From: Thermus caldilimi
GTDB lineage: Bacteria; Deinococcota; Deinococci; Deinococcales; Thermaceae
Direction of reading: 5' to 3'
Assembly: GCF_004684245.1 (NCBI RefSeq)
Contig: NZ_CP038452.1
Coordinates: 496,001-560,000 of the forward strand
DNA length: 64,000 bases
Below are positions 1 to 64,000 of this stretch, piece by piece. Position 1 is the stretch's first letter. Each line of letters opens with the position of its first letter. Below the pieces are notes generated by a model. The model searched no databases and was not told where the DNA came from. It saw nothing but the letters and a program-made list of their open reading frames with translations. A program made the translations under genes and the position numbers.

Positions 1-143
1 AGCCGCCGGAGATGGTCCTGGTATTCGGGAACGGGTACCTTTTCCGTGGCCTGAACAGGGAGAAGGAGGGGGATTAAGCCTAGCTTTGTCGCCAGGGATT
101 TGAACTCTTCCCTCCTCCTGAGACCGGCATAGGCGATGCGCAT
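1..143 (-). CDS. hemD: Uroporphyrinogen-III synthase, N-terminal part (cut by window edge)
   Basis: HemD closes hydroxymethylbilane into uroporphyrinogen III, the branch-point precursor of heme, siroheme and cobalamin, in the cytoplasm. Only about 47 N-terminal residues are inside the window. They begin MRIAYAGLRRREEF and include PVQATEKVPVPEY, which I recognise as very close to the structurally known Thermus thermophilus enzyme. The ATG at 143 follows a GGGAGG ribosome site. The gene starts 12 bases after the end of the siroheme-dependent nitrite/sulfite reductase, so the two are probably co-transcribed and HemD would supply the siroheme precursor. The remainder lies outside the window. Confidence 0.85.
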   Translation of the reverse strand, partial: MRIAYAGLRRREEFKSLATKLGLIPLLLPVQATEKVPVPEYQDHLRR

Positions 144-155
144 CCCCAACCTCCC

Positions 156-1885
156 TTACACCGCGCACTCCCCACGGCCTAGCTGCACCCGGAAGGTTTC
201 CCCTTCCGCCCCCAGGTCCTGGTAGTACTCTGGGGCTTCCTCATGGGAAGGAATAGTCTGGAGGTCCTCGAGAAGGGGCTTGAAGGAGGCGGCCCCCACC
301 CGGTCCACATAAGCCTGGAAACTTTCGCCCTGCTCCCGTTCCTCCTGGTAGCGCTTCAGGATCCTTTCCACCGCCTCAGGAGTGCGCCGGGCAGGAATCC
401 GAGCCACTACTTGGCCAAAACGGGCCTCCCCCTCCCGGGTACGCCCCCCAGGAGGAGGGTGTAGTGAGGAACTTCGTTTTCCCCTACCTTACGGCTTGAG
501 CCGTAAAGGCCGATATCGGCTATGTGGTGTTGACCGCAGGAGTTGGGGCAACCGGAGATCTTGATGCTAATGGACCGCACCGCTGGATCATGGGTCAGAG
601 GAAGGGTGTGGAGGTGCGCTTCCAGGGCCTGCGCCAGCCCCCGGGAGCGGGTGATGGCCAGGTTGCAGGTGTCAGCTCCAGGGCAGCGGGTTATGTCCAG
701 GATGGTGTGGGCCTCAGGATGGGCCAGGCCCACCCGCAACAGGGCTTCGTAAAGCCCACCCAAAGCGTCCTCGGGCACGAAGCGAAGGAGTAAGTTCTGG
801 CTGATGGCACTCCTTATTTCTCCAGCGTAGGTTTCGGCGATATCCGCCAGCGCCCTGAGCCCTTCCGGGGTGATATCCCCAAGGGGAAGGCGCACGGCCA
901 CGGTGTAGTAGCCCTCTTGCTTTTGACGAAAGAGGTTGGTGCGGCGCCAGGCATCAAACCCGGGAGCGAAGGAGAAGGGCTTCCTGGGAGGGGAGGGAAG
1001 GCTTGGGGGTGGGAGGTCCTGCGGAGGTTGCCAGGCCTTTAGGTCCTCACCGCTTGCGGTGAGCTTCACGATCCGCCTTTCCTCCCTTACCGCCTCGCGG
1101 AAGGCGGAAATTCCCCACTTCTTTACCAGAAACTTGAGCCGGGCTTGGGTTAGGACCTTGCGGTTACCGTGGCGGTCAAAGAGACGGATGATGGCCAGCA
1201 TGGTGGGGAGGAGGTCCTCCTCTGGGGTGAAGGGTTCCAAAAGTTCCGCGCTCATGGGAGCCGCTCCCAAGCCCCCGCCCACATAAAGGCGGAAGCCCCT
1301 TTTGCCCCCCTCCACCGCGGCCACCACCCCGATGTCGTGAATGGGGGTACGGGCATGGTCTGTGGCGCACCCCTCGAAGGCAATCTTGAATTTGCGGGGC
1401 AGGTTCTGCCCCACGGGGTGACGGAGGAAGTAGCGGTAGGCGGCCTCGGCGTAGGGAGTCACGTCAAAGGGCTCCTCAGGGGAAACTCCGGCGTACGGGC
1501 AGCAGGTGATGGCTCGGATGGAGTGGCCGCAGGCCTCGCGGGTAGTGAGGCCAACTCCGTTTACAGCCCGGAGGACGTGGGGTACGTCCCTTCGGTGCAC
1601 GTGGTGAAGCTGCACCGCCTGCCGGGTAGTTACGTGGGCCAGACGGTTTTCTGCATACCGCTCCGCCACCTCTGCCAGAACCCTTAGGGCCTCCGGGCTT
1701 ACCCGGCCCACGGGGAGTTTGATGCGCACCATGTGGTGCTCTGGCCTTCCCCGAATGCTGTAGATGCCGTTTTTCAGGCGGTAGACCCGGAAGTCCTCGG
1801 GGTCCTCCTCCCCCGCCTCGAGGCGGGCAATCATGGCCTCCAGATACTGGATTTCGGCTTCGGCCTCCGCGCTGAGTCCTGCCAT
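156..1885 (-). pseudogene. Ferredoxin-type nitrite/sulfite reductase, single-base frameshift
   Basis: Siroheme/[4Fe-4S] enzyme reducing nitrite to ammonia or sulfite to sulfide; the sequence does not decide which. Two half-repeats of the family are visible, and the cluster cysteines C401, C407 (CPGADTC) and C446, C450 (CPNSC) are all present. I chose ATG 1885 because it follows AGGAGG; an upstream ATG at 1924 has no such site. The main frame ends at 407 with a non-homologous tail. The family C-terminus continues in another frame to 156 (RIPARRTPEAV ... RVQLGRGECAV). One extra base in the six-C run 444-449 would fuse both parts into about 576 residues, the usual length. I infer an assembly error or a recent mutation. 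Confidence 0.85.
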
Positions 1886-1924
1886 CCTGCCTCCTTTCCC
1901 CCCTCCCGGGGGATTGCCCGGCAT

Positions 1925-1952
1925 AATATACCATTGAGTGTATGAAAATCAA
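1925..1952 (-). promoter_or_regulatory. Predicted housekeeping promoter of the nitrite/sulfite reductase
   Basis: On the minus strand a TTGATT -35 element (1947-1952) is followed after 16 bases by TATATT (1925-1930). Transcription would start near 1918, about 30 bases before the ATG at 1885. The region is clearly more AT-rich than its surroundings. No operator was recognised. Confidence 0.5.
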
Positions 1953-1976
1953 GGGTATAGGCTCTGTTCCCCAGGT

Positions 1977-2006
1977 CGGGTTTTCGAGAGCCCCGCATGC
2001 TATAGT
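1977..2006 (+). promoter_or_regulatory. Possible promoter of the thiamine operon
   Basis: A good -10 hexamer TATAGT (2001-2006) lies 10 bases before the riboswitch aptamer, so RNA would begin close to the first aptamer helix. The -35 region 17-18 bases upstream is poor (GGGTTT/CGGGTT). The position, more than the sequence, supports the call. Confidence 0.4.
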
Positions 2007-2015
2007 GGAGGGGAC

Positions 2016-2108
2016 AGGCTAGGGGTGCCCCAATGGAGGGGCTGAGAGCTGGGTTTCTCCCAGCAACCCTTAGAACCTGATCCGGGTAATGCCGGCGGAG
2101 GGAAGCCT
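2016..2108 (+). promoter_or_regulatory. TPP (THI-box) riboswitch
   Basis: Contains the conserved THI-element blocks in order: GGGGTGCC, GCTGAGA, ACCCTT, GAACCTGATCCGGGTAAT and GCCGGCGGAGGGAA. The closing helix P1 can form between AGGCT (2016-2020) and AGCCT (2104-2108). The element binds thiamine pyrophosphate and normally represses downstream thiamine genes when the vitamin is plentiful. It sits directly ahead of thiE-thiS-thiG-thiO-thiC. Confidence 0.95.
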
Positions 2109-2134
2109 ATGCGGAAGAATCCCCTTACAAACCG

Positions 2135-2208
2135 ACCTCTCCCCAGGCCGCGTGGGCCCTGGATACCCGCTTGAGGCTTTACCCGTAGGGCACATGCGCT
2201 GGGGAGGT
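2135..2208 (+). promoter_or_regulatory. Riboswitch expression platform: possible anti-Shine-Dalgarno pairing
   Basis: ACCTCTCC at 2135-2142 is complementary over 8 pairs (one G-U) to GGGGAGGT at 2201-2208, the ribosome site of thiE. A small hairpin with CCAGG/CCTGG arms lies between them. No U-run terminator is seen between aptamer and gene, so control at translation initiation is the more likely mechanism. The pairing is seen in sequence; its switching role is inferred. Confidence 0.45.
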
Positions 2209-2214
2209 GAAAGC

Positions 2215-2835
2215 TTGCTGGGAAGGCTCTACCTGGTGGTGACCCCGAGGCCCGGTTGGTCCATGGAGGAGGTGCTGGATCGGACGGAACGGGCCCTGGC
2301 GGGTGGGGTGGAGGTGTTGCAGCTTCGGGCTAAGGACTGGGAGGCGAGGCCCATCCTGGACCTGGGGGAGAGGATGCTGGCCCTGGCTCGACGGTATGGG
2401 GTGCCCTTCTTCCTCAACGACCGGCCGGACCTGGCGGCCCTTCTGGGAGCGGATGGGGTGCACCTTGGCCAGAGGGACCTGACGCCCGCGGAGGCCCGGC
2501 GCTTCTTTCAGGGGATGGTGGGCCGCTCTACCCACGCTCCCGAACAGGCCCTAAGAGCCCTCGAGGAAGGAGTGGACTACCTCTCCATAGGCCCTGTGTG
2601 GGAAACCCCCACCAAGCCGGGGAGGCAGGCCGCGGGCCTGGGCTATGTGCGCTGGGCCCGGGAGAACCTGGGGGAGGGGCCCTGGTACGCCATCGGCGGA
2701 ATCACCCTGGAGAACCTGGGGGAGGTTTTGGAGGCTGGGGCGCGCCGAGTTGTGGTGGTCCGCGCCATCCTGGACGCTGAGAACCCCGAGCGGGCGGCCC
2801 GGGCATTCAGGGAGCGGCTTTATGGTGTGGCTTAA
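2215..2835 (+). CDS. thiE: Thiamine-phosphate synthase
   Basis: ThiE joins HMP-pyrophosphate to the thiazole phosphate to make thiamine monophosphate. The 206-residue TIM barrel contains QLRAKD, NDRPDLAALLGADGVHLGQ and the C-terminal phosphate-binding segment YAIGGIT. I chose TTG 2215, which reads LLGRLYLVV like the T. thermophilus protein and has GGGGAGGT six bases upstream; ATG 2194 in the same frame lacks such a site. First gene after the TPP riboswitch. It overlaps thiS by 14 bases, so the two are translationally coupled. Confidence 0.93.
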   Translation: MLGRLYLVVTPRPGWSMEEVLDRTERALAGGVEVLQLRAKDWEARPILDLGERMLALARRYGVPFFLNDRPDLAALLGADGVHLGQRDLTPAEARRFFQGMVGRSTHAPEQALRALEEGVDYLSIGPVWETPTKPGRQAAGLGYVRWARENLGEGPWYAIGGITLENLGEVLEAGARRVVVVRAILDAENPERAARAFRERLYGVA

Positions 2836-3016
2836 CGGGGAGGCTAAGCCCCTCGAGGGCAAGACGCTAAGGGAGGTTCTGGAGGAGCTGGACGTGGATC
2901 TTTCCCGGGTGGCGGTCCTCCTCAACGAGGAGGCCTACCTGGGGCGGGAGCTTCCTCATCACGTCCTGAAGGAGGGGGATGTGGTGGAGGTGGTCACCCT
3001 CATGCAAGGAGGCTAG
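2822..3016 (+). CDS. thiS: Thiamine biosynthesis sulfur-carrier protein ThiS
   Basis: Ubiquitin-fold carrier of 64 residues that delivers sulfur, as a C-terminal thiocarboxylate, to thiazole synthase. It starts MVWLNGEAKPLEG and ends VTLMQGG; the terminal Gly-Gly is the adenylated and thiolated end required by the family. It starts inside the end of thiE and stops immediately before the thiG start, so ThiS and its partner enzyme ThiG are adjacent. No separate ThiF-type activating enzyme is in the window. Confidence 0.93.
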   Translation: MVWLNGEAKPLEGKTLREVLEELDVDLSRVAVLLNEEAYLGRELPHHVLKEGDVVEVVTLMQGG

Positions 3017-3802
3017 ATGGACACCTGGAAGGTCGGGAACATAGAGCTTAAAAGCCGTCTTATCCTGGGCTCGGGCAAGTTCCGGGACTTCGGGGTGATG
3101 CGAGAGGCCATAAAGGCTGCGGGGGCCGAGGTGGTCACCGTGGCCATCCGCCGGGTGGAGGCCAGGATGCCCGGGCACGTGGGTCTCCTCGAGGCCTTAG
3201 GGGGCGTGCGCCTCCTGCCCAACACGGCAGGTGCCAGGACGGCGGAGGAAGCGTTGAGGATAGCCCGGCTGGGCCGGGTTCTCACCGGGGAGAGGTGGGT
3301 GAAGCTGGAGGTGATCCCTGACCCCACCTATCTCCTCCCCGATCCCGTGGAGACCCTGAGGGCGGCGAGGATGCTCATCGACGAGGGCTTCCTGGTCCTG
3401 CCCTACATCGGTCCTGACCTCGTCCTGGCCAAGAAGCTTTCGGAGCAGGGCACGGCTACGGTGATGCCCCTGGCGGCCCCCATCGGCTCCGGCTGGGGGG
3501 TGAGGACCCGGGCCCTTTTGGAGCTCTTCGCCCGGGAGAAGGCCTCACTGCCCCCGGTGGTGGTGGACGCAGGGCTTGGCCTTCCTTCCCATGCAGCGGA
3601 GGTGATGGAGATGGGTTTGGACGCTGTGCTGGTGAACACCGCCATTGCCGAGGCCCAAGATCCCGTGGCCATGGCTGAGGCCTTTCGTTTGGCTGTGGAG
3701 GCGGGGAGGAGGGCCTTTTTGGCCGGCCCCATGCGACCCCGGGAGGTGGCGAGCCCCTCGAGCCCCAGGGAGGGCATCCCTTTGGGAGGTCCTAAGCCGT
3801 GA
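3017..3802 (+). CDS. thiG: Thiazole synthase
   Basis: ThiG builds the thiazole ring from 1-deoxyxylulose 5-phosphate, dehydroglycine and ThiS-bound sulfur. The 261-residue protein has the family segments LILGSGKF near the start, [10 protein letters not shown] (the Lys forms the Schiff base with the substrate) and [18 protein letters not shown] with VLVNTAIA toward the end. Its ATG abuts the thiS stop. The dehydroglycine donor is probably made by ThiO, the next gene, which overlaps by four bases. Confidence 0.95.
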
Positions 3803-4734
3803 GGGTGGAGGTGGCGGTGGTGGGGGCGGGGATTATCGGAACCCTCGCCGCCTACGAGCTCAGGAAGCGGGGGCTTTCCGTCCTCCTCCTAGATGCCGGT
3901 AAGGAGGGAGCGGCTACCCTGGCCAGTGCGGGGATGCTGGCTCCTTATCCCGAGGGGCTTTCCGGGGAGGTTCTGGAGGCGGCCCTTTTCGGCCTGGAGT
4001 ACTATCCAGGCCTCCTCGAGGAGCTTGCCGCCAAGGGATGGAAGGTGGAGGCGGGGTTTGGCGGCACCCAGGTGGTGGCCCTGTCCCAGGTGGAAAAGGA
4101 GGCCTGGGAGGCCCAGGAGTCCTTGTCCTACCCGGTTCGCGGTGGAAGGGGAGCGCATACCTTCCCTGGGGGGTATGTCCATCCCAAGGCCCTCCGCAAG
4201 GCCTTACTGAAAGCTCTGGAGGTCATGGAAACCCCTTTCCTTCAAGCCGAGGTGGAGGAGGTGAAGGAAGGGGGAGTGCGAGGGCGCTGGCTGGAGGAGC
4301 CCTTTACCGCCCAGGCCCGGTTCGTCCTCCTGGCCGTGGGCGCCTGGGGTAGCCGATTTGGCCTTGGGGTCCGGCCCCTGAAGGGGGAGGCCTTGGTCCT
4401 CGAGGGCCCGGCTCCTCCCTCCCCCCTTTTCGCCGGGGAAGGGTACCTCCTCCCCCGGGAGGGTGGGGTATACGTGGGGGCCACCCAGCGAGAGGGATGG
4501 GCTCAGGGAGTGGATCTATTCGGCCTAAGGTGGCTTTCCGACTACGCCCACGAGCGCTTTCCCCTGCTGGCAGGGGCCAGGTTCCGGGAGGCCCTTTGGG
4601 GGTACAGGCCGGTGGGAGAGCTTTTCGTGGGTGAGGTGGAAAGGGGAGTGCTGGCTGCGGTGGGCCATGGAAGGAACGGCGTCCTCCTGGCCCCGTGGAC
4701 GGCGAAGAGGATTCTCGAGCTTTTGGGGGTGTAG
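3799..4734 (+). CDS. thiO: Glycine oxidase
   Basis: FAD-dependent oxidase that converts glycine to iminoglycine for thiazole assembly in aerobes. The N-terminus [14 protein letters not shown] is a Rossmann FAD-binding motif, the C-terminal [11 protein letters not shown] contacts FAD in DAO-family enzymes, and the length of 311 residues is slightly short for the family. GTG start 3799 overlaps the thiG stop. Use of ThiO rather than ThiH fits an oxygen-using thermophile. Confidence 0.9.
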
Positions 4735-4736
4735 CT

Positions 4737-6068
4737 ATGACCCAGATGGAAGCGGCAAGGAAGGGCATCGTGACCGAGGAGATGGCTTACGTGGCGGAGA
4801 AGGAGGGGGTTTCCCCTGAGTTTGTGCGGGAAGGGGTGGCGTCGGGGCGGATCGTGATTCCTAGGAACCCCAACCACCGCACCCTTCGGGACTTCAAGGG
4901 GATCGGGGAAGGGCTCAGCGTGAAGGTGAACGCCAACCTGGGTACTTCCTACGACTACGTCAACCTTGAGGAGGAGGTGGAAAAGGCCAGGGTGGCCATT
5001 CAGTACGGGGCGGACACCATCATGGATCTCTCCACAGGGGGGGACTTGAAGGCCATCCGGGAAAGAATCCTCGAGGTGGCCACCGTTCCTTTGGGCACCG
5101 TGCCCATCTATGAGGCGGAGTTCCGCGCCGCCAAGAGGAAGAGCTTCTTCGACATGTCCGCGGATGAGCTTTTCGAGGTCATAGAGGAACACGGGCGGCA
5201 GGGGGTGGACTATATCACCGTGCACGTGGGGGTTACCCTGAAGAACCTGGAGGTCTACCGGAATTCCTCCCGGACCACGGGGATTGTGAGCCGGGGTGGA
5301 GGGCTTCTCGCCGCCTGGATGCTCCACCGGGGAGAGGAGAACCCCCTTTACGCCCGCTTTGACGACCTCCTGGACATCGCCCGCACCTACGACATGACCC
5401 TCTCCTTGGGTGACGGCCTCAGGCCAGGGTCTCTGGCGGACAGCACCGACCGGGCCCAGATTGCAGAACTCCTCACCATCGGGGAGTTGGTGGAAAGGGC
5501 CCGCCGGGCAGGGGTGCAGGCTATGGTGGAGGGACCGGGCCACATTCCTTTGAACGAGGTGGCCACCAACGTGCAGATCCAGAAGAAGCTCACGGGCCAT
5601 GCTCCCTTCTACATCCTGGGGATGCTTCCCGTGGATACCGCCGCTGGCTTCGACCACATCGCCGGGGCCATCGGAGGCGCCTTGGCCGGTTGGATGGGGG
5701 CGGATATGCTCTGCTACCTGACCCCGGCGGAGCACCTGGGCCTGCCCACCCCTGAGCACGTGAAGGAAGGGGTGATCGCCTTTAAAATCGCTGCTCATGC
5801 CGCCGATGTGGCCCGGGGGAACCCGCGGGCTTTGGAGAGGAATCGGCGCATGTCCGAGGCCCGCTACCGCCTGGACTGGGAAGGCCAGTTCGCTCTTTGC
5901 CTCTATCCTGAGGAGGCCCGCCGCCTCAAGGAGGAGCGGGGCTCCAGGACCAAGGCCTGCAGCATGTGCGGCCCCTTCTGCCCCATGAACCTGGTGGAGG
6001 CGGTCTTACGGGGCAAGGCCCGGATGGAACTTCAGCGTGCACCCTACGTCCATGACCCCGTGGGCTAG
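4737..6068 (+). CDS. thiC: Phosphomethylpyrimidine synthase
   Basis: Radical-SAM enzyme converting aminoimidazole ribotide to HMP phosphate. The ATG at 4737 (MTQMEAARKG) lies just after the thiO stop; a longer reading from 4695 would overlap thiO. The C-terminal cluster cysteines are C408, C411 and C415 (CSMCGPFC). The last spacing is three residues, one fewer than the C-x2-C-x4-C of the long ThiC family, and at 443 residues it matches the short ThiC type. Last gene of the riboswitch-led run. Its stop codon overlaps the stop of the convergent Doc gene. Confidence 0.95.
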   Translation: MTQMEAARKGIVTEEMAYVAEKEGVSPEFVREGVASGRIVIPRNPNHRTLRDFKGIGEGLSVKVNANLGTSYDYVNLEEEVEKARVAIQYGADTIMDLSTGGDLKAIRERILEVATVPLGTVPIYEAEFRAAKRKSFFDMSADELFEVIEEHGRQGVDYITVHVGVTLKNLEVYRNSSRTTGIVSRGGGLLAAWMLHRGEENPLYARFDDLLDIARTYDMTLSLGDGLRPGSLADSTDRAQIAELLTIGELVERARRAGVQAMVEGPGHIPLNEVATNVQIQKKLTGHAPFYILGMLPVDTAAGFDHIAGAIGGALAGWMGADMLCYLTPAEHLGLPTPEHVKEGVIAFKIAAHAADVARGNPRALERNRRMSEARYRLDWEGQFALCLYPEEARRLKEERGSRTKACSMCGPFCPMNLVEAVLRGKARMELQRAPYVHDPVG

Positions 6069-6451
6069 GGCGGGGGGTCAAGATGCTGACGAAAAGCTTC
6101 GGCCACGTCCCCCACCTCCTGATGGCACTGGGCAACCTCCTCTACCAAGGAGAAGGCCTCCTCGTCGCTAAGGGTAAGCCGGAAACCGGAAAGCCGCAGG
6201 TGGATGTCGGCCACGGCGAAGGCCGTCCGCTTGTTGCCATCCACAAAAGGATGGCCTTTGGCTATGCCGGTAAGGTAAGCTGCGGCCTTTTCCCAGGGGG
6301 TTGGGAAGCTTTCTTGCCCGGCGAAACCAGCCCACGGGCGTTCCAAGGCAGCCTCAAGCCTGCCCAGATCCAGTACCCCGGGGCTTCCCCCATAGCGGCG
6401 AAGGAGGTCCTCGTGGATGGCCAGGACCAAGGAGAGGGGAAGCTTAGGCAT
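6065..6451 (-). CDS. doc: Doc-type Fic-domain toxin
   Basis: 128-residue Fic/Doc protein. The motif HPFVDGNKRTAF (H67 to R75) is the HxFx(D/E)GNKR active site of Fic-fold proteins. Doc members phosphorylate elongation factor Tu and arrest translation; whether this one is active cannot be seen. Its ATG at 6451 overlaps the end of the upstream antitoxin gene by 8 bases, the usual toxin-antitoxin coupling. It is convergent with thiC, with overlapping stop codons. Confidence 0.9.
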   Translation of the reverse strand: MPKLPLSLVLAIHEDLLRRYGGSPGVLDLGRLEAALERPWAGFAGQESFPTPWEKAAAYLTGIAKGHPFVDGNKRTAFAVADIHLRLSGFRLTLSDEEAFSLVEEVAQCHQEVGDVAEAFRQHLDPPP

Positions 6452-6665
6452 CGGCCAGGCGCCGGTAAAGCGCTTCGCGCTCCTTTAGGGACTGGAGGTA
6501 GGCCATCAAGGCCTTCAAGGTTTCCACGCTGGTCCCCGGCTCTGCCACCAGCAAGGTTCCTTCCGACTCCAGCACCTCCACCTCCTGGCCCGGCTTTAGC
6601 CCGGGGGCATGACCCTCGAGGACCAAAGCCAAGTGCCCGTCCAGCTCCATCACCTTGGCGCGCAT
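6444..6665 (-). CDS. AbrB/MazE-like antitoxin of the Doc pair
   Basis: 73-residue protein starting MRAKVMELDGHLALVLEG, with LKPGQEVEVLESEGTLLVAE, a swapped-hairpin AbrB/MazE-type DNA-binding fold; the C-terminal half is helical and charged and would bind the toxin. ATG 6665 follows AGGAT; earlier in-frame starts would run into thiD. Only 25 bases separate its start from the divergent thiD start. Antitoxins of this type normally autoregulate, so its binding could also affect thiD. Confidence 0.75.
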   Translation of the reverse strand: MRAKVMELDGHLALVLEGHAPGLKPGQEVEVLESEGTLLVAEPGTSVETLKALMAYLQSLKEREALYRRLADA

Positions 6666-6690
6666 ATCCTCATTATGCCCGAGGTGAGGC

Positions 6691-7467
6691 ATGCAAGTAG
6701 CGCTTACCATCGCCGGTTCCGACTCCGGGGGCGGGGCCGGGGTGCAGGCGGATCTCAAGACTTTTTTCCGCTTCGGGGTCTATGGGGTAAGCGCCCTTAC
6801 CCTGGTCACCGCCCAAAACACCCTGGGGGTGCAACGGGTAAAACTCCTACCTCCTGACCTGGTTTATGCCCAGATCCAAAGCGTGGCGGACGACCTCCCC
6901 ATCCATGCTGCCAAGACAGGGGCTTTGGGCAACGCGGCCATCGTGGAGGCGGTGGCCGAGGGGGTGAAGCGGTATGGGATCCGTCCCCTGGTGGTGGATC
7001 CGGTGATGGTGGCCAAGGGCGGGGATCCCCTCCTTTCCCCCGAAGCGGTCCGGGCGCTAACAGAAAGGCTTTTCCCCCTGGCCACCCTCGTCACCCCCAA
7101 CCGCCTCGAGGCGGAGGCCCTCCTTTCCCGGCCTATCCGGACCCTGGCGGAAGCCCAGGAGGCGGCCCGGGAACTTTTGGCCCTCGGCCCCCAGGCGGTC
7201 CTGCTTAAAGGCGGCCATTTCGAGGGGAAGGAGGCGGTGGACCTTCTAGCTACTCGGGAAAGTATCCAGGTTTTCCGTGCCCCCCGCATTCCCACCCTTA
7301 ACACCCACGGCACGGGCTGCACCCTTTCCGCAGCCATCACTGCCCTCCTGGCTTTGGGAAAGCCCCTGGAGGAAGCCGTGGCTGAGGCTAAGGCCTACCT
7401 CACCCGGGCCTTGGAAACCGCACCTTCCTTGGGTCACGGCCACGGCCCCGTGAACCACTTCGCCTAG
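6691..7467 (+). CDS. thiD: Hydroxymethylpyrimidine/phosphomethylpyrimidine kinase
   Basis: ThiD phosphorylates HMP and HMP-P to the pyrophosphate used by ThiE. The 258-residue ribokinase-fold protein starts [25 protein letters not shown] and has the C-terminal anion-hole motif HGTGCTLS with the expected catalytic residues. SD GAGGTGA lies 5 bases before ATG 6691. It completes the thiamine set but is separated from thiC by the oppositely oriented toxin-antitoxin pair, so it needs its own promoter or read-through. Confidence 0.95.
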
Positions 7468-7468
7468 T

Positions 7469-8227
7469 TCAGAGGGCGGTAGCCCCGCCGTCCACGGGAA
7501 GAATGGCCCCGGTGATGTAGTCGGAGGCGGGGCTTGCCAGGAAAAGCACCGCTCCTCCCAGCTCCCCGGGTTTCCCGGGACGCCCCAGGGGCAGGGTGGC
7601 CTTCAGGAAGGCCTCGGCCTTGGGCAGGACCTTCTCCGTCATGCGGGTGGGGAAAAACCCAGGGGCTAAGGCGTTCACCCGAATACCGAACCGGCCCCAT
7701 TTCACCGCCAGATCCCGGGTAAGGGCGATAAGCCCACCCTTGGAAGCGGAATAGCCCACGGCGTCCAGGACCTCAGGGTACTCTCCTTTTAGCCCTGCCA
7801 CGGAGGCGATGTGGATGATCTTGCCGTAGCCCCTTTCCCGCATGCGCTGGGCGGCGGCGCGGCTTGCCAGGAAGGCTCCCACCAGGTTGACCTCGAGGAC
7901 CTCCCGCACCTTTTCCACGGGCATCTCCCAGGAGGGGGCCCCCCAGGAGATCCCTGCGGCGTTCACCAGGATGGTGAGGGGCCCAAGTTCCCGCTCCACC
8001 AGGTCCACCACCTCGAGAAGCCGCTCCTCGTCCCGCACATCCCCTTCCAGGTAAAGGGCTTCCCCAAGGTGCTTTTTGGCTTCCTCAAAGAAGCTGGCCC
8101 TCCGGGCGAGAACCGCCACCTTGGCCCCGGCCTCCTTGAGGGCTAGGGCCGCCTCGAGGCCAAGCCCCCGGGATCCCCCCGTCACCAGGGCTACTTTGCC
8201 GTTCAGGCGGAACTGCTCCAGGAACAT
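7469..8227 (-). CDS. Short-chain dehydrogenase/reductase
   Basis: 252-residue SDR. The cofactor motif GGSRGLG, the NAAG segment (LVNAAGIS) and the catalytic Ser with YSASK (Tyr and Lys) are all present, and the C-terminus ASDYITGAILPVDGG is typical. It follows the acyl-CoA synthetase by 9 bases and is the last gene of the fatty-acid cluster, which suggests a hydroxyacyl or alcohol substrate; this is inference. It is convergent with thiD, the two stops being adjacent. Confidence 0.85.
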   Translation of the reverse strand: MFLEQFRLNGKVALVTGGSRGLGLEAALALKEAGAKVAVLARRASFFEEAKKHLGEALYLEGDVRDEERLLEVVDLVERELGPLTILVNAAGISWGAPSWEMPVEKVREVLEVNLVGAFLASRAAAQRMRERGYGKIIHIASVAGLKGEYPEVLDAVGYSASKGGLIALTRDLAVKWGRFGIRVNALAPGFFPTRMTEKVLPKAEAFLKATLPLGRPGKPGELGGAVLFLASPASDYITGAILPVDGGATAL

Positions 8228-8236
8228 AGTCCCCCC

Positions 8237-9850
8237 TTATCCCTCTGAGGAATCGTGGAACAGGTCCTTATACTGTTCCCTGAGGGCACGCTTTAGGAAC
8301 TTCCCTGCGCTGGTGCGGGGGATTTCCTCCACGAAGACGAAGGCATCGGGAAGTTGCCACTTGGCAAAACCAGCCTTTAAGAGATGTTCCCGAAGCTCCT
8401 CCTCGCTGGGTTTCTCTCCCCTGGGCACCACCACGGCTAAGGGCCTTTCCTGCCACCTGGGGTGGGGAATGGCCACCACCGCCGCCTCCTTCACCTTGGG
8501 ATGTCCCATGAGGGTGTTTTCCAGATCCACGCTGGAGATCCACTCCCCGCCCGACTTGATGAGGTCCTTGAGCCGATCTTTAATGTCCAAGTAGCCCTCC
8601 TCATCCCACACGGCGATGTCTCCGGTTCGGAACCATCCGTCGGGGGTTAGGGCGTTACGGCTAGCCTCCTCGTTCCGGTAGTACCCTCCGGTGATCCAGG
8701 GTCCCTTGAGCTGGACCTCCCCCATGGTTCTGCCATCCTTGGGCACCGGGCGGCCTTCCTCGTCCGCCACCCGAAGGCGCACAAGAGGAGTGGGGAGGCC
8801 GGTCTTGGCCTTGAGGCGGATCCTTTCCTCCCAGGGGAGGCCTTCCAGGTGGCTTTTCACGAAGTTCTGCACCACCACCGGAGAAGTTTCCGTGAGGCCG
8901 TAGCCCTGCCGTACCTCTATGCCCATGCGCTCAAAACGCTCCACTAGGCTTCTCGGAGCGGCGCTTCCCCCCACTACCAGGCGCCGCAGGGTCTTGAGGC
9001 GGTGTCCCGTGCTCTCCAGGTAATCGGCCAAGGCCAGCCACACCGTGGGCACTCCGGCGGTAAAAGTCACTCCTTCTCCGTCAAAGAGTTCCACCAAGGA
9101 GGCGGGATCTAGCTTGGGTCCTGGCAGGACCTGTTTGGCTCCCACCAGGGTGGCGGCATAGGGTAGACACCAGGCGTTCACGTGGAACATGGGTACCACT
9201 GGGAGGACCGAGTCCTTTTCCGAGAGGGCGGTGCCATCCTCGAGGCTCGCCGCCAGGGTGTGGAGGACCAAGGCCCGGTGGCTGTAGACCACTCCCTTGG
9301 GAAGACCGGTGGTCCCCGTGGTGTAGGCCATGCCGCAGGCGGCCCGTTCGGGTACCCGGATGGGGTCCGCCTCCTCGCCCAACACCTCCTCGTAGGCCAA
9401 GTATCCCTCTGGCGCCTTCTCGTCCATCACCACGAAGTGGCGCACGGTGGAAAGCTCCGGGCGCAGGGTCTCCACCAAGGGAAGGAGCTGGGGATCAAAC
9501 AGAAGGACCTTGTCCTCCGCATGGTTCAGGATGTAGGCGATCTCCTTGGGGGAAAGCCGGGGGTTTGCGGTGTGGAGGACGGCCCCCATTCCCGGCACGG
9601 CGAAGTAGGTTTCCAGGTGGCGGAAGTGGTTGAAGCCCAAGGTGGCCACCCGGTCCCCCACCTCCACCCCGAGCCGCCTCAGGCCCCCCATGAGCCTTCT
9701 AGCCCGCCGGTAAACCTCGGCGTAGGAGATGCGGTGGACCTCCCCTGTATGGAGCCGGGATACCACTTCCTTCCTGGGAAAAAGCTCTGCCGCCCGTTCC
9801 AGGAAGTCCCACAGATTGAGTTCCTCCTCCATCATGGTGCTCGGGAACAT
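8237..9850 (-). CDS. fadD: Long-chain fatty acyl-CoA synthetase
   Basis: AMP-forming ligase activating fatty acids with ATP and CoA. The P-loop YTTGTTGLPKG, the adenine motif GYGLTETSP, RTGDIAVWDEEGYL and the C-terminal K of TSAGKFLKRALR are present in about 537 residues. The sequence closely follows the T. thermophilus long-chain synthetase of known structure. I chose ATG 9850 (MFPSTMMEEELN) because AGGAAAGGAGG precedes it. It heads a two-gene unit with the SDR. Confidence 0.95.
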   Translation of the reverse strand: MFPSTMMEEELNLWDFLERAAELFPRKEVVSRLHTGEVHRISYAEVYRRARRLMGGLRRLGVEVGDRVATLGFNHFRHLETYFAVPGMGAVLHTANPRLSPKEIAYILNHAEDKVLLFDPQLLPLVETLRPELSTVRHFVVMDEKAPEGYLAYEEVLGEEADPIRVPERAACGMAYTTGTTGLPKGVVYSHRALVLHTLAASLEDGTALSEKDSVLPVVPMFHVNAWCLPYAATLVGAKQVLPGPKLDPASLVELFDGEGVTFTAGVPTVWLALADYLESTGHRLKTLRRLVVGGSAAPRSLVERFERMGIEVRQGYGLTETSPVVVQNFVKSHLEGLPWEERIRLKAKTGLPTPLVRLRVADEEGRPVPKDGRTMGEVQLKGPWITGGYYRNEEASRNALTPDGWFRTGDIAVWDEEGYLDIKDRLKDLIKSGGEWISSVDLENTLMGHPKVKEAAVVAIPHPRWQERPLAVVVPRGEKPSEEELREHLLKAGFAKWQLPDAFVFVEEIPRTSAGKFLKRALREQYKDLFHDSSEG

Positions 9851-10044
9851 GCCGCCTCCTTTCCTATTTGCCCCCAGCATATCCCCAGCAGGGCGTTCAC
9901 GTCACCCAGTAGAACCTCCCGTGCAACACCCCTCCTCCAAACTCTCCTTCGATTAACAAGGGAACCGCCCACACCGGTAGCCCTTCCCTGGCGCTTGGGC
10001 TGGATCTCGGCTTGGAACCACCGGGCAAGGGGGCTTTGCATGCG
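9851..10044 (-). other. Gap between MaoC-like gene and fadD, nothing recognised
   Basis: 194 bases between two co-oriented genes. A 69-codon reading frame crosses it (9832-10041, minus) but has no recognisable similarity and runs into fadD. No second copy of the TetR palindrome and no convincing promoter were found. Whether fadD is read from the tetR promoter or from its own is open. Confidence 0.4.
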
Positions 10045-10494
10045 CTATTCCTGGGGTTTCCTGCGGACCAAGGTGACGAATTCTCCTTCTTGAACTACCT
10101 CGTCCCGCTGGTTCAGGACCCGTACCCGCTGCACCACCACACCCCGGTCGGGTTTACTGGTTTCATGTTTCTCCAGGATCTCGCTTTCCCCCCTCACGGT
10201 GTCCCCTATAAATACGGGTTTCAGGAACTTGTAGTTGCGGATCTCCATCCAGGCGATAATGGTGCCCTCAAAGTGCCCGCTCCGCTGCCGAAGGCCGGTG
10301 AGCATGGAAAGGACCAGAAGCCCATGGGCGATGCGCTGGCCGAAGGGGGTGTTCTTGGCAAACTCGGCGTCGGTGTGGATGGGGTTGTAGTCCCCGGAAA
10401 CTCCGGCAAAGTTCACCACGTCCGCCTCGGTTACCGTGCGGGCCGGGGTGGTAAAGCGCTGGCCTACCTGGAAGTCCTCAAAGTACATGGGCAT
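10045..10494 (-). CDS. MaoC-like (R)-specific enoyl-CoA hydratase
   Basis: 149-residue hot-dog protein. It contains DYNPIHTD followed by FGQRIAHGLL, the hydratase-2 catalytic Asp/His motif of the MaoC family. Such enzymes hydrate trans-2-enoyl-CoA to (R)-3-hydroxyacyl-CoA. ATG 10494 (MPMYFEDFQVGQ) has GGAGGTG six bases upstream; a longer start at 10521 lacks a site. It lies 13 bases after the acyl-CoA dehydrogenase, whose product would be its substrate. Confidence 0.85.
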   Translation of the reverse strand: MPMYFEDFQVGQRFTTPARTVTEADVVNFAGVSGDYNPIHTDAEFAKNTPFGQRIAHGLLVLSMLTGLRQRSGHFEGTIIAWMEIRNYKFLKPVFIGDTVRGESEILEKHETSKPDRGVVVQRVRVLNQRDEVVQEGEFVTLVRRKPQE

Positions 10495-10507
10495 CCTAAT
10501 CACCTCC

Positions 10508-11650
10508 CTAGCCTTCTCCAAAAGCTTTGATCCCGGTGAGGTGGGCCCCGATCACCAGGGTCTGCACCTCGCTGGTTCCCTCGTAAAGGGTGAGGATGCG
10601 GGCGTCCCGATAAAGCCGGGCCACCTCGTACTCCTCGAAGAAGCCGTAGCCCCCGTGGACCTGGATAGCCCGGTAGGCCACGCGGTTGGCAGCTTCGGAA
10701 GCAAAGAGCTTGGCCATGCTGGCCTCGAGGGTATACCGCTCCCCTTTAAGCTTCTTGGCCACCGCCTGGTAGGTGAGGAGGCGGCTGGCCTCGAGGTCCA
10801 GCTTCATCTGGGCCAGATGCGCCTGGACCAGCTGAAAGCTGGCGATGGGCCTTCCGAACTGGTGCCTTTCCTTGGCGTAGCGGAGGGAAAGGTCCAAGGC
10901 CCGTTGCATGAGCCCCACCGCTCCCGCCGCCAGGGAAACCCGGCCGGTATCCAGGGTGGAAAGGGCGATTTTGAAGCCCTGTCCTTCCTCTCCCAAAACC
11001 CTGTCCTTGGGTATGCGCACCCCCTCCAGGAAGACCATGCCCGTGTCCGCAGCCCTAAGCCCCAGTTTTCCCTTTAACGGCGTGGTGCGTACCCCGTCCT
11101 CCCGTTCCACCAGGAAGGCAGTTATGCCCCTGCTGCCTTTCTCTGGATCGGTTTTGGCGAAGATGAGGAACACCTGGGCCACGTTGGCGTGGGAGATGAA
11201 GGTCTTCTGTCCTTCCAGCACATAGTGATCGCCATCCCGGTAAGCCCGGGTGCGGAGGCTTCCTGCATCCGAGCCCGCCTCAGGCTCGGTAAGGCCGTAG
11301 GCCCCTAGGATTTCCCCCCGGGCCAGGTGGGGGATGTAGCGCTTCTTCTGCTCGGGGGTGCCGTAGGTGAGGAGAGGGGTGAGGACCAGGCTTTGCTGCA
11401 CGGAAAGAATGGAGCGCAAGGAAGCGTATCCCCCAAGCTCCTCCAGAAGGGCGATGTAGGCCCAAAAGTCCAGGCCAGCTCCTCCCAGCTCCTCGGGCAC
11501 GAACACCCCCAGAAAACCCAGCTCCCCCATTCGCTTCACCAGGGGCCAGGGAAAGACTTCCTGGGCCTCGTACTCCGCCAGAGCAGGACCTGCTTCTTCC
11601 AGAAAGCGCCTGGCCAGCTGCCGGATCTCCTTGTGTTCAGGAATCTCCAT
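10508..11650 (-). CDS. Acyl-CoA dehydrogenase
   Basis: FAD enzyme that introduces the alpha-beta double bond in acyl-CoA in fatty-acid breakdown. The 380-residue protein has AYGLTEPEAGSDAGS in the middle domain and LYEGTSEVQ near the C-terminus, whose Glu is the catalytic base of most family members. It overlaps the TetR regulator gene by 14 bases, so expression is tied to autoregulation of the regulator. Substrate chain length cannot be deduced. Confidence 0.93.
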   Translation of the reverse strand: MEIPEHKEIRQLARRFLEEAGPALAEYEAQEVFPWPLVKRMGELGFLGVFVPEELGGAGLDFWAYIALLEELGGYASLRSILSVQQSLVLTPLLTYGTPEQKKRYIPHLARGEILGAYGLTEPEAGSDAGSLRTRAYRDGDHYVLEGQKTFISHANVAQVFLIFAKTDPEKGSRGITAFLVEREDGVRTTPLKGKLGLRAADTGMVFLEGVRIPKDRVLGEEGQGFKIALSTLDTGRVSLAAGAVGLMQRALDLSLRYAKERHQFGRPIASFQLVQAHLAQMKLDLEASRLLTYQAVAKKLKGERYTLEASMAKLFASEAANRVAYRAIQVHGGYGFFEEYEVARLYRDARILTLYEGTSEVQTLVIGAHLTGIKAFGEG

Positions 11651-12212
11651 GTTCTAACCCCTTTAGGATGAGATCAAAGTAGAACCTGGCCACCTCCTCC
11701 GCCCGCAAGGGCCCGCCCGGGCGGAACCAGCGGATCATCCAGTTGAGGAGGGAGAGGATGGCCCGGGCTGTGAGGCCCACATCCAGAGGGCGGAATACCC
11801 CCAGTGCCATGCCCCGCTCCAGGATGCTTCGGAGCATGCCCTCGTACCGGTCGCGCAGGGCGATGGTAACAGCTCGCTTCTCGGGAGAGAGGCTTTGCAA
11901 CCCTTGAAGCATGGCCACGAAAAAGGGCCGATTCTCTTCAAAGAAGCGGGCATGGCCTTCCATGAAGCGCAGAAGGGCTACCTTGGGGTCGGGTTCGGAT
12001 AGGGCTCTTTCTCCTTGGCGACGAAGGCCCTCCAGGGCCTGAAGGCTGATCTCGTAGAGAACCTCCTCCTTGCTCCGGAAGTGGTGGTAGAGTGCCGCCT
12101 TGGAGAGGCCCAGTGCCTCGGCCAGATCTTGGACGCTGGTCGCCTCGTAGCCTCTTTCCGTGAAAAGCCGGGCGGCTTCTTCCAGGATGCGGTCGCGTGT
12201 GGCGGTTCCCAT
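11637..12212 (-). CDS. TetR-family regulator of fatty-acid genes (FadR-like)
   Basis: 191 residues with a TetR helix-turn-helix in the first 50 (RDRILEEAARLFTERGY, then GLSKAALYHHFRSKEEVL) and a helical ligand domain. It is the first gene of the acyl-CoA dehydrogenase/MaoC cluster, and a perfect palindrome lies between its promoter and start. Known TetR-type FadR/PaaR proteins of T. thermophilus bind similar palindromes and release DNA on binding acyl-CoA. I infer the same here; the ligand is not visible in the sequence. Confidence 0.85.
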   Translation of the reverse strand: MGTATRDRILEEAARLFTERGYEATSVQDLAEALGLSKAALYHHFRSKEEVLYEISLQALEGLRRQGERALSEPDPKVALLRFMEGHARFFEENRPFFVAMLQGLQSLSPEKRAVTIALRDRYEGMLRSILERGMALGVFRPLDVGLTARAILSLLNWMIRWFRPGGPLRAEEVARFYFDLILKGLEHGDS

Positions 12213-12217
12213 ATCTC

Positions 12218-12231
12218 ACCGACCGGTCGGT
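12218..12231. promoter_or_regulatory. TetR/FadR-type operator palindrome
   Basis: ACCGACCGGTCGGT is a perfect 14-bp palindrome. It lies 6 bases upstream of the tetR ATG and directly after the predicted -10, so a bound dimer would cover the transcription start. The sequence type is that of acyl-CoA-responsive TetR regulators. Confidence 0.75.
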
Positions 12232-12237
12232 AAGTAC

Positions 12238-12266
12238 ACTCTACCCCTGGAGAAGAGGATAGTCAA
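12238..12266 (-). promoter_or_regulatory. Predicted promoter of the tetR/fatty-acid cluster
   Basis: Minus strand: TTGACT (12261-12266), 17-base spacer, TAGAGT (12238-12243). The start point would be near 12231, inside the palindrome, with a leader of about 20 bases. Confidence 0.65.
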
Positions 12267-12376
12267 GTGGCTTGGTGCCCTCTTCCACGTTTCCAAGCGC
12301 CTTGGCGTTATCTGGCCGATAGGGTGTTGCCAAACCCGCCATAAGTGTGGAAGTATGGAACACGAAGGAGGAGCTT

Positions 12377-13468
12377 ATGAAAATCACCCTTAGCGTCCTC
12401 AAGGCCGACATCGGTTCCGTCGGAGGCCACACCTTACCCAGCCGCAGGGTGCTGGCCAAGGTGGAGGAGGTGGTACGGGAGGAGGTGGGCCGCCTGCTCT
12501 TGGACGCCCACGTATTCCATATCGGGGACGACATCGTCCTCCTCCTCTCGCATACCCACGGCATTCGAAACGCATCCGTCCACGAGCTGGCCTGGAAAGC
12601 CTTCCGGGAAGGTACCCAGGTGGCCAAGGAGGAGGGTCTTTACGGGGCCGGGCAGGATCTTTTGAAGGATGCCTTCTCCGGTAACCTCCACGGCCTGGGG
12701 CCCCAGGTGGCGGAGATGGAATTCGAGGAGCGCCCCGCCGAGCCCTTCATGGTGCTGGCCGCCGATAAGACCGAGCCCGGGGCCTTCAACCTGCCCCTAT
12801 ACCTGGTTTTCGCCGACCCCATGTACTCCTCTGGTCTCCTGCTTTCCTCGGAGCTGCGCCCCGGTTTCCGCTTTCGCATCATGGACCTAGCCCAGACGGA
12901 GAGGGATAGCTACATCGTTTTGGATGCTCCCGAAAGGCTTTATGACATAGCCGCCTTACTTAGGGACTCCCACCGCTTCGGGATAGAGTCCATCTGGTCC
13001 AGGCGCTACGGGGAAATTGCTGCGGTGGTGAGCACCACGCGCTTGCGGAACATCGCCGGGCGCTACGTGGGTAAGGACGATCCCGTGGCCATCATCCGCA
13101 CCCAGAAGATCTTCCCCGCAACGGAGGAGTTCGGTCCACCCTTTGCCCTGGCGCCCTTCGTGGCCGGGGATACCCGGGGAAGCCACCACCTGCCCCTGAT
13201 GCCGGTAAAGGCCAATACCCCTGCCTCCACGTTCTTCTGCGTACCCATGGTGTGCGGGCTGGCCTTCTCCCTCAAGGAGGGCCGGTTCTCTGAGCCTGTG
13301 GATCTCTTTGCGGATCCGGTCTGGGATGCGGTGCGGGCCAAGGTGGTGGAAAAAGCTCAGGAAATGCGCCGTCAGGGATTTTACGGCCCGGCCATGCTGC
13401 CCATGGAGGAGCTCGAATACACGGGCATTGCCGAGCGGCTGAAGGAGCTTGAACGGGAGTTCTCCTAG
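12377..13468 (+). CDS. Fructose-1,6-bisphosphate aldolase/phosphatase (bifunctional)
   Basis: Archaeal-type enzyme that condenses triose phosphates to FBP and hydrolyses it to fructose 6-phosphate in one active site; a gluconeogenesis marker of thermophiles. It starts MKITLSVLKADIGSVGGH, includes HIGDD, KTEPGAFNLPL and FADPMYSSGL, and is 363 residues, normal for the family. ATG 12377 is preceded by GAAGGAGGAGC; a frame extending to 12347 lacks a better site. It is divergent from the tetR operon. I could not identify a clear promoter in the 110 bases between them. Confidence 0.93.
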   Translation: MKITLSVLKADIGSVGGHTLPSRRVLAKVEEVVREEVGRLLLDAHVFHIGDDIVLLLSHTHGIRNASVHELAWKAFREGTQVAKEEGLYGAGQDLLKDAFSGNLHGLGPQVAEMEFEERPAEPFMVLAADKTEPGAFNLPLYLVFADPMYSSGLLLSSELRPGFRFRIMDLAQTERDSYIVLDAPERLYDIAALLRDSHRFGIESIWSRRYGEIAAVVSTTRLRNIAGRYVGKDDPVAIIRTQKIFPATEEFGPPFALAPFVAGDTRGSHHLPLMPVKANTPASTFFCVPMVCGLAFSLKEGRFSEPVDLFADPVWDAVRAKVVEKAQEMRRQGFYGPAMLPMEELEYTGIAERLKELEREFS

Positions 13469-13504
13469 AGCCTCGAGGGGCCCCTGGGCTTAAGGCTTGG
13501 CGCT

Positions 13505-13612
13505 TCAGGTGGGGGTGTAGAACTTTTCCAAGGCCTGGGCTAAATAGAGAAGGGCGAGAGCCTCTTCCTCCACTCCCCGGGTAAGTTGCGCACAAGCCGG
13601 GCGAGGTTATGC
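13505..13612 (-). pseudogene. Fragment of a HEPN-domain protein
   Basis: The last reading (VEEEALALLYLAQALEKFYTPT, then stop) and the preceding GHNLARLVRNLPG in the neighbouring frame together resemble the end of HEPN-domain proteins, with the His of the domain followed by a terminal Tyr-containing helix. A frameshift separates the two parts and the N-terminal half is missing. HEPN proteins often pair with nucleotidyltransferases in toxin-antitoxin systems, but none remains here. Confidence 0.4.
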
Positions 13613-13712
13613 CCGCAGGGATTCAAGCCCAGAACGAACGGAAGGCTTTTCAGGGCCCTTCCCCCGGCCTACTCGGCCATGATAGCGGCCCAAGCCTTTA
13701 AGCCGCTTCTTC

Positions 13713-14163
13713 TCAGGACTTATAAAGGAGCACGGCTTCTTTTCCCAGGCCCTGATGCTCCCGCCAGGTCATGGGCCAGAGGACAAGATGGGCGGCCCTG
13801 CCCGCCAGGGTTTCCGCCAGGTGGGCGTGGAGGAGGAGGTGGGCGGAGCCCGTGAGCACGAAGTGTCCCGGAATGCGGGCCTCATCCACTGAGCGCTTGA
13901 TGGCCAGGAGGAGTTCAGGTACCCGCTGTACCTCGTCCAGGATGAGCTTGTCCTCCCTGCTCAGGAGGGCGCGCGGGTCAGCTTCCGCCTGGAGGGGAAG
14001 GTCCAGGTGGCCCAGGGTGAGGTAGAGGTGCTGGCTCAGGCTGGGCAGGTTGCGCACCAGGGTGGTTTTGCCTACATGCCGGCCTTCCATGACCGCCACC
14101 ACTAGGGAAGACCCGCATGAGCCTTTCCAGAAGGGACGCGGCCGTACGGGGTACGCAAGGCAT
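13713..14163 (-). pseudogene. Remnant of an AAA-type ATP-binding protein (AAA_14/DUF4143 type)
   Basis: Starts MPCVPRTAASLLERLMRVF at 14163. The frame shifts near 14104 (one extra base) and continues with VVAVMEGRHVGKTTLVRNLP (a Walker A motif), LILDEVQRVPEL (Walker B) and FVLTGSAHLLL (sensor). It stops after WPMTWREHQGLGK, so the C-terminal DUF4143 half is gone. A complete gene of this type is about 400 residues. Both the frameshift and the truncation mark it as decayed. Confidence 0.7.
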
Positions 14164-14294
14164 TTCCAGGTCCGAATGATCGTCATTCACAAGCGGAATA
14201 ACAAAGGGAACCCACTTGACCTCGAGGGAAGGTAAGGGGCACGCTGAAGCCCAAACTCCGACCAGGGCGCTCCACCCAGCCGAGGGATCGGGGT

Positions 14295-14464
14295 TCACAA
14301 GGAGAGCAGGGCCATCACCTCGTCCTTGTGCATCAACTCCTGCATGCTTCCTTCCACCCGCACCTTCCCGATTTCGAAAACGTAGCCTCGGTCCGCTACC
14401 CGGCCCGTGAAGCGGAGATTCTGCTTGGCTAGGAGCACGCGCATACCCTCCCGCTTCCACTTTT
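14295..14464 (-). pseudogene. C-terminal remnant of a LivF-type ABC ATPase
   Basis: About 55 residues: REGMRVLLAKQNLRF, RVADRGYVFEIGKVRVEG and a short tail to the stop at 14295. This matches the end of branched-chain amino-acid ATPase LivF, whose family reads VLLVEQN ... ADRGYVLE.G. Walker and signature motifs are missing. The 5' side ends abruptly at the phosphatase remnant on the opposite strand. Confidence 0.6.
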
Positions 14465-14723
14465 CGCTTACGGGCGGCTTTTGAGCCGTTCCTGGGACAC
14501 CCTTCTCATGGTGGTGCATGGCGGGGTCATCCGGGCGCTGCTCTCCTACGCCCTCACCGGGGAGAGGCGCTTGCTGGCCCTGGAGGTGCATCCCTGCGGC
14601 CTTTCCGTGCTGGACGTGGGCGAAAAGACCTTGCTCAGGGCCCACAACATCGTGGCCTACGACCTCTTGCCGGAAAGCCGCCTGTCCACGATGGAAATGC
14701 TGTGGGAGATGTACCGGGCGTAG
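14462..14723 (+). pseudogene. C-terminal remnant of a histidine phosphatase (phosphoglycerate-mutase fold)
   Basis: An open frame with TLLMVVHGGVIRALLSYAL, the second catalytic-His segment (VxHGGxxRALL) of histidine phosphatases, then HPCGLSVLDV to a stop at 14723. The N-terminal RHG active-site half is absent, so the protein could not work. It abuts the LivF remnant head to head, which suggests a deletion or recombination joint near 14460. Confidence 0.6.
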
Positions 14724-15326
14724 CCGAGGGTGTTCTCCACCGGCGAGACCTGGCTATGTTGTCCAAACCCGAGCTTCGAGTGAGGATGCATAGCGAGGAT
14801 TTATTGGAAGAGTGTCTTTGAAGCCAAAATACCAGAATACCTTCTTCAAGATCCCTTAAAGCTTACCGTCCTCTGTGCAGCGGAAGGAGCAGAATGGAAG
14901 TGGGCTGGGCGGAGGTTGAAGGGTTTTGCTGGGGTGGCGGTTCATTTGGGGTTGGGGCCCCAAAGCAGATAGAGTTGAAGCGGAGGCTGGAGCAGCGTTA
15001 TGCTCCCCAAACACAAACGCTTACACATAAATCTTGACATGACCGGGGAGGAGGTTTTGAGTGGTCTCTTCGATAAGACGAAGAGAACTGTGGGCCCACT
15101 TTTCAGGAAGTCAAGAGGGAAACGCCGACAGGAAAGGGGGTTCCAGGGTTGGAGACCTCAAATCCGGACTGGTGGTAAAAGGGTGGGTGGCCTAAGCCCA
15201 GCTTGTACCCGTTGAACGCGTCCCTGGAACCCACCTTCCCTTACCTGAATCTTTGCCTTATGAAACGTTGGCCAGAAAAGACTTGCTCTGCAGCGGTACT
15301 AGCCTACGGTCGGTGCACGACGCCAG
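14724..15326. other. Unassigned 600-base region
   Basis: No convincing gene. A 71-codon frame (15000-15215, plus) starts MLPKHKRLHINLD and is rich in Arg/Lys, but I recognise no family and no good ribosome site. GC is lower than the Thermus core on both sides. No tRNA, terminal repeats or transposase motif were seen. It continues the decayed zone to its left. Confidence 0.4.
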
Positions 15327-16883
15327 CTAAGGTAAGCGCATATGGATGACGCGCCTATCGATGTCCCAGCTCACTTGGACTCCGAGGATTTCCGCAAACA
15401 ATGCCGCAGGTACGAATAGATTCCCTTCTTCGAGGAATTCGGCTTCCCAATCCATGCCTATCCTGGTTCCGTTCCATTGGGCTTCGCGTGAACGCGGGAA
15501 GACGTGGAGCTCTCCTCGGTTAACGAGTAGAACCCTATATGCGGACGTGGAGCTGTCCCACATCACCCTTGCACCCAGAGCTTCAGCCACCGGTTGCAGC
15601 GGGACCATGATGTGGCCTGCCACGATCTTTGGGGACTGGGGTAGGGTGCGTCCATTCACAGTGAGCCCCAGCGCAGGACCCCCCAGGTTGCTGAAGTGTG
15701 CTTTAGAGATGAGTGCATGAATGCCTTTGGTACGGTCCACCACCTGCGAAACCTCGAAATCCCCCGCCACGCTGAGGTAAGCATAGGCCGTAGCCCTATC
15801 CAAACCCAGGCTCTCCACAAAGGCGATGGCCTCGCGGGTAGCCTTTTTCATCGCTTCATCAAGGTCAGGATCGAGTCCGATGGGTACCCATGCATCTGGT
15901 AGGTCAATGAAGGGTTGCACGAGCGTTCCCTTCCCCCCAGGAATTTGTGCATCTCCCTTACGGAGCAGGCTGAGTCGTAAGCGGGCACGCAACGATCCCT
16001 CGAGGGCCGTGAGGGCCACCTCCCCGTTTCCCTGAACAAAGTGGGGATCGCCCACGTAGAAGAGCGCACCCTGTACGAAGACAGGCAAGTAAACGGTGGC
16101 TCCCACTCCTACGTACTTTACATCCATGTTTCCACCATACTCTGCTGGTGGTATCGAGTTAACGCGCTCGCTGGTGTTGGGTGCTACCCCCATAATGCCT
16201 AGAAATGGTCGGAGCGGGAAGCGGATCTCGTCACCGTTCTGAGCATATAGGATGCCGTACCATGTACCCTTGATCTGGCGGATGGGGGTGAAAATGGACA
16301 CGTTGTAGTACAAGTGAGGCCTCGACGGACTCGCTTCGGGTTGCCGTCCTTGGTTAGCTGGCAATTCACCAGGTAGCGCACCCTTACCGTGGCGATTCGA
16401 GATCACGCCATACGGCACGCGTGGTGTTAGTTCCAGCACCTCAACTTTCAACACATCTCCAGGCTGTGCGCCATCGATGGCGATGGGACCTGTCACAACA
16501 TGCGGTCCGTCCTTGTCGAAGTCATGGGGCACGGAGCGAGCAATGGCTTTAGCGTCCTCCAGGACATCTTCGGGGCGTATACCATACTTGCCAAAGAACC
16601 GTACAGGGTCACGACCTTGATCTTCGAGGATCCCCTCGTGAGACACGGTGTCGATGATAATTTCGGTGCCCGACTTTACGGTCATTACGGGCTTTGCGTC
16701 CTTGTTTGGCAAGTAGCCCCAGCGGACTGTATCTGGCGAGGAGGGGAGATATTGGACCGCTGGTGGTATTGCGACTCCAGGTTGCAACACCTTGACCCCC
16801 TGTTTTTGAGCATATGAATGCAAGGTGATGGCAAGTCCTATGAAGGCGATCAGCACCCTTGACTTCCCGAGGCGTTTCATCAT
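15327..16883 (-). CDS. Secreted acetamidase/formamidase-like protein with C-terminal Cu-amine-oxidase-N-like domain
   Basis: 518 residues. Residues 1-25 form a signal peptide (MMKRLGK, hydrophobic core, cut after SYA). Residues ~40-390 match the FmdA/AmdA family, which hydrolyses short amides to ammonia and acid, for example DTVSHEGI, GPIAIDGAQPGDVLKVEV, GDPHFVQGNGEV and AYAYLSVAGDFEVSQVVD. Residues ~405-518 (LTVNGR, VPLQPVAEALGA, FVPAALFAEILG) look like the substrate-free copper-amine-oxidase N-terminal domain used as a wall or surface module in secreted proteins. Family members are normally cytoplasmic and lack this part. SD GGAGGTGA precedes ATG 16883. Confidence 0.8.
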   Translation of the reverse strand: MMKRLGKSRVLIAFIGLAITLHSYAQKQGVKVLQPGVAIPPAVQYLPSSPDTVRWGYLPNKDAKPVMTVKSGTEIIIDTVSHEGILEDQGRDPVRFFGKYGIRPEDVLEDAKAIARSVPHDFDKDGPHVVTGPIAIDGAQPGDVLKVEVLELTPRVPYGVISNRHGKGALPGELPANQGRQPEASPSRPHLYYNVSIFTPIRQIKGTWYGILYAQNGDEIRFPLRPFLGIMGVAPNTSERVNSIPPAEYGGNMDVKYVGVGATVYLPVFVQGALFYVGDPHFVQGNGEVALTALEGSLRARLRLSLLRKGDAQIPGGKGTLVQPFIDLPDAWVPIGLDPDLDEAMKKATREAIAFVESLGLDRATAYAYLSVAGDFEVSQVVDRTKGIHALISKAHFSNLGGPALGLTVNGRTLPQSPKIVAGHIMVPLQPVAEALGARVMWDSSTSAYRVLLVNRGELHVFPRSREAQWNGTRIGMDWEAEFLEEGNLFVPAALFAEILGVQVSWDIDRRVIHMRLP

Positions 16884-16909
16884 GGTTCACCTCCTCCTGT
16901 GCTACACCA

Positions 16910-16923
16910 GGGTGGGCCCACCC
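16910..16923. promoter_or_regulatory. Perfect palindrome in the acetamidase leader
   Basis: GGGTGGGCCCACCC, 14 bp, lies at about +4 to +17 of the predicted transcript between promoter and ribosome site. The location suits a repressor operator; as RNA it has no loop. No regulator can be assigned from sequence, though a GntR regulator is encoded 800 bases away. Confidence 0.4.
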
Positions 16924-16933
16924 TTGGCCCGGA

Positions 16934-16962
16934 AGTATAAATATAAGGCCACGCAATGTCAA
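16934..16962 (-). promoter_or_regulatory. Strong predicted promoter of the acetamidase-like gene
   Basis: Minus strand: consensus TTGACA (16957-16962), 17-base spacer, TATACT (16934-16939). It is among the best housekeeping promoters in the window. The leader is about 44 bases. Confidence 0.75.
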
Positions 16963-17037
16963 GCGGACGGATGGCGGGTGCACACAGAAGACATCACAGC
17001 GCTCACTTCTGGGCGCTATAAAGGGACTGCCTGCCAC

Positions 17038-17067
17038 TATAGTATTGGCCAAACGAACAATACTATA
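17038..17067. repeat. 9-bp inverted repeat in the low-GC intergenic region
   Basis: TATAGTATT (17038-17046) and AATACTATA (17059-17067) are perfect inverted arms around a 12-base centre. The surroundings are unusually AT-rich for this genome. It could be an operator for the divergent genes on either side or a remnant of inserted DNA; nothing decides between these. Confidence 0.5.
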
Positions 17068-17338
17068 TCTACAAAATGCGAATCTAGCCAGCCTGGCGAC
17101 CCTCCCATTTACCTGTGGCTTCGTTGTGAACGCACGGCCTTCGGGGCAGATGAGCGCTTAAGGAAGCCTCCGAGAAGTTGTGACTGTGTTGGATGGTTCT
17201 GCGCCGGAAAAACGAGAATAGCAGGAGCATTAATCAAGAGGAGAACATAGAGCCTATACTGCAGAAACAGAAAGTGAAAAAGATGCGATATACAGAACAT
17301 AGTGAGCCCTAACTGGATCCTAATTGTCGAGAATCGAG

Positions 17339-17367
17339 TTGACGCTACGCACATGCAAGTTTATGAT
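17339..17367 (+). promoter_or_regulatory. Predicted promoter upstream of the small hypothetical gene
   Basis: TTGACG (17339-17344), 17-base spacer, TATGAT (17362-17367). The start would be near 17374, about 25 bases ahead of a GGAGGT ribosome site (17399-17404) and ATG 17410. Confidence 0.6.
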
Positions 17368-17409
17368 ATTCGGCGGAAGTCGAGCCCTAGGGGCTTCTGG
17401 AGGTAGGGT

Positions 17410-17679
17410 ATGGGGAGCGACGCTGGAGGGCTGAATATCTGGCAGGAGGGGCTAGAGGTCCCGACGTGGGGATGTCCCAGAGAGGGAAACCCGAATGAAC
17501 ATTTCGGAACGGTCCTGGGCATTGCGGCTACTCATAAGGTTGCATTAAGAGGGGCCCTGTTGGCCAGCAAGGAAAGCTTAACCCATGGAATGGCTCAGAG
17601 AGCGCTGAGGGTCGATGGAGTGGTAGGTGTGGCATTTACTGGTTTCGGGGTGGTTGACAAGTCCTCTGGAAGTGGTTAG
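17410..17679 (+). CDS. Small hypothetical protein
   Basis: 89 residues starting MGSDAGGLNIWQEG; no family recognised, no membrane segment or Cys cluster. It is listed because promoter, GGAGGT site (5-base spacing) and ATG are correctly arranged. Against it: codon use is less GC3-biased than real Thermus genes nearby, and its 3' end overlaps the predicted gntR promoter. It may instead be a decayed fragment or an untranslated leader of gntR. Confidence 0.3.
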   Translation: MGSDAGGLNIWQEGLEVPTWGCPREGNPNEHFGTVLGIAATHKVALRGALLASKESLTHGMAQRALRVDGVVGVAFTGFGVVDKSSGSG

Positions 17680-17682
17680 CTT
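17654..17682 (+). promoter_or_regulatory. Possible gntR promoter
   Basis: Consensus TTGACA (17654-17659) with a weak -10, TAGCTT (17677-17682), at 17-base spacing. The start would fall near 17689, just before the operator-like TGGT-N3-ACCA. Confidence 0.45.
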
Positions 17683-17694
17683 ATGTGTCAACAG

Positions 17695-17705
17695 TGGTCT
17701 AACCA
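17695..17705. promoter_or_regulatory. GntR/FadR-type operator
   Basis: TGGTCTAACCA has the TGGT-N3-ACCA symmetry typical of FadR-subfamily GntR sites. It lies 8 bases before the gntR start, and a wider inverted repeat TGGTCT-N7-AGACCA shares it. Autoregulation of gntR and the importer behind it is inferred. Confidence 0.55.
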
Positions 17706-17713
17706 TAAGACCA

Positions 17714-18430
17714 ATGACCCGCATGAGACGCACCCGCTTAGCCAACCTCATTGCCCATGAGCTTGAAACCCTTATCCAGGAGGGGGTTTGGGTGCCGGGT
17801 GCGTACCTGCCCCCGGAGCGGGTTCTTGCCGACCGGTTTAAGGTCAGCAGGGTTTCCATACGGGAGGCCCTGCGTTTGCTGGAGGCACGAGGGGTTATCG
17901 AGATCCACCCAAGCAGTGGCGCAAGGGTTAGGTCCTCGACCACCGCGGTAGGGCACCTGCTGGCCAGCCGCCTGGAAGGCCTGAGCCTTACCGACCTCTT
18001 CGAATTCCGCTATATCGTCGAGCCGGAGGCGGCGGCCCTGGCCGCGAAGCGGGCGGATAAGGATGTGCTGGACCGCCTGGCGGAGATCCTTACGGAACAG
18101 GAGGCGTCCCTCCAGGACGTTCACGGCTTCCTGGCCCTGGATTTGGAATTTCACCGACTCATCGCCGTGGCCTCCGGAAACGGCGTTCTTCAGGAGATGG
18201 TTTCCGCGCTGAATGCGGGGCTCAGGGAAACCCGTCTGCGCGCGATCAAGGCCACATTCGACCCGATCCGTAGCCTGGAGGGCCACAGGCGGGTGCTAAA
18301 GGCCATCCTTTCAGGGGATGCAGATGGGGCCCGCCAGGCGATGAGGCAACACCTGAAGGAGGTGGAAGCGTCGGCTCTGGGAGCTGGCGTGCCACGGGGA
18401 GGTGATGAAGGATGGGAAGGGCATGGCTAG
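17714..18430 (+). CDS. GntR-family (FadR/FCD) transcriptional regulator
   Basis: 238 residues. The N-terminal winged helix spans ~10-75 (LPPERVLADRFKVSRVSIREALRLLEARG) and an FCD ligand domain follows, with the metal-binding pattern around EFRYIVEPEA, DLEFHRLIAVASGN and SLEGHRRVLKAI. ATG 17714 fits the promoter and operator; longer readings from 17627 would run over them. The substrate-binding protein gene starts inside its last 19 bases, so it almost certainly controls the importer. FCD regulators usually sense organic acids or amino-acid-like ligands. Confidence 0.85.
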   Translation: MTRMRRTRLANLIAHELETLIQEGVWVPGAYLPPERVLADRFKVSRVSIREALRLLEARGVIEIHPSSGARVRSSTTAVGHLLASRLEGLSLTDLFEFRYIVEPEAAALAAKRADKDVLDRLAEILTEQEASLQDVHGFLALDLEFHRLIAVASGNGVLQEMVSALNAGLRETRLRAIKATFDPIRSLEGHRRVLKAILSGDADGARQAMRQHLKEVEASALGAGVPRGGDEGWEGHG

Positions 18431-19893
18431 TGGCGGCGGTGGCGCTGTTAAGTTTGGCTACCGCGAAAACGACGGTGACCGTGGGCCTGGATGCGGATCC
18501 CCCTAACCTCGATCCCGTGTTTTCCTCGGCCTTGGTGGACCGTCAGGTGCTGAACCAGATCTACGACAAGCTCCTCGACATCGACCAGGATCTGAAGATC
18601 GTGCCCATGCTGGCCACCAGCTGGTCGGTGGGGAACAACGGCACGGTATACACCTTCAAGCTCCGCCAGGGGGTCAAGTTCCACGATGGCACGGACTTCG
18701 ATGCGGAAGCGGTTAAGTTCAACCTTGACCGCGCGCTTACCGCCGAGGGTTCGCGTCGGAAAGGGGAACTTGCCCCGGTAAAGGAGGTGCAGGTCGTCGA
18801 CAAGTACACGGTTCGCGTCGTCCTGAAGGACGCCTTCTCGCCATTCCTGTACGTCTTGACCGACCGGGCCGGGATGATGGTCAGTCCGGCTGCCGCGAAG
18901 CGGTACGGCCAGGACCTGGCCAACAATCCCGTGGGCACCGGACCCTTCCGGTTTGTTGAGCGGAAGCGCCAGGACCGCATTGTTCTCCAGAGAAACGAGG
19001 GCTACTGGAAGCGGGGCTACCCGAAGATCGATGAGCTGATCTACAGGCCTTTCCCTGACGACGATGTCCGGTTGGCCAACCTGCTTTCGGGTGCGGTCAC
19101 GGTGATTACTCCCGTGGCCCCCAAGGATCTGGCGCGGGTTCGCGGCGATGCGAACTTAAACCTCTTCGCCTTCCCGAGCCTGGGGTTCCAGGGCGTCTGG
19201 CTCAACGTGACCCGGCCCCCCTTCAACAACAAGGCTCTCCGGCAAGCCTTTGCGGCCACCGTCGACCGCGAGACCATCGACCGGGTGGTCTTCCTGGGCA
19301 CGGCCACCCCGGCCAACGGGCCCTTTCCTCCTGGCTCCCCGGCCTACGATCCCAGTATCCCGATCCCCAAGCGGGACATCAACCTCGCGCGGAAAAAGCT
19401 TCAGGAGACGGGCTTTGCCAGCGGCTTCTCCTTCACCCTGCTGACCACGCCGGGCCCTGTCCTGACCCAGCTGGCCCAGGTTTACCAGGCCATGGCCGCC
19501 GAGGCGGGGATTCGCATTCAGATCCAACAGGTGGAGTTCGGCACCCTGCTGGACCGGACAGATAAAAAGGACTACGAGGCAGCCCTCCTGGGCTGGAGCG
19601 GCCGACCGGATCCGGACGGGAATATCTACGATTTCATGCGCTGCGGCGGCCCCTTGAACAATGCGGGTTACTGTAACCCCAAGGTGGACGCCCTGCTTAA
19701 CCGGGCCCGGGCCACGCGGGTCATGGAGGTGCGGAGAAGCCTGTACTCGGAGGCCCTCAGGATCATCCACGAGGATGTTCCCTACGTCTACGTCTATCAC
19801 CCCCAGGTTCTGATCGGGGCCTCCAAGCGGCTCAGCGGTCTTCCCCTGATCCCCGATGGGATTCTTCGGTTTGTAGGAGCGGAGCTGAAGTGA
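18412..19893 (+). CDS. Peptide/nickel-type ABC transporter substrate-binding protein
   Basis: 493-residue SBP_bac_5 family protein. It has a signal peptide (~residues 1-18) without a lipobox Cys, then the family signatures TVGLDADPPNLDPVFSS, ATSWSVGNNGTVYTFKLR and VKFHDGTDFDAEAV. It binds peptides or related solutes outside the membrane and docks to the two permeases encoded next. ATG 18412 follows GGAGGTGATG. The DppB-like gene overlaps its end by four bases. Specificity cannot be read from the sequence. Confidence 0.9.
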   Translation: MGRAWLVAAVALLSLATAKTTVTVGLDADPPNLDPVFSSALVDRQVLNQIYDKLLDIDQDLKIVPMLATSWSVGNNGTVYTFKLRQGVKFHDGTDFDAEAVKFNLDRALTAEGSRRKGELAPVKEVQVVDKYTVRVVLKDAFSPFLYVLTDRAGMMVSPAAAKRYGQDLANNPVGTGPFRFVERKRQDRIVLQRNEGYWKRGYPKIDELIYRPFPDDDVRLANLLSGAVTVITPVAPKDLARVRGDANLNLFAFPSLGFQGVWLNVTRPPFNNKALRQAFAATVDRETIDRVVFLGTATPANGPFPPGSPAYDPSIPIPKRDINLARKKLQETGFASGFSFTLLTTPGPVLTQLAQVYQAMAAEAGIRIQIQQVEFGTLLDRTDKKDYEAALLGWSGRPDPDGNIYDFMRCGGPLNNAGYCNPKVDALLNRARATRVMEVRRSLYSEALRIIHEDVPYVYVYHPQVLIGASKRLSGLPLIPDGILRFVGAELK

Positions 19894-20834
19894 TCCCCTA
19901 CCTCCTCCGCCGCCTTGTGGAAGCTTTGCCCACCCTGTTCCTGGTGTCGGTGGTGGTGTTCTTCCTGACGCGGATACTTCCTGGCGATCCCGTCCGCCTC
20001 CTGCTCGGGGAAGAGCCCGACCCCAAGGTGGCGGAGGAGGTGCGGAGAAGCCTGGGTCTGGATCGACCTCTCCTCGTCCAGTATGCCGGCTGGCTGTGGA
20101 ACCTGTTTCAGGGCGACCTGGGCCGGTCCATCAAGGATGGAACTCCCGTGGCGAGGCTGATTCTCGAGAAGCTTCCCACGACCATAGAGCTCGCCACCCT
20201 GGCCATGCTGGTGGCACTGGCCATCGGCCTGCCTAGCGGAGTGGTAGCGGCCGTTCGCAGGGGGACGTGGCTCGACGGCCTGGTGACGTCGACCTCCCTA
20301 ATGGGCGTTTCCGTTCCCAACTTTTTCCTCGGCATCATGCTTATTTACCTTTTTAGCCTGCGCTTGGGCTGGGTGCCGCCCTCGGGATACGTGGAGCTGT
20401 GGACCGACCCTAAGCGCAATTTACTGCTAATGGTCTTGCCGGCCTTCACATTGGGCACGGCGTTGGCTGGAGCGATCGCGAGGTTTACCCGTAACAGCTT
20501 ACTGGAGGTGCTTTCTCAGGACTACATCCGGACGGCGAAGGCGAAAGGGGTTTCATCCGCGGCCATCGTGCTGAAGCATGGGCTCCGCAACGCAGCCATT
20601 CCCATCGTGACGGTCCTGGGTCTACAACTTGGGGGGCTTTTGGGAGGCGCTGTGGTCACAGAGCAGATCTTCTCCATACCGGGCTTTGGACGTTTGGTGG
20701 TGGACGCCGTGTTTACCCGCGACTTCACCGTTTTGCAGGGAGTGGTGTTGACATCCGCCCTGGCCGTATTCGTGGTCAATACCGCGGTGGACGTCCTTTA
20801 TGCCCTGATCGATCCCCGGATCAGGTATCGGTGA
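19890..20834 (+). CDS. DppB-type ABC permease
   Basis: 314 residues, six predicted membrane segments. The N-terminus MIPYLLRRLVEALPTLFLVSVVVF and the periplasmic segment GDPVRLLLGEEPDPK are diagnostic of DppB/OppB. The cytoplasmic EAA loop is DYIRTAKAKGVSSAAIVLKHGLRNA. GTG start overlaps the SBP stop. It pairs with the DppC-type permease 3 bases downstream. Confidence 0.92.
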   Translation: MIPYLLRRLVEALPTLFLVSVVVFFLTRILPGDPVRLLLGEEPDPKVAEEVRRSLGLDRPLLVQYAGWLWNLFQGDLGRSIKDGTPVARLILEKLPTTIELATLAMLVALAIGLPSGVVAAVRRGTWLDGLVTSTSLMGVSVPNFFLGIMLIYLFSLRLGWVPPSGYVELWTDPKRNLLLMVLPAFTLGTALAGAIARFTRNSLLEVLSQDYIRTAKAKGVSSAAIVLKHGLRNAAIPIVTVLGLQLGGLLGGAVVTEQIFSIPGFGRLVVDAVFTRDFTVLQGVVLTSALAVFVVNTAVDVLYALIDPRIRYR

Positions 20835-20837
20835 CCC

Positions 20838-21683
20838 ATGGTTGCGCGTAGGGTATGGCGCCGCCTCCTTGGGCATCCCACCGGGGCACTGGGTGGGTTG
20901 GTCTTGGGGCTCTTTGTCCTGGGCTCCCTGGGTGCTCCCTGGCTCAGCGCTCACTCCCCCGTAACCACCGACTTCAACAGCCTCCTGCGCCCGCCTTCCC
21001 TTACCCACCCCTTTGGTACGGACGAGCTAGGAAGGGACGTGTTGGCCAGGGTCCTGTACGGGGGCAGGGTGTCCCTGACCGTAGGGGTAGCCTCAGTAGC
21101 GCTCGCCCTCCTGGTGGGCGGTCTTTGGGGGTTGGCGGCGGGTTACTTCCGGGGGTGGTTGGACTCCGTGCTCATGCGGTTGGTGGATGCGCTCCTGGCC
21201 TTCCCCTTTCTGGTGCTCGCCATCACCCTGGCGGCGATCCTGGGGCCGGGTCTTTCCAACAGCATCCTGGCCATTACCGTGGTAACTTCCCCGGCGGTAG
21301 CCCGGCTGGTGCGGGGCCAGGTTCTGGCGGAGGTGGGAAAGGATTATGTGACCGCGGCAGAGGCCATAGGGGCACCCCATTCCCGGATCCTCTTTCGGCA
21401 TATTCTGCCCAACCTGTGGGGCCCGTTGATCGTGCAGGGAAGCCTGGCCACAGCGAACGCCATTTTGGCGGAGGCGACCTTGTCTTTTCTTGGCCTGGGG
21501 GTTCAGCCTCCCACGCCGGCCTGGGGCTCGATGCTAAACGCCGCTCGCGGCTATTTGGACAGCGCACCCTGGCTGGCGGTCTTTCCCGGTTTGGCCATCT
21601 TTTTGGTGGTGCTGTCGTTCAACCTGCTGGGCGATGCCCTGAGGGATGCCCTTGACCCACGGACGGAGAGGAAGCTTGCGTAA
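20838..21683 (+). CDS. DppC-type ABC permease
   Basis: 281 residues. It has the DppC/OppC N-terminal cytoplasmic region, the segment TDELGRDVLARVLYGGRVSLTVG, and an EAA loop at DYVTAAEAIGAPHSRILFRHILPN. Last gene of the importer. The DppD and DppF ATPases that normally follow are absent, so ATPases must be supplied from elsewhere. Confidence 0.92.
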   Translation: MVARRVWRRLLGHPTGALGGLVLGLFVLGSLGAPWLSAHSPVTTDFNSLLRPPSLTHPFGTDELGRDVLARVLYGGRVSLTVGVASVALALLVGGLWGLAAGYFRGWLDSVLMRLVDALLAFPFLVLAITLAAILGPGLSNSILAITVVTSPAVARLVRGQVLAEVGKDYVTAAEAIGAPHSRILFRHILPNLWGPLIVQGSLATANAILAEATLSFLGLGVQPPTPAWGSMLNAARGYLDSAPWLAVFPGLAIFLVVLSFNLLGDALRDALDPRTERKLA

Positions 21684-22300
21684 GGTAAGGGAATCCAGGA
21701 CCCGATACCGCAGGCCCCACCGCCTCCTTGAGGCCGGGGTGGGCCTGGGTAACGGGGTGGAGGTGGTCGACGCCCAGGTTTCCTCCGTACCAGGGTACAT
21801 TTGGTGCGGTGAGGACCGTGATGGGATCGGTGGAGAGGGGCGGTGAGGATCCGGGGGCCTGGCCTGCGGGCAGAGGATTTTCCTGTGCGCTATTCGGAGG
21901 TTTCCCTATGGGAAGGGGAGAGCATACGGAGATCCTCGATCTGGGGGCGGCGCCCTGCTGGCCACAAGGACCCCTCGGATCCTTCAAGAGGAGGGCGGGA
22001 TGGGGGCCACCTGGTTGGAGCGTATGGGGGGCAATGGGCCGTCAGGCCCTGCCCTTGGAACCCCAATCCGATGGAGGAGGTCGTGGGCTGGATAGCTTTC
22101 TTTGCCACCCCGCTCATGGGTCAAGACCTTCAGCTGGCCACGAGGAGGCGATACATGATAGGGCGGTTGCTTAGGAAACACCATCAGTTTCAGGAGTTGA
22201 CTTGCAGGCTTTGGGGAGCGGCTATGGACCCCAAGGTGGATGGGGTGGCGGATGCGCCCATACGGGTTGGGTCCACCCGCGGCGGTAGGGGGGGTGCACG
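21684..22300. other. 617-base gap, possibly decayed coding DNA
   Basis: High GC and several long open frames (for example 21843-22304, plus), but no frame shows a recognisable family and codon bias is scattered between frames, as in a decayed gene. No riboswitch or clear promoter was identified. A G7 tract (22288-22294) acts as ribosome site of the next gene. Confidence 0.35.
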
Positions 22301-23893
22301 GTGATGGACCTCACCTACTACCCCTACCCTTCCCGCCGGCACGTGGTTCTTGGCCGCCGGGGTGCGGTGGCCACCAGCCAACCCCTGGCGGCGTTGGCGG
22401 GGATGGAGATGCTGCTCAAAGGGGGAAACGCGGTGGATGCGGCCATCGCCATGGCGGCCACCCTCACGGTGGTGGAGCCCACCAGCAACGGGATCGGGGG
22501 CGACCTGTTTGCCATGGTATGGGACGGCACGCTCCACGGGCTGAACGCTTCCGGAAAGAGCCCCTTAAGCCTGACTCCCGAGCGGATTCCCGAGGGGGGA
22601 ATGCCGGAAAGGGGCTGGCTCCCGGTGACGGTGCCCGGAGCGGTCTCGGGGTGGCGCGCTTTGCACGAACGCTTCGGCAGGCTCCCGTTCCCCGAGGTCC
22701 TTGCCCCCGCCATCCGCTACGCGGAGGAGGGCTTCCCGGTGGGACCGGAGACGGCCCGGGCCTGGCGCAGGGCGGAGGGGATCTACCTGCCCCTGAAGGG
22801 CCCGGAATTCCAGCCCTTCCAGGAGACCTTCTTCCCCCAGGGAAGAGCCCCCCGGGCCGGGGAGGTGTGGCGAAGCCCTGGGCACGCCAAGACCCTAAGG
22901 GAGATCGCTGAAACCTACGGGGAGAGCTTCTACCGGGGAAACCTGGCGGAGGCCATGGCGGGGTTCAGCGAGGCCACGGGAGGCCTCCTTACCCTGGAAG
23001 ACCTCAAGACCCACGAGGCGGAATGGGTGAACCCCCTCTCCCTGGAGTACCGGGGCCTCACGGTCCACGAACTGCCCCCCAACGGACAGGGAATCGCCAC
23101 CCTGCTGGCCCTGGCCATCCTGGAGGGCTTCGAACTCCGACCGGAAGACCCCTTCAGCTACCACTTACAGATCGAGGCCATGCGCCTGGCCCTGGCGGAC
23201 GCCTTCCACTACGTGGCCGACCCCCGCTACCTGGAGAAGCCCCCCCAGGCCCTGCTCTCCCCCGAATACGTGGCCTCCCGCCGAAGCCTCATCGGGGAAC
23301 GAGCCCTGCCCCAGGCCCTGCCCGGGGTGAGACCCGGGGGAACCGTCTACCTGGCGGCGGCGGACGGGGAACTCATGGTCTCCCTCATCCAGTCCAACTA
23401 CCAGGGCTTCGGCTCGGGGATCCTGGTTCCCGGGACGGGGATCGCCCTGCAAAACCGGGGCCTGGGCTTTTCCCTGGAGGAGGGCCACCCCAACCGGGTG
23501 GGACCGGGTAAACGGCCCTATCACACCATCATCCCGGGATTTCTCACCCGGGAGGGCAGGGCCCTGGGCCCCTTTGGGGTCATGGGGGGCTATATGCAAC
23601 CCCAGGGACACCTGCAGGTGGTGGTGGGCCTGACGAACTTTGACCTGAACCCCCAGGCGGCGCTGGACCGGCCGCGGTGGCAGGTGGTGCCGGGTAGGGG
23701 AGGGGAGGACCGGGTGGTGCTGGAGCCGGGAATCCCGCAGGCCACCGCCTTGCTCCTGCGGGACCTGGGTCACCGGGTGGAATACGGGATGGAGCCCGGA
23801 TACTTTGGCCGGGGCCAGGTGATCCTGCGTCAGGGAGAGGTGCTGGTGGCGGGATCGGATCCCCGGGCGGAGGGGTTGGCTTTGGTGTGGTAA
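22301..23893 (+). CDS. Gamma-glutamyltransferase family protein
   Basis: 530 residues of the Ntn-hydrolase GGT family, which cleaves gamma-glutamyl bonds (glutathione, gamma-glutamyl peptides) or related amides after self-processing. GGNAVDAAIAMAATLTVVEPTSNGIGGD is the family signature. RPGGTVYLAAADG contains the likely processing Thr, T348, and GFGSGI follows. Most GGTs are exported; this one begins MMDLTYYPYPSRRHVVLG with no signal peptide, so it is probably cytoplasmic. GTG 22301 or ATG 22304 could be the start. It may process peptides brought in by the upstream importer; inference. Confidence 0.88.
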   Translation: MMDLTYYPYPSRRHVVLGRRGAVATSQPLAALAGMEMLLKGGNAVDAAIAMAATLTVVEPTSNGIGGDLFAMVWDGTLHGLNASGKSPLSLTPERIPEGGMPERGWLPVTVPGAVSGWRALHERFGRLPFPEVLAPAIRYAEEGFPVGPETARAWRRAEGIYLPLKGPEFQPFQETFFPQGRAPRAGEVWRSPGHAKTLREIAETYGESFYRGNLAEAMAGFSEATGGLLTLEDLKTHEAEWVNPLSLEYRGLTVHELPPNGQGIATLLALAILEGFELRPEDPFSYHLQIEAMRLALADAFHYVADPRYLEKPPQALLSPEYVASRRSLIGERALPQALPGVRPGGTVYLAAADGELMVSLIQSNYQGFGSGILVPGTGIALQNRGLGFSLEEGHPNRVGPGKRPYHTIIPGFLTREGRALGPFGVMGGYMQPQGHLQVVVGLTNFDLNPQAALDRPRWQVVPGRGGEDRVVLEPGIPQATALLLRDLGHRVEYGMEPGYFGRGQVILRQGEVLVAGSDPRAEGLALVW

Positions 23894-23961
23894 TTGGGGA
23901 GAGATTGAGCACAAGGGAGTTTCATCGTGAATATTAACACAAATACCATGCACAAACGCTA

Positions 23962-25743
23962 CTACCACTCACGCCAGCCCTTCCCTAAGGCATACAAGTA
24001 CACCACCGCTGCCGCATCCCATGCCTGGGGCCTGCAAGCTACGGGATAGGGAACCGGAGGCAAGCCTCCTTCTCTGGGAAACCCCCCAACCAGCTCGGGC
24101 AGGCGCATGTCGGGTTGGGAGAGGGCCAGGTCCAAGAGCGCATTGGCCACCCTCTGGCCCTCTTCCTGGAAACCATATCGAAACAATCCCCCCGCCAAAA
24201 GCGCCGTGTCATGGGGCCATACTGAACCGTTGTGGTAGGAAAGGGGGTTATAACGCACCTCCCGGGCACCCAAGGTACGTATCCCCCAACCTGACCATAA
24301 TTCCTCGGAAAACAACGTTTCCAGCAGTTCGGGCAGGACCTCCCTAGGAACAGCTCCGGCCCAGAGGAGATGGCCAGCGTTGGAAGCCTTGACCTTAAGG
24401 GGCTCTTTATAGCGGTCTAAGGCCAGGGCGTAGGTGGAAAGCTCGGGAAGCCAAAACTTTTCCTGGATGAGGCGGAAGAGCCTTCCTGCGTGCTCCAGTA
24501 AACTCTTGGCTCTATCCTTTTCCCCTAGAACCTGGTAGAGCTTTGCTCCTTCCAGGTAGGCAGCGTAGGCGTATCCCTGCACCTCACTCACCGCCAAGGG
24601 AGTTTCAGCCAAGCGGCCGTCCCGGTGGCTCATGGAATCGTGGGAATCTTTCCAGGCCTGGACGGCCAGGCCCGTGCCGCTTGGCTGAAACTCCAAAAGC
24701 CCATCCCCATCCAGATCCGCCTGATCCAGCCAGGCTAGGGCAGCCTCCCACTGTGGCCGAAGCTCCTGAATCAGGGCCAGGTCTCCTACCAAATCCAGGT
24801 ACCGGCCCAGAAGGATGAGGAAGAGGGGTGTAGCGTCCACCGTGCCGTAGTACCGGAAAAAAGGCACCCGGTGAGTGCGAGAAAGCTCTCCAACCCGCAC
24901 CTCGTGCAGGATCTTTCCTGGCTCCTCCTCCCGCCAGGGGTCAAAAACTGCCCCCTGCCTTGCGGCCAGGTAGCGGAGAACCCCCTGGGCCACTCTCTTT
25001 CCCCAGGGGAGGATCATAAAGGCAGTGATGAGGCTGTCCCGACCGAAGGGGGCTACAAACCAGGGAATTCCGGCAGCAGGCACAGGCCCCTGGGGGGTGG
25101 AAAGGAGAAGGGCTCTGAGGTCCAAGAGGGCCTGGCGCAAAGCACCTTCCCAAGAACCCTCTCCTTGAGGAAAGGCCTCGAGGAACTCCTCGTACCCGGG
25201 TAGGGAGCCCGGAGCCTCGAGGGGACTTTCCAACCGTACCTCCCAACCCACCTCCCCAACTCCCTTGGGGGGTAGGTAGAGACGAAAACCCCCCTCCGGT
25301 GCCTCAGGAACAAACACCACCCGCTGCTCCACTCCATCTGCGGCTCGGTAGAGAAAACCCACCCCGTTTTCCACCTTGGGATGCCATCCCCGGGCTTGAA
25401 AGAGGTCGGAGAACTCACCTTGGGCCTGCACCTCCACTCGCACTTCCTCAGGCTCAGGGGAAAGGTTTAGGAAGCTTAACCGCTCCTCCACCTTCCCCCG
25501 GTGAACCCGGAGGAGGCGGCGCAGGTAGAGCTCCCCTTCTGCGCCACGAAAGCGGGCCCAGTCCTGAACCAGGTAATCGGGTCTTGGAGAACGGCTTTCC
25601 AAGAGCACTAGACCTCGCGGCAATAGAAGCCGGTAACGGGAAAGGAAGCGGGTGTCGTGCCGGTAGAATCCCTCCGCCTCCTCTTCAGCAAAACCCCTCT
25701 CGTTCAAAACCAGGTAGGTGTCGTCCTCCTTAAGAGGCACCAT
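23962..25743 (-). CDS. Glycogen-debranching-like (alpha,alpha)6-barrel glycosidase
   Basis: 593 residues. The N-terminal beta-rich GDE_N_bis-type domain spans ~1-260 (DDTYLVLNERGF, GFYRHDTRFLSRY). A six-hairpin barrel follows with WFVAPFGRDSLITAF and AWKDSHDSM, the acidic catalytic region of amylo-alpha-1,6-glucosidase-like proteins. ATG 25743 is used; frames extending upstream overlap the permease. It acts in the cytoplasm on oligosaccharides, presumably those imported by the three co-transcribed transport proteins. The exact linkage is unknown. Confidence 0.8.
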   Translation of the reverse strand: MVPLKEDDTYLVLNERGFAEEEAEGFYRHDTRFLSRYRLLLPRGLVLLESRSPRPDYLVQDWARFRGAEGELYLRRLLRVHRGKVEERLSFLNLSPEPEEVRVEVQAQGEFSDLFQARGWHPKVENGVGFLYRAADGVEQRVVFVPEAPEGGFRLYLPPKGVGEVGWEVRLESPLEAPGSLPGYEEFLEAFPQGEGSWEGALRQALLDLRALLLSTPQGPVPAAGIPWFVAPFGRDSLITAFMILPWGKRVAQGVLRYLAARQGAVFDPWREEEPGKILHEVRVGELSRTHRVPFFRYYGTVDATPLFLILLGRYLDLVGDLALIQELRPQWEAALAWLDQADLDGDGLLEFQPSGTGLAVQAWKDSHDSMSHRDGRLAETPLAVSEVQGYAYAAYLEGAKLYQVLGEKDRAKSLLEHAGRLFRLIQEKFWLPELSTYALALDRYKEPLKVKASNAGHLLWAGAVPREVLPELLETLFSEELWSGWGIRTLGAREVRYNPLSYHNGSVWPHDTALLAGGLFRYGFQEEGQRVANALLDLALSQPDMRLPELVGGFPREGGLPPVPYPVACRPQAWDAAAVVYLYALGKGWREW

Positions 25744-25745
25744 GG

Positions 25746-27098
25746 CTACTCCCTTAGGGCACCCAGGCTGGGCCCTTCCACAAAATAGCGCTGGAAGAAC
25801 ATGAAAAGCACCAGGACCGGGATCATGGAGAAGAACCCCCCTGCCAGGATCAGCCCCCAGTCTCCCACTTGACCGTAGGCGTTGCGAAAGGAAAGAAGAC
25901 CTAAGGGCAACGTGTAGATGTCCCGGGGGCTGGTGAGGACCACAAAAGGCCAGAAGAACTCGTTCCAAGCTCCCTGGAAGGTCAGGATCGCCAGAGCTCC
26001 CAGAGCGGGAGTGGACATGGGCAACACAATGCGGAACAGGATCTGCACCGGAGTGGCCCCATCAATAAGGGCTGCTTCTTCTACCTCCCGAGGGATGGAC
26101 TCGAAGAACTGCCTCATGATAAAGACAGCTCCCGCACCCACCAATCCGGATAGGACCAAACCGGTATAGGTGTTGAGGAGGGTATCCACGCCAAAAACCT
26201 TAGAAAGGCCGAATATCCCGTCCCGCAGGACCAGGTAGTTGGAAATAAAGGTCACCTGTGCCGGCACCATCATGGAAAAGAGCATGAACAAAAAGAGAGC
26301 CTGCTTGCCGGGAAATCGCAGCCTGGCCAGGGCGTAGCCCGCCATCGAGGCGAACACCAAGGTGGTCAGAACCTTCACCGAGGCAAGGAGGAAGGAATTC
26401 AACGTCCAGCGGAGGAAGAGGCTTTCTCCTGTTTCCAGACTCCGGGTTTCCCGGAAGGCCCGCACGTAGTTGTGAAAGACATAGCCCAGAAGCCCAGGAG
26501 CAACGTTATCCCAACTGGCCACCCGTCCCCGCCGCTCCAGCCGGGTGGGATCCAGGGTTGCGCCCACCAGGACCACTCCGCGAGGCGTTTCAAGGTCTAG
26601 AGGCACCCGCTCCAGAAAGGGACCTTTCCCCGGGTAAACCAGGCGCAGCCGATAGCGAAAAACAGTGCCCTCCTGATCCCCCAAGGTAGCCGCCCTAACC
26701 TCCACCAGCTCGGGTCCCTCGAGGTGCACATAGTCGGTAGCATAGGGAGTCTCAAACACCGCTCCCATGCCGGCTCCCGGCCTTCTGCGAGGAATCACCG
26801 CCAGGACCTCGGGCTCCTGCCCTCCAGGGCTGAAGTAGGCCACATCGAACACGAGCGACCTGCCCGGGGCCATGCCGCCCAACCATGGGTTTCCTGCGCC
26901 CTCCCAACCGAGTTGCCAGGCCGCCGTCCAGTTTTTAGGATTCACCTGAGCAAAACGCAGGGTAAAGGGCCACTCCAGGGGATTGGCCTTGAGGCTGGCC
27001 AGGAAGCCCATAACGAAGGGACCGATGAAGAATACTCCAAAGGCCAGCAGTAGCCCGTAAACCCACGCCAGCCTGGTCCATATGCGCAAGGGGGCCAT
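25746..27098 (-). CDS. CUT1 sugar ABC permease, MalG type, with large external insert
   Basis: 450 residues, far longer than the roughly 280 of typical MalG. After the first membrane segment (LAWVYGLLLAFGVFFIGPFVMG) there are about 170 residues without hydrophobic segments, rich in beta-forming residues (SLVFDVAYFSPGGQEPEVLAV, FRYRLRLVYPG). Then comes the usual permease core with the EAA loop EVEEAALIDGATPVQILFRIVLP. By topology the insert lies outside the membrane. ATG 27098 overlaps the stop of the MalF-type gene (TAATG). It would pair with that permease. Confidence 0.85.
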   Translation of the reverse strand: MAPLRIWTRLAWVYGLLLAFGVFFIGPFVMGFLASLKANPLEWPFTLRFAQVNPKNWTAAWQLGWEGAGNPWLGGMAPGRSLVFDVAYFSPGGQEPEVLAVIPRRRPGAGMGAVFETPYATDYVHLEGPELVEVRAATLGDQEGTVFRYRLRLVYPGKGPFLERVPLDLETPRGVVLVGATLDPTRLERRGRVASWDNVAPGLLGYVFHNYVRAFRETRSLETGESLFLRWTLNSFLLASVKVLTTLVFASMAGYALARLRFPGKQALFLFMLFSMMVPAQVTFISNYLVLRDGIFGLSKVFGVDTLLNTYTGLVLSGLVGAGAVFIMRQFFESIPREVEEAALIDGATPVQILFRIVLPMSTPALGALAILTFQGAWNEFFWPFVVLTSPRDIYTLPLGLLSFRNAYGQVGDWGLILAGGFFSMIPVLVLFMFFQRYFVEGPSLGALRE

Positions 27099-28200
27099 TA
27101 GGACCACCCCCTTTCTCCCACACCAAAGCGTCGTTGAAGAAGTACGATGGCCAGGGTAAGCACCGCCAGGACCAAGGCGGCAGCCGAGGCCAGGCCTACC
27201 CGGGGCGAGGCCCCGGCGGGGAAGACGTTTCCGTACACGTAGTAGGCCAGGGTGATGGTACTCTCCAAGGGTGCACCCCCTGCACCCCCTACGAAGAGCA
27301 CCTGGTCAAAGAGCTGCAGGGTGCCGATGAGGCCCAGGGTGATGACCAAAAAGAGAACTGGTCTCAGAAGGGGCAAGGTGATACGCCAGAACATCGTCCA
27401 AGAAGTGGCACCGTCCAGGGCAGCCGCTTCGTAAAGGGTTCTGGGGATGCCTTTCAGCCCAGCTAGGAAGATGACCATGAAGGTAGGGATGGTGGTGTAG
27501 GTGTTCATGAGAATGATGGCCCAGAGGGGGTAGGGGAGACCTAAGAGGGTGGCCCGGCTGGTAAACCAGGGAATGTCCACCTGGACCTCCCGAGTAGGAG
27601 GCCAACCCAAGTGCCCCAGGGCGTACATCCCGAGGAGGGCCAAGGCAAGGGAAGCTAGGGCCAGACCTGGGTCCCAGAAGGGGGTGGGGAAACCCTGTTG
27701 CCTTCGCCAGAACACCCGCAGGCCCTGCAAAAGGACGAAGAGCCCCGCCCCGATTAGGAGGTGGGGCAGGTAGCTGAGCATCAGGGACAGCCCCTGGTTC
27801 ACCACGCCGGTCCGCTGGAATAGCCAAAGGAGGAGAAGGCTTGCTGCAGCGGTGGACACCACAGAAGGAAGGTAATAAACGGTTCGGAAAAAAGTAACAC
27901 CTCTCAAAGGTCGATTCAGGGATACGGCCAGAAGAAGGGCCAGGGCCGTTTGAAGGCTGGTGACGATTACGCTGTAAGCCAGGGTATGCTTTAGGGCAGT
28001 CAGGAAAAGGGGATCTTGAAATAGGCGTAGATAGTTCCTCAGGCCCACCCACTGGGGTGGGTTGAATAGGTCGTAGTCGGAGAAGCTAAAAATAAAGTGC
28101 GTAGAAAGGCGTAGAGGAAGAAGACCGTCAACGTAAAAACAAAAGGGAAAATGAGGAGAAGGGCGTAAAAGCCCTCGAGGGTCCGCGCCTTGAAACGCAT
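27098..28200 (-). pseudogene. CUT1 sugar ABC permease, MalF type, single-base frameshift
   Basis: The N-terminus MRFKARTLEGFYALLLIFPFVF (ATG 28200) is in one frame; the rest (FSFSDYDLFNPPQWVGLRNYLR onward, with EAA loop TLYEAAALDGATSWTMFWRITLP) is in another. Adding one T to the five-T run (plus-strand A5 at 28088-28092) restores LYAFLRTLFFSFSDYD and a normal MalF-type protein of about 367 residues. An internal ATG at 28048 would lack the first membrane helix. The remaining gene is intact, so a sequence error or very recent mutation is likely. Confidence 0.8.
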
Positions 28201-28212
28201 AGGGGTTCCCTT

Positions 28213-28239
28213 AAGGGGGGCGGCTTAGCCGCCCCCCTT
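28213..28239 (-). terminator. Intercistronic hairpin between binding protein and permeases
   Basis: A perfect 12-bp stem, AAGGGGGGCGGC paired with GCCGCCCCCCTT, with a 3-base loop. It lies between the stop of the substrate-binding protein gene and the permease start. There is no T-run, so full termination is doubtful. Such hairpins in importer operons protect or attenuate the message so that binding protein exceeds permeases. Confidence 0.7.
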
Positions 28240-28244
28240 GACGA

Positions 28245-29477
28245 TCACCTTCTGCCCGTAAGGCGATCCAATGCGGTCTGGGCGTCCCTTATGGCTTGAT
28301 CCACGCTCTTTTGCCCGCTGATCACCGCCTGGATCGCCTCGTTGATGGGCCTCATCCAGTCACCGCCGAACCCCCGGAAGCTGAAGGGGTAAACATTCCC
28401 TCCTTGCGCAGTAGAACCCTGGAAGACCACCCGGTTCAGTTCCGACTCCTTGGTGGGGCGTTGGAAGTAGGGATTGTTGGCCAAGGCTCGGCGGCTGGGG
28501 ATGGCGAGACCACGTTCCAGCACCCACTGCTGGGCCTCAGGGGAGGTGAGAGCCTTTAAAACCTTAACCGCCGCGGCCTTGTTGGCGCTGGCCGCGTTAA
28601 GGCTCCAGGAAACAGTGAAGATGAAGTTTCCGCGCTTCCGGGTGACGGGATCCAGGGGCAGGAAGGTGGTGCCGTACCTCAGGTTGGGGGCTTTGTCCCT
28701 TAGGAATCCTGCGATCCAAGCTCCCTCGAGGGCCGTGGCAGCCTTCTCGCTACCGAAGCATCCCCCGGTCCAGCCTTCACCCAGGTCCTGGGCAAACTTT
28801 GCGGCACCTCGCCGGATGAGGCCGGTGTACCACTCGAAGGCACGCCGGAAGTTCTGGTCCAGGACGGAGTGTCCTTTCTCGTCAAAGGGCTTCCAACCGG
28901 TGGCAAAGGCAAAGGCTCCAAAGCGAGCGAAGTCCGCCACCAAGCATATCCCTGCCACATCCTTCAACTGCGACTGCACCTGACGGATTTTGGCTTCAAA
29001 GGTTTCCCAGGTATCCTGCTGGTTCGGGTAGGGGACCTTGGCCTCGTCGAAGAGGTCCTTGTTGAAGACCAAGGCCAGGGTGTTGAAGTCCTTGGGGATT
29101 CCGTAGAGCTTTCCCCGGTACGTGAAGGCCTGGACCAAGTTGGGGAGGAACTCGCCCACTTCCTGTTTACTAAAGTAAGCGTCCAGGGGCTCTACCCTTC
29201 CCGTGGCAAAAAGGCTTTCCGCCCAGAAGATGTCCACATAGAAGAGGTCGGGAGCCGTGCCAGCGGAGAGGGCATTGAAAAGCCACTGCGTATAGTCGCC
29301 TTCGATGGGTTGGTAGATAACACGTATCCCTTCCCGGTCCAGCTTAGGCTGGACCACTTCCTTGAGAAGACCGTTGACAATAGCGATGTCTGTACCGCCC
29401 CAGCCAGAGATGCGCACCTGGGTCTGGGCCAAGACCAGCCCGAGCATGGCTAAAAAGACAACCAGAATTCTTAGCAT
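28245..29477 (-). CDS. CUT1 sugar ABC transporter substrate-binding protein
   Basis: 410 residues, SBP_bac_1 family. The signal peptide spans residues 1-17 (MLRILVVFLAMLGLVLA, then Q) without a lipobox. The family pattern is visible at SAGTAPDLFYVDIFWAESLFATGRVEPLD and YGIPKDFNTLALVFNKDLF. It captures an oligosaccharide outside the membrane for the two permeases downstream. SD GGAGGAGGA precedes ATG 29477. No ATPase is encoded in this operon, so a shared MalK-type ATPase is expected. Confidence 0.9.
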   Translation of the reverse strand: MLRILVVFLAMLGLVLAQTQVRISGWGGTDIAIVNGLLKEVVQPKLDREGIRVIYQPIEGDYTQWLFNALSAGTAPDLFYVDIFWAESLFATGRVEPLDAYFSKQEVGEFLPNLVQAFTYRGKLYGIPKDFNTLALVFNKDLFDEAKVPYPNQQDTWETFEAKIRQVQSQLKDVAGICLVADFARFGAFAFATGWKPFDEKGHSVLDQNFRRAFEWYTGLIRRGAAKFAQDLGEGWTGGCFGSEKAATALEGAWIAGFLRDKAPNLRYGTTFLPLDPVTRKRGNFIFTVSWSLNAASANKAAAVKVLKALTSPEAQQWVLERGLAIPSRRALANNPYFQRPTKESELNRVVFQGSTAQGGNVYPFSFRGFGGDWMRPINEAIQAVISGQKSVDQAIRDAQTALDRLTGRR

Positions 29478-29545
29478 ACTCCTCCTCCTTCACCAGTCTG
29501 CCTAAAGCCTATAGCCTGAAGCCGATCGGGTGAGAGATCCTTTCC

Positions 29546-30523
29546 CTATTCCACCTCCCTTCGCGCCGTAGAACCCCTGGGAACCAGATGAACAGGCACC
29601 CGCTTCCCATATGGGCTCTTTCTCTGTAGGGCTTCCCGGAGAAGCCTTACCGCTTCGCGGGCGATGGTAGGGATGTCCTGGTGGATGGTGGTGAGCCTTT
29701 CCCCTACCTCGGGGAGGTCGTCGTACCCCACCAGGCTCACGTCAGCAGGAACATGAAGGCCCAGATCCTCCAAAGCAGCCCAGGCCCCCAAGGCCATTTC
29801 GTCGGAGGCGGCAAAAAGAGCCGAGAAGCGCAAGCCCCCTTCCCATGCCCGCCTCACCACCCGGTAGGCATGGAGGGCATCAAAGTTGCCGTCCAGAACC
29901 AGCTCCGGGCGCCAAGTTAGCCCCGCTTCCAGAAGGGCCCTCTTATACCCAAGAAGCCGCTCCCTTCCCGCCTGGTGATGTAAGTGCCCCGTGAGAAGAG
30001 CAATGTCCCGGTGACCCAGTTCTAACAGGTGTCGGGTGGCCTTATAGCCCCCCTCCTCATCGTCTGGGGCTACCCAGAAGGTTCCGGGATAACAGCCGAT
30101 GAGCACAAAGGGTACGTTGTTCCTCCGCAGGGTCTCGATGCGGGGGTCGTGGTCATGAGCACCCAGTAAGAGGTACGCCCTAGTCTTCTCTAAAGGTAGG
30201 CCGCGGGCATCCGTGGCAACCTCCGTCACCCGCAAACCCAGGCGCCACACCTCCTCGGAGAGGGCTTCCAGCAGGAGGGTAAAGTAGGGTGTATAGCGCC
30301 GCACTCCTGGGGCCAGAAGGAGGCCAACGGCCGTGGATTGCCCCACCAGTTCCCTGGCAGCGGCATTGGGAACGAAACCCTGGGTACGAACCACCTCTAA
30401 CACCCGGGCCCGGGTTTCCGGGCTAACCCCAGGCCGGCCGTTGAGGACTCGGCTTACGGTACCCACGGAAACGTTTGCGAACCTAGCGATCTCTTTTATC
30501 GTCAGCTTCTTTTTGGTTTCCAT
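29546..30523 (-). CDS. LacI-family transcriptional regulator
   Basis: 325 residues. The N-terminal LacI helix-turn-helix and hinge (LTIKEIARFANVSVGTVSRVLNGRPGVSPETRARV) is followed by a periplasmic-binding-like sugar domain (ALFAASDEMALGAWAALEDLG, DVSLVGYDDLP). First gene of the operon with the sugar importer and debranching-like enzyme. Its start is 1 base from a LacI-type operator that also lies between it and the divergent GH130 gene, so it likely controls itself, the importer and perhaps GH130. Confidence 0.9.
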   Translation of the reverse strand: METKKKLTIKEIARFANVSVGTVSRVLNGRPGVSPETRARVLEVVRTQGFVPNAAARELVGQSTAVGLLLAPGVRRYTPYFTLLLEALSEEVWRLGLRVTEVATDARGLPLEKTRAYLLLGAHDHDPRIETLRRNNVPFVLIGCYPGTFWVAPDDEEGGYKATRHLLELGHRDIALLTGHLHHQAGRERLLGYKRALLEAGLTWRPELVLDGNFDALHAYRVVRRAWEGGLRFSALFAASDEMALGAWAALEDLGLHVPADVSLVGYDDLPEVGERLTTIHQDIPTIAREAVRLLREALQRKSPYGKRVPVHLVPRGSTARREVE

Positions 30524-30524
30524 C

Positions 30525-30536
30525 GTAAACGTTTTC
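30525..30536. promoter_or_regulatory. LacI-type operator
   Basis: GTAAACGTTTTC, a near-perfect palindrome centred on AACGTT, as in LacI/CcpA-class operators. It overlaps the predicted transcription start of lacI and would block the promoter when bound. Confidence 0.7.
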
Positions 30537-30539
30537 TAC

Positions 30540-30568
30540 AGCTTAACCCAGGACCCGGCCCGCGTCAA
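30540..30568 (-). promoter_or_regulatory. Predicted promoter of the lacI-sugar importer operon
   Basis: Minus strand: TTGACG (30563-30568), 17-base spacer, TAAGCT (30540-30545). The start near 30533 leaves a leader of only about 10 bases before ATG 30523 and lies inside the operator. Confidence 0.6.
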
Positions 30569-30596
30569 GCCAAGGTTGCCCCGCTAGGATAGGGAC

Positions 30597-31643
30597 ATGG
30601 GAATATCCGAGCTGGAGGAAACCTTGAGGGCCAAGGCGGAAACGTTCTTGGCCCAAAGGCAAGGCTTCCGGGTTGAGAAAACGGAGGACGTGTTTGCCCG
30701 GCGCTTTTACCTTTCCCCGGAACGGGTGGAGGTGGTGAACCACTTGAGGGGAAAACCCCTGGCGGTATTTAACCCCGGGGTAGTGTACAGGGACGGAGTA
30801 GTACACCTTTTTGTACGTCTGATCTTCGATTACTACAGCTACGCCTCCAGCGTGGGGTACGTGGCCCTTCCCCTGGAAGACCTGCTCACCGGTCAGCTGC
30901 CTGACCCTTTGCCGGTGGAGATCGTCCTTTACCCGACTGAAGTCTGGGAGGCCTCGAGGGGATGCGAGGATCCCCGAGCCCACACCTGTGGCGCAGGCTT
31001 CCTCCTCTTCTATACCGGCGTGGGCAAGGTGGGTGAAGCCCGCCTCACCGACCACAAGGATGTCTTTTTCCCAGCCTTGGCCCTGGCCGAGTTCGATCCG
31101 GACCTCAAGCTCCGGCGCAAAGGATTGGTGCGAATAGGCCCGGAAGGAAAGAGCCTCCTTCTGCCAGCTAAGGGGGCCACGTTACTCCAGGGGAATGCCG
31201 TTCTTCTAAGGCCCAGCCTTGCCGGAGTTCCAGACCTGGGTTGGCGGGGGCGGCTGGATTGGAACAACCTCTCCATCGACCAGTTGGAACCTATCCTGGC
31301 CCCAGAGTCCTTTGAGTTTAAGGTGGGGTGGTCTACCAATGCCTACCCCTTGGGGGATGGAACCTATTTGGTGGCCTATCACGGCATCCTCCGCCGGGAC
31401 TTGTCCTATCGTCATGGTTTCGCATTGCTTTCCGGCGACGGTGAACTTCTCGCTCTGTCCTCCTACCTTTTGGCCCCTCAGGGTCTCGTGGAAACGTACG
31501 GGGACCGGCCATTTACCTTGTACGGCAACGGCCTCTTCCTGCACGAGGACGAATTGGTTTTCGTGGGAGGTGTGGGGGACTACGCCGTGGGCGTTTTTAC
31601 CGCCCCTTGGCAGGAGGTGCTCGGGCGGCTCAAGCCCCTGTAA
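30597..31643 (+). CDS. GH130-family mannoside phosphorylase/hydrolase
   Basis: 348 residues of a five-bladed beta-propeller of the GH130 family. FNPGVVYRDGVVHLFVR near the start and GCEDPRA (the family's conserved Asp/Arg region) are visible, followed by DHKDVFFPALALA and VGWSTNAYPLGDGTYLVAYHG. Known members phosphorolyse beta-mannosides (mannosyl-glucose, beta-1,4/1,2-mannan oligomers) or hydrolyse beta-1,2-mannosides. It is divergent from the LacI operon with a 73-base shared region, suggesting that the imported sugar contains mannose. The ribosome site is weak. Confidence 0.82.
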   Translation: MGISELEETLRAKAETFLAQRQGFRVEKTEDVFARRFYLSPERVEVVNHLRGKPLAVFNPGVVYRDGVVHLFVRLIFDYYSYASSVGYVALPLEDLLTGQLPDPLPVEIVLYPTEVWEASRGCEDPRAHTCGAGFLLFYTGVGKVGEARLTDHKDVFFPALALAEFDPDLKLRRKGLVRIGPEGKSLLLPAKGATLLQGNAVLLRPSLAGVPDLGWRGRLDWNNLSIDQLEPILAPESFEFKVGWSTNAYPLGDGTYLVAYHGILRRDLSYRHGFALLSGDGELLALSSYLLAPQGLVETYGDRPFTLYGNGLFLHEDELVFVGGVGDYAVGVFTAPWQEVLGRLKPL

Positions 31644-31736
31644 TGGACCGTACCACAAAAGTCTGGGATCGAGCAACCGGGAAAACCAGCGCAGGGTATT
31701 GACGGCTTTCCCCAACAAGTTGTAGCCTCCTGGGTA

Positions 31737-31880
31737 GGACACCCAACACTTGGGGTGTCCCGGCTGCGATGCCAGGCTGACAGGCCTGGACGCCTGCAGG
31801 CGGTGGGGGAAGTCCGGTGAAAGTCCGGCGCTGTCCCGCAACGGTAACCGGCTCTGTCCGGAAGCCCGAGTACCCGCTTC
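31737..31880 (+). promoter_or_regulatory. Cobalamin (adenosylcobalamin) riboswitch
   Basis: The B12-box core AGTCCGGTGAAAGTCCGG and CGCTGTCCCGCAACGGT (31811-31845) is present, with upstream arms GCCAGG...CCTGG and the 3' element GGAAGCCCGAGTACCCG (~31860-31876). An 8-bp hairpin (31737-31744 with 31753-31760) opens the element. Boundaries are approximate. It precedes a thioesterase, metE, nrdB and nrdA, enzymes that replace or relieve B12-dependent steps, so ligand binding should switch them off. Confidence 0.92.
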
Positions 31881-31965
31881 GCGGCCTTACCCCGTAGCCC
31901 TCGAGGCAAGGGTGAAGGTGGTGATGCCTGTGGGACCTTAGACTCCTAACCCCCCAAAACCCGGT

Positions 31966-31985
31966 GGCCCAAGGGACCTTGGGCC
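31966..31985 (+). promoter_or_regulatory. Hairpin in the cobalamin riboswitch expression platform
   Basis: GGCCCAAGG and CCTTGGGCC form a perfect 9-bp stem around GA. Further small hairpins follow (GGCAAG/CTTGCC at 31998-32011; GGGG/CCCC near 32019-32031). No U-run is present, so these may act by ribosome-site access or by a Rho-type mechanism; undecided. Confidence 0.45.
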
Positions 31986-32092
31986 AGGCGACCTTAGGCA
32001 AGTTCTTGCCCAGCACGGGGTTATTCCCCTTGGGCAGGCAGCAGGCATGGTTTAGCTCTTGCGGGCCCAAAGACGGCCCTTGGAGGTCCGTG

Positions 32093-32473
32093 GTGAAGGA
32101 AACGCGCATGGTCTACCCAGTTTTCCCTGGGGAAACCAACCATTACGGGACCCTTTTTGGCGGCACCGCCATGGCCTGGATGGACCAGGCAGCCTTCGTG
32201 GCTGCAACCCGCCACGCCAGGCGCAAGGTGGTGACGGTGCACTCGGATGCGGTGGACTTCAAGCGCCCCGTACCCCTGGGCTCCATTGTGGAGCTGGTGG
32301 CCCGGGTGGTAGAGGTGGGCCGCACCTCCATGCGGGTAGAGGTGGAGATGTGGGTGGAACCCATTGAGCCAGGTAAGGAAGCCTATCTGGCGGCTAAGGG
32401 CGGGTTCGTGCTGGTGGCGGTGGATGGGGAGGGGCGTCCTGTTCCCGTGCCACCTCTGGAGGGGAAGGAATGA
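32093..32473 (+). CDS. Acyl-CoA thioesterase (hot-dog fold)
   Basis: 126 residues. YPVFPGETNHYGTLFGGTAMAWMDQAAF carries the conserved Asn/Asp region of the 4HBT/BACH-type acyl-CoA hydrolases, followed by VHSDAVDFKRPVPLGS. It splits acyl-CoA into acid and CoA. GTG 32093 (VKETRMVYPV) is chosen because GGAGGT lies 5 bases upstream; an earlier ATG at 31964 would translate the riboswitch hairpins. First gene after the B12 riboswitch, overlapping metE by four bases. A link to stalled B12-dependent methylmalonyl-CoA metabolism is inference. Confidence 0.85.
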   Translation: MKETRMVYPVFPGETNHYGTLFGGTAMAWMDQAAFVAATRHARRKVVTVHSDAVDFKRPVPLGSIVELVARVVEVGRTSMRVEVEMWVEPIEPGKEAYLAAKGGFVLVAVDGEGRPVPVPPLEGKE

Positions 32474-34671
32474 TCCGTACGCTGGCTTACGGTCTTCCAC
32501 GGCTCGGTCCTAACCGGGAATACAAAAGGCTTCTGGAGGGCTTCTGGTCAGGTTCCATATCGCGGGAGGATTTTTTCGAGGGCCTGGAGGCTCTCGAGGC
32601 CCTAAGGCTCGCCACCTACCGGGAACAGGTGGACCTTTACCCGGCGGGCGAGCTGAGCCTTTATGACCCCATGCTGGACCTGGCGGTGGCCTTGGGCCTT
32701 TACCCCCTGGATCCCGGGGACCTGGAGGGCTACTACGCCCTGGCCCGGGGCAAGGAAGCTCTGCCCCTCCGAAAGTGGTTCGGCACCAACTACCACTACT
32801 TGGTTCCACGCTTGCCAGAAAGGCCCCGGTATACCCCCCAGCCGGGCTGGGGCCTACCCTATCCCGTAGGCCGGAACCAGGCTTTGAAGGAGGGGCTCCC
32901 GACCCTGCTCGGACCCTACACCCTTCTGCGCATGGCGCAAAACCCCCCGGATCACCTGGGAGTACACCTGGAAGCCCTGACGGAAGCTTACGTGGAGCTG
33001 GTCCAGCCGGTTAGGGGAAGAACCGTGCTCCTCCAAGAACCCGCCTTGGGGTTGGATGGGGCAGAGGAGAACCTCCCCCACCTTCTGGCCTTCTACGGTA
33101 CCTTAGCGCAGGAGGTTTCCTTGGTCCTCCTGCCCTACTACCTACCCCCCGCTCCAAGGGTGGTTGAGGCCCTGGCCACCCTTCCCCTTCGCGGTTTAGG
33201 GGTAATCCTGGCCCCAGGGATCTCCTTACCCCAAGTACCCAAGGGCACAGCCCTGGTGGTGGAGGTGGTGGAGGGTCTTGGGGTGTGGCGCACCAACCTC
33301 CTTGCCCTTGGGAAGGTTCTATCGCCTCTGGCAGAGACCGGGCAGGAGGTGTGGGTGGCTCCCAAAGCACCCTTGTACCACCTGCCGTGGGAAGTAGCGG
33401 AACCTTTGCCCGGAGCCTTGGCAGGCCGGTTGGCCTTTGCCCGAGAGCGGCTTAAGGAGCTTGCCCTGCTGAAGGCCATCCTCTTAACGTGGACCACCTC
33501 CCAGGAATCGCCGCCCTCGCCTGAGGAGGAAACTGCCTTCGCACAAGCCCGGGCCTGGTACACCCCACCCCCGCCTTGGGACTTCCGCCCCTCCCCAGTG
33601 CCGGCCTCGAGGCCACCCAGGGAAGAGCGCTCCAAAGCCCAGCAGAACCTGGCCCTTCCCCCTTTCCCCACCACCACCATAGGAAGCTTCCCCCAAACCA
33701 AGGGGCTTCGCGACTTCCGGAAAAGATTGCGCTCCAGGGCTCTTGACCAGACGGCTTACTGGCTGCACATCCAGGAAGCCATCCGGGCAAACATCCGCCT
33801 CCAAGAGGAACTGGGCCTGGACGTTTTGGTCCACGGAGAGCCCGAGCGCAGCGATATGGTGGAGTTTTTCGCGGAGCGTTTAGAGGGCTTCTATCCCACC
33901 CAGAAGGGTTTCGTCCTCTCCTACGGGAGCCGCGTCTGGCGCCCACCCATCCTCTTCGCCCCGCCCCGCCGGAGGGAGCCTTTGGTCCTTAGGGAAACCC
34001 TGTTCGCCCAAAGCCTCACCCCTAAGCCAGTAAAGGCCATCCTTACGGGACCCATCACCCTGGCTGCCTGGAGCTACCTACCCCAGGGGGTGGAGTTCAA
34101 AGAAGCGGTAATCGCCCTGGCGGAGGCCCTGCGGGAGGAGGTAAAGGAAGTGGCTTCCCACGGAATCCGGGTGGTGCAGGTGGACGAGCCGGCGCTTCTG
34201 GAGAAGCTCCCTTTGAAGGCAAAGGAGCGCCCTGGGTATTTGGCCCTGGTGGGGGAGGCCTTCCTGCGGGTAGTGGGGGAGCTTCCGCCGGAGGTCCAGG
34301 TGCACCTCCACCTCTGCTACTCCGATTACGCCGCCTTGCGCCCCTTCCTGGAGGTCATGGACCCGGATGTGGCAAGCCTTGAGGGAGCAAGGCAAGACCC
34401 CAGCTTTCTCCAAACCCTCACAGGGCTTTCCCTAGGCCTGGGCCCCGGAGCCTTTGACGTCCACTCCCCCCTGGAGGTTCCGACGGAGGAAATCCTTACC
34501 CGCCTTCAAGCCTACCTCCGGTACCTGCCTGCGGAAAGGCTATGGGTGAACCCGGACTGTGGCCTTAAGACCCGGAAGCCCGAGGAGGCCCTGGCCAACC
34601 TCAAGAACATGGTGGAGGCAGCCAAGAGGCTTCGGAAGGCCTTTGGAGGGAGCCATGCTCACGGATCCTAG
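32470..34671 (+). CDS. metE: Cobalamin-independent methionine synthase
   Basis: Transfers methyl from methyltetrahydrofolate triglutamate to homocysteine using zinc instead of cobalamin. 733 residues, normal for MetE. The N-terminal barrel starts at about 1. The linker (~360-395) has a Pro-rich stretch. The C-terminal catalytic barrel starts at FPTTTIGSFPQTK. Zinc ligands are visible as H614 and C616 (HLCYSDY) and C697 (NPDCGLKTR). ATG overlaps the thioesterase stop. It stands under the cobalamin riboswitch, as metE does in many bacteria that also use B12-dependent MetH. Confidence 0.95.
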   Translation: MIRTLAYGLPRLGPNREYKRLLEGFWSGSISREDFFEGLEALEALRLATYREQVDLYPAGELSLYDPMLDLAVALGLYPLDPGDLEGYYALARGKEALPLRKWFGTNYHYLVPRLPERPRYTPQPGWGLPYPVGRNQALKEGLPTLLGPYTLLRMAQNPPDHLGVHLEALTEAYVELVQPVRGRTVLLQEPALGLDGAEENLPHLLAFYGTLAQEVSLVLLPYYLPPAPRVVEALATLPLRGLGVILAPGISLPQVPKGTALVVEVVEGLGVWRTNLLALGKVLSPLAETGQEVWVAPKAPLYHLPWEVAEPLPGALAGRLAFARERLKELALLKAILLTWTTSQESPPSPEEETAFAQARAWYTPPPPWDFRPSPVPASRPPREERSKAQQNLALPPFPTTTIGSFPQTKGLRDFRKRLRSRALDQTAYWLHIQEAIRANIRLQEELGLDVLVHGEPERSDMVEFFAERLEGFYPTQKGFVLSYGSRVWRPPILFAPPRRREPLVLRETLFAQSLTPKPVKAILTGPITLAAWSYLPQGVEFKEAVIALAEALREEVKEVASHGIRVVQVDEPALLEKLPLKAKERPGYLALVGEAFLRVVGELPPEVQVHLHLCYSDYAALRPFLEVMDPDVASLEGARQDPSFLQTLTGLSLGLGPGAFDVHSPLEVPTEEILTRLQAYLRYLPAERLWVNPDCGLKTRKPEEALANLKNMVEAAKRLRKAFGGSHAHGS

Positions 34672-35626
34672 GCCCCACTACCGTCCCTACGAGTATCCGA
34701 GGCTTTTAGCCTACCGGGACGCCATCCGGCACAGCTACTGGCTCCACACGGAGTTCAGCTATGCGGCAGACGTCCAGGACTACGCCCTGGCGGGTCCTGA
34801 GGTGCGCTCGTTGGTGGAGCGCTCCCTTCTTGCCATCTCCCAGGTGGAGCTTTCCGTGAAGCTCTACTGGGCCCGAACCTACGAGGTCTTCCCCAAGCCG
34901 GAGGTGGCCGAGGTGGGCATGACCTTCGCCGAGAGCGAGGTGCGTCACGCCAATGCCTACGCCCACCTTTTGGATCTCCTGGCCCTCGAGGACCGCTTTG
35001 CCCAGGCCTTGGAGGAGGAGACCGCCTTAAGGGAACGGCACCGCCACTTAACCGAGGTCCTGGGATCCGCCTTCCGAGGCGACCTGAGGGGACACGCCCT
35101 CGCCCTCCTTCTCTTTTCCGCCTTCACCGAACACGCCTCCCTTTTCTCCCAGTTCTACGTGCTGATGGCCCTGAACAAGCGCCTTGGTCGCTTCAAGGGG
35201 ATCTCCAACGCCATCGAGGCCACCAGTAAGGAGGAAAACCTGCACGGCCTCTTTGGGGTAGAGCTCCTCAGGATCCTTAGGGAAGAGCGGCCGGACCTCT
35301 TCGGGCCCTCCTTTACCGAGGAGGCCCTGGATAGGGTAGAGGCCTTCTTTCGCACGGAGGAAGCCCTCCTGGAGTGGATCTTCGCCCGGGGGGACACCGA
35401 GGTGGTGAGGGGAGAGGAGGTCCTGGAGTTCCTTAAGTGGCGGTACAACCAGGTTCTTTCCCTCCACGGCCTGCCCGCGCCCTTCCCCGTGCGGAAGGAG
35501 TGCCTAAGGGATACGGAGTGGTTTGACCTAGAGCTTTTGGCGGACAAGGAAGTGGACTTCTTCAACAAGAGGAGCGTGGCCTACGCCCGCAGGGTGCAGA
35601 GCTACGACCCGGAAAGCCTTTTCTAG
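34655..35626 (+). CDS. nrdB: Class I ribonucleotide reductase, radical-generating subunit
   Basis: 323 residues; ferritin-like dimetal protein that supplies the radical to NrdA. Ligands by alignment to E. coli R2: E65 (in the place of Asp84), E95 and H98 (SEVRH), E159, E194 and H197 (EENLH). Y102 occupies the place of the radical Tyr122. Glu as first ligand together with a retained Tyr is uncommon. ATG 34655, with SD GGAGGG, overlaps the metE end by 17 bases. Oxygen-dependent class I enzyme used instead of the B12-dependent class II. Confidence 0.9.
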   Translation: MLTDPRPHYRPYEYPRLLAYRDAIRHSYWLHTEFSYAADVQDYALAGPEVRSLVERSLLAISQVELSVKLYWARTYEVFPKPEVAEVGMTFAESEVRHANAYAHLLDLLALEDRFAQALEEETALRERHRHLTEVLGSAFRGDLRGHALALLLFSAFTEHASLFSQFYVLMALNKRLGRFKGISNAIEATSKEENLHGLFGVELLRILREERPDLFGPSFTEEALDRVEAFFRTEEALLEWIFARGDTEVVRGEEVLEFLKWRYNQVLSLHGLPAPFPVRKECLRDTEWFDLELLADKEVDFFNKRSVAYARRVQSYDPESLF

Positions 35627-35635
35627 GAGGGAAGG

Positions 35636-37306
35636 ATGACCAAGACCAAGCGGGAATACCGGCCCTGGTACTGGGCCAACGAATGGACGAGGCTCTACAT
35701 GAGCCGGGGCTACCTTCTCCCTGGGGTGACGGTGGAGGAGAGGGTGAAGGAGATCGCCGACCGGGCTGAGGCCCTGACCCGCATCGAGGGCTTCTCCCGC
35801 AAGTTCCAGGAGTACATGGCCCGGGGCTGGTACTCCCTCGCCACCCCCATCTGGGCCAACTACGGCCTCAAGCGGGGTCTCCCCATCTCCTGCTACGGCA
35901 CCTACGTGGAAGACGACACCGCCTCCATCCTGAGGGCGGTGGCGGAGATCGGCATGATGAGCAAACAGGGTGGGGGCACCTCTGTTTACCTGGGGGCCCT
36001 CCGCCCCAGGGGGGCCCCCATCCGGGACAACGGGGAAAGCAACGGTTCCTACGCCTTCGCTTCGCTCTTCGACCGGGTGATCGAGGTGTTCAACCAGGGT
36101 TCCACCCGGCGGGGGCAGTGCGCCGCCTACCTCCCTATTGAGCACCCGGACTTCGAGGAGTGGCTCAAGATCCAGCGGGAAGGAGGGGAGATCCAGTCCC
36201 TCTTCTGGGGGGTTTCCGTGGGGGATGCCTGGCTAGAGGAGGCCATCGCCGGGGACAGGGAGAAACGGGAAAGGTGGGCTAAGGTACTCAAAAGCCGTGC
36301 CGAGGTGGGGATCCCCTACATCTTCTTCCGGGACAACGCCAACCGCCAGGCCCCGGAGGTCTTCAAGAAGCTGGGGAAGACGATTCATGCCAGCAACCTC
36401 TGCACCGAGATCATGCTCCCCTCGAGCCCCGAGGAAAGCTTCGTGTGCTGCCTCTCCTCCCTAAACCTCCTCCACTTCGACGAGTGGAAGGACACAGACG
36501 CCGTGGAAACCCTCACCATCTTCCTGGACTCCGTGCTGGACGACTTCATCGAGAAGGCGGAGGGCATCCCCTACATGGAGCGGGCGGTGCGCTTCGCCAA
36601 GCGGTACCGGGCCATCGGGATCGGGGTTTTGGGCTGGCACAGCTACCTCCAGTCCAAGGGAATTCCCCTGGAGAGCGCGGAGGCCCTTTTCCTTAACAAC
36701 CTCATCTTCAAGACCATCCGGGAAAAGGCGGAGGAGGCGAGCCGCTGGCTTAGGAAGCGCCATCCGGAGGACGAACTGGCCGACCTAATGGAAAGGCGGA
36801 ACGCCACCCTCCTGGCCATCGCCCCCACCAAGAGCAGCTCCTTCATCCTGGGGCAGGTTTCCCCCTCCATCGAGCCCTACACCAGCAACTACTACCTCAA
36901 GGACCTGCAAAAGGCCCGAATCGCCTTCAAGAATCCCTTTTTGGAGGAGCTCCTCCAGGCGAAGGGCAAGAACGAGGAGAAGGTGTGGCGGAGCATCCTG
37001 GAGCATAACGGCTCCGTGCAGCACCTAGACTTCCTTTCCGACGAGGAGAAGGACGTGTTCAAGACCTTTTCCGAGATTTCCCAAAAGACCCTGGTCAACC
37101 TGGCCATCGCCCGGCAGAAGTACATCGACCAGGGCCAGTCCCTCAACCTGGTCATCCACCCCGAGGCTCCACCCAAGGACGTGAACGAGCTGTACCTGCA
37201 CGCCTGGAGGGGTGGGCTCAAGGCCCTTTACTACCAGTTCAGCGCCAGTGCGGCCCAAGCCTACAGCCGGGACCTGCTGCTTTCCTGCCGGGCTTGCGAA
37301 AGTTAA
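35636..37306 (+). CDS. nrdA: Class I ribonucleotide reductase, catalytic subunit
   Basis: 556 residues, reducing ribonucleotides to deoxyribonucleotides. Active-site residues: C86 (PISCYG), C256 (SNLCTEI; thiyl Cys with flanking Asn and Glu) and C271/C272 (FVCCLSSLNLL). The C-terminal CRAC is the redox relay to thioredoxin. The chain begins directly with the catalytic domain: there is no N-terminal ATP-cone, so activity regulation by dATP at that site is absent. SD AGGAGGGA precedes the ATG, 9 bases after nrdB. Confidence 0.93.
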   Translation: MTKTKREYRPWYWANEWTRLYMSRGYLLPGVTVEERVKEIADRAEALTRIEGFSRKFQEYMARGWYSLATPIWANYGLKRGLPISCYGTYVEDDTASILRAVAEIGMMSKQGGGTSVYLGALRPRGAPIRDNGESNGSYAFASLFDRVIEVFNQGSTRRGQCAAYLPIEHPDFEEWLKIQREGGEIQSLFWGVSVGDAWLEEAIAGDREKRERWAKVLKSRAEVGIPYIFFRDNANRQAPEVFKKLGKTIHASNLCTEIMLPSSPEESFVCCLSSLNLLHFDEWKDTDAVETLTIFLDSVLDDFIEKAEGIPYMERAVRFAKRYRAIGIGVLGWHSYLQSKGIPLESAEALFLNNLIFKTIREKAEEASRWLRKRHPEDELADLMERRNATLLAIAPTKSSSFILGQVSPSIEPYTSNYYLKDLQKARIAFKNPFLEELLQAKGKNEEKVWRSILEHNGSVQHLDFLSDEEKDVFKTFSEISQKTLVNLAIARQKYIDQGQSLNLVIHPEAPPKDVNELYLHAWRGGLKALYYQFSASAAQAYSRDLLLSCRACES

Positions 37307-37332
37307 GAGCACCCTTGGCAGCCACCACGCAA

Positions 37333-37350
37333 GGGGGTTATACCACCCCC
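37333..37350 (+). terminator. Possible terminator after nrdA
   Basis: GGGGGT and ACCCCC form a 6-bp stem with a 6-base loop, 26 bases after the nrdA stop, followed by ACTTT rather than a long T-run. Weak but correctly placed for the end of the B12-controlled operon. Confidence 0.35.
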
Positions 37351-38169
37351 ACTTTGGAAGGACCAGGCTGGGGGCTCAGGCAAGGATCTTCCTTAGTTAG
37401 ACCTTGTCATGGGGTGGCTGGGGGGCAAGGGGGGCGGGAAAGGGGATGCTCGGGTTAGACCCCGGCTCTGTGTTCGTGAAAAATCTTTCGCGAATGGAGT
37501 CCCCATGGCTCCTCTCGAGAAGGGCAAGCGAGCCTTCCTAGCCCACACCCCTCGGGTATGGGCCGGGGGAAGGCTTTGAGCCGAGGGTGGGGTGGGCTTA
37601 ACCCCAGAAGGAAGTGCCAAAGCGGAGGCTTGTAGAGCCTCACATGGAAGATGGAAGAGGGGGTAGAGAGTATGGAGGTGCAAGCCCAACTAAGCTTCGG
37701 GAACCACTAAGTGGCACTATGAGGTCGCTTAGGGTGGCGGACGGTTTTTGGCATAGGGAGCAAGGTGGACCATCGTCACCTCGCGGTAAGTTTTTGAACG
37801 TCGTCACGCCGTTTTACCCAAGCCCATACTTAGGAACCTTTGCATGACCGGGAGCGCCCCCCTTTATACCCGATACTGGGCCCGGGCCTTACTCGCCGAA
37901 TTCGACGTTGCCGGGCGAAAGGGAAAGGTAGACGGTCGGTGATCCCATCCCGGTATTGACCGTTTTCGAGTGGCCGGTGGACGCGAACCCTCTCTTTCCC
38001 GATGCGAGGAGCTGACGGAGGGTATGCGCCGGTGAATTCTCGAGTGCAGGAGGGGAAACCCATCGCGGCCCTTCGGCGGCGATGTTGATCGCTCACGCCC
38101 TCAGGTTGTTATTCCCCTTTCGTCTCTATCGACGTTTACTGGCCGATATGCCAGGCACGCCAGCCGACC
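37351..38169. other. 820-base gap without recognised gene
   Basis: Only short frames without family similarity are present. The one structured element is an inverted repeat, TTCGTGAAA (37473-37481) and TTTCGCGAA (37486-37494), with a single G-U-compatible mismatch. From about 37700 the base composition falls and codon-like periodicity is not evident. No tRNA, CRISPR repeat or transposase motif was seen. It may contain inserted or decayed DNA. Confidence 0.4.
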
Positions 38170-38198
38170 TTGACATGCATGGTGCGCCAGGATACACT
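38170..38198 (+). promoter_or_regulatory. Predicted promoter of the TrmB-E1-TRAP operon
   Basis: Consensus TTGACA (38170-38175), 17-base spacer, TACACT (38193-38198). The start near 38205 gives a leader of about 27 bases to ATG 38232, which supports that start over an upstream ATG at 38082. Confidence 0.7.
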
Positions 38199-38210
38199 GG
38201 GCCAGACGAG

Positions 38211-38224
38211 GTTAGGAAACTAAC
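38211..38224. promoter_or_regulatory. Inverted repeat, likely operator for the TrmB-type regulator
   Basis: GTTAG-GAAA-CTAAC, a perfect 5-bp inverted repeat with a 4-base centre, lies at about +6 to +19 between promoter and start codon. Location fits repression by the gene product; binding is inferred. Confidence 0.5.
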
Positions 38225-38231
38225 TACGCCC

Positions 38232-39068
38232 ATGACCGACGCGGCTACCCCGGCCATTGCGGATTTGCAAGCCTTAGGCTTCAGCCAGTACGAGGCCAAG
38301 GCTTATCTTGCCCTCCTTCGGGGCGGGCGCCAGAAAGGGTATGAAGTTGCAAAGGAAAGTGGGGTACCTCGCTCGATGGTCTACCAGGCCCTGGATCGCT
38401 TGGTGGCACGCGGTGCGGCATACCGGACGGAGGACAAGGAGGGGGTTTTTTACGGAGCCGTTCCTCCCGAAGAGCTTCTCTCCCGGTTTGAAAGGGATCT
38501 GGCGCGAAAGATAGCCCGCGCCAGGGAGAGCCTGAGCCGCATAGGGCCGGAGCGTCCCGCCGAGGCCATCTGGCGTGTTCGAGGCCCTGAAAGAACCGTG
38601 GCCGAGGCCCAGACCCTGGTGGAACAGGCGGACCGGGCCCTCACCCTTTCCCTGTGGCAGGAACAGCTGGACATTCTTCAGGATGCCCTGTTAGAGGTAC
38701 GGAGGCGCGGTGTGCGCATCCGCCTTGTCCTTTTCGGAAACCGGGCTGACCCCGAACTGGGGAAGATCTACTACCACCACTTCGTTGACCCCAGGGTGGT
38801 GGAGGGAAGGCTTCGGGCACGGCTTTTTGTCGTGGTGCGGGACCACGAGGAAGTGGTGGTGGGAAACCTGGTTGGGGAAGGGGAGAGCTGGGCGGTGCGG
38901 ACCAGGGACCCAGCACTGGTCCTGGTGGCGGAGGAGTACGTGCGCCACGACGTGGTGCTGGCGGAGATGACCCTTGCCTACGGCGTGGACAAGCTCACCG
39001 CCCTGTGGACGGGACGGGAGGATCTCAGGCAAATGGTGACGGGGGAGGAGGTCCATGGGGCTCCTTGA
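38232..39068 (+). CDS. TrmB-family transcriptional regulator
   Basis: 278 residues. An N-terminal winged helix (LQALGFSQYEAKAYLALLRGG, then GVPRSMVYQALDRLVARGAAYR) is followed by a coiled segment (~85-110) and an effector domain with DILQDALLEVRRRGVRIRLVLFG. TrmB proteins respond to sugars or other catabolites, mostly in archaea and some thermophilic bacteria. It overlaps the E1 alpha gene by 14 bases and heads an eight-gene operon, so it is the probable local regulator of it. Confidence 0.85.
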   Translation: MTDAATPAIADLQALGFSQYEAKAYLALLRGGRQKGYEVAKESGVPRSMVYQALDRLVARGAAYRTEDKEGVFYGAVPPEELLSRFERDLARKIARARESLSRIGPERPAEAIWRVRGPERTVAEAQTLVEQADRALTLSLWQEQLDILQDALLEVRRRGVRIRLVLFGNRADPELGKIYYHHFVDPRVVEGRLRARLFVVVRDHEEVVVGNLVGEGESWAVRTRDPALVLVAEEYVRHDVVLAEMTLAYGVDKLTALWTGREDLRQMVTGEEVHGAP

Positions 39069-40026
39069 CCTCTACCGGCTCATGTACCGGATCCGCCGCT
39101 TCGAGGAGCGGGTGGAGCGACTCTTTCTTACGGGAAAGATCCCTGGCTTCGTCCACCTCTACATCGGGCAGGAGGCCGTGGCGGCAGGAGTCTTGGCCCA
39201 CTACCGTCCGGGGGACTACCTCACCAGCACGCACCGGGGCCACGGCCACGCCCTGGCGGTGGGGGTCGAACCGAAGGCCATGATGGCGGAGCTCTTCGGC
39301 CGTAAGACGGGGATCTGCCGGGGAAAGGGGGGGAGCATGCACCTCTTTGACGCCGACCGGGGGATGCTGGGGGCCAACGGCATCGTGGCTGGCGGTATCC
39401 CCATTGCCGTGGGTGCCGGGCTGGGGCTCCGGGTTTTAGGGCGGGAGGGAGTGGTCTTCTGCTTCTTCGGGGATGGGGCCTTGGGCCGCGGGGTGCTCCA
39501 CGAGGGACTGAACCTGACGGCCTTGTGGAGGCTTCCCGTGCTGTTTGTTCTGGAAAACAACCGGTATGCTTCCACCACTGGATTTGCGGAGAGCCATGCC
39601 TTCCGTGTTCCCGCCCTGGTCGCCGCCTACGGGGTGCCGTATCTGGAAGCGGATGGGACCGAGGTGGAGGAGGTCTATGGGGCTACGGCTGAACTCCTCT
39701 CCGGCATTCGCATGGGCCGGGGGCCAGCCTTCCTGGAGGTGCACACCTATCGCTTCAAGGGGCATTATGTGGGCGATCCCGAGCGGTACCGGAGCCGCCA
39801 GGAGGTGGAGGAAGCCCGAAGAAGGGACCCCTTGGCCATCGCCCGGGGTAAGCTCCTGGCCTCAGGCGTTGCCCAGAAAGAACTGGAGGACCTGGAAAGG
39901 GAAGAGGAGGAGCCTCTGGAGGAGGCGGTGGCCTTTGCGGAACGCAGTCCCTGGCCGGACCCGGAGGAAGCCCTTACGGACCTATTCGCCGAGCCGGTGG
40001 GCGACTACCCGTGGGGGGAGGGATGA
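39055..40026 (+). CDS. ThDP-dependent 2-oxoacid/acetoin dehydrogenase E1, alpha subunit
   Basis: 323 residues, similar to PdhA/AcoA. The thiamine-diphosphate motif runs from FFGDGALGRGVLHEGLNL (~residues 137-154) to VLFVLENN (~162-169). SRGHGH-like THRGHGHALAVG and KTGICRGKGGSMHL are typical of this group. It decarboxylates a 2-oxoacid or cleaves acetoin-like ketones and passes the acyl group to a lipoyl arm. SD GGAGGT precedes ATG 39055. The beta subunit gene overlaps by four bases. Short lengths and the RGKGGSMH sequence resemble acetoin-type more than pyruvate-type enzymes. Confidence 0.88.
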   Translation: MGLLDLYRLMYRIRRFEERVERLFLTGKIPGFVHLYIGQEAVAAGVLAHYRPGDYLTSTHRGHGHALAVGVEPKAMMAELFGRKTGICRGKGGSMHLFDADRGMLGANGIVAGGIPIAVGAGLGLRVLGREGVVFCFFGDGALGRGVLHEGLNLTALWRLPVLFVLENNRYASTTGFAESHAFRVPALVAAYGVPYLEADGTEVEEVYGATAELLSGIRMGRGPAFLEVHTYRFKGHYVGDPERYRSRQEVEEARRRDPLAIARGKLLASGVAQKELEDLEREEEEPLEEAVAFAERSPWPDPEEALTDLFAEPVGDYPWGEG

Positions 40027-41003
40027 GGCAGATCACCTTCGCCGAGGCCACCCGCGAGGCCATGGAGGAGGAGATGGCCCGGGATCCCCGGGTCTTTCTC
40101 ATGGGGGAAGACATTGCCAAGCAGGGGGGCATTTTCGGACAGTTCAAGGGGTTGCCGGAGCGGTTCGGCCTGGAAAGGGTTCGGGATACCCCGATCAGCG
40201 AGCCCACCCTGGTGGGGGCGGCCTTGGGGGCGGCGCTGGTGGGTGCCCGTCCCGTCTTGGACATCCACTTCGCGGACTTCCTTCTTCTGGCCATGGATGA
40301 GCTGGCCAACCAGGCGGCCAGCATCCGCTACATGTCCGGGGGCAAGCTCCGGGTTCCCCTGGTGATCCGGGCCCCGGATGGGGCCATCCGTTCCGCTGGC
40401 GCCCATCATTCCAAGAGCCTCGAGGCCCTTTTCCTCCACCTGCCGGGCTTCAAGGTGGTGGCTCCCGCTACCCCCAAGGATGCCAAGGGCCTATTAAAAA
40501 GCGCCATTCGGTCTGAGGACCCCGTGCTCTATCTTGAGCACAAGGCCCTTTATCCGCGAAAAGGACCCGTCCTCGAGGGGGAGTACCTAGTCCCCTTGGG
40601 CCGGGCGGAGGTGGTGCGCCCGGGGACGGACCTCACCCTCATCAGCTACTCCCTGACCCTGCACAAGGCCCTGGAAGCTGCCGAACTCCTGGCCGGGGAG
40701 GGCGTGCAGGCGGAGGTGGTGGACCTTAAGACCCTCTATCCCCTGGACTGGGATACCCTGCTGGCCTCCGTGGAAAGGACGGGCAGGGCGGTGGTGGCCC
40801 ACGAGGGGTGGCGCTTCCTGGGTCCGGGTGCCGAGATCGCCGCCACCTTGGAGGAGAGGCTTTGGGGAAAGCTCAAGGCCCCCGTGGCGAGGGTGGGGGC
40901 GGCCCATGTGCCCATTCCCTTCAGCCCTCCGTTGGAGCGCCGGGTTCTTCCCCAGGTGGAGGACATCCTCAAAGCGGCAAAGGAGGTGTTGGCGTGGCGC
41001 TAA
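40023..41003 (+). CDS. ThDP-dependent dehydrogenase E1, beta subunit
   Basis: 326 residues, PdhB/AcoB type. MRQITFAEATREAMEEEMARDP at the start, then VFLMGEDI, RVRDTPISEPTLVGAALGAAL and the C-terminal transketolase half (VVDLKTLYPLDWDTLLASVERTGR). It completes the alpha2-beta2 E1 active site. ATG 40023 lies in an ATGA overlap with the alpha gene; a GTG at 40011 is less likely. Its last 10 bases overlap the lipoyl-protein gene. Confidence 0.9.
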   Translation: MRQITFAEATREAMEEEMARDPRVFLMGEDIAKQGGIFGQFKGLPERFGLERVRDTPISEPTLVGAALGAALVGARPVLDIHFADFLLLAMDELANQAASIRYMSGGKLRVPLVIRAPDGAIRSAGAHHSKSLEALFLHLPGFKVVAPATPKDAKGLLKSAIRSEDPVLYLEHKALYPRKGPVLEGEYLVPLGRAEVVRPGTDLTLISYSLTLHKALEAAELLAGEGVQAEVVDLKTLYPLDWDTLLASVERTGRAVVAHEGWRFLGPGAEIAATLEERLWGKLKAPVARVGAAHVPIPFSPPLERRVLPQVEDILKAAKEVLAWR

Positions 41004-41236
41004 AACCCATCCTGATGCCCCAGCTCGGCCTCACCATGCAGGAGGGAACCTTCCAGGGTTTCCTCAAGGAGGTGGGTGAGGGGTTTCGCCGTGGGGAACC
41101 CCTCTTTCAGGTGGAAAGCGACAAGGCCTTGGTGGAGGTGGAGGCCGAGGCGGATGGCGTCTTGAGGGAGGCCTTGGCGGAGGTAGGCAGAACCTACCCC
41201 GTGGGCGCAATTCTCGGGTACTACGAGGAGGTGTGA
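40994..41236 (+). CDS. Free-standing lipoyl-domain protein
   Basis: 80 residues that form only a lipoyl (E2p-type) domain: LMPQLGLTMQEG at the start, the lipoylation loop VESDKALVEVE with K44, then EADGVLREALAEVGRTYPVG. Neither the subunit-binding nor the catalytic acyltransferase domain of E2 is attached and none follows in the operon; the stop at 41236 is 1 base before the next start. GTG 40994 follows AGGAGGTG. It probably carries the acyl group from E1. The acyl acceptor enzyme and the E3 must be encoded elsewhere. Confidence 0.88.
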   Translation: MALKPILMPQLGLTMQEGTFQGFLKEVGEGFRRGEPLFQVESDKALVEVEAEADGVLREALAEVGRTYPVGAILGYYEEV

Positions 41237-41237
41237 G

Positions 41238-42284
41238 ATGAAGAGGATCTTGACCGGCATCCTGGTGCTCTTGGGACTTGCTTTCGCCCAGTTCAAGAGC
41301 GAGTACAAGCTCTCCGTGGTGGTGGCTCCCAACACCGCCTGGGGCATGGGAGCCCAGAAGTTCGCCGATCTGGTCAAGGAAAAGACGGGGGGCCGGGTCA
41401 ACATCAAGGTGTACTTCTCGGGCCAGCTCTTTGCCGGACAGCAGACCAACGAGTTCCAGCTTCTGCGCACCGGCGTGGCGGATTTCGCCATTGGCTCCAC
41501 CATCAACTGGTCTCCCCAGGTGAAGGAGCTGAACCTCTTCAACCTGCCCTTCTTCTTCCCCAGCTATAAGGAGCTGGACGCGGTGGAGGAGGGCCAGGCG
41601 GGCAAGGCCATCTTCCAAAGGCTCCGGCAGCTTGGCGCCGAGCCCCTTGCCTGGGGGGAGAACGGATACCGGCAGCTCACCAACTCCAAGCGGCCCGTCC
41701 GCACCCCGGAGGACCTCCAGGGGCTGAAGATCCGGGTGGTGGGGGCCCCTATCTTCATCGATACCTTCCGTGCCCTTGGGGCTAACCCCACCTCCATGAG
41801 CTGGGCGGAGGTGCTGACCGCCCTGCAGCAAGGGGTCATTGAGGGCCAGGAGAACCCCATCGTGGGGGTGATCATTCCCTACAAGCTCTGGGAGCTTGGG
41901 CAGCGCTACCTCACGGTGTGGAACTACGTGATCGATCCCCTGATCTTCGCCGCCAGCGCCCAGACCTGGCGCACCTTCCCCAGCGATGTGCAGAAGGCCA
42001 TCCAGGAGGCTGCCCTCGAGGCGGCCCGTTACCAGAAGGCCCTGGCCCGCGCGGGAATGGACGACGGCACCGCCCTCCGCTACCTTTCCTCCCTGGGGGT
42101 GAAGGTGGAGATCACCGATCCCCTGGCCTATCTCCGGTCCCAGGGCGTGCAGGTCACGGTCCTGACGCCCCTGGAGATCGGCCGCTTCCGGGAGCGGGTG
42201 TCGGGCGTGGTCCAGCGGTGGATGGGGGAGATTGGGGGGACCCTGATCGTCCAGGCGGAGGCGGATAAGAAGCGGGCCAAGTGA
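41238..42284 (+). CDS. dctP: TRAP transporter substrate-binding protein
   Basis: 348 residues, DctP family. The signal peptide spans residues 1-17 (MKRILTGILVLLGLAFA). GLKIRVVGAPIFIDTFRALGANPTSMSW holds the Arg that usually salt-bridges the carboxylate of the ligand, and LQQGVIEGQENPI is the family signature. It binds an organic acid outside the membrane and hands it to DctQM. The presence of the Arg suggests a carboxylate ligand, fitting a 2-oxoacid for the neighbouring E1; inference. Confidence 0.92.
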   Translation: MKRILTGILVLLGLAFAQFKSEYKLSVVVAPNTAWGMGAQKFADLVKEKTGGRVNIKVYFSGQLFAGQQTNEFQLLRTGVADFAIGSTINWSPQVKELNLFNLPFFFPSYKELDAVEEGQAGKAIFQRLRQLGAEPLAWGENGYRQLTNSKRPVRTPEDLQGLKIRVVGAPIFIDTFRALGANPTSMSWAEVLTALQQGVIEGQENPIVGVIIPYKLWELGQRYLTVWNYVIDPLIFAASAQTWRTFPSDVQKAIQEAALEAARYQKALARAGMDDGTALRYLSSLGVKVEITDPLAYLRSQGVQVTVLTPLEIGRFRERVSGVVQRWMGEIGGTLIVQAEADKKRAK

Positions 42285-42742
42285 TGCTGCGCAAGGTAGA
42301 GGAAACCCTCTTGGCCCTGCTCCTGGGCGGCATGGCCACCTTGGCCTTCGCCAACGTGCTTACCCGCTACTTCCTGCGCTATCCCCTGGCCTTCACGGAG
42401 GAACTCCTGGTGAACGCCTTTGTCTGGGCCACCCTGCTGGGCGTGGCCATCGGTTTGCGGGAGGGCCAGGAGGGTGCCCACATCCGCTTTGTGGCCCTCA
42501 CGGAGGTTCTCCCTGCGCCCTGGCGCCGGGGTTTCGTCGCCCTGGGCTTTGCCGTGTTTGCCCTCCTCTTCCTGCTCTTGGCCCTTTTGGCCTGGAGGCA
42601 GGCCCAGGACGACCTCCTCCTCAGGACCACCTCCCCCTCCCTGGGCCTGCCCAATGCGGTCTACACCCTGCCCACCCCCTTCCTGGCCCTCTGGGTGGCC
42701 TTTCGTGCCTTAGAAGGGGTGTGGCGGAGCCTCCGGGGGTAG
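42284..42742 (+). CDS. dctQ: TRAP transporter small membrane subunit
   Basis: 152 residues with four predicted membrane helices (ETLLALLLGGMATLAFANVLTRYF, then FTEELLVNAFVWATLLGVAIGL, typical DctQ). It pairs with DctM for sodium-driven uptake. ATG 42284 overlaps the dctP stop (TGATG). The dctM gene follows after 4 bases. Confidence 0.9.
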   Translation: MLRKVEETLLALLLGGMATLAFANVLTRYFLRYPLAFTEELLVNAFVWATLLGVAIGLREGQEGAHIRFVALTEVLPAPWRRGFVALGFAVFALLFLLLALLAWRQAQDDLLLRTTSPSLGLPNAVYTLPTPFLALWVAFRALEGVWRSLRG

Positions 42743-42746
42743 GTGG

Positions 42747-44015
42747 ATGGGGCTCGGGATCCTCCTCATAGGGCTCTTTCTTGCCCTTCTCCTGTTGCGC
42801 GTCCCCGTGGCCGCTGCCCTGGGGGCCAGCGCCGTTTGCGTGATTGCTGCCGGGGGGCTTGGGCTTCAGGTGGTTTCCTTCAACTTCCAGGCGGGCATTG
42901 CCAAGTTTCCCCTGCTGGCCATCCCCTTCTTCATCCTGGCTGGAGCGGTGATGGACCGGGCCGGCATCGCCGAGAGGATCGTGCGCCTTCTGCTGGCCCT
43001 CATGGGGGGATGGCGGGCGGGGGCGGCGATAACCACGGTTCTGGCCGGGATGTTCTGGGGTGCCGTGTCCGGTTCGGGCCCCGCCACCGTGGCCGCTTTG
43101 GGTGGGATTCTCATCCCCATGATGGTGCGCCAAGGGTATGCCCCGGGGTTCGCCGCTGGCTTGGTGGCCGCCTCGGCGGAGCTCTCCATCATCATCCCTC
43201 CTTCCATCGCCCTGATCGTCTACGCTACCCTGGCCAGCACCTCGGTGGCCCAGCAGTTTTGGGCGGGGATCCTTCCGGGAATCCTCATAGGGGGGCTCCT
43301 GGGTCTGGCTGCGGTCCTGGTGGTCCGGGCCCGGGGCTGGGGAGAAGCGGTGAAGGTGGAGGTGCCCCGGTTCCGCCTCTTCCTCGAGGCGGTGCCCGGG
43401 CTCCTGACCCCACTGGTCATCCTGGGGGGCATCTACGGTGGGGTCTTCACCCCCACGGAGGCGGCCGCCGTGGGGGTGTTTTGGGGGCTATTTGTGGGCT
43501 TCTTCGTCTACCGGACTCTGCGCCCCGCCCATCTCGTTCCTCTCCTGGTGGAGGCAGGAGTATCCAGCGCCGTGGTCATGGCCATCGTGGCCTGGGCGGG
43601 GATCTTCGCCTGGGCTGCAGACACCGTGGGCCTGGTGGGAAGGGCTTCCCAGGTCCTTCTGGAGTGGGCCGGGAATCCCCTGGCCCTGATGCTCGTCCTC
43701 AACCTCTTCTGGCTGGTGCTGGGGATGCTTTTGGATGCCGTGAGCATCTACTACCTGACCCTGCCCATCCTGCTTCCGGTCATGCTCCACATGGGTTGGG
43801 ATCCGGTGTGGATGGGCATCGTCATGACCGTGAACATGGCCATCGGGCAGATCACCCCACCGGTGGCGGTGAACCTCTTCGTGAGTGCCCGGATTAGCGG
43901 ACTACCCATCGAGAAGATCTGGCGGGAGATCTGGCCTTTCGTCCTGGCCTCGGCGGTGGGCCTCCTCCTTCTGGCCTACTGGCCCTTCTTGCGGCGGGTG
44001 CTGTGGGGCAGCTAG
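42747..44015 (+). CDS. dctM: TRAP transporter large membrane subunit
   Basis: 422 residues with about 12 hydrophobic segments. MFWGAVSGSGPATVAALGGILIPMM and SAELSIIIPPSIALIVYA are DctM hallmarks, as is GQITPPVAVNLFV near the end. It forms the transport path driven by an ion gradient. It overlaps the MFS gene by 13 bases. Confidence 0.93.
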   Translation: MGLGILLIGLFLALLLLRVPVAAALGASAVCVIAAGGLGLQVVSFNFQAGIAKFPLLAIPFFILAGAVMDRAGIAERIVRLLLALMGGWRAGAAITTVLAGMFWGAVSGSGPATVAALGGILIPMMVRQGYAPGFAAGLVAASAELSIIIPPSIALIVYATLASTSVAQQFWAGILPGILIGGLLGLAAVLVVRARGWGEAVKVEVPRFRLFLEAVPGLLTPLVILGGIYGGVFTPTEAAAVGVFWGLFVGFFVYRTLRPAHLVPLLVEAGVSSAVVMAIVAWAGIFAWAADTVGLVGRASQVLLEWAGNPLALMLVLNLFWLVLGMLLDAVSIYYLTLPILLPVMLHMGWDPVWMGIVMTVNMAIGQITPPVAVNLFVSARISGLPIEKIWREIWPFVLASAVGLLLLAYWPFLRRVLWGS

Positions 44016-45220
44016 GCGCAAGGCTCTTGCCCTACGCCCTGGGCTACGCCCTCTCCTACTTGTTGCGCTCCGCCAACGCCGTGCTGGCGGATCCCCTGGC
44101 CCGGGACCTTGGGCTCTCCCCGGCGGCCCTGGGAGGCCTGACCGCCACCTTCTACCTGGCCTTCGCCCTGGGCCAGCTCCCCCTGGGCGGCCTCCTGGAC
44201 CGGTACGGCCCGCGCCGGGTGCTTTTCCCCCTTCTCCTTGTTGCAGGCCTTGGTTCCCTCCTTTTTGCCCTGGGAAGGGGCTTCACCCTGTTGCTGGTGG
44301 GGCGGGGCCTGATGGGGGCCGGTGTGGCCCTGGCCCTGGTGGGGGCCATCCGGGCGTACCAGCTCCACAGCCCCCAGCGCATGGGGGCCATGAGCGGGTT
44401 TACCGTGGCCCTGGGGGGCCTGGGTGGGTTGCTGGCCACGAGCCCGTTGGCCTACGCCGGCGAGAACCTGGGCTGGCGGGGAGCCTTTTTGCTGCTGGCC
44501 CTGCTGGCCATGGCCCTGGCCCTCTTGGGCCTGGGGGTAGCCCCACGGGACCCGTTGGCAGGAGAGGACCGCTTGGGGAGGGGCCCTCGAGGCGGCCCGT
44601 CGGGTACGGCTTCCCGCGCTTTCCAAGGGGAGGGTTCCTTGGGGAGAGGTGCGGGCAGGTGGCGAGGGAGCGCGGTTGTGGCCTCCATGGGCCTGGTGGC
44701 CTTCGCCTACATCGGCGGCTTTTTTGCCGTGCAGAGCCTGTGGGCCGGAGCCTATGCCTACGAGATGGGCCTCGAGGGGCCCTGGGTAGGTCGGTGGCTT
44801 CTGGTCCTAAACGCTGCCTCCATTGGTGGAGGCGTGCTGGCCGGGGTGCTGGCTGGCACACTGGGTACCGGGCGCTCCCTGGGGATGGGGGTGGCTCTAT
44901 TCAGCCTGGGCCTGGTGCTTTGGGCGTTGGGCGCTCCCTTGCCCCTGGCCTACGCCCTGGTGGGCCTAGGGGGTGGTTTCAACGCCATGGTCCTTGCGCA
45001 AACGGCCTCCCTGGCTGCGGATTCCGCTGGCCGTGCCATGGCCCTGGTCAACGTCACGGGGGTTTTGGGCATCTTTGCCATCCAGACCTCCTTTGGCCTG
45101 GCCGTGGAGCGGGTGGGGTACCCCCTCCCGCTCCTGGGGCTGGCCCTGCTTCAAGGCCTTGCCCTGGTGGGCGCCATGCGCATTCACCGGGAAGTCCTTG
45201 GGAAGGGGAGCCGGCCCTAA
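44003..45220 (+). CDS. Major facilitator superfamily transporter
   Basis: 405 residues, about 12 membrane segments, with the MFS motif GGLLDRYGPRRVLFPL between helices 2 and 3. GTG 44003 is used as start. The central cytoplasmic loop (~residues 190-225) reads as Gly/Arg-rich low-complexity sequence in this frame, so paired small indels cannot be excluded. Function could be export or import of a related solute. Last gene of the TrmB operon; a CCCACC/GGTGGG hairpin follows the stop. Confidence 0.8.
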   Translation: MGQLGARLLPYALGYALSYLLRSANAVLADPLARDLGLSPAALGGLTATFYLAFALGQLPLGGLLDRYGPRRVLFPLLLVAGLGSLLFALGRGFTLLLVGRGLMGAGVALALVGAIRAYQLHSPQRMGAMSGFTVALGGLGGLLATSPLAYAGENLGWRGAFLLLALLAMALALLGLGVAPRDPLAGEDRLGRGPRGGPSGTASRAFQGEGSLGRGAGRWRGSAVVASMGLVAFAYIGGFFAVQSLWAGAYAYEMGLEGPWVGRWLLVLNAASIGGGVLAGVLAGTLGTGRSLGMGVALFSLGLVLWALGAPLPLAYALVGLGGGFNAMVLAQTASLAADSAGRAMALVNVTGVLGIFAIQTSFGLAVERVGYPLPLLGLALLQGLALVGAMRIHREVLGKGSRP

Positions 45221-45346
45221 CCCCCACCCATCCTTTTCTTGGTGGGCTAGGGTTTCCACACGAACCTAGGGGTGCCTCGGGAAAAAGCCGGGCGTCCCGG
45301 GAGCTCGTTTCTCCCCAGGGTTCTTCGGGAACCTCCGGGACAGGTC

Positions 45347-45376
45347 TTGACATAATCGCGCAGGTACGCTTAAAAT
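45347..45376 (+). promoter_or_regulatory. Promoter of the DeoR-led operon
   Basis: Consensus TTGACA (45347-45352), 18-base spacer, TAAAAT (45371-45376). The start point is predicted near 45383, only about 4 bases before ATG 45387, so the message is probably leaderless. No ribosome site precedes the ATG, which agrees. Confidence 0.75.
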
Positions 45377-45382
45377 CGCGCA
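45354..45382 (+). promoter_or_regulatory. Direct-repeat operator for the DeoR-type regulator
   Basis: AATCGCGCA occurs twice, at 45354-45362 and 45374-45382, exactly 20 bases apart (two helical turns), overlapping the spacer, the -10 and the start point. Tandem direct repeats are common operators of DeoR-family repressors. Confidence 0.65.
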
Positions 45383-45386
45383 AACA

Positions 45387-46127
45387 ATGCCCCTAGCCAG
45401 CTTAAGACGGCAAAACCTGCTTGAGCTTCTCCGCCAGCACGGGGGGTTGAGCACCAAGGACCTGGCCCGGCACCTGGGGGTTTCCGAGGCCACGGTAAGG
45501 CGGGACCTGGCTGCCTTGGCCAGGCAGGGCCTCCTGCAGCGGGACCACGGCGGGGCCTTTCTCCCCGAGGCGGAGCCCCCCTACGCCGTGAAGCTCACCC
45601 AGAATCCCAGCCAGAAGGAGGCCATTGCCCGCAGGGCGAGCAGCATGGTCCCGGATGGGGCCACGGTGATTCTGGACTCCGGCACCACCACCCTGGCTCT
45701 GGCCCGCCTGCTGGCGGGCAGGGCCCTACGGGTTGTAGCCCTGGACGTGGCCTTGGCCCAGGTCCTGGCCCAGGGGGAGACGGAGGTCCTGCTCCCGGGC
45801 GGAAGGGTTCGGAATGGGTTCTACAGCCTGGTGGGCTTCTGGACCGATGAGCTTCTGGGCCAGGTGCGGGCGGACATCTTCTTCCTGGGGGCCGATGCCT
45901 TCAATCCCGAGGGGATAACCAACCACACCTTCGAGGAGGCGGCGGTGAAGAGGAAAGCCATGGCGGTGAGCCAGCGCACCGTCCTCCTGGCGGACCGCAG
46001 CAAGTGGGGGAAAAGGGCCCCTGCCTTCGTGGCCCCTCTGAACGCCCTGCATCTCGTGATCACGGACCTCGAGGACCCTACCCTCGAGGCCCTGGTACCG
46101 GTGGAGGTGGTACGTGAAACGCTTTGA
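45387..46127 (+). CDS. DeoR-family transcriptional repressor
   Basis: 246 residues. The DeoR helix-turn-helix occupies the first 55 (LRRQNLLELLRQHGGLSTKDLARHLGVSEATVRRDL). The sugar-phosphate-sensing domain follows (DGATVILDSGTTTLALAR, FLGADAFNPEGITNHTFEEAAVKRKAM, DRSKWGKRA). The effector is normally a phosphorylated sugar, here perhaps the kinase product made in the same operon. First gene of a run reaching 56612 without gaps over 20 bases. Confidence 0.92.
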   Translation: MPLASLRRQNLLELLRQHGGLSTKDLARHLGVSEATVRRDLAALARQGLLQRDHGGAFLPEAEPPYAVKLTQNPSQKEAIARRASSMVPDGATVILDSGTTTLALARLLAGRALRVVALDVALAQVLAQGETEVLLPGGRVRNGFYSLVGFWTDELLGQVRADIFFLGADAFNPEGITNHTFEEAAVKRKAMAVSQRTVLLADRSKWGKRAPAFVAPLNALHLVITDLEDPTLEALVPVEVVRETL

Positions 46128-46914
46128 AGCCCTTTTCGGATACAAGCCGGTCATCGCCATGGTGCACCTCAAGGCCCTTCCGGGCGCTCCCCTTTACGAC
46201 GGGGACCTGGAGGGGATCGTGAGCGCGGCGCGGCAGGACCTCCTGGCCCTGCAACAGGCCGGAGTGGATGCGGTGATGTTCGGGAACGAGAACGACCGGC
46301 CCTACGAGCTCCAGGTGGACCCCGCCAGCACCGCCACCATGGCCTACGTGATCGGCCGCCTGAAGCAGGAGATCCGGGTTCCCTTCGGGGTGGACGTGCT
46401 CTGGGACCCCATGGCCACCATGGCCCTGGCGGCCGCCACGGGGGCACGCTTCGTACGGGAGATCTTCACCGGCCTCTACGGATCGGACATGGGCCTCTGG
46501 CAGGGAAGGGCAGCGGAGGCCCTGCGCTACCAGAGGCGGCTCGGGCGGGATGACCTCTTCCTCCTGTACAACGTTTCCGCCGAGTTCGCCTCTCCCCTGG
46601 ACTCCCGCTCACTGGTGGAAAGGGCTAAAAGCGCGGTGTTTTCCAGCCTGGCGGATGCCATCCTGGTTTCCGGCCCCATGACCGGGGAGGGGGTGAACCT
46701 GGAGCATCTGCGGGCGGTGAAGGAAGCCTTGCCCCAGGTGCCGGTGCTGGCCAACACCGGCGTCCGGCACGAGACCGTGGAGGAGATCCTTAGGGTGGCG
46801 GATGGGGTCATCGTGGGCACGGCCCTCAAGGAGGAGGGGATCACCTGGAACCCCGTGGACCCCAAGCGGGCCCGGGAGTTCATGGAGATCGTGCGGCGGG
46901 CAAGGGGGCGGTGA
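46114..46914 (+). CDS. BtpA/SgcQ-family TIM-barrel protein
   Basis: 266 residues. IAMVHLKALPGAPLYDGDLEGI, GVDAVMFGNENDRPYEL, PFGVDVLWDPMATMALAAATGARFVRE and ILVSGPMTGEGVNLEHLRAVKEA are characteristic of BtpA/SgcQ proteins. One member is linked to photosystem I stability, while SgcQ lies in sugar operons; the enzymatic reaction is not established. The GTG start overlaps deoR, placing it firmly in this sugar operon. An aldolase- or phosphosugar-lyase-like role is a guess from fold and context. Confidence 0.85.
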   Translation: MKRFEALFGYKPVIAMVHLKALPGAPLYDGDLEGIVSAARQDLLALQQAGVDAVMFGNENDRPYELQVDPASTATMAYVIGRLKQEIRVPFGVDVLWDPMATMALAAATGARFVREIFTGLYGSDMGLWQGRAAEALRYQRRLGRDDLFLLYNVSAEFASPLDSRSLVERAKSAVFSSLADAILVSGPMTGEGVNLEHLRAVKEALPQVPVLANTGVRHETVEEILRVADGVIVGTALKEEGITWNPVDPKRAREFMEIVRRARGR

Positions 46915-48386
46915 TGATCCTCGGGGTGGATGTGGGGACGACCTCGGTGAAAGCGGTCCTCCTGTCGGGGGAGGGGGAGGTGCTGGCGGAGGCGGAACAC
47001 CCCCACGCCCTCCACTCCCCCCATCCCGGCTTCGCCGAGGAGGACCCGGAGAGCTGGTGGCAGGGCCTTAAGGCCACGGTCCGCCAGGTGCTCCAGGGCC
47101 GGGATCCCCGGGGCTTAAAGGCCCTGGGCATCTCCGGCATGGTGCCGGCCCTGGTCCTCCACGATGCCCGGGGACGTCCCCTGAGGCCCTCCATCCAGCA
47201 GAACGACGCCCGGGCTGTGGAGGAGATCCGGGAGCTTAAGGAGCGCTTCGGCGACGATTGGCTCTTCGCCCGCACCGGGGCCACCTGGAACCAGCAGGTC
47301 CTGGCCCCGAAGCTCCTCTGGCTCAGAAGGCGGGAGCCCGAGGCCTGGGCAGGGGTGGCCTGGATCTCGGGGTCCTACGAGCACATGGCCTTCCGGCTCA
47401 CGGGGGCCCGGTACCAGGAGGCCAACTGGGCCCTGGAGTCGGGGCTCTGGAACCCCTCCAGCGAGGCCTGGCTTGGGGAGGTGCTGGAGTACATTGGCTT
47501 GGAGGCGTCTCTCCTGGGCCCCGTGCGGCGGCCCTGGGAGGTGGTGGGGGAGGTGGATGCCCAGGTGGCCCAGGAGGTGGGCCTTCCCCATGGCCTTCCC
47601 GTCATCGCCGGGAGCGCCGACCACATCGCCGCCGCGCTGGCCTCCGGCCTCAAGGAGGAAGGGGAGGCGGTGGTCAAGCTGGGAGGGGCGGGGGACTTCC
47701 TCTATGCGGTGGACCGGTTCGCCCCCGTGCCCGAGCTCTTCATCGACTTCCACGACATTCCCGGCCTGTACGTGATCAACGGGTGCATGGCCACCACGGG
47801 AAGCCTCCTCCGGTGGTTTAGGGATGGGTTCCGGCCCGGGGTGGGGTTTGCCCAGCTGGACCAGGAGGCGGAGGCCGTGCCCGCGGGGGCCCAGGGCCTG
47901 GTGGTCCTGCCCTACTTCCTGGGGGAGAAGACCCCCATCCACGACCCCGAGGCCCGGGGCACCGTGGTGGGCCTCACCCTCACCCACACCCCCGCCCACC
48001 TCTGGCGGGCCCTGTTGGAGGCGGTGGCCTATGCCTTCCGCCACCATGTGGAGGTCCTCGAGGCCAGGGGGCACCGGGTGGAGCGGCTTTTCGTCATGGA
48101 CGGGGGTGCCAGGAGCCGGCTTTGGCGGAGGATCCTGGCCAGCGTCCTGGAGAGGCCCCTGGAGAGGCTTTCTGAAGCGAACCTGGGTAGCGCCTTCGGC
48201 ACCGCCTTCCTGGCGGGGGTGGCCGCAGGGCTCTGGGGGTACGGGGATATAAGGCGCAGGGTAGAGGAGGTGACGGAGCCTGTGGGGGAGTGGGTCCCTG
48301 TTTACCGGGAACTTTACGAGGTCTACCGGGAACTCTACGGCCGCCTCAAGGACCTCTACCCGCGCCTGGGAGGTAAGTATGCCTAA
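46914..48386 (+). CDS. FGGY-family carbohydrate kinase (xylulokinase-like)
   Basis: 490 residues. LGVDVGTTSVKAVLL at the N-terminus is the ATP-binding phosphate-1 motif. AGSADHIAAAL holds the catalytic base D236. GGARSRLWRRILASVL near the C-terminus is the family signature region. It phosphorylates a ketose or polyol with ATP; xylulokinase is the nearest type by pattern but the substrate is not fixed. ATG 46914 overlaps the btpA-like stop, and its end overlaps the SDR gene. Confidence 0.88.
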   Translation: MILGVDVGTTSVKAVLLSGEGEVLAEAEHPHALHSPHPGFAEEDPESWWQGLKATVRQVLQGRDPRGLKALGISGMVPALVLHDARGRPLRPSIQQNDARAVEEIRELKERFGDDWLFARTGATWNQQVLAPKLLWLRRREPEAWAGVAWISGSYEHMAFRLTGARYQEANWALESGLWNPSSEAWLGEVLEYIGLEASLLGPVRRPWEVVGEVDAQVAQEVGLPHGLPVIAGSADHIAAALASGLKEEGEAVVKLGGAGDFLYAVDRFAPVPELFIDFHDIPGLYVINGCMATTGSLLRWFRDGFRPGVGFAQLDQEAEAVPAGAQGLVVLPYFLGEKTPIHDPEARGTVVGLTLTHTPAHLWRALLEAVAYAFRHHVEVLEARGHRVERLFVMDGGARSRLWRRILASVLERPLERLSEANLGSAFGTAFLAGVAAGLWGYGDIRRRVEEVTEPVGEWVPVYRELYEVYRELYGRLKDLYPRLGGKYA

Positions 48387-49149
48387 CGCCTTGGTGACGG
48401 GTGCGGGTACCGGCATCGGCAAGGCCATCGCCGAGCGGCTGGCCCGGGATGGCTTCAAGGTGTGGGTCACGGACCTGGATGGGGAACGGGCCAAGGCGGT
48501 GGGGGAGGCCTTGGGGATGCCCTATCTGCCCCTGGACGTGACCTCGAGGAAGGACCTGGAGGCCGCCCGGGACAGGGTGTTCCGGGAGGACGGCCGGCTG
48601 GACGTCCTGGTGGCCAACGCCGGGGTGTCCACCATGAACCGCTTTCTGGACCTGACGGAGGAGGAGTGGGACTTCAACCTCACCGTGAACGCCAAGGGCA
48701 CCTTCCTCACCGTACAGACCTTTGCCCGGGCCATGGTGCACCAACCCTTGATGCCGGGACGGGAGCTTAGGGGAAAGATCATCGCCACCGCCTCCATGGC
48801 CGCCCGGCAGGCGGCCCCCCTCCTGGCCCACTACACCGCCAGCAAGTTCGCCGTCTTGGGCCTGGTGCAGGCGGTGGCCAAGGAGCTCGCCCCCTACCGG
48901 ATCACGGCCAACGCTGTCAACCCGGGCTTTGTGCGCACCTCCATGCAGGAGAGGGAGGTCCTCTGGGAAAGCCAGCTTCGCGGCATCTCCCCGGAGGAGG
49001 TGGTCCAGGAGTACATCCGCCAGACTCCCTTGGGCCGGCTGGAGCTGCCCGAGGACGTGGCCAAGGTGGTGAGCTTCCTGGCGGGTCCGGACTCGGACTT
49101 CATCACCGGGGAAGCGGTGGAGGTGAACGGCGGTGCCTGGATCTTCTAG
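48379..49149 (+). CDS. SDR polyol/sugar dehydrogenase
   Basis: 256 residues. GAGTGIGKAIAERL (NAD(P) binding), VANAGVST, catalytic HYTASK and ITGEAVEVNGGAW at the end are visible. The acidic residue after beta-2 (WVTDLDGERA) favours NAD. In this operon the likely job is to oxidise an imported polyol to a ketose for the FGGY kinase. SD GGGAGGTAA precedes ATG 48379. Confidence 0.88.
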   Translation: MPNALVTGAGTGIGKAIAERLARDGFKVWVTDLDGERAKAVGEALGMPYLPLDVTSRKDLEAARDRVFREDGRLDVLVANAGVSTMNRFLDLTEEEWDFNLTVNAKGTFLTVQTFARAMVHQPLMPGRELRGKIIATASMAARQAAPLLAHYTASKFAVLGLVQAVAKELAPYRITANAVNPGFVRTSMQEREVLWESQLRGISPEEVVQEYIRQTPLGRLELPEDVAKVVSFLAGPDSDFITGEAVEVNGGAWIF

Positions 49150-49153
49150 GGCG

Positions 49154-49947
49154 ATGAGGTGGCTGGCCCACGGGGGCCTGTGGCTTTTCAACCTGCTCTT
49201 CCTTCTGCCCCTGCTCTGGACCCTGCGAAGCGCCCTCCTCCCCGAGGGGCTGGCCTACGCCCTGCCCCCCGCCTTCGGACCCTGGACCCTGGAGAACTTC
49301 CGGAATGTCCTCGAGGGGCCTTTTGGAAAGGCCTTTCGCAACAGCTTCCTGGTGGCCATCTCCGTGGTGCTCCTGGGCCTGCCCCTGGCGGCGGGCCTGG
49401 GGTATGCCCTGGCCCGCTACCGGGTGGGAGGGCACGGGCTGCGCTTCGCCGTGCTGGCCACCCAGATGCTCCCCCCATCGTCCTGGCCCTGCCCCTCTTC
49501 GCCCTCATGCGGCTCTTCGGCCTGTCGGGGACCCTTTGGGCCCTGGTGCTCTCCTACCTGGCCTTCGCCCTTCCCTTCATGGCCTGGTTGCTCCTGGGGT
49601 TTTTCCAGAACCTTCCCCGGGAGCTGGAGGAGGCGGCCTACGTGGACGGGGCCACGCCCTTCCAGGTGTTCTTCCGCGTGGTGCTGCCCCTGGCCACCCC
49701 CGGGCTCTTCGCCGCCGGCATCCTGGGCTTCTTGCTCTCGTGGAACGAGTTCCTCTTCGCCCTGCTCCTTTCGGGCCGGGACACCCAGACGGTACCCGTG
49801 GCCCTGTCCACCTTCGTCACCCAGCGGGGGGTGCTCTTCGCCCAGGTGGCGGCGGGGGTGGTGCTTTCCGTTCTTCCCGTGGCCCTTCTCGCCCGCATGG
49901 TGGACCGGTATCTGGTGGAGGGTCTCACCCTGGGGGCGGTGAAGTGA
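49154..49947 (+). pseudogene. CUT1 sugar ABC permease, MalG type, single-base frameshift
   Basis: The N-terminal half (MRWLAHGGLWLFNLLFLLPLLWTLRSALLP through AVLATQML) is read in one frame, the C-terminal half (PIVLALPLFALMRLFGLSG to the end, with EAA loop ELEEAAYVDGATPFQVFFRVVLP) in another. Adding one C to the six-C run 49471-49476 restores a normal protein of about 264 residues. Everything else is well conserved, so an assembly error or a recent loss is likely. Unusually it precedes its binding protein and MalF partner. Confidence 0.85.
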
Positions 49948-49966
49948 AGGAAGGAGGTGGGCTGGC

Positions 49967-51232
49967 ATGAAAAGGTGGCTGGCGGTGTGGTTGGCTCTCG
50001 GGCTTGGGGCTTCCCTGGCCCAGGGGGTGGTGCTTCGGGCCCTGATGGAGGACGTGCCGGAAACCCGGATCATCGAGGCGCTCCTCCCCGAGTTCGAGCG
50101 AGCCACGGGCATCCGGGTGGAGTTCGAGAAGGTCCAGTACGGGGCCATGCACGACAAGCTGGTGGCCCAGTTCCTGGCCCCGGAAAACGCCTACGACTTC
50201 CTGCAGGTGGACTTCCTCTGGGCGGGGGAGTTTCCCGCCGCCGGGTGGCTTGAGCCCCTGGAGCCTTATGTGAAGGCCTCGGGCTTCGACCTCTCCGTCT
50301 ACTACCCCTCCATGCTGGACCTGGTGGGGTACTACCAGGGGAAGCTCTACATGATCCCCATGTACAACTACGCCATGGGGCTCATCTACCGCAAGGACCT
50401 GCTGGAGCGCAAGGACCTCAACGACCGCTTCCAGGCCCAGTACAAGCGCCCCCTGGCCCTGCCCCGCACCCTGGAGGAGTACGTGGACCTCTCCCTCTTC
50501 ATGGCCAAAAACGCCGGGGTTTCCGGGGCCGCCATGCAGGGGCAGCGGGGGGACCCCAACTTCATGGAGTTCTCCAACTACCTCTTCGCCGCCGGGGGGG
50601 ATTACGTGGACCGCAACTGGCGGGTGACCCTGAATAGCCCCCAGGGGGAGAAGGCCCTGAGCCTGTACGTGAGGAACATCCGGGAGGCGGCGCCCAAGGG
50701 GGCCCTGAACTTCAACCTGGACGACACCTTCCGGGTCATGTGCCAGGGCCAGGCCTTCAGCATGGTCACCTACTGGTGGATGCTTCCCCAGCTGGACGAC
50801 GCCAAGCAGTGCCCCAAGGTGGCGGGCAAGGTGGCCCTGGCCCCCATGCCCGGAGGAGCAGGGGTGAACGGGGGGTGGGGCTGGGCCATCCCCAAAAACA
50901 GCCGCAACAAGGAAGCGGCCTGGAAGTTCATCTCCTGGGTGGAGTCCAAGGAGATCGTCAAGAAGCGTGCCCTGATGGGCCACGCTCCCACCCGCAAGGA
51001 TGCCTTCCAGGATCCGGAGGTGCTGAGGAAGTACCCCTACTACCGCCAGGCGGAGGCCATCATCGCCAAGGCCAAGAAGGTGCCCATCTTCGCCTACACG
51101 GCGGAGATGGAGGACGTGGTGGGCCGGGAGATCAGCCTGGCGGCGGCCGGACAGAAGGCGGTTAAGCAGGCCCTACAGGATGCGGCCAAGGGCCTCGAGG
51201 GGCTCTTGCGGAAGGCGGGGCTTCTCCGCTGA
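49967..51232 (+). CDS. CUT1 sugar ABC transporter substrate-binding protein
   Basis: 421 residues, SBP_bac_1 family. The signal peptide ends near residue 19 (LGASLAQG). APENAYDFLQVDFLWAGEFPAAGWLEPLEPYV, the cleft region YNYAMGLIYRKDLLER and the C-terminal WGWAIPKNSRNKEAAWKFISWV are typical. It binds the sugar or polyol for the flanking permeases. SD GGAAGGAGG precedes ATG 49967. Confidence 0.92.
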   Translation: MKRWLAVWLALGLGASLAQGVVLRALMEDVPETRIIEALLPEFERATGIRVEFEKVQYGAMHDKLVAQFLAPENAYDFLQVDFLWAGEFPAAGWLEPLEPYVKASGFDLSVYYPSMLDLVGYYQGKLYMIPMYNYAMGLIYRKDLLERKDLNDRFQAQYKRPLALPRTLEEYVDLSLFMAKNAGVSGAAMQGQRGDPNFMEFSNYLFAAGGDYVDRNWRVTLNSPQGEKALSLYVRNIREAAPKGALNFNLDDTFRVMCQGQAFSMVTYWWMLPQLDDAKQCPKVAGKVALAPMPGGAGVNGGWGWAIPKNSRNKEAAWKFISWVESKEIVKKRALMGHAPTRKDAFQDPEVLRKYPYYRQAEAIIAKAKKVPIFAYTAEMEDVVGREISLAAAGQKAVKQALQDAAKGLEGLLRKAGLLR

Positions 51233-51243
51233 GGAGGCGGGAG

Positions 51244-52083
51244 ATGGGGCAGAGGGGGGTGGCCTGGTTCCTGGCCCTTCCGGGACTGGCGGTCCTGGGT
51301 GGGGTGGTGGGCCTCCCCCTTCTGTACGCCCTCTTCCTCTCCCTGACCGGCTACAGCTTCCTCAGGCCAAGCTACGACTGGGTGGGGCCTGCCCGGTACC
51401 AGGAGGCCTTCCGCGACCCCTATTTCCTCCATGCCCTGGGCCTCACCGCCTTGTACGTGGCTGTTACCGTGGGCCTCACCCTGGTGCTGGCCCTGATCCT
51501 GGCGGTGCTCCTGCAGCAGAACCTGCCCTGGAAGGGGTTTCACTACTTCGTGGTGAGCCTGCCCATGCTCATCGCCCCGGTGGGGGTGGGGCTCATATGG
51601 AAGATGATCCTGCACCCGGAGCTAGGGATTCTCTCCTACCTCTTCGGGAAGGTGGATTTCTTTGGGGATGCCCGCTACGCCCTCTTTTCCCTGGCCCTGG
51701 TGGACGTGTGGCAGCAGGTGTCCTTTGCCGCCTTGGTGCTCCTGGCGGGCCTGAGGAGCCTGCCCAAGGAGCCCCTGGAGGCCGCCTACGTGGACGGGGC
51801 CACCCCCTGGCAGGCCTTTTTGCGGGTGACCCTACCCCTCCTGCGTCCCGTGCTGGTGGTCCTTCTCATCCTGCAGACCCTGGCGGAGGTGCGCACCTAC
51901 GACCTGGTCTACGTGCTGACCCGCGGAGGGCCCGGTTCCGCCACGGACCTGGTGAGCTACTACATCTACCGCAAGGCCTTTTTGGGCCTGGACCTCTCCG
52001 GGGCCAGCGCCATGGGCTACCTCCTCCTTCTCCTCACCCTGGCCCTGGTGGCGGCCTACTACCGGCTCCTGACGCGGGGCTGA
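51244..52083 (+). CDS. CUT1 sugar ABC permease, MalF type
   Basis: 279 residues, six membrane helices, EAA loop PLEAAYVDGATPWQAFLRVTLPLLRP. It lacks the extra N-terminal helices and P2 domain of enteric MalF, as usual for MalF-type proteins in this group. It starts 11 bases after the binding-protein gene and would pair with the frameshifted MalG-type permease upstream. Confidence 0.92.
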   Translation: MGQRGVAWFLALPGLAVLGGVVGLPLLYALFLSLTGYSFLRPSYDWVGPARYQEAFRDPYFLHALGLTALYVAVTVGLTLVLALILAVLLQQNLPWKGFHYFVVSLPMLIAPVGVGLIWKMILHPELGILSYLFGKVDFFGDARYALFSLALVDVWQQVSFAALVLLAGLRSLPKEPLEAAYVDGATPWQAFLRVTLPLLRPVLVVLLILQTLAEVRTYDLVYVLTRGGPGSATDLVSYYIYRKAFLGLDLSGASAMGYLLLLLTLALVAAYYRLLTRG

Positions 52084-52108
52084 CAAGTCCTTGGGAAGGT
52101 GGTGTGCG

Positions 52109-53119
52109 GTGGTGGAGCTTTTGGGGGTGCGAAAGCGCTACGGCGAGGTGGTGGCCGTGGACGGGGTGGACCTGGGGCTTAAGGAGGGGGAGTTCTTCAC
52201 CCTGCTGGGCCCCTCGGGGTGCGGCAAGACCACCACCCTGCGCCTGGTGGCGGGGTTCGAGGCGCCCGATGCCGGGGAGGTGCGCATCGGGGGGGAGCGG
52301 GTCAACAGCCTTCCCCCCGAGCGGAGGCCCATCGGCATGGTGTTCCAGAACTACGCTCTCTTTCCCAACATGACCGTATTCGGGAACGTGGCCTTTCCCT
52401 TGAGGCTGAAGGGGCTTCCCGAGAGGGAGGTGCGCCGCAAGGTGGGGATGCTCCTGGAGATGGTCCACCTGGTGGGCCTCGAGGGGCGCTACCCCAAGGA
52501 GCTCTCCGGGGGCCAGCAGCAACGGGTGGCCCTGGCCCGGGCCCTGGCCCGGGAGCCCAAGGTACTCCTTTTGGACGAGCCCCTCTCGGCTCTGGACGCC
52601 AAGATCCGGGAGGAACTGAGGGGGGAGCTTAAGCGCCTCCAGAGGGAAACGGGCCTCACCACCCTGTACGTGACCCACGACCAGGAGGAGGCCCTGGCCC
52701 TTTCCGATCGGATCGCGGTGATGCGGGAGGGGAGGGTGGAGCACCTGGGGACCCCCAGGGAGATCTACGAGGAGCCCGCCACCCCCTTCGTGGCCGCCTT
52801 TGTGGGAACCGGGGTCCTGGTGCCCGGGGAGGCCCGGGAGGGCCTGTTCCACCGGGACCGTCCCTGGCCCGTGCGGGTCAAGGGGGAGGGCCCGGGGTTC
52901 CTGCTCCTGCGCCCCGAGCAGCTCCACCTGGAGGAGGGGGGGTTCCTGGAGGGCACGGTGGTGCTGGCCACCTACCTGGGGAGCCTGGTGCGCCTGGAGG
53001 TGGAGGTGGAGGGGCTGGTGCTGAAGGTGGACCTGCCCCCCGGCAGGGTGCCTGCCCTGGGGGAAAGGGTCCGCCTGGGGCTTCCCGAGGAGGCCCCCTT
53101 TGTACGGGAGGAGCGATGA
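52109..53119 (+). CDS. MalK/UgpC-type ABC ATPase
   Basis: 336 residues. Walker A GPSGCGKTTT, Q-loop FQNYALFPNMTV, signature LSGGQQQR, Walker B VLLLDEPLSALD and the switch His in YVTHDQEEA are complete. The C-terminal ~100 residues form an OB/TOBE-like domain. GTG 52109 (VVELLGVRKRYGEV) is preferred over TTG 52091, as GGGAAGGTGG precedes it. It is the only ATPase of the operon and would energise the CUT1 permeases, and possibly the second importer further downstream. Confidence 0.92.
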   Translation: MVELLGVRKRYGEVVAVDGVDLGLKEGEFFTLLGPSGCGKTTTLRLVAGFEAPDAGEVRIGGERVNSLPPERRPIGMVFQNYALFPNMTVFGNVAFPLRLKGLPEREVRRKVGMLLEMVHLVGLEGRYPKELSGGQQQRVALARALAREPKVLLLDEPLSALDAKIREELRGELKRLQRETGLTTLYVTHDQEEALALSDRIAVMREGRVEHLGTPREIYEEPATPFVAAFVGTGVLVPGEAREGLFHRDRPWPVRVKGEGPGFLLLRPEQLHLEEGGFLEGTVVLATYLGSLVRLEVEVEGLVLKVDLPPGRVPALGERVRLGLPEEAPFVREER

Positions 53120-53928
53120 GGCTGGGTTTTCGTCCCCCTAAGGATCCTGCGGCCTTCCTGGACTACGCCAGGGGTTTGCTTAACCGCTACCAGTTCATAG
53201 AGGTTCCCGGTTCCGCTGCTTTGGAGCTCTTCGACGCCGCGCAGGAGGCCCGGTCCATGGGCTACGCCCTTACCTTCCACGCCCGCTACATGGACCTGTA
53301 TCCCGGCTCTGGGGTTCCCGAGATCCGCCAGGTCTCCTTAAGGGTGCTCCGAGAGGATCTGGAGCGGGCCGCCCAAATGGGGGCCTTTCTGGTTAACCTG
53401 CATGCGGGCAACCTTCCCTGGACCGACTACCCGCCCCCCGGCCTCTCCCCGGCCCACGAGGCCCTGAGGGAGCAGGAGGAAAAGCTTAGGCGGGAGTATC
53501 TGGAAAGGGCCCTCGAGGGTCTGGCGGAGCTCGCCCTGCTGGCTTCGGACCTGGGCCTTAGGCTTACCCTGGAGAACCTTCCGGCTCCCCAGGAGGTTCC
53601 CAGGACCCCGGAGGAGATGGCCTTCTTCCTCCAGGTGCCCCAGCTGGAGTTCTGCCTGGACCTGGGCCACGCCCGTATGGCGGGACAGGACCCCATGGCC
53701 TTCGTGGAAGTCCTGGGAACCCGGTTGGTCCACGTTCACGCCCACGCAAACGACGGACGGTACGACCTCCACCTGCCCCCAGACCCGGAGGACCTAAGGG
53801 CCTTTGCCGGGAAACCCTGCACGGTGCTGGTGGAGCTTCCCCCCCGGAACGCATCGGAATACCTGGAGGTGTACGGCAGGTTGGCCTCAACGGGGCTGGT
53901 CCCCGAGGCAATGGGAGGTGAAGGATGA
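53116..53928 (+). CDS. Xylose-isomerase-like TIM-barrel sugar isomerase/epimerase
   Basis: 270 residues of the AP_endonuclease_2 fold. TFHARYMDL, LVNLHAGN, LRLTLENLP and QLEFCLDLGHARM, with VHVHAHANDGRYDLHLP, place His, Glu and Asp at the metal site in the family order. Members isomerise or epimerise ketoses and related sugars or inositols. ATG overlaps the ATPase stop, and the next gene overlaps its end. Likely converts a ketose intermediate in the pathway of this operon; the precise substrate is unknown. Confidence 0.82.
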   Translation: MRLGFRPPKDPAAFLDYARGLLNRYQFIEVPGSAALELFDAAQEARSMGYALTFHARYMDLYPGSGVPEIRQVSLRVLREDLERAAQMGAFLVNLHAGNLPWTDYPPPGLSPAHEALREQEEKLRREYLERALEGLAELALLASDLGLRLTLENLPAPQEVPRTPEEMAFFLQVPQLEFCLDLGHARMAGQDPMAFVEVLGTRLVHVHAHANDGRYDLHLPPDPEDLRAFAGKPCTVLVELPPRNASEYLEVYGRLASTGLVPEAMGGEG

Positions 53929-55031
53929 AGCGGCAAGCGGTTTGGATTCTAGCCGGTATAGGGGCCCTGGTGCTGGGCTCCCTGGCCCTAAAAGGTGGGG
54001 CCTTGGCCCAGGCGGGTGCGCAGCTTCCCCCGGAACTGGACACCCCTTACATCCGCGACCTGGCGCAGAAGGCCCGGGCGGAGGGCGGGGTCATCAACAG
54101 CTACGGGATGCCCAACGACTGGGCTAACTACGGGGGCATCTACGCCGAGTTCCAGCGGCTTTTCGGCATCCGCCAGCAGGACATCGACATGGGTAGCGCC
54201 GTGGTCTTGGCCCGCATGCGGGAGGAGAAGGCCAGCAAAAACGACGTGGCCGATCTGAAGCCGGCCTTCGCCATGACCCTGGCGGAGGAAGGGCTCACCT
54301 TGCCCTACAAGGTCACCTCCTGGGATGCCCTTCCGGAAGGGCAGAAGGGCGTGGGCAAGGATGGCTCCGCCTGGTACACGGGGTACAAGGGCACCCTGGG
54401 TTGGATCGTGAACACCCGGCTGGTCAAGAAGGTGCCCAGGACCTGGAAGGAACTGGAAAGCCCCGAGTACAAGGGCCTGATCCAGTACATGGACCCGAGG
54501 GCCACCGGCACCGGGGTAGCCACCATCATGAGCGCCGCCTACGCCCTCAGCGGGGATCCCTACAACTACAAGGCGGGGGTGGACTTCTTCGCCAGGCTTC
54601 ACAAGCTGGGGGTGATCGGGGCGGTGGAGGCCAAGGTGACCACCGCCAAGTTTGAGCGGGGCGAGGTGGGGATCTTCATCAACTACGACTACAACCTCCT
54701 GGCCTGGAAGGAGCGCTTCCCCTTCCCCACGGAGGTGGTGATCCCCCAGGACGGCACCTTGGCCAACGGGGGAGGGATCGTTGCCGCCCGCAATGCCCCG
54801 CATCCCAACACCGCAAGGCTCTTCCTGGAGTTCATCTTCTCCAAGTACGGGCAAAGCCTGTTCGCCAAGGCCTTTGTGTCCCCCATCCGTCCCGACGTGG
54901 AGCTGCCCAAGGACATAGCGGCCAAGTACCCGCCTAAGAGCGCCTACGCCAAGGTGAAGTTCGTGGACTACAAGCGAGAGGAGGCGGTTTCCGAGGCCCT
55001 GCAGAAGTACTACGGGGAGACCATCCGTTAG
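53925..55031 (+). CDS. Polyamine/iron-type ABC transporter substrate-binding protein
   Basis: 368 residues, SBP_bac_6/8-like (PotD, FbpA and AfuA relatives). A long signal segment spans residues 1-29 (WILAGIGALVLGSLALKGGALAQ). AGGVINSYGMPNDWANYGG-like INSYGMPNDW, SAWYTGYKGTLGWIVNTRLV, TWKELESPEYKGLIQYMDPRATGTG and FERGEVGIFINYDYNLL are the family landmarks. Ligands in this group include Fe3+, polyamines, phosphonates and hexose phosphates. It overlaps the isomerase gene by four bases. Confidence 0.85.
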   Translation: MKRQAVWILAGIGALVLGSLALKGGALAQAGAQLPPELDTPYIRDLAQKARAEGGVINSYGMPNDWANYGGIYAEFQRLFGIRQQDIDMGSAVVLARMREEKASKNDVADLKPAFAMTLAEEGLTLPYKVTSWDALPEGQKGVGKDGSAWYTGYKGTLGWIVNTRLVKKVPRTWKELESPEYKGLIQYMDPRATGTGVATIMSAAYALSGDPYNYKAGVDFFARLHKLGVIGAVEAKVTTAKFERGEVGIFINYDYNLLAWKERFPFPTEVVIPQDGTLANGGGIVAARNAPHPNTARLFLEFIFSKYGQSLFAKAFVSPIRPDVELPKDIAAKYPPKSAYAKVKFVDYKREEAVSEALQKYYGETIR

Positions 55032-55041
55032 GGGGTGACGG

Positions 55042-55848
55042 GTGCGCGGCGAGCGCTTCTTGCTCCTTCCCGGGCTTCTCTTTCTCCTCCTCTTCTTCGC
55101 CTATCCCCTCTTTTCCATCGTGGAGCGGAGCCTCGCCGCCCCCGAGGGCCTGACCCTGGCCCGGTACGCCAAGGCCCTCACGGCTCCCGCCTACCTGGAG
55201 GCCTGGCGGAACTCGGTGGTCTTTGCCACCCTGTCCACCCTGGTGGCCGCCCTGGGCGGTCTTTTCCTCGCCTACTGGACCAGCAAGCTTCCCCTTCGGT
55301 GGAAGGGGTTTTTGATGAGCCTCTACGCCATCCCCGTCTCCCTGTCCGGATTGGTGGTGGCCTTCGGCTTCATCGTGCTTCTGGGAAGGAATGGGGTGCT
55401 GAACCAGATTTTTGCCTCCTTAGGATGGCCCCGGTTTGACCTCTACTCCTGGGCAGGGTTGTTCTCGGTGTTTCCCTTCTACAACATCCCCCTCTTCGCC
55501 CTTGCCCTCATGCCCCTCCTGGAGAGCGTGGGCCGGAGCCTGATGGAGGCCGCCCGGGCCTCGGGGGCCACGCCTTTCCAGGCCTGGGTACGGGTCCTCC
55601 TGCCCGCCCTGATGCCGGGGATCCTGGCGGGGAGCAGCATCGTCTTCGCCGGGATGATGGGGGCCTTCGGCACGGCCCTGGCCCTCACGGGCTTTGCCAA
55701 GAACCTCCTCTCCTTGCAGATCTACAGCCTGGTGGCGGAGAGCACCTTTGACCTGCCCCTGGCCGCCGCCTTGTCCGTGGTCCTCATGGCCTCCACGGGG
55801 GTGGGGCTGTATCTGCTCGCCCTTTGGGAAAGGAGGTACCAGCGATGA
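55042..55848 (+). CDS. ABC permease, PotB/FbpB-like first subunit
   Basis: 268 residues, six membrane helices. The EAA loop is RSLMEAARASGATPFQAWVRVLLPALMPG. GTG 55042 follows GGGGGTGA. It pairs with the next permease, whose start overlaps its stop. A separate polypeptide here, unlike the fused two-domain FbpB encoded at the right end of the window. Confidence 0.9.
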   Translation: MRGERFLLLPGLLFLLLFFAYPLFSIVERSLAAPEGLTLARYAKALTAPAYLEAWRNSVVFATLSTLVAALGGLFLAYWTSKLPLRWKGFLMSLYAIPVSLSGLVVAFGFIVLLGRNGVLNQIFASLGWPRFDLYSWAGLFSVFPFYNIPLFALALMPLLESVGRSLMEAARASGATPFQAWVRVLLPALMPGILAGSSIVFAGMMGAFGTALALTGFAKNLLSLQIYSLVAESTFDLPLAAALSVVLMASTGVGLYLLALWERRYQR

Positions 55849-56612
55849 GGGCTTTGGGCTGGCTTTTTTTTGCCTTCCTCCTCCTTTACCTCATTCTGCC
55901 CATGCTGGCCCCAGTGGTCTACTCCTTCAGCCGCATGTGGCTGGACGTGCTTCCCGAGGGATTCACCCTGGACTGGTATGTCCGGATCGCCAGGGATCCC
56001 AAGTACGTGGAGGCGGGCCTCCTCTCCCTGCGGATTGCCTTTACGGCTGTGGCCATCAACATCGTGGTGGGGGTGCCCACCGCCTACGCGGCCTACACCT
56101 GGGCTGGGCGGGCGGGGGAAGGGCTGAGGCGGCTTTTGCAGGTTTTGCCCCTTCTGGTGCCCCCCCTGGTGGTGGGCCTGGGGTTTCTCCTGGCCTTTAA
56201 CCGCCCACCCCTTTCCCTGTCGGGAACTTTGTGGATCGTGGTGCTGGGGCATGCGGCCTTGGGGTTTCCCTTCTTCTTCCGCACGGTGTACGCGGGGTTG
56301 GCGGGCCTCGAGGTGGGCCTCCTCATGGAGGCGGCGCGGGCCTCGGGGGCGGGGCTTTGGGCCAGGCTGCGGTACGTGCTGGTGCCGAACCTGGTGCCCG
56401 CCGTGCTCTCGGGAAGCCTGGTGGCCTTTGCCATCTCCATGGGGGAGTTTGAGATCACCAGCATGGTGGCGGGGTTTGGCACCATCACCCTGCCCCTCCT
56501 CCTTTTCCAGAGCCTGCGCGAGGACTTCCGGGCGGCCAGCGCCGTGGCGGCGGTCCTTCTCTACGTCACCCTTCTCGCCCTCCTGGGCCTTACTTTCCTG
56601 AGGCGGCGTTAA
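55845..56612 (+). CDS. ABC permease, PotC-like second subunit
   Basis: 255 residues. ATG 55845 (MRALGWLFFAFLLLYLILPMLAP) with SD AAGGAGGT; six membrane helices and EAA loop GLLMEAARASGAGLWARLRYVLVPNL. Last gene of the DeoR operon. No third component, an ATPase of the PotA/FbpC type, follows; the nearest in the operon is the MalK-type protein upstream. Confidence 0.9.
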   Translation: MRALGWLFFAFLLLYLILPMLAPVVYSFSRMWLDVLPEGFTLDWYVRIARDPKYVEAGLLSLRIAFTAVAINIVVGVPTAYAAYTWAGRAGEGLRRLLQVLPLLVPPLVVGLGFLLAFNRPPLSLSGTLWIVVLGHAALGFPFFFRTVYAGLAGLEVGLLMEAARASGAGLWARLRYVLVPNLVPAVLSGSLVAFAISMGEFEITSMVAGFGTITLPLLLFQSLREDFRAASAVAAVLLYVTLLALLGLTFLRRR

Positions 56613-56661
56613 GGGTCACGGGTCGGGTAAGGTATGGGTTACCGGAACTTCTGGTAGGCCT

Positions 56662-57070
56662 GTACATCCTGGCCTGGAGCGGGACCAGGGCTACCGCTTC
56701 TACCTGTGGCGGGTGGAGGTGAGCTCTAACCAGCTTAGGGTGGGGGAGGCCTTTACCCTGCGCTTCTGCCTGGGGAACCAAGGATTCGGGGGCTTTTGCA
56801 ACCCCAAGGGGCTGGAGGTGGTGTTCAAGAGGGAGGGGGGATGGCCTAGAGGTGGAGCGTGGGTGGATGGGGTTTTCGTTGGCTCCATCCTAGGGAGAAG
56901 AGGCGGCGTACACGGTGCAGGCTTCCACGGAGCCGGGGGTCTAGGTTCTTTTGGCTGAGGATCTATGATCTGGACCTTCCCGGGAGAGCCGGTACAACCC
57001 GGGCCTGGTCGGCTGGCTGGAGTACCGGGATGGGAGGAACCATCTGGCCCTTTACGTGCAGGTGCTATGA
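56662..57070 (+). pseudogene. Decayed C-terminal part of a DUF4832-type protein
   Basis: Pieces in several frames read LERDQGYRFYLWRVEV, LRVGEAFTLRFCLGNQGFGGFCNPKGLEVVF, then GLEVERGWMGFS, EEAAYTVQASTEPGV and, in a third frame, VYNPGLVGWLEYRDGRNHLALYVQ. In order they match the beta-sandwich end of DUF4832 proteins (ERDLGYR, NxGFxPxYNPR, FNPGLxGW). Multiple frameshifts and stops plus the missing N-terminal barrel show a dead gene. It sits where two importer operons converge. Confidence 0.6.
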
Positions 57071-57101
57071 GCAGGAACCTGCTTGGCGGGTCCGCGGGTT
57101 G

Positions 57102-57926
57102 CTATTCCACAGGCCGCTCTTGAGAGACGGGTGGAGTCGCCAAGAGGTAGGAGGCGTGGAGGAGGCTACGAGCCCTACCCTCCTCGACTTCCAAGAACAC
57201 AAAGCTCACCCGGGCCGGGCCCTCCGCAGACCGTAGGACAAAACCTCTAGGGGGGATTCGTTTCCTTAATGCCTCCACCAGGAACTCCGGGTCGTACCCC
57301 TGGTAACCCCCGTCGTTGCCCACCATGCCCACGTCGGACACATAGGCTGTGCCCTTGGGCAGGATCCGGGCATCCTGGGTGGCCACATGGGTGTGGGTCC
57401 CCACCACGGCAACCGCCTTCCCATCAAAGAGGTAGGCGAAGCCGAGCTTTTCGAACACGGACTCCGAGTGGTAATCCACCAGGATGGGCACCCTGGGCCA
57501 TTGGGACAAAAGATTTTCAAAGGCCTCGATGGGATCCCCAGCTTGCGGTAAGGCGGATCGACCCGCCAGGTTAACCACCAAGAGCTCCTTTCCCCCCTTC
57601 CTTAGGAGCAGGCTTCCCTTGCCCGGGGCGTGGCGGCTATGGTTTAGGGGACGGAGTACCCGGGCGTGGCCCAGGACCTGTTCGGCCCAGGGGGGATCGA
57701 AGGAGTGGTTGCCTCCGGTGACCGCGTCCACCCCGAGGGCGAGGAGGGCCTTTAGGGTATCGGGATGCATACCTGCCTTCCCCGCCTCGGGGAGCGTGAT
57801 GTCCAGATTTTCCCCGTTGACCACCACGAAGTCGGGCCGGAACTCCTGGCGCAGGCCAGGGAGTTCCTGGGCCAAGGCCTTTAACCCAGGTTCGGCCACC
57901 ACGTCGCCAAAGAACAGGATGCGCAT
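57102..57926 (-). CDS. YmdB-like metallophosphoesterase
   Basis: 274 residues of the YmdB family of calcineurin-like phosphoesterases. MRILFFGDVVAEPG, VVNGENLDITLPEAG, VTGGNHSFDPPW, VDYHSESVFEK and VVGTHTHVATQDARIL supply the metal-binding Asp, Asn and His set. Characterised members hydrolyse 2',3'- or 3',5'-cyclic nucleotides. The GGNHSFD variant and C-terminal half differ from the housekeeping copy I know from Thermus, so this is probably a specialised paralogue. Starts 57926 and 57929 both overlap the preceding permease stop. It may act on the imported phosphoester; inference. Confidence 0.82.
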   Translation of the reverse strand: MRILFFGDVVAEPGLKALAQELPGLRQEFRPDFVVVNGENLDITLPEAGKAGMHPDTLKALLALGVDAVTGGNHSFDPPWAEQVLGHARVLRPLNHSRHAPGKGSLLLRKGGKELLVVNLAGRSALPQAGDPIEAFENLLSQWPRVPILVDYHSESVFEKLGFAYLFDGKAVAVVGTHTHVATQDARILPKGTAYVSDVGMVGNDGGYQGYDPEFLVEALRKRIPPRGFVLRSAEGPARVSFVFLEVEEGRARSLLHASYLLATPPVSQERPVE

Positions 57927-58738
57927 CATCCCCTCACTCCCCCTTCCATTAGGGTTTCCAGGATGCGTCGGTGGAAGGCCAGGTAGAGGAGAAGGGTGGG
58001 CAGGGTGGCGAGAACGGAGGCGGCCATGAGAGGCCCCCATGCGTTGGCCCCTTCCCCTCCGGCAAACCGCTGCACCGCCACCGTAAGCACGTACATGTCG
58101 GGCCGGTTGGCCACCAGCAAAGGCCATATGAACTGGTTCCAGGCTCCTATGAAGAGGGTGATGGCCAAGGCGGCCAGGGTAGGAAGATTGGCGGGTATCA
58201 GGATTTGCAGGAAAAGGTCCCTGGTGGAAGCCCCGTCTACCCAGGCTGCCTCCAGGATCTCCCGGGGGAAGCTGAGGAGGTGCTGTCGCAGGAGGAAGGT
58301 GGCGTACCCTGCTGTGAGCATGGGAAGGATGAGGCCGGGGAAGGTGTTGAGGAGGCCAAGGCGAGCCACCAGGAGGTAGTTGGGCAGGTAGGTGACCACG
58401 AAGGGAACCAGCATGCTGAGCACGAAGAGGGAGAAGAGGAGCCCCGAAAGGGGTGGCCTGCGGAAGACGAAGGCGTAGGCTGCGAGAAGCCCCAAAAGGA
58501 GCTGCCCCAAGGCGGAAACTCCAGCGAAGACCAGGGTGTTGAGGACGTAACGGGCCATGGGCAGTTTCTCCAGCACCACCCGATAGTTCTCCAGGGTTAT
58601 GGGATGGGCGAAGGGCCAGGGGGAGGCGAAGAGGGCTTCCGGAGGGGTGAGGGATAGGCTGAACTGGTAGCCGAAGGGAGCCAGGAGCAAGAGGGTGGCG
58701 AGAAAAAGGAGTAGGTGGACCAGAGCCTTCCTAAGCAT
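57926..58738 (-). CDS. CUT1 ABC permease, MalG/UgpE type
   Basis: 270 residues, six membrane helices. The EAA loop is REILEAAWVDGASTRDLFLQILIPANLP and the C-terminal WNQFIWPLLVANRPDMYVLTVAVQRFAGGEG is typical of the UgpE/MalG group. ATG 58738 overlaps the upstream permease gene by 8 bases, and its stop overlaps the phosphoesterase start. Confidence 0.92.
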   Translation of the reverse strand: MLRKALVHLLLFLATLLLLAPFGYQFSLSLTPPEALFASPWPFAHPITLENYRVVLEKLPMARYVLNTLVFAGVSALGQLLLGLLAAYAFVFRRPPLSGLLFSLFVLSMLVPFVVTYLPNYLLVARLGLLNTFPGLILPMLTAGYATFLLRQHLLSFPREILEAAWVDGASTRDLFLQILIPANLPTLAALAITLFIGAWNQFIWPLLVANRPDMYVLTVAVQRFAGGEGANAWGPLMAASVLATLPTLLLYLAFHRRILETLMEGGVRG

Positions 58739-59639
58739 GCTTTCTCCCCATCATGTGGAGCTGGCCCAGGATGATGAGCCCGAGACCAAGGGTCAGGAGA
58801 GCCGCTTGGGCGGCTGCCACCCCAGACCGGAAGAACCGGAAGGCCTCCTGGTACACGGCGTACAACAGGTTGGAAGTGTGGCCGAAGGGGCCCCCCTGGG
58901 TCATCACGTCGATGGGGACAAAGGCGTACTCGAGGCCGCTGGCCAGGGCGCTCAGGAAGAGGAACAGGAGGGTGGGTCCGAGGAGGGGGAAAAGGACCTT
59001 TAGCAAAAAGACCCAGCCTTCAGCCCCATCTACCCGCGCCGCCTCCAGCACTTCCCGGGGAAGGCTTTTAAGGGCGGCCAGGGCGATGAGGTAGTGGAAA
59101 CCCAGGAACTTCCAGTTGGCCACCAGGCTTACCGAAAGGAGGGCGTACCGGGGGTCCGAAAGGAAATTGGGAGCTTCTATACCGACCATCCCGGCCAGCT
59201 TGGCCAAGGGACCGGCTGCGGGAAGGTAGAGGTACAGCCAAACCAAAGCCGCCACTGACACCGCCACCACCGTGGGGGCGAACAGCAGGGATTGATAAAA
59301 CTCCGCCCAGCGTCCACCCACCTGGAGGGTGAGGAGGGCGAGTCCCAGGGGAAGGAGGAAGTTGCCAAGGGCGGCGAGGCCCATGTAGAGGAGGCTTTGG
59401 CGGAGAAGTTGGCTGAAGAGTGGATCCTGCAGGAGGGCCTGGTAGTTGGCGAGGCCCACAAACTCAGCCTGGGGCCGCACCAGGTTCCAGTCGTGAAGGC
59501 TCAGCCAAAGGTTGTAGACCAGGGGCCAGTAGACGAAGACCAAAAGGAGGCCGAACCCCGGGGCCACCAGGAGGATGCCCTCGAGGTCAGGCCGCCTCCC
59601 CATCCCCGGGGTTCGTTGGCGCACGGCTACTCGCTGCAC
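58731..59639 (-). CDS. CUT1 ABC permease, MalF/UgpA type
   Basis: 302 residues, six membrane helices after a basic N-terminus. FVYWPLVYNLWLSLHDWNLVRPQAEFVGLANY and the EAA loop EVLEAARVDGAEGWVFLLKVLFPLLGP are as in UgpA. The start is uncertain: GTG 59639 overlaps the binding-protein gene by 13 bases, while GTG 59624 and ATG 59603 are also in frame. It pairs with the MalG/UgpE-type permease. Confidence 0.9.
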   Translation of the reverse strand: MQRVAVRQRTPGMGRRPDLEGILLVAPGFGLLLVFVYWPLVYNLWLSLHDWNLVRPQAEFVGLANYQALLQDPLFSQLLRQSLLYMGLAALGNFLLPLGLALLTLQVGGRWAEFYQSLLFAPTVVAVSVAALVWLYLYLPAAGPLAKLAGMVGIEAPNFLSDPRYALLSVSLVANWKFLGFHYLIALAALKSLPREVLEAARVDGAEGWVFLLKVLFPLLGPTLLFLFLSALASGLEYAFVPIDVMTQGGPFGHTSNLLYAVYQEAFRFFRSGVAAAQAALLTLGLGLIILGQLHMMGRKHA

Positions 59640-60901
59640 CGCTCCGTTCCGATGAGGCGATGGATCTCCTGGGCGGCTTCCCTAAGGGCTGCCTCGGCTG
59701 TGGCCTGGCTGGACAGGGCCTTCTGGGTGGCCCGGAAGAGGGCTTGGCTGGCCGCCAACCCGTTGGGCCCGGGGAAGCTCGTCCAGGGAACCGTGAAGGG
59801 AAGCTGCTCCACCGCCACCTTTTGGATGGGATTCTTCTCCACGAAGTCCTTGAGGTACCGGGGGTCGCGGATGAGCTCGGGAAGGAGGGGTACATACCCC
59901 GTTCCCTTGGTCCAGATGGTGAATCCCTCCGGGGAGGTGAGGAACTGGATGAACTTCCAGGCCGCCTCCTGCTTCCTGGGGTCGCGGCTGAAGACCATAA
60001 GGACGTTGCCTCCGCCGGGGAGGGCGGGAGGCTTGCCGCCAAAGGTGGGGAAGCGGGCGGCCCGGAGCTCGAACCGGCCGCGCGTCTGCTCTTGGAGGCC
60101 CGCCCTGCGGGCGATGGTGGTCATGAAGCTGGCCGCCTCCCCTGCCAGAAAGGCCTGTTCACCCTGTTGGAGGGGGGCCCCAAGGGCCAGGCCCTCCTTG
60201 ACCAGGCCCGCCCACATGGCCAGGGCCTCGATGGCCTCCTTGTCCCCGATCCCGGTGCGGTACACCCCGTTCTCGCACCGCAGGAGGGTGCCCCCGTTGG
60301 AACGGATGAGGGCCTCGATGGCCCAGTTGTCATCCAGGAGGATGAGATAGATTCCGTACTTTCCCGTGCGCTCCTTGATCTGGCGGGCGGCCCTCCGCCA
60401 TCCCTCCCAGGTGCTGGGGGGGCGGTCCGGATCCAGGCCTGCACGGCGGAACAGGTCTGCGTTGTTGTAGGCGACGATGTTGGACAGGGAGTAGGGCATG
60501 CCCACCAGGACGCCATCCACCTGGCCCAAGGCCAGGATGTTGGGGGCAAAGCGACGCAGGTGCCTTTCGTTCCCGTACTTTCTCGCCAGCTCGGCGATGG
60601 GCACATACGGCAGGTTCTTGGCGGCGTACCGGGTGTAAAGGTACCCCATCTGGACCACGTCGGGTGGATTCCCGGCGGCGAGGGCGGCCTGCAGGTTTTG
60701 GAGGAGGCCCGTGTAGGCGTTGGGGTGGTACCGCTCTTCCACCTTGATACCTGGGTTCCTCCGTTCGAACTCCCGGATGAGCTCCCTTACCGCCGGCAGG
60801 CCGAAGGCCTCCGTGTTGATGTGCCAGTACTGCAGGGTGACGGTTCCCTGCCCTAAGGCCAATCCCAGGCCTAGCGCCGTGACCAGCCATGCCCGCTTCA
60901 T
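59627..60901 (-). CDS. CUT1 sugar/glycerophosphate-type substrate-binding protein
   Basis: 424 residues, SBP_bac_1 family. The signal peptide spans residues 1-18 (LVTALGLGLALGQ). VTLQYWHINTEAFGLPAVRELIREFERRNPGIKV, GNPPDVVQMGYLYTRYAA, VGMPYSLSNIVAYNN and FIQFLTSPEGFTIW are typical landmarks. The overall pattern resembles UgpB-like proteins, but ligand identity cannot be fixed. It starts 21 bases after the ATPase gene of the iron-type importer, so one operon is likely. Confidence 0.9.
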   Translation of the reverse strand: MKRAWLVTALGLGLALGQGTVTLQYWHINTEAFGLPAVRELIREFERRNPGIKVEERYHPNAYTGLLQNLQAALAAGNPPDVVQMGYLYTRYAAKNLPYVPIAELARKYGNERHLRRFAPNILALGQVDGVLVGMPYSLSNIVAYNNADLFRRAGLDPDRPPSTWEGWRRAARQIKERTGKYGIYLILLDDNWAIEALIRSNGGTLLRCENGVYRTGIGDKEAIEALAMWAGLVKEGLALGAPLQQGEQAFLAGEAASFMTTIARRAGLQEQTRGRFELRAARFPTFGGKPPALPGGGNVLMVFSRDPRKQEAAWKFIQFLTSPEGFTIWTKGTGYVPLLPELIRDPRYLKDFVEKNPIQKVAVEQLPFTVPWTSFPGPNGLAASQALFRATQKALSSQATAEAALREAAQEIHRLIGTERCSE

Positions 60902-60922
60902 CGCCTCACCTCCGCCAGAAGC

Positions 60923-61861
60923 CTAGACCTCTGCCGTCATGGCAGGGTCAGGGAGGCCCTGGGGAAAGCGGAGAAGGGGGTGGATCTGCAGCCTCACCCG
61001 CTCCCCCACCCCCGCCTCGAGGCGCACCCAGGCCTCCCCCCATTCCAGCTGGACCCGGCAGAGAACCTCCCCCCTGAGCTCCCGCCGCTCCAGAACCAGG
61101 GCCTCCAGGCTGCCGCCGGGGCGCACCCACTCCTGCCGGAAGGCCAGCACCTCCCCATCCCGGGAAAACACGTTGGCCCGGCCGAAGGCCAGGAAGCTCT
61201 CCAGAGAGTTGGGCCTCAGGTAGACCTCCTTGGGCGCCCCCACCTGGAGGAGACGCCCTTGGCTCATCACCCCCACCCGATCCGCCAGGAGCATGGCCTC
61301 CTCCGGGTCGTGGGTCACGTGGAGGGCGGTGGTTCCCCTTTCCTTCAGCAGGGTGCGCACCTCGAGGCGGAGCTCCTCCCTCAGCACCGGATCCAGGGCG
61401 CTGTAGGGCTCGTCCAGGAGGAGGAGGCGGGGCCTGCGGGCCAGGGCCCTGGCCAAGGCCACCCGTTGCCTTTGGCCGCCGGACAGTTGGTGGGGGCGCT
61501 TGTGGGCGTGGTCCAGAAGGCCCACCCTTTCCAAAAGGGCCAGGGCCTCCTTCCGGTCGGGCCTTGGCATCACCAGGAGGAGGTGGTCCAGGGCGGTCAG
61601 GTGGGGCCAAAGCCCCTGGTCCTGGAAGACATAGCCCAGCTCCCGCCTCTCCGGGGGCAGGTGGGTGATCTCCTTCCCCGCCAGGAGGATCCGGCCCCGG
61701 TCCGGGGAAAGCAGGCCCGCCACCAGGTTGAGGAGGGTGGTCTTGCCGCTTCCCGAGGCCCCCAGGAGCACGAACACCTCCCCCTCGAGGATCTCCAGTT
61801 CCACTCCCTCCACCCCTCCCCCCTGGGGAAAGCGCTTGCTGAGGCCCTCGAGGCGGATCAT
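60923..61861 (-). CDS. FbpC/PotA-type ABC ATPase
   Basis: 312 residues. Walker A GASGSGKTT, Q-loop VFQDQGLWPHL, signature LSGGQRQR, Walker B LLLLDEPYSALD, switch HVTHDPEEA, then a TOBE-like C-terminal domain. ATG 61861 (MIRLEGLSKRFPQGGG) follows GGGGAGG and overlaps the permease stop (ATGA). It is the only ATPase of this operon, serving the fused permease upstream and perhaps the CUT1 permeases downstream. Confidence 0.92.
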   Translation of the reverse strand: MIRLEGLSKRFPQGGGVEGVELEILEGEVFVLLGASGSGKTTLLNLVAGLLSPDRGRILLAGKEITHLPPERRELGYVFQDQGLWPHLTALDHLLLVMPRPDRKEALALLERVGLLDHAHKRPHQLSGGQRQRVALARALARRPRLLLLDEPYSALDPVLREELRLEVRTLLKERGTTALHVTHDPEEAMLLADRVGVMSQGRLLQVGAPKEVYLRPNSLESFLAFGRANVFSRDGEVLAFRQEWVRPGGSLEALVLERRELRGEVLCRVQLEWGEAWVRLEAGVGERVRLQIHPLLRFPQGLPDPAMTAEV

Positions 61862-63323
61862 CTGGGCCTCCCCAAAAGGGCCAAGGCGGCCAGGGCCATG
61901 AGGACCAGGCCCAAAGCGCTGGCTTCCCGGTAAAGACCCCCATTCAGGGCGGAAAGCACCGCCACCCCCACGGTTTCCGCTCCCGGGGCGTAGAGGAGGG
62001 CGGAGAGGGTGATCTCGGAAAAGGCCAAGGGGAATATGAGAAAAACCCCGGCGTAGAGGGAAGGAAGGAGCAGGGGATACCCGAGCCGCCACCAGGCCCG
62101 CCCCGGGGAGAGGCCGTGCACCCTTCCCGCCAGGACCGCGCCCTCCACGGCGGGTCCCCCCTCAAGGGCCCTCAACGCCAGGGCGGCGAAGTGGAGCAGG
62201 TAGGCGAGGAGGAGGAGCCAGGGGGTCCCGTAGAGGGGGGTGGGGGCCAGGAGGAGGATGAGGCTCACCCCCAGGAGGGTCCCCGGGAGGAGGTAGTGGA
62301 TGTCCAGCACCCCACGTATCCCCTTCAGGAGGCGGGGAGAGGGCCTCAGGGTCAGGGCCAGGAGGAGGAGCAGGCCCGTGGCCCCCAGGGCCAGGAGAAG
62401 GGAGTTCCGTAGCCCCTTCTGCACCAGGGGCAGGCCCAGGGCCTGGGTGAAGGCGGGGTCCCACCGACCCGTGTAGGGGTTCTGCAGGGCTTCCCGCAGG
62501 AGGCCCAGGAGCACCAGGGCCAGGGCGGTGAGGGCGTAGAGGGCGAAGAGAAGCCGGTAGAGGGGCTTGGGCGGGGGCAAGAGGGGTTTCCTGGCCTCCA
62601 GGAGGGCGCTACGCGCCAGGAGCACAGCGGGCAGGGCCAGGAGCGCCAGCCATAGGCCCAGGGCGGCCGCCTCCCCTAGGGGGTCCTGGGCCACAGGGCT
62701 CAGCAGGCGGGCGTAGGCCAGGGTGGGAAGCACGTACACCCGTTCGGGTAGCCCCAGGACCGCCGGTACCCCGAAGTTCCCCAAGAGGGCGAGGTACAGG
62801 GTGCCCCCTGCCACCAGGAGGGGTGGGAAGAGGGGTGGGAGGAAGGCCTTCAGGGACCGGATGCCCGTGGCCCCGTGGACCCGGGCCGTGGCCAGGAGCC
62901 CCAGGGCGAGGCCCACCTGGGGCTTGAGGAGGAGGTAGGCCAAGGGGGCGTAGTGGAGGGTCCAGGCCAGGAGGATTCCCGGCACCCCCTGGATCCGCAC
63001 CCCCAGGGCCCCCAGGCTGAAGAGCAGCCCCATCCCGGTCACGAAGGGGGGACCAGGTACCCCAAAAGGAGAAGGGCCTCCCATCCCCCCACCACCCTCC
63101 CCGCCAGGCCCAGCACGGCCAGGGTCAGGGCCAGGAACAGGGTAAGGAGGGTTCCCAGGCCTGCCAGGACCAGGCTGAAAAGGATTACGTCCAGGTCGCG
63201 CCCGGTGCTGGGGAAATGAGGCAACCCCCGGACGAAGAGCACCAGGAAGGGGAGGGCAAGGGCCAGGGCCAGGGGAAGGTGCCAGGGGAAGGAGAGGGGG
63301 CGGGAAAACCCGGGTCCTGTCAT
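61858..63323 (-). pseudogene. Fused two-domain ABC permease, FbpB/ThiP type, single-base frameshift
   Basis: The N-terminal ~95 residues (MTGPGFSRPLSFPWHLPLALALALPFL to LLLLGYLVPP) are in one frame; the rest (PFVTGMGLLFSLGALGVRIQGVPG, with two sets of membrane helices and EAA-like loops near ARVHGATGIRSLKAFLPPL and AGRVHGLSPGRAWWRLGYPLLLPS) is in another. One more G in the six-G run 63046-63051 restores a protein of about 488 residues, normal for FbpB/ThiP. ATG 63323 overlaps the binding-protein stop. Confidence 0.85.
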
Positions 63324-64000
63324 CGCCTGAGCCCGAAAAGGGCGTTAAACCGGGACAGGGTTTCGGAGTCGGCAAAGCGGGCCCGGATGCCCACCACCTG
63401 GGCCGGGCTTCCCTTGGGCTTGGGGGCGCCGGGCATCACCGGATAGTACCCCCTTTCCGCAAAGAGGCGCTGGGCCTCCGGGGAGAGGAGGAAGAGGAGG
63501 AAGCGGGTGGCCAGCTCCGGATTTTTGCTCCAGGAGGTGACGGCGATGGGGGTGGGCACCAGGATGGCCCCATCCCGGGGGTATACGGTGGCCAGGGGCG
63601 CTCCCTTGGCCACTTCCTGGCGCACCCCGAAGTCCGTGGTGATGGCGAGGCCGTACTCGCCGCGGGCCAGTTTCTGCTGCAGGACGGGGTTGGACTGCTC
63701 GATGCGCATGCCTCCCGCCTTCAGGGCCTCGAAAAAGCCGAAGCCCAGACGCTGGGAAAGGGTTCCAAGGGTGGCCAGGGCCGCCCCGGAGAAGTTGGGG
63801 TCGGGCATGGCCAGGAGGCCCGGGAAGGGGGGCTTTAGGAGATCCCTCCAGGAAGTGGGGGCTTCCCGCACCCGCTGGGTGTTCACGGCGATCACGTTGT
63901 AGAGGAGGCGCACCTCGTAGTAGAGGCCGCCCCCGTGGGCATACTGCACAGGATATCCCGGCACCGTGGGGGGAATGCGGCGCAAAAGACCCTTGCCCGC
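63320..64000 (-). CDS. Iron/thiamine-type ABC substrate-binding protein, C-terminal part (cut by window edge)
   Basis: About 226 residues of an FbpA-like (SBP_bac_6/13 type) protein; the N-terminus and signal peptide lie beyond the right edge. YYEVRLLYNVIAVNTQRV, TSWRDLLKPPFPGLLAMPDPNFSGAALATL, KLARGEYGLAITTDFGV and LFLLSPEAQRLFAERGYYPV are the family landmarks. A Tyr pair is present in GYYPV, but its alignment to the Fe3+-binding pair of FbpA is uncertain, so thiamine, phosphonate or hexose phosphate remain possible ligands. First visible gene of the leftward operon. Confidence 0.85.
   Translation of the reverse strand, partial: AGKGLLRRIPPTVPGYPVQYAHGGGLYYEVRLLYNVIAVNTQRVREAPTSWRDLLKPPFPGLLAMPDPNFSGAALATLGTLSQRLGFGFFEALKAGGMRIEQSNPVLQQKLARGEYGLAITTDFGVRQEVAKGAPLATVYPRDGAILVPTPIAVTSWSKNPELATRFLLFLLSPEAQRLFAERGYYPVMPGAPKPKGSPAQVVGIRARFADSETLSRFNALFGLRR

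Follow-up and report, generated by a model that had tools for sequence, protein, structure and literature searches.

A probably exported FmdA/AmdA-type amidase with a C-terminal PF07833 domain, carried on an insertion of about 8.8 kb in Thermus caldilimi

The gene at 15327..16883 (minus strand) of the window, which is the whole 64,000-nucleotide stretch of Thermus caldilimi DNA analyzed here, encodes a 518 aa protein that joins a putative signal peptide, an FmdA/AmdA domain and a C-terminal PF07833 domain, and we consider it reasonably probable that this is an exported hydrolase of small amides that was acquired horizontally and has a tail that holds subunits together and stabilizes the enzyme, or docks it to the envelope. 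According to this explanation, the signal peptide would take the protein out of the cytoplasm via the Sec route, the FmdA domain would cleave a small amide outside the cytoplasm, and the tail, predicted to fold by itself, would most likely join subunits and stabilize the enzyme outside the cell, with docking to a part of the envelope as its alternative role. The amidase gene would have come already fused, within an insertion of 8.8 kb that also brought a GntR-type regulator and a peptide-type ABC importer to a position beside a resident gamma-glutamyltranspeptidase (GGT) gene. An enzyme of a usually intracellular family would thus have been moved outside, supplied with an added domain and brought into a new phylum by an insertion, and it makes a small, experimentally accessible case for asking what PF07833, a little-understood domain of many exported bacterial proteins, does for its partner enzyme; apart from that, it is an ordinary accessory gene.

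The ORF occupies exactly the position originally assigned to it. The acetamidase/formamidase domain (PF03069) covers residues 40–401 (15681..16766, minus strand) and was matched in two stretches with an E-value of 4.8e-31 and 108.5 bits against a cut-off of 27, and the PF07833 domain covers residues 409–514 (15342..15659, minus strand), matching positions 2–107 of the 108 in the model with an E-value of 6.5e-20 and a score of 71.5 bits (cut-off 24.2). A copper amine oxidase catalytic domain had no Pfam match in the protein at E-values up to 0.01. The NCBIfam equivalog model for formamidase FmdA (NF045496) gave 79.5 bits, far from its cut-off of 500, so neither the name FmdA formamidase nor a substrate can be taken from that model.

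Structure prediction places the tail outside the amidase fold, as the original prediction had claimed. Modelled at full length by AlphaFold from 23 aligned rows (mean pLDDT 84.0, pTM 0.73), the protein resembles FmdA structures over approximately residues 40–401 only. The closest structure is 3b9t, an acetamidase/formamidase from Methylobacillus flagellatus (Z 40.2, rmsd 2.6, 332 aligned residues), which shares the amidase fold and whose match stops where that domain does, followed by 2ii1 (Z 35.7), 5ubu (35.1), 2f4l (35.1), 3tkk (35.0) and 2wkn (21.1). When the last 117 residues were folded alone from the single sequence (pLDDT 81.8, with the five models spanning 81.8 to 45.8), the tail model matched the N-terminal domain of the E. 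coli amine oxidase (1qak residues 6–81; Z 11.1, rmsd 2.2, 76 aligned; Foldseek E 7e-4), with a Z of 5.0 for the runner-up among other proteins, and the same amine oxidase match was weaker inside the whole-protein model (Z 5.0). A search of the PDB with the tail sequence gave a best E-value of 0.62. In these models, together with the Pfam matches, the tail is a domain of its own, separate from the amidase fold.

Export is probable. Judged by eye, the N-terminus, MMKRLGKSRVLIAFIGLAITLHSYA followed by QKQG, looks Sec-type, with a basic start, a hydrophobic core (mean hydropathy 2.87 over 12 residues) and S-Y-A ahead of the cut, so a putative signal peptide was placed at residues 1–25 (16809..16883, minus strand), in agreement with an N-terminal helix at residues 2–27 of the AlphaFold model (pLDDT about 45–54). 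Most of the nearest relatives likewise have signal-peptide-like N-termini. In its deposition, the structural relative 3b9t is called a twin-arginine translocation signal protein, a name that points to Tat, in contrast to the Sec-like start here.

Members of the FmdA_AmdA family are described as hydrolases of short-chain aliphatic amides (PMC12421990). The polar positions N252, D254, D279, H281, E288 and E295 are invariant across the 23 aligned rows, and the protein is therefore likely to be an active enzyme. For the tail, a characterized parallel is the Cys-less CuZn-superoxide dismutase (SOD) of Paenibacillus lautus (8IMD), an exported enzyme joined to PF07833, in which this domain is reported to form the dimer and the full-length enzyme to have a Tm of 50.5 °C versus 38.0 °C without it (PMC10432803). 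The Paenibacillus protein differs in that its PF07833 domain is N-terminal, its enzyme is another one and its dimerization domain matches our tail weakly (Z 2.9, Foldseek E 0.33), so a dimer role for the tail draws on family membership. We nevertheless prefer a stabilizing role, because such a role has been measured in that SOD, and most likely the tail stabilizes or dimerizes an exported small-amide hydrolase.

Alternatively, the tail might be a surface or cell-wall attachment module that presents the enzyme on the envelope, as originally proposed, and we regard this as possible though not probable. The tailed proteins detected in this analysis belong to hosts with Gram-negative-type envelopes, unlike Desulfotomaculum. 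In Desulfotomaculum, wall hydrolases are described as often carrying PF07833 domains (PMC4137172), whereas the domain characterized in the Paenibacillus SOD dimerizes (PMC10432803).

The combination of FmdA and PF07833 is not unique to this genome. A first set of relatives, comprising 40 related loci from one scan of a species genome collection, included one locus with no readable frame (L029) and one that runs off its contig (L057), and among the loci with a frame readable to the end, the tail occurs only in a Desulfovibrio MAG (L022), while near actinobacterial relatives stop at about residue 400. Three more tailed proteins were obtained from genome samples, one (L086) from a phylum sample around L022 with any match in 24 of 297 genomes, and two (L128 and L129) from a family sample with any match in 21 of 199. 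All four of these Desulfovibrio-related proteins exceed the PF07833 cut-off, with E-values from 3e-7 to 5e-11, carry the tail at the same place as the window protein, are 507–517 aa long with the starts chosen here and are 54–63% identical to it in the FmdA domain. Their tails, in contrast, align with ours in pieces only, at 23–36%, suggesting that the tail either evolved fast or was joined more than once, and the neighbourhood of L022 is by eye unlike the window locus. The N-termini of L022, L086 and L128 are strongly hydrophobic and signal-peptide-like, and L129 has no signal peptide visible by hydropathy, so the four tailed relatives found do not refute the original prediction, against which many cytoplasmic homologues with such a tail would have counted.

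Further searches gave matches that lack the tail end. In a plasmid collection, 1161 records match, all below 60% identity, and none of the best 40 of the 1161 reaches the end of the tail; among the matches listed for Chloroflexota (195 of 400 genomes) and Pseudomonadota (75 of 398 genomes), none does so either. Among viral contigs, four stretches fit a pattern and none of the four encodes a relative of the window protein. PF07833 is common in Bacillota, a phylum outside the samples taken here, and tailed FmdA proteins may occur there. A literature search, with most subscription journals outside its reach, found no paper on an FmdA and PF07833 fusion.

Three proteins of the same subfamily, from Acinetobacter (L084), Palleronia (L085) and Rhodobacteraceae (L023), are 58–61% identical to the window protein in the FmdA domain and resemble it in their signal-peptide-like starts, as judged by eye and hydropathy, but unlike it they end a few residues past the amidase domain, the absence of PF07833 being established by Pfam scan in L084 and judged by length in the other two. 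The Acinetobacter protein is 56% identical to ours over residues 7–407. Its gene (L084, 5995–7215) was seen in two Acinetobacter baumannii records, where this acetamidase with a signal-peptide-like start adjoins psd. A first tree of 49 rows did not settle the place of the window protein among its near relatives, and in a second tree of 19 rows, picked by hand from the 49, it fell in an eight-row set (support 100/99) together with the four tailed proteins and L084, L085 and L023. Two loci (L029, L042) were dropped from the trees, which also leave outside L045, L048, L056–L058, L060, L061 and most loci of the genome-collection searches, and in both of them L084, L022 and L086 were flagged for a sequence composition that departs from the other rows. 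A common grouping of the tailed proteins was neither established nor rejected (p-AU 0.268). Because relatives with signal-peptide-like starts, tailed as well as untailed, group with the window protein, export seems to characterize the near subfamily as a whole, with the tail added later on one or several occasions. The original prediction had contrasted the protein with a family that is usually cytoplasmic and ends after the amidase fold; that contrast stands for the tail, while export loses its standing as a special trait, given the deposited name of 3b9t and the signal peptides read by eye in the Acinetobacter and Palleronia proteins. The original prediction is correct for the most part, but with exported FmdA proteins and this fusion both known from other genomes, the protein is only moderately novel.

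Transfer of the amidase gene, also part of the original prediction, is supported by a comparison of gene spacing and by the missing orthologues in the genus. The insertion (13505..22290, about 8.8 kb) lies between a fructose-1,6-bisphosphatase gene (FBPase, PF01950; 12347..13468, plus strand) and a GGT-like gene (PF01019; 22301..23893, plus strand), the latter matching 25 of the 26 other genus genomes over a long DNA stretch. Stretches were fetched from eight of these 26 genomes; FBPase is kept in seven, in which the FBPase–GGT distance, measured between tblastn ends, is 52–123 bp versus 8,832 bp here, and the eighth (G047) has no FBPase within it. Since the two genes adjoin in seven of the eight, either about 8.8 kb was inserted here or it was lost in all of those, and insertion is the simpler reading. 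The edges were taken from the nearest relative fetched (G026), in which the flanks align at 91% with window positions 11500–13504 and 22291–25500, with 28 bp between them. No orthologue of the window protein was found in the 26 other genus genomes, two of which are incomplete (87% and 65%). Across the family, 19 of 50 genomes show some match, and within the genus only G047 does so besides the window genome, with another FmdA that is 39% identical over residues 121–408; PF07833 was found in one of the 27 genus genomes, the window genome itself, and in 12 of the 50 family genomes. A genus-wide DNA search had, among the matches listed, none in 15058–18609, and a second search had a single 27 bp match there (18019–18045). 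No Rfam model scored above its gathering score in 14500–18500.

Divergent from the amidase gene, the insertion carries a GntR-FCD regulator (PF07729, PF00392; 17627..18430, plus strand), which may control it, followed by a family 5 solute-binding protein of peptide/glutathione type (PF00496, E 2.8e-96; 18412..19893, plus strand), whose best NCBIfam model is GsiB with 282 bits against a cut-off of 594, and by two permeases of the same ABC transporter, one at 19890..20834 (PF00528, PF19300; plus strand) and the other at 20838..21683 (PF00528, PF12911; plus strand). Two apparent gene fragments identified by Pfam, a part of an AAA_14 ATPase (13713–14186) and the C-terminal part of a histidine phosphatase, His_Phos_1 (14481–14723), also lie inside it. 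Short stretches of 14892–15057 are repeated at numerous sites across other genus genomes, several of them close to contig ends, which resembles the ends of insertion sequences, and three further short matches to this region exist in the window's own genome.

Base composition and an excellent promoter had also been put forward as signs of transfer. The low-GC stretch is real, with the amidase ORF at GC 0.561 and GC3 0.609, the fifth lowest among 42 long window ORFs selected by a mechanical rule (mean GC3 0.750, sd 0.114; some may be shadow frames), but this is only about 1.2 sd below the mean and is weak evidence when taken alone, the spacing comparison speaking more strongly for transfer. The GC3 values of the tail (0.622) and the body (0.603) are similar, which fits a gene that arrived already fused. 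The other four whole genes of the insertion have GC3 values of 0.701–0.814 versus 0.609 in the amidase gene, so the insertion may be a mosaic, and those genes may derive from another source than the amidase gene. Three long ORFs, at 42743–43897, 51180–52373 and 60948–61943, have GC3 values of 0.45–0.49, lower than that of the amidase, and may be shadow frames or foreign genes. A sigma-70-like site, TTGACA-17-TATACT (16934..16962, minus strand; 11 of 12 positions), was located by motif scan about 50 nt before the ATG. The scanned region holds two promoter-like sites versus a mean of 1.9 in shuffled sequences, so it is only its position that speaks for this site, and we rejected the promoter as evidence of transfer.

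The setting beside GGT raises an improbable alternative, in which the protein would act in the periplasm as a lactamase, or as a hydrolase of 5-oxoproline or gamma-glutamyl amides, and supply the adjacent GGT and peptide importer. The insertion with the amidase gene does sit beside GGT, the same fold occurs in 2wkn (Z 21.1), titled a gamma lactamase of Delftia acidovorans although its chain is named formamidase, and GGT adjoins an FmdA of another subtype in G047, G006 and G012 and a 51%-identical relative in L030. However, of the 26 other genus genomes 25 have GGT and, among these, only G047 has an FmdA match, which makes GGT a resident flank outside the insert, and GGT was found at only 3 of 27 Deinococcota FmdA loci (with short flanks) and at 1 of the 40 loci of the species-collection scan. 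Adjacency hints at a shared substrate chain and a functional pair is possible, yet nearly all genomes of the genus have GGT and lack FmdA. In G047, the FmdA and GGT frames overlap by one base. The FmdA beside GGT is of cytoplasmic type in these three Deinococcota genomes (loci L156, 6125–8658, and L003, L004 and L005), and in an Acidimicrobiia genome (L030, 6001–8639) it is a relative of the present subfamily that adjoins GGT.

It is unlikely that the amidase is a passenger gene of a mobile segment with no function in its host, for although the insert also holds the AAA_14 and His_Phos_1 fragments and a short repeat recurring in the genus, the amidase ORF is of full length, keeps the positions invariant in its relatives, has AGGAGGAGGT ahead of its start and scores above the cut-offs of both PF03069 and PF07833.

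Our preferred reading, an exported small-amide hydrolase with a stabilizing or docking tail, can be carried further in a quite speculative form. 5-Oxoproline forms readily from glutamine in hot water. PF07833 could conceivably be a portable dimerization and heat-stabilizing module, and its fusion could have made a durable extracellular enzyme out of a member of a mostly cytoplasmic amidase family, one that scavenges lactams such as 5-oxoproline, or small amides, on behalf of the peptide importer and GGT next to it; we consider this extended version rather unlikely. A PF07833 domain also stands ahead of a predicted beta-propeller in a different genus of the family (L121, 298–2754), and the neighbouring ORF is by eye transposase-like.
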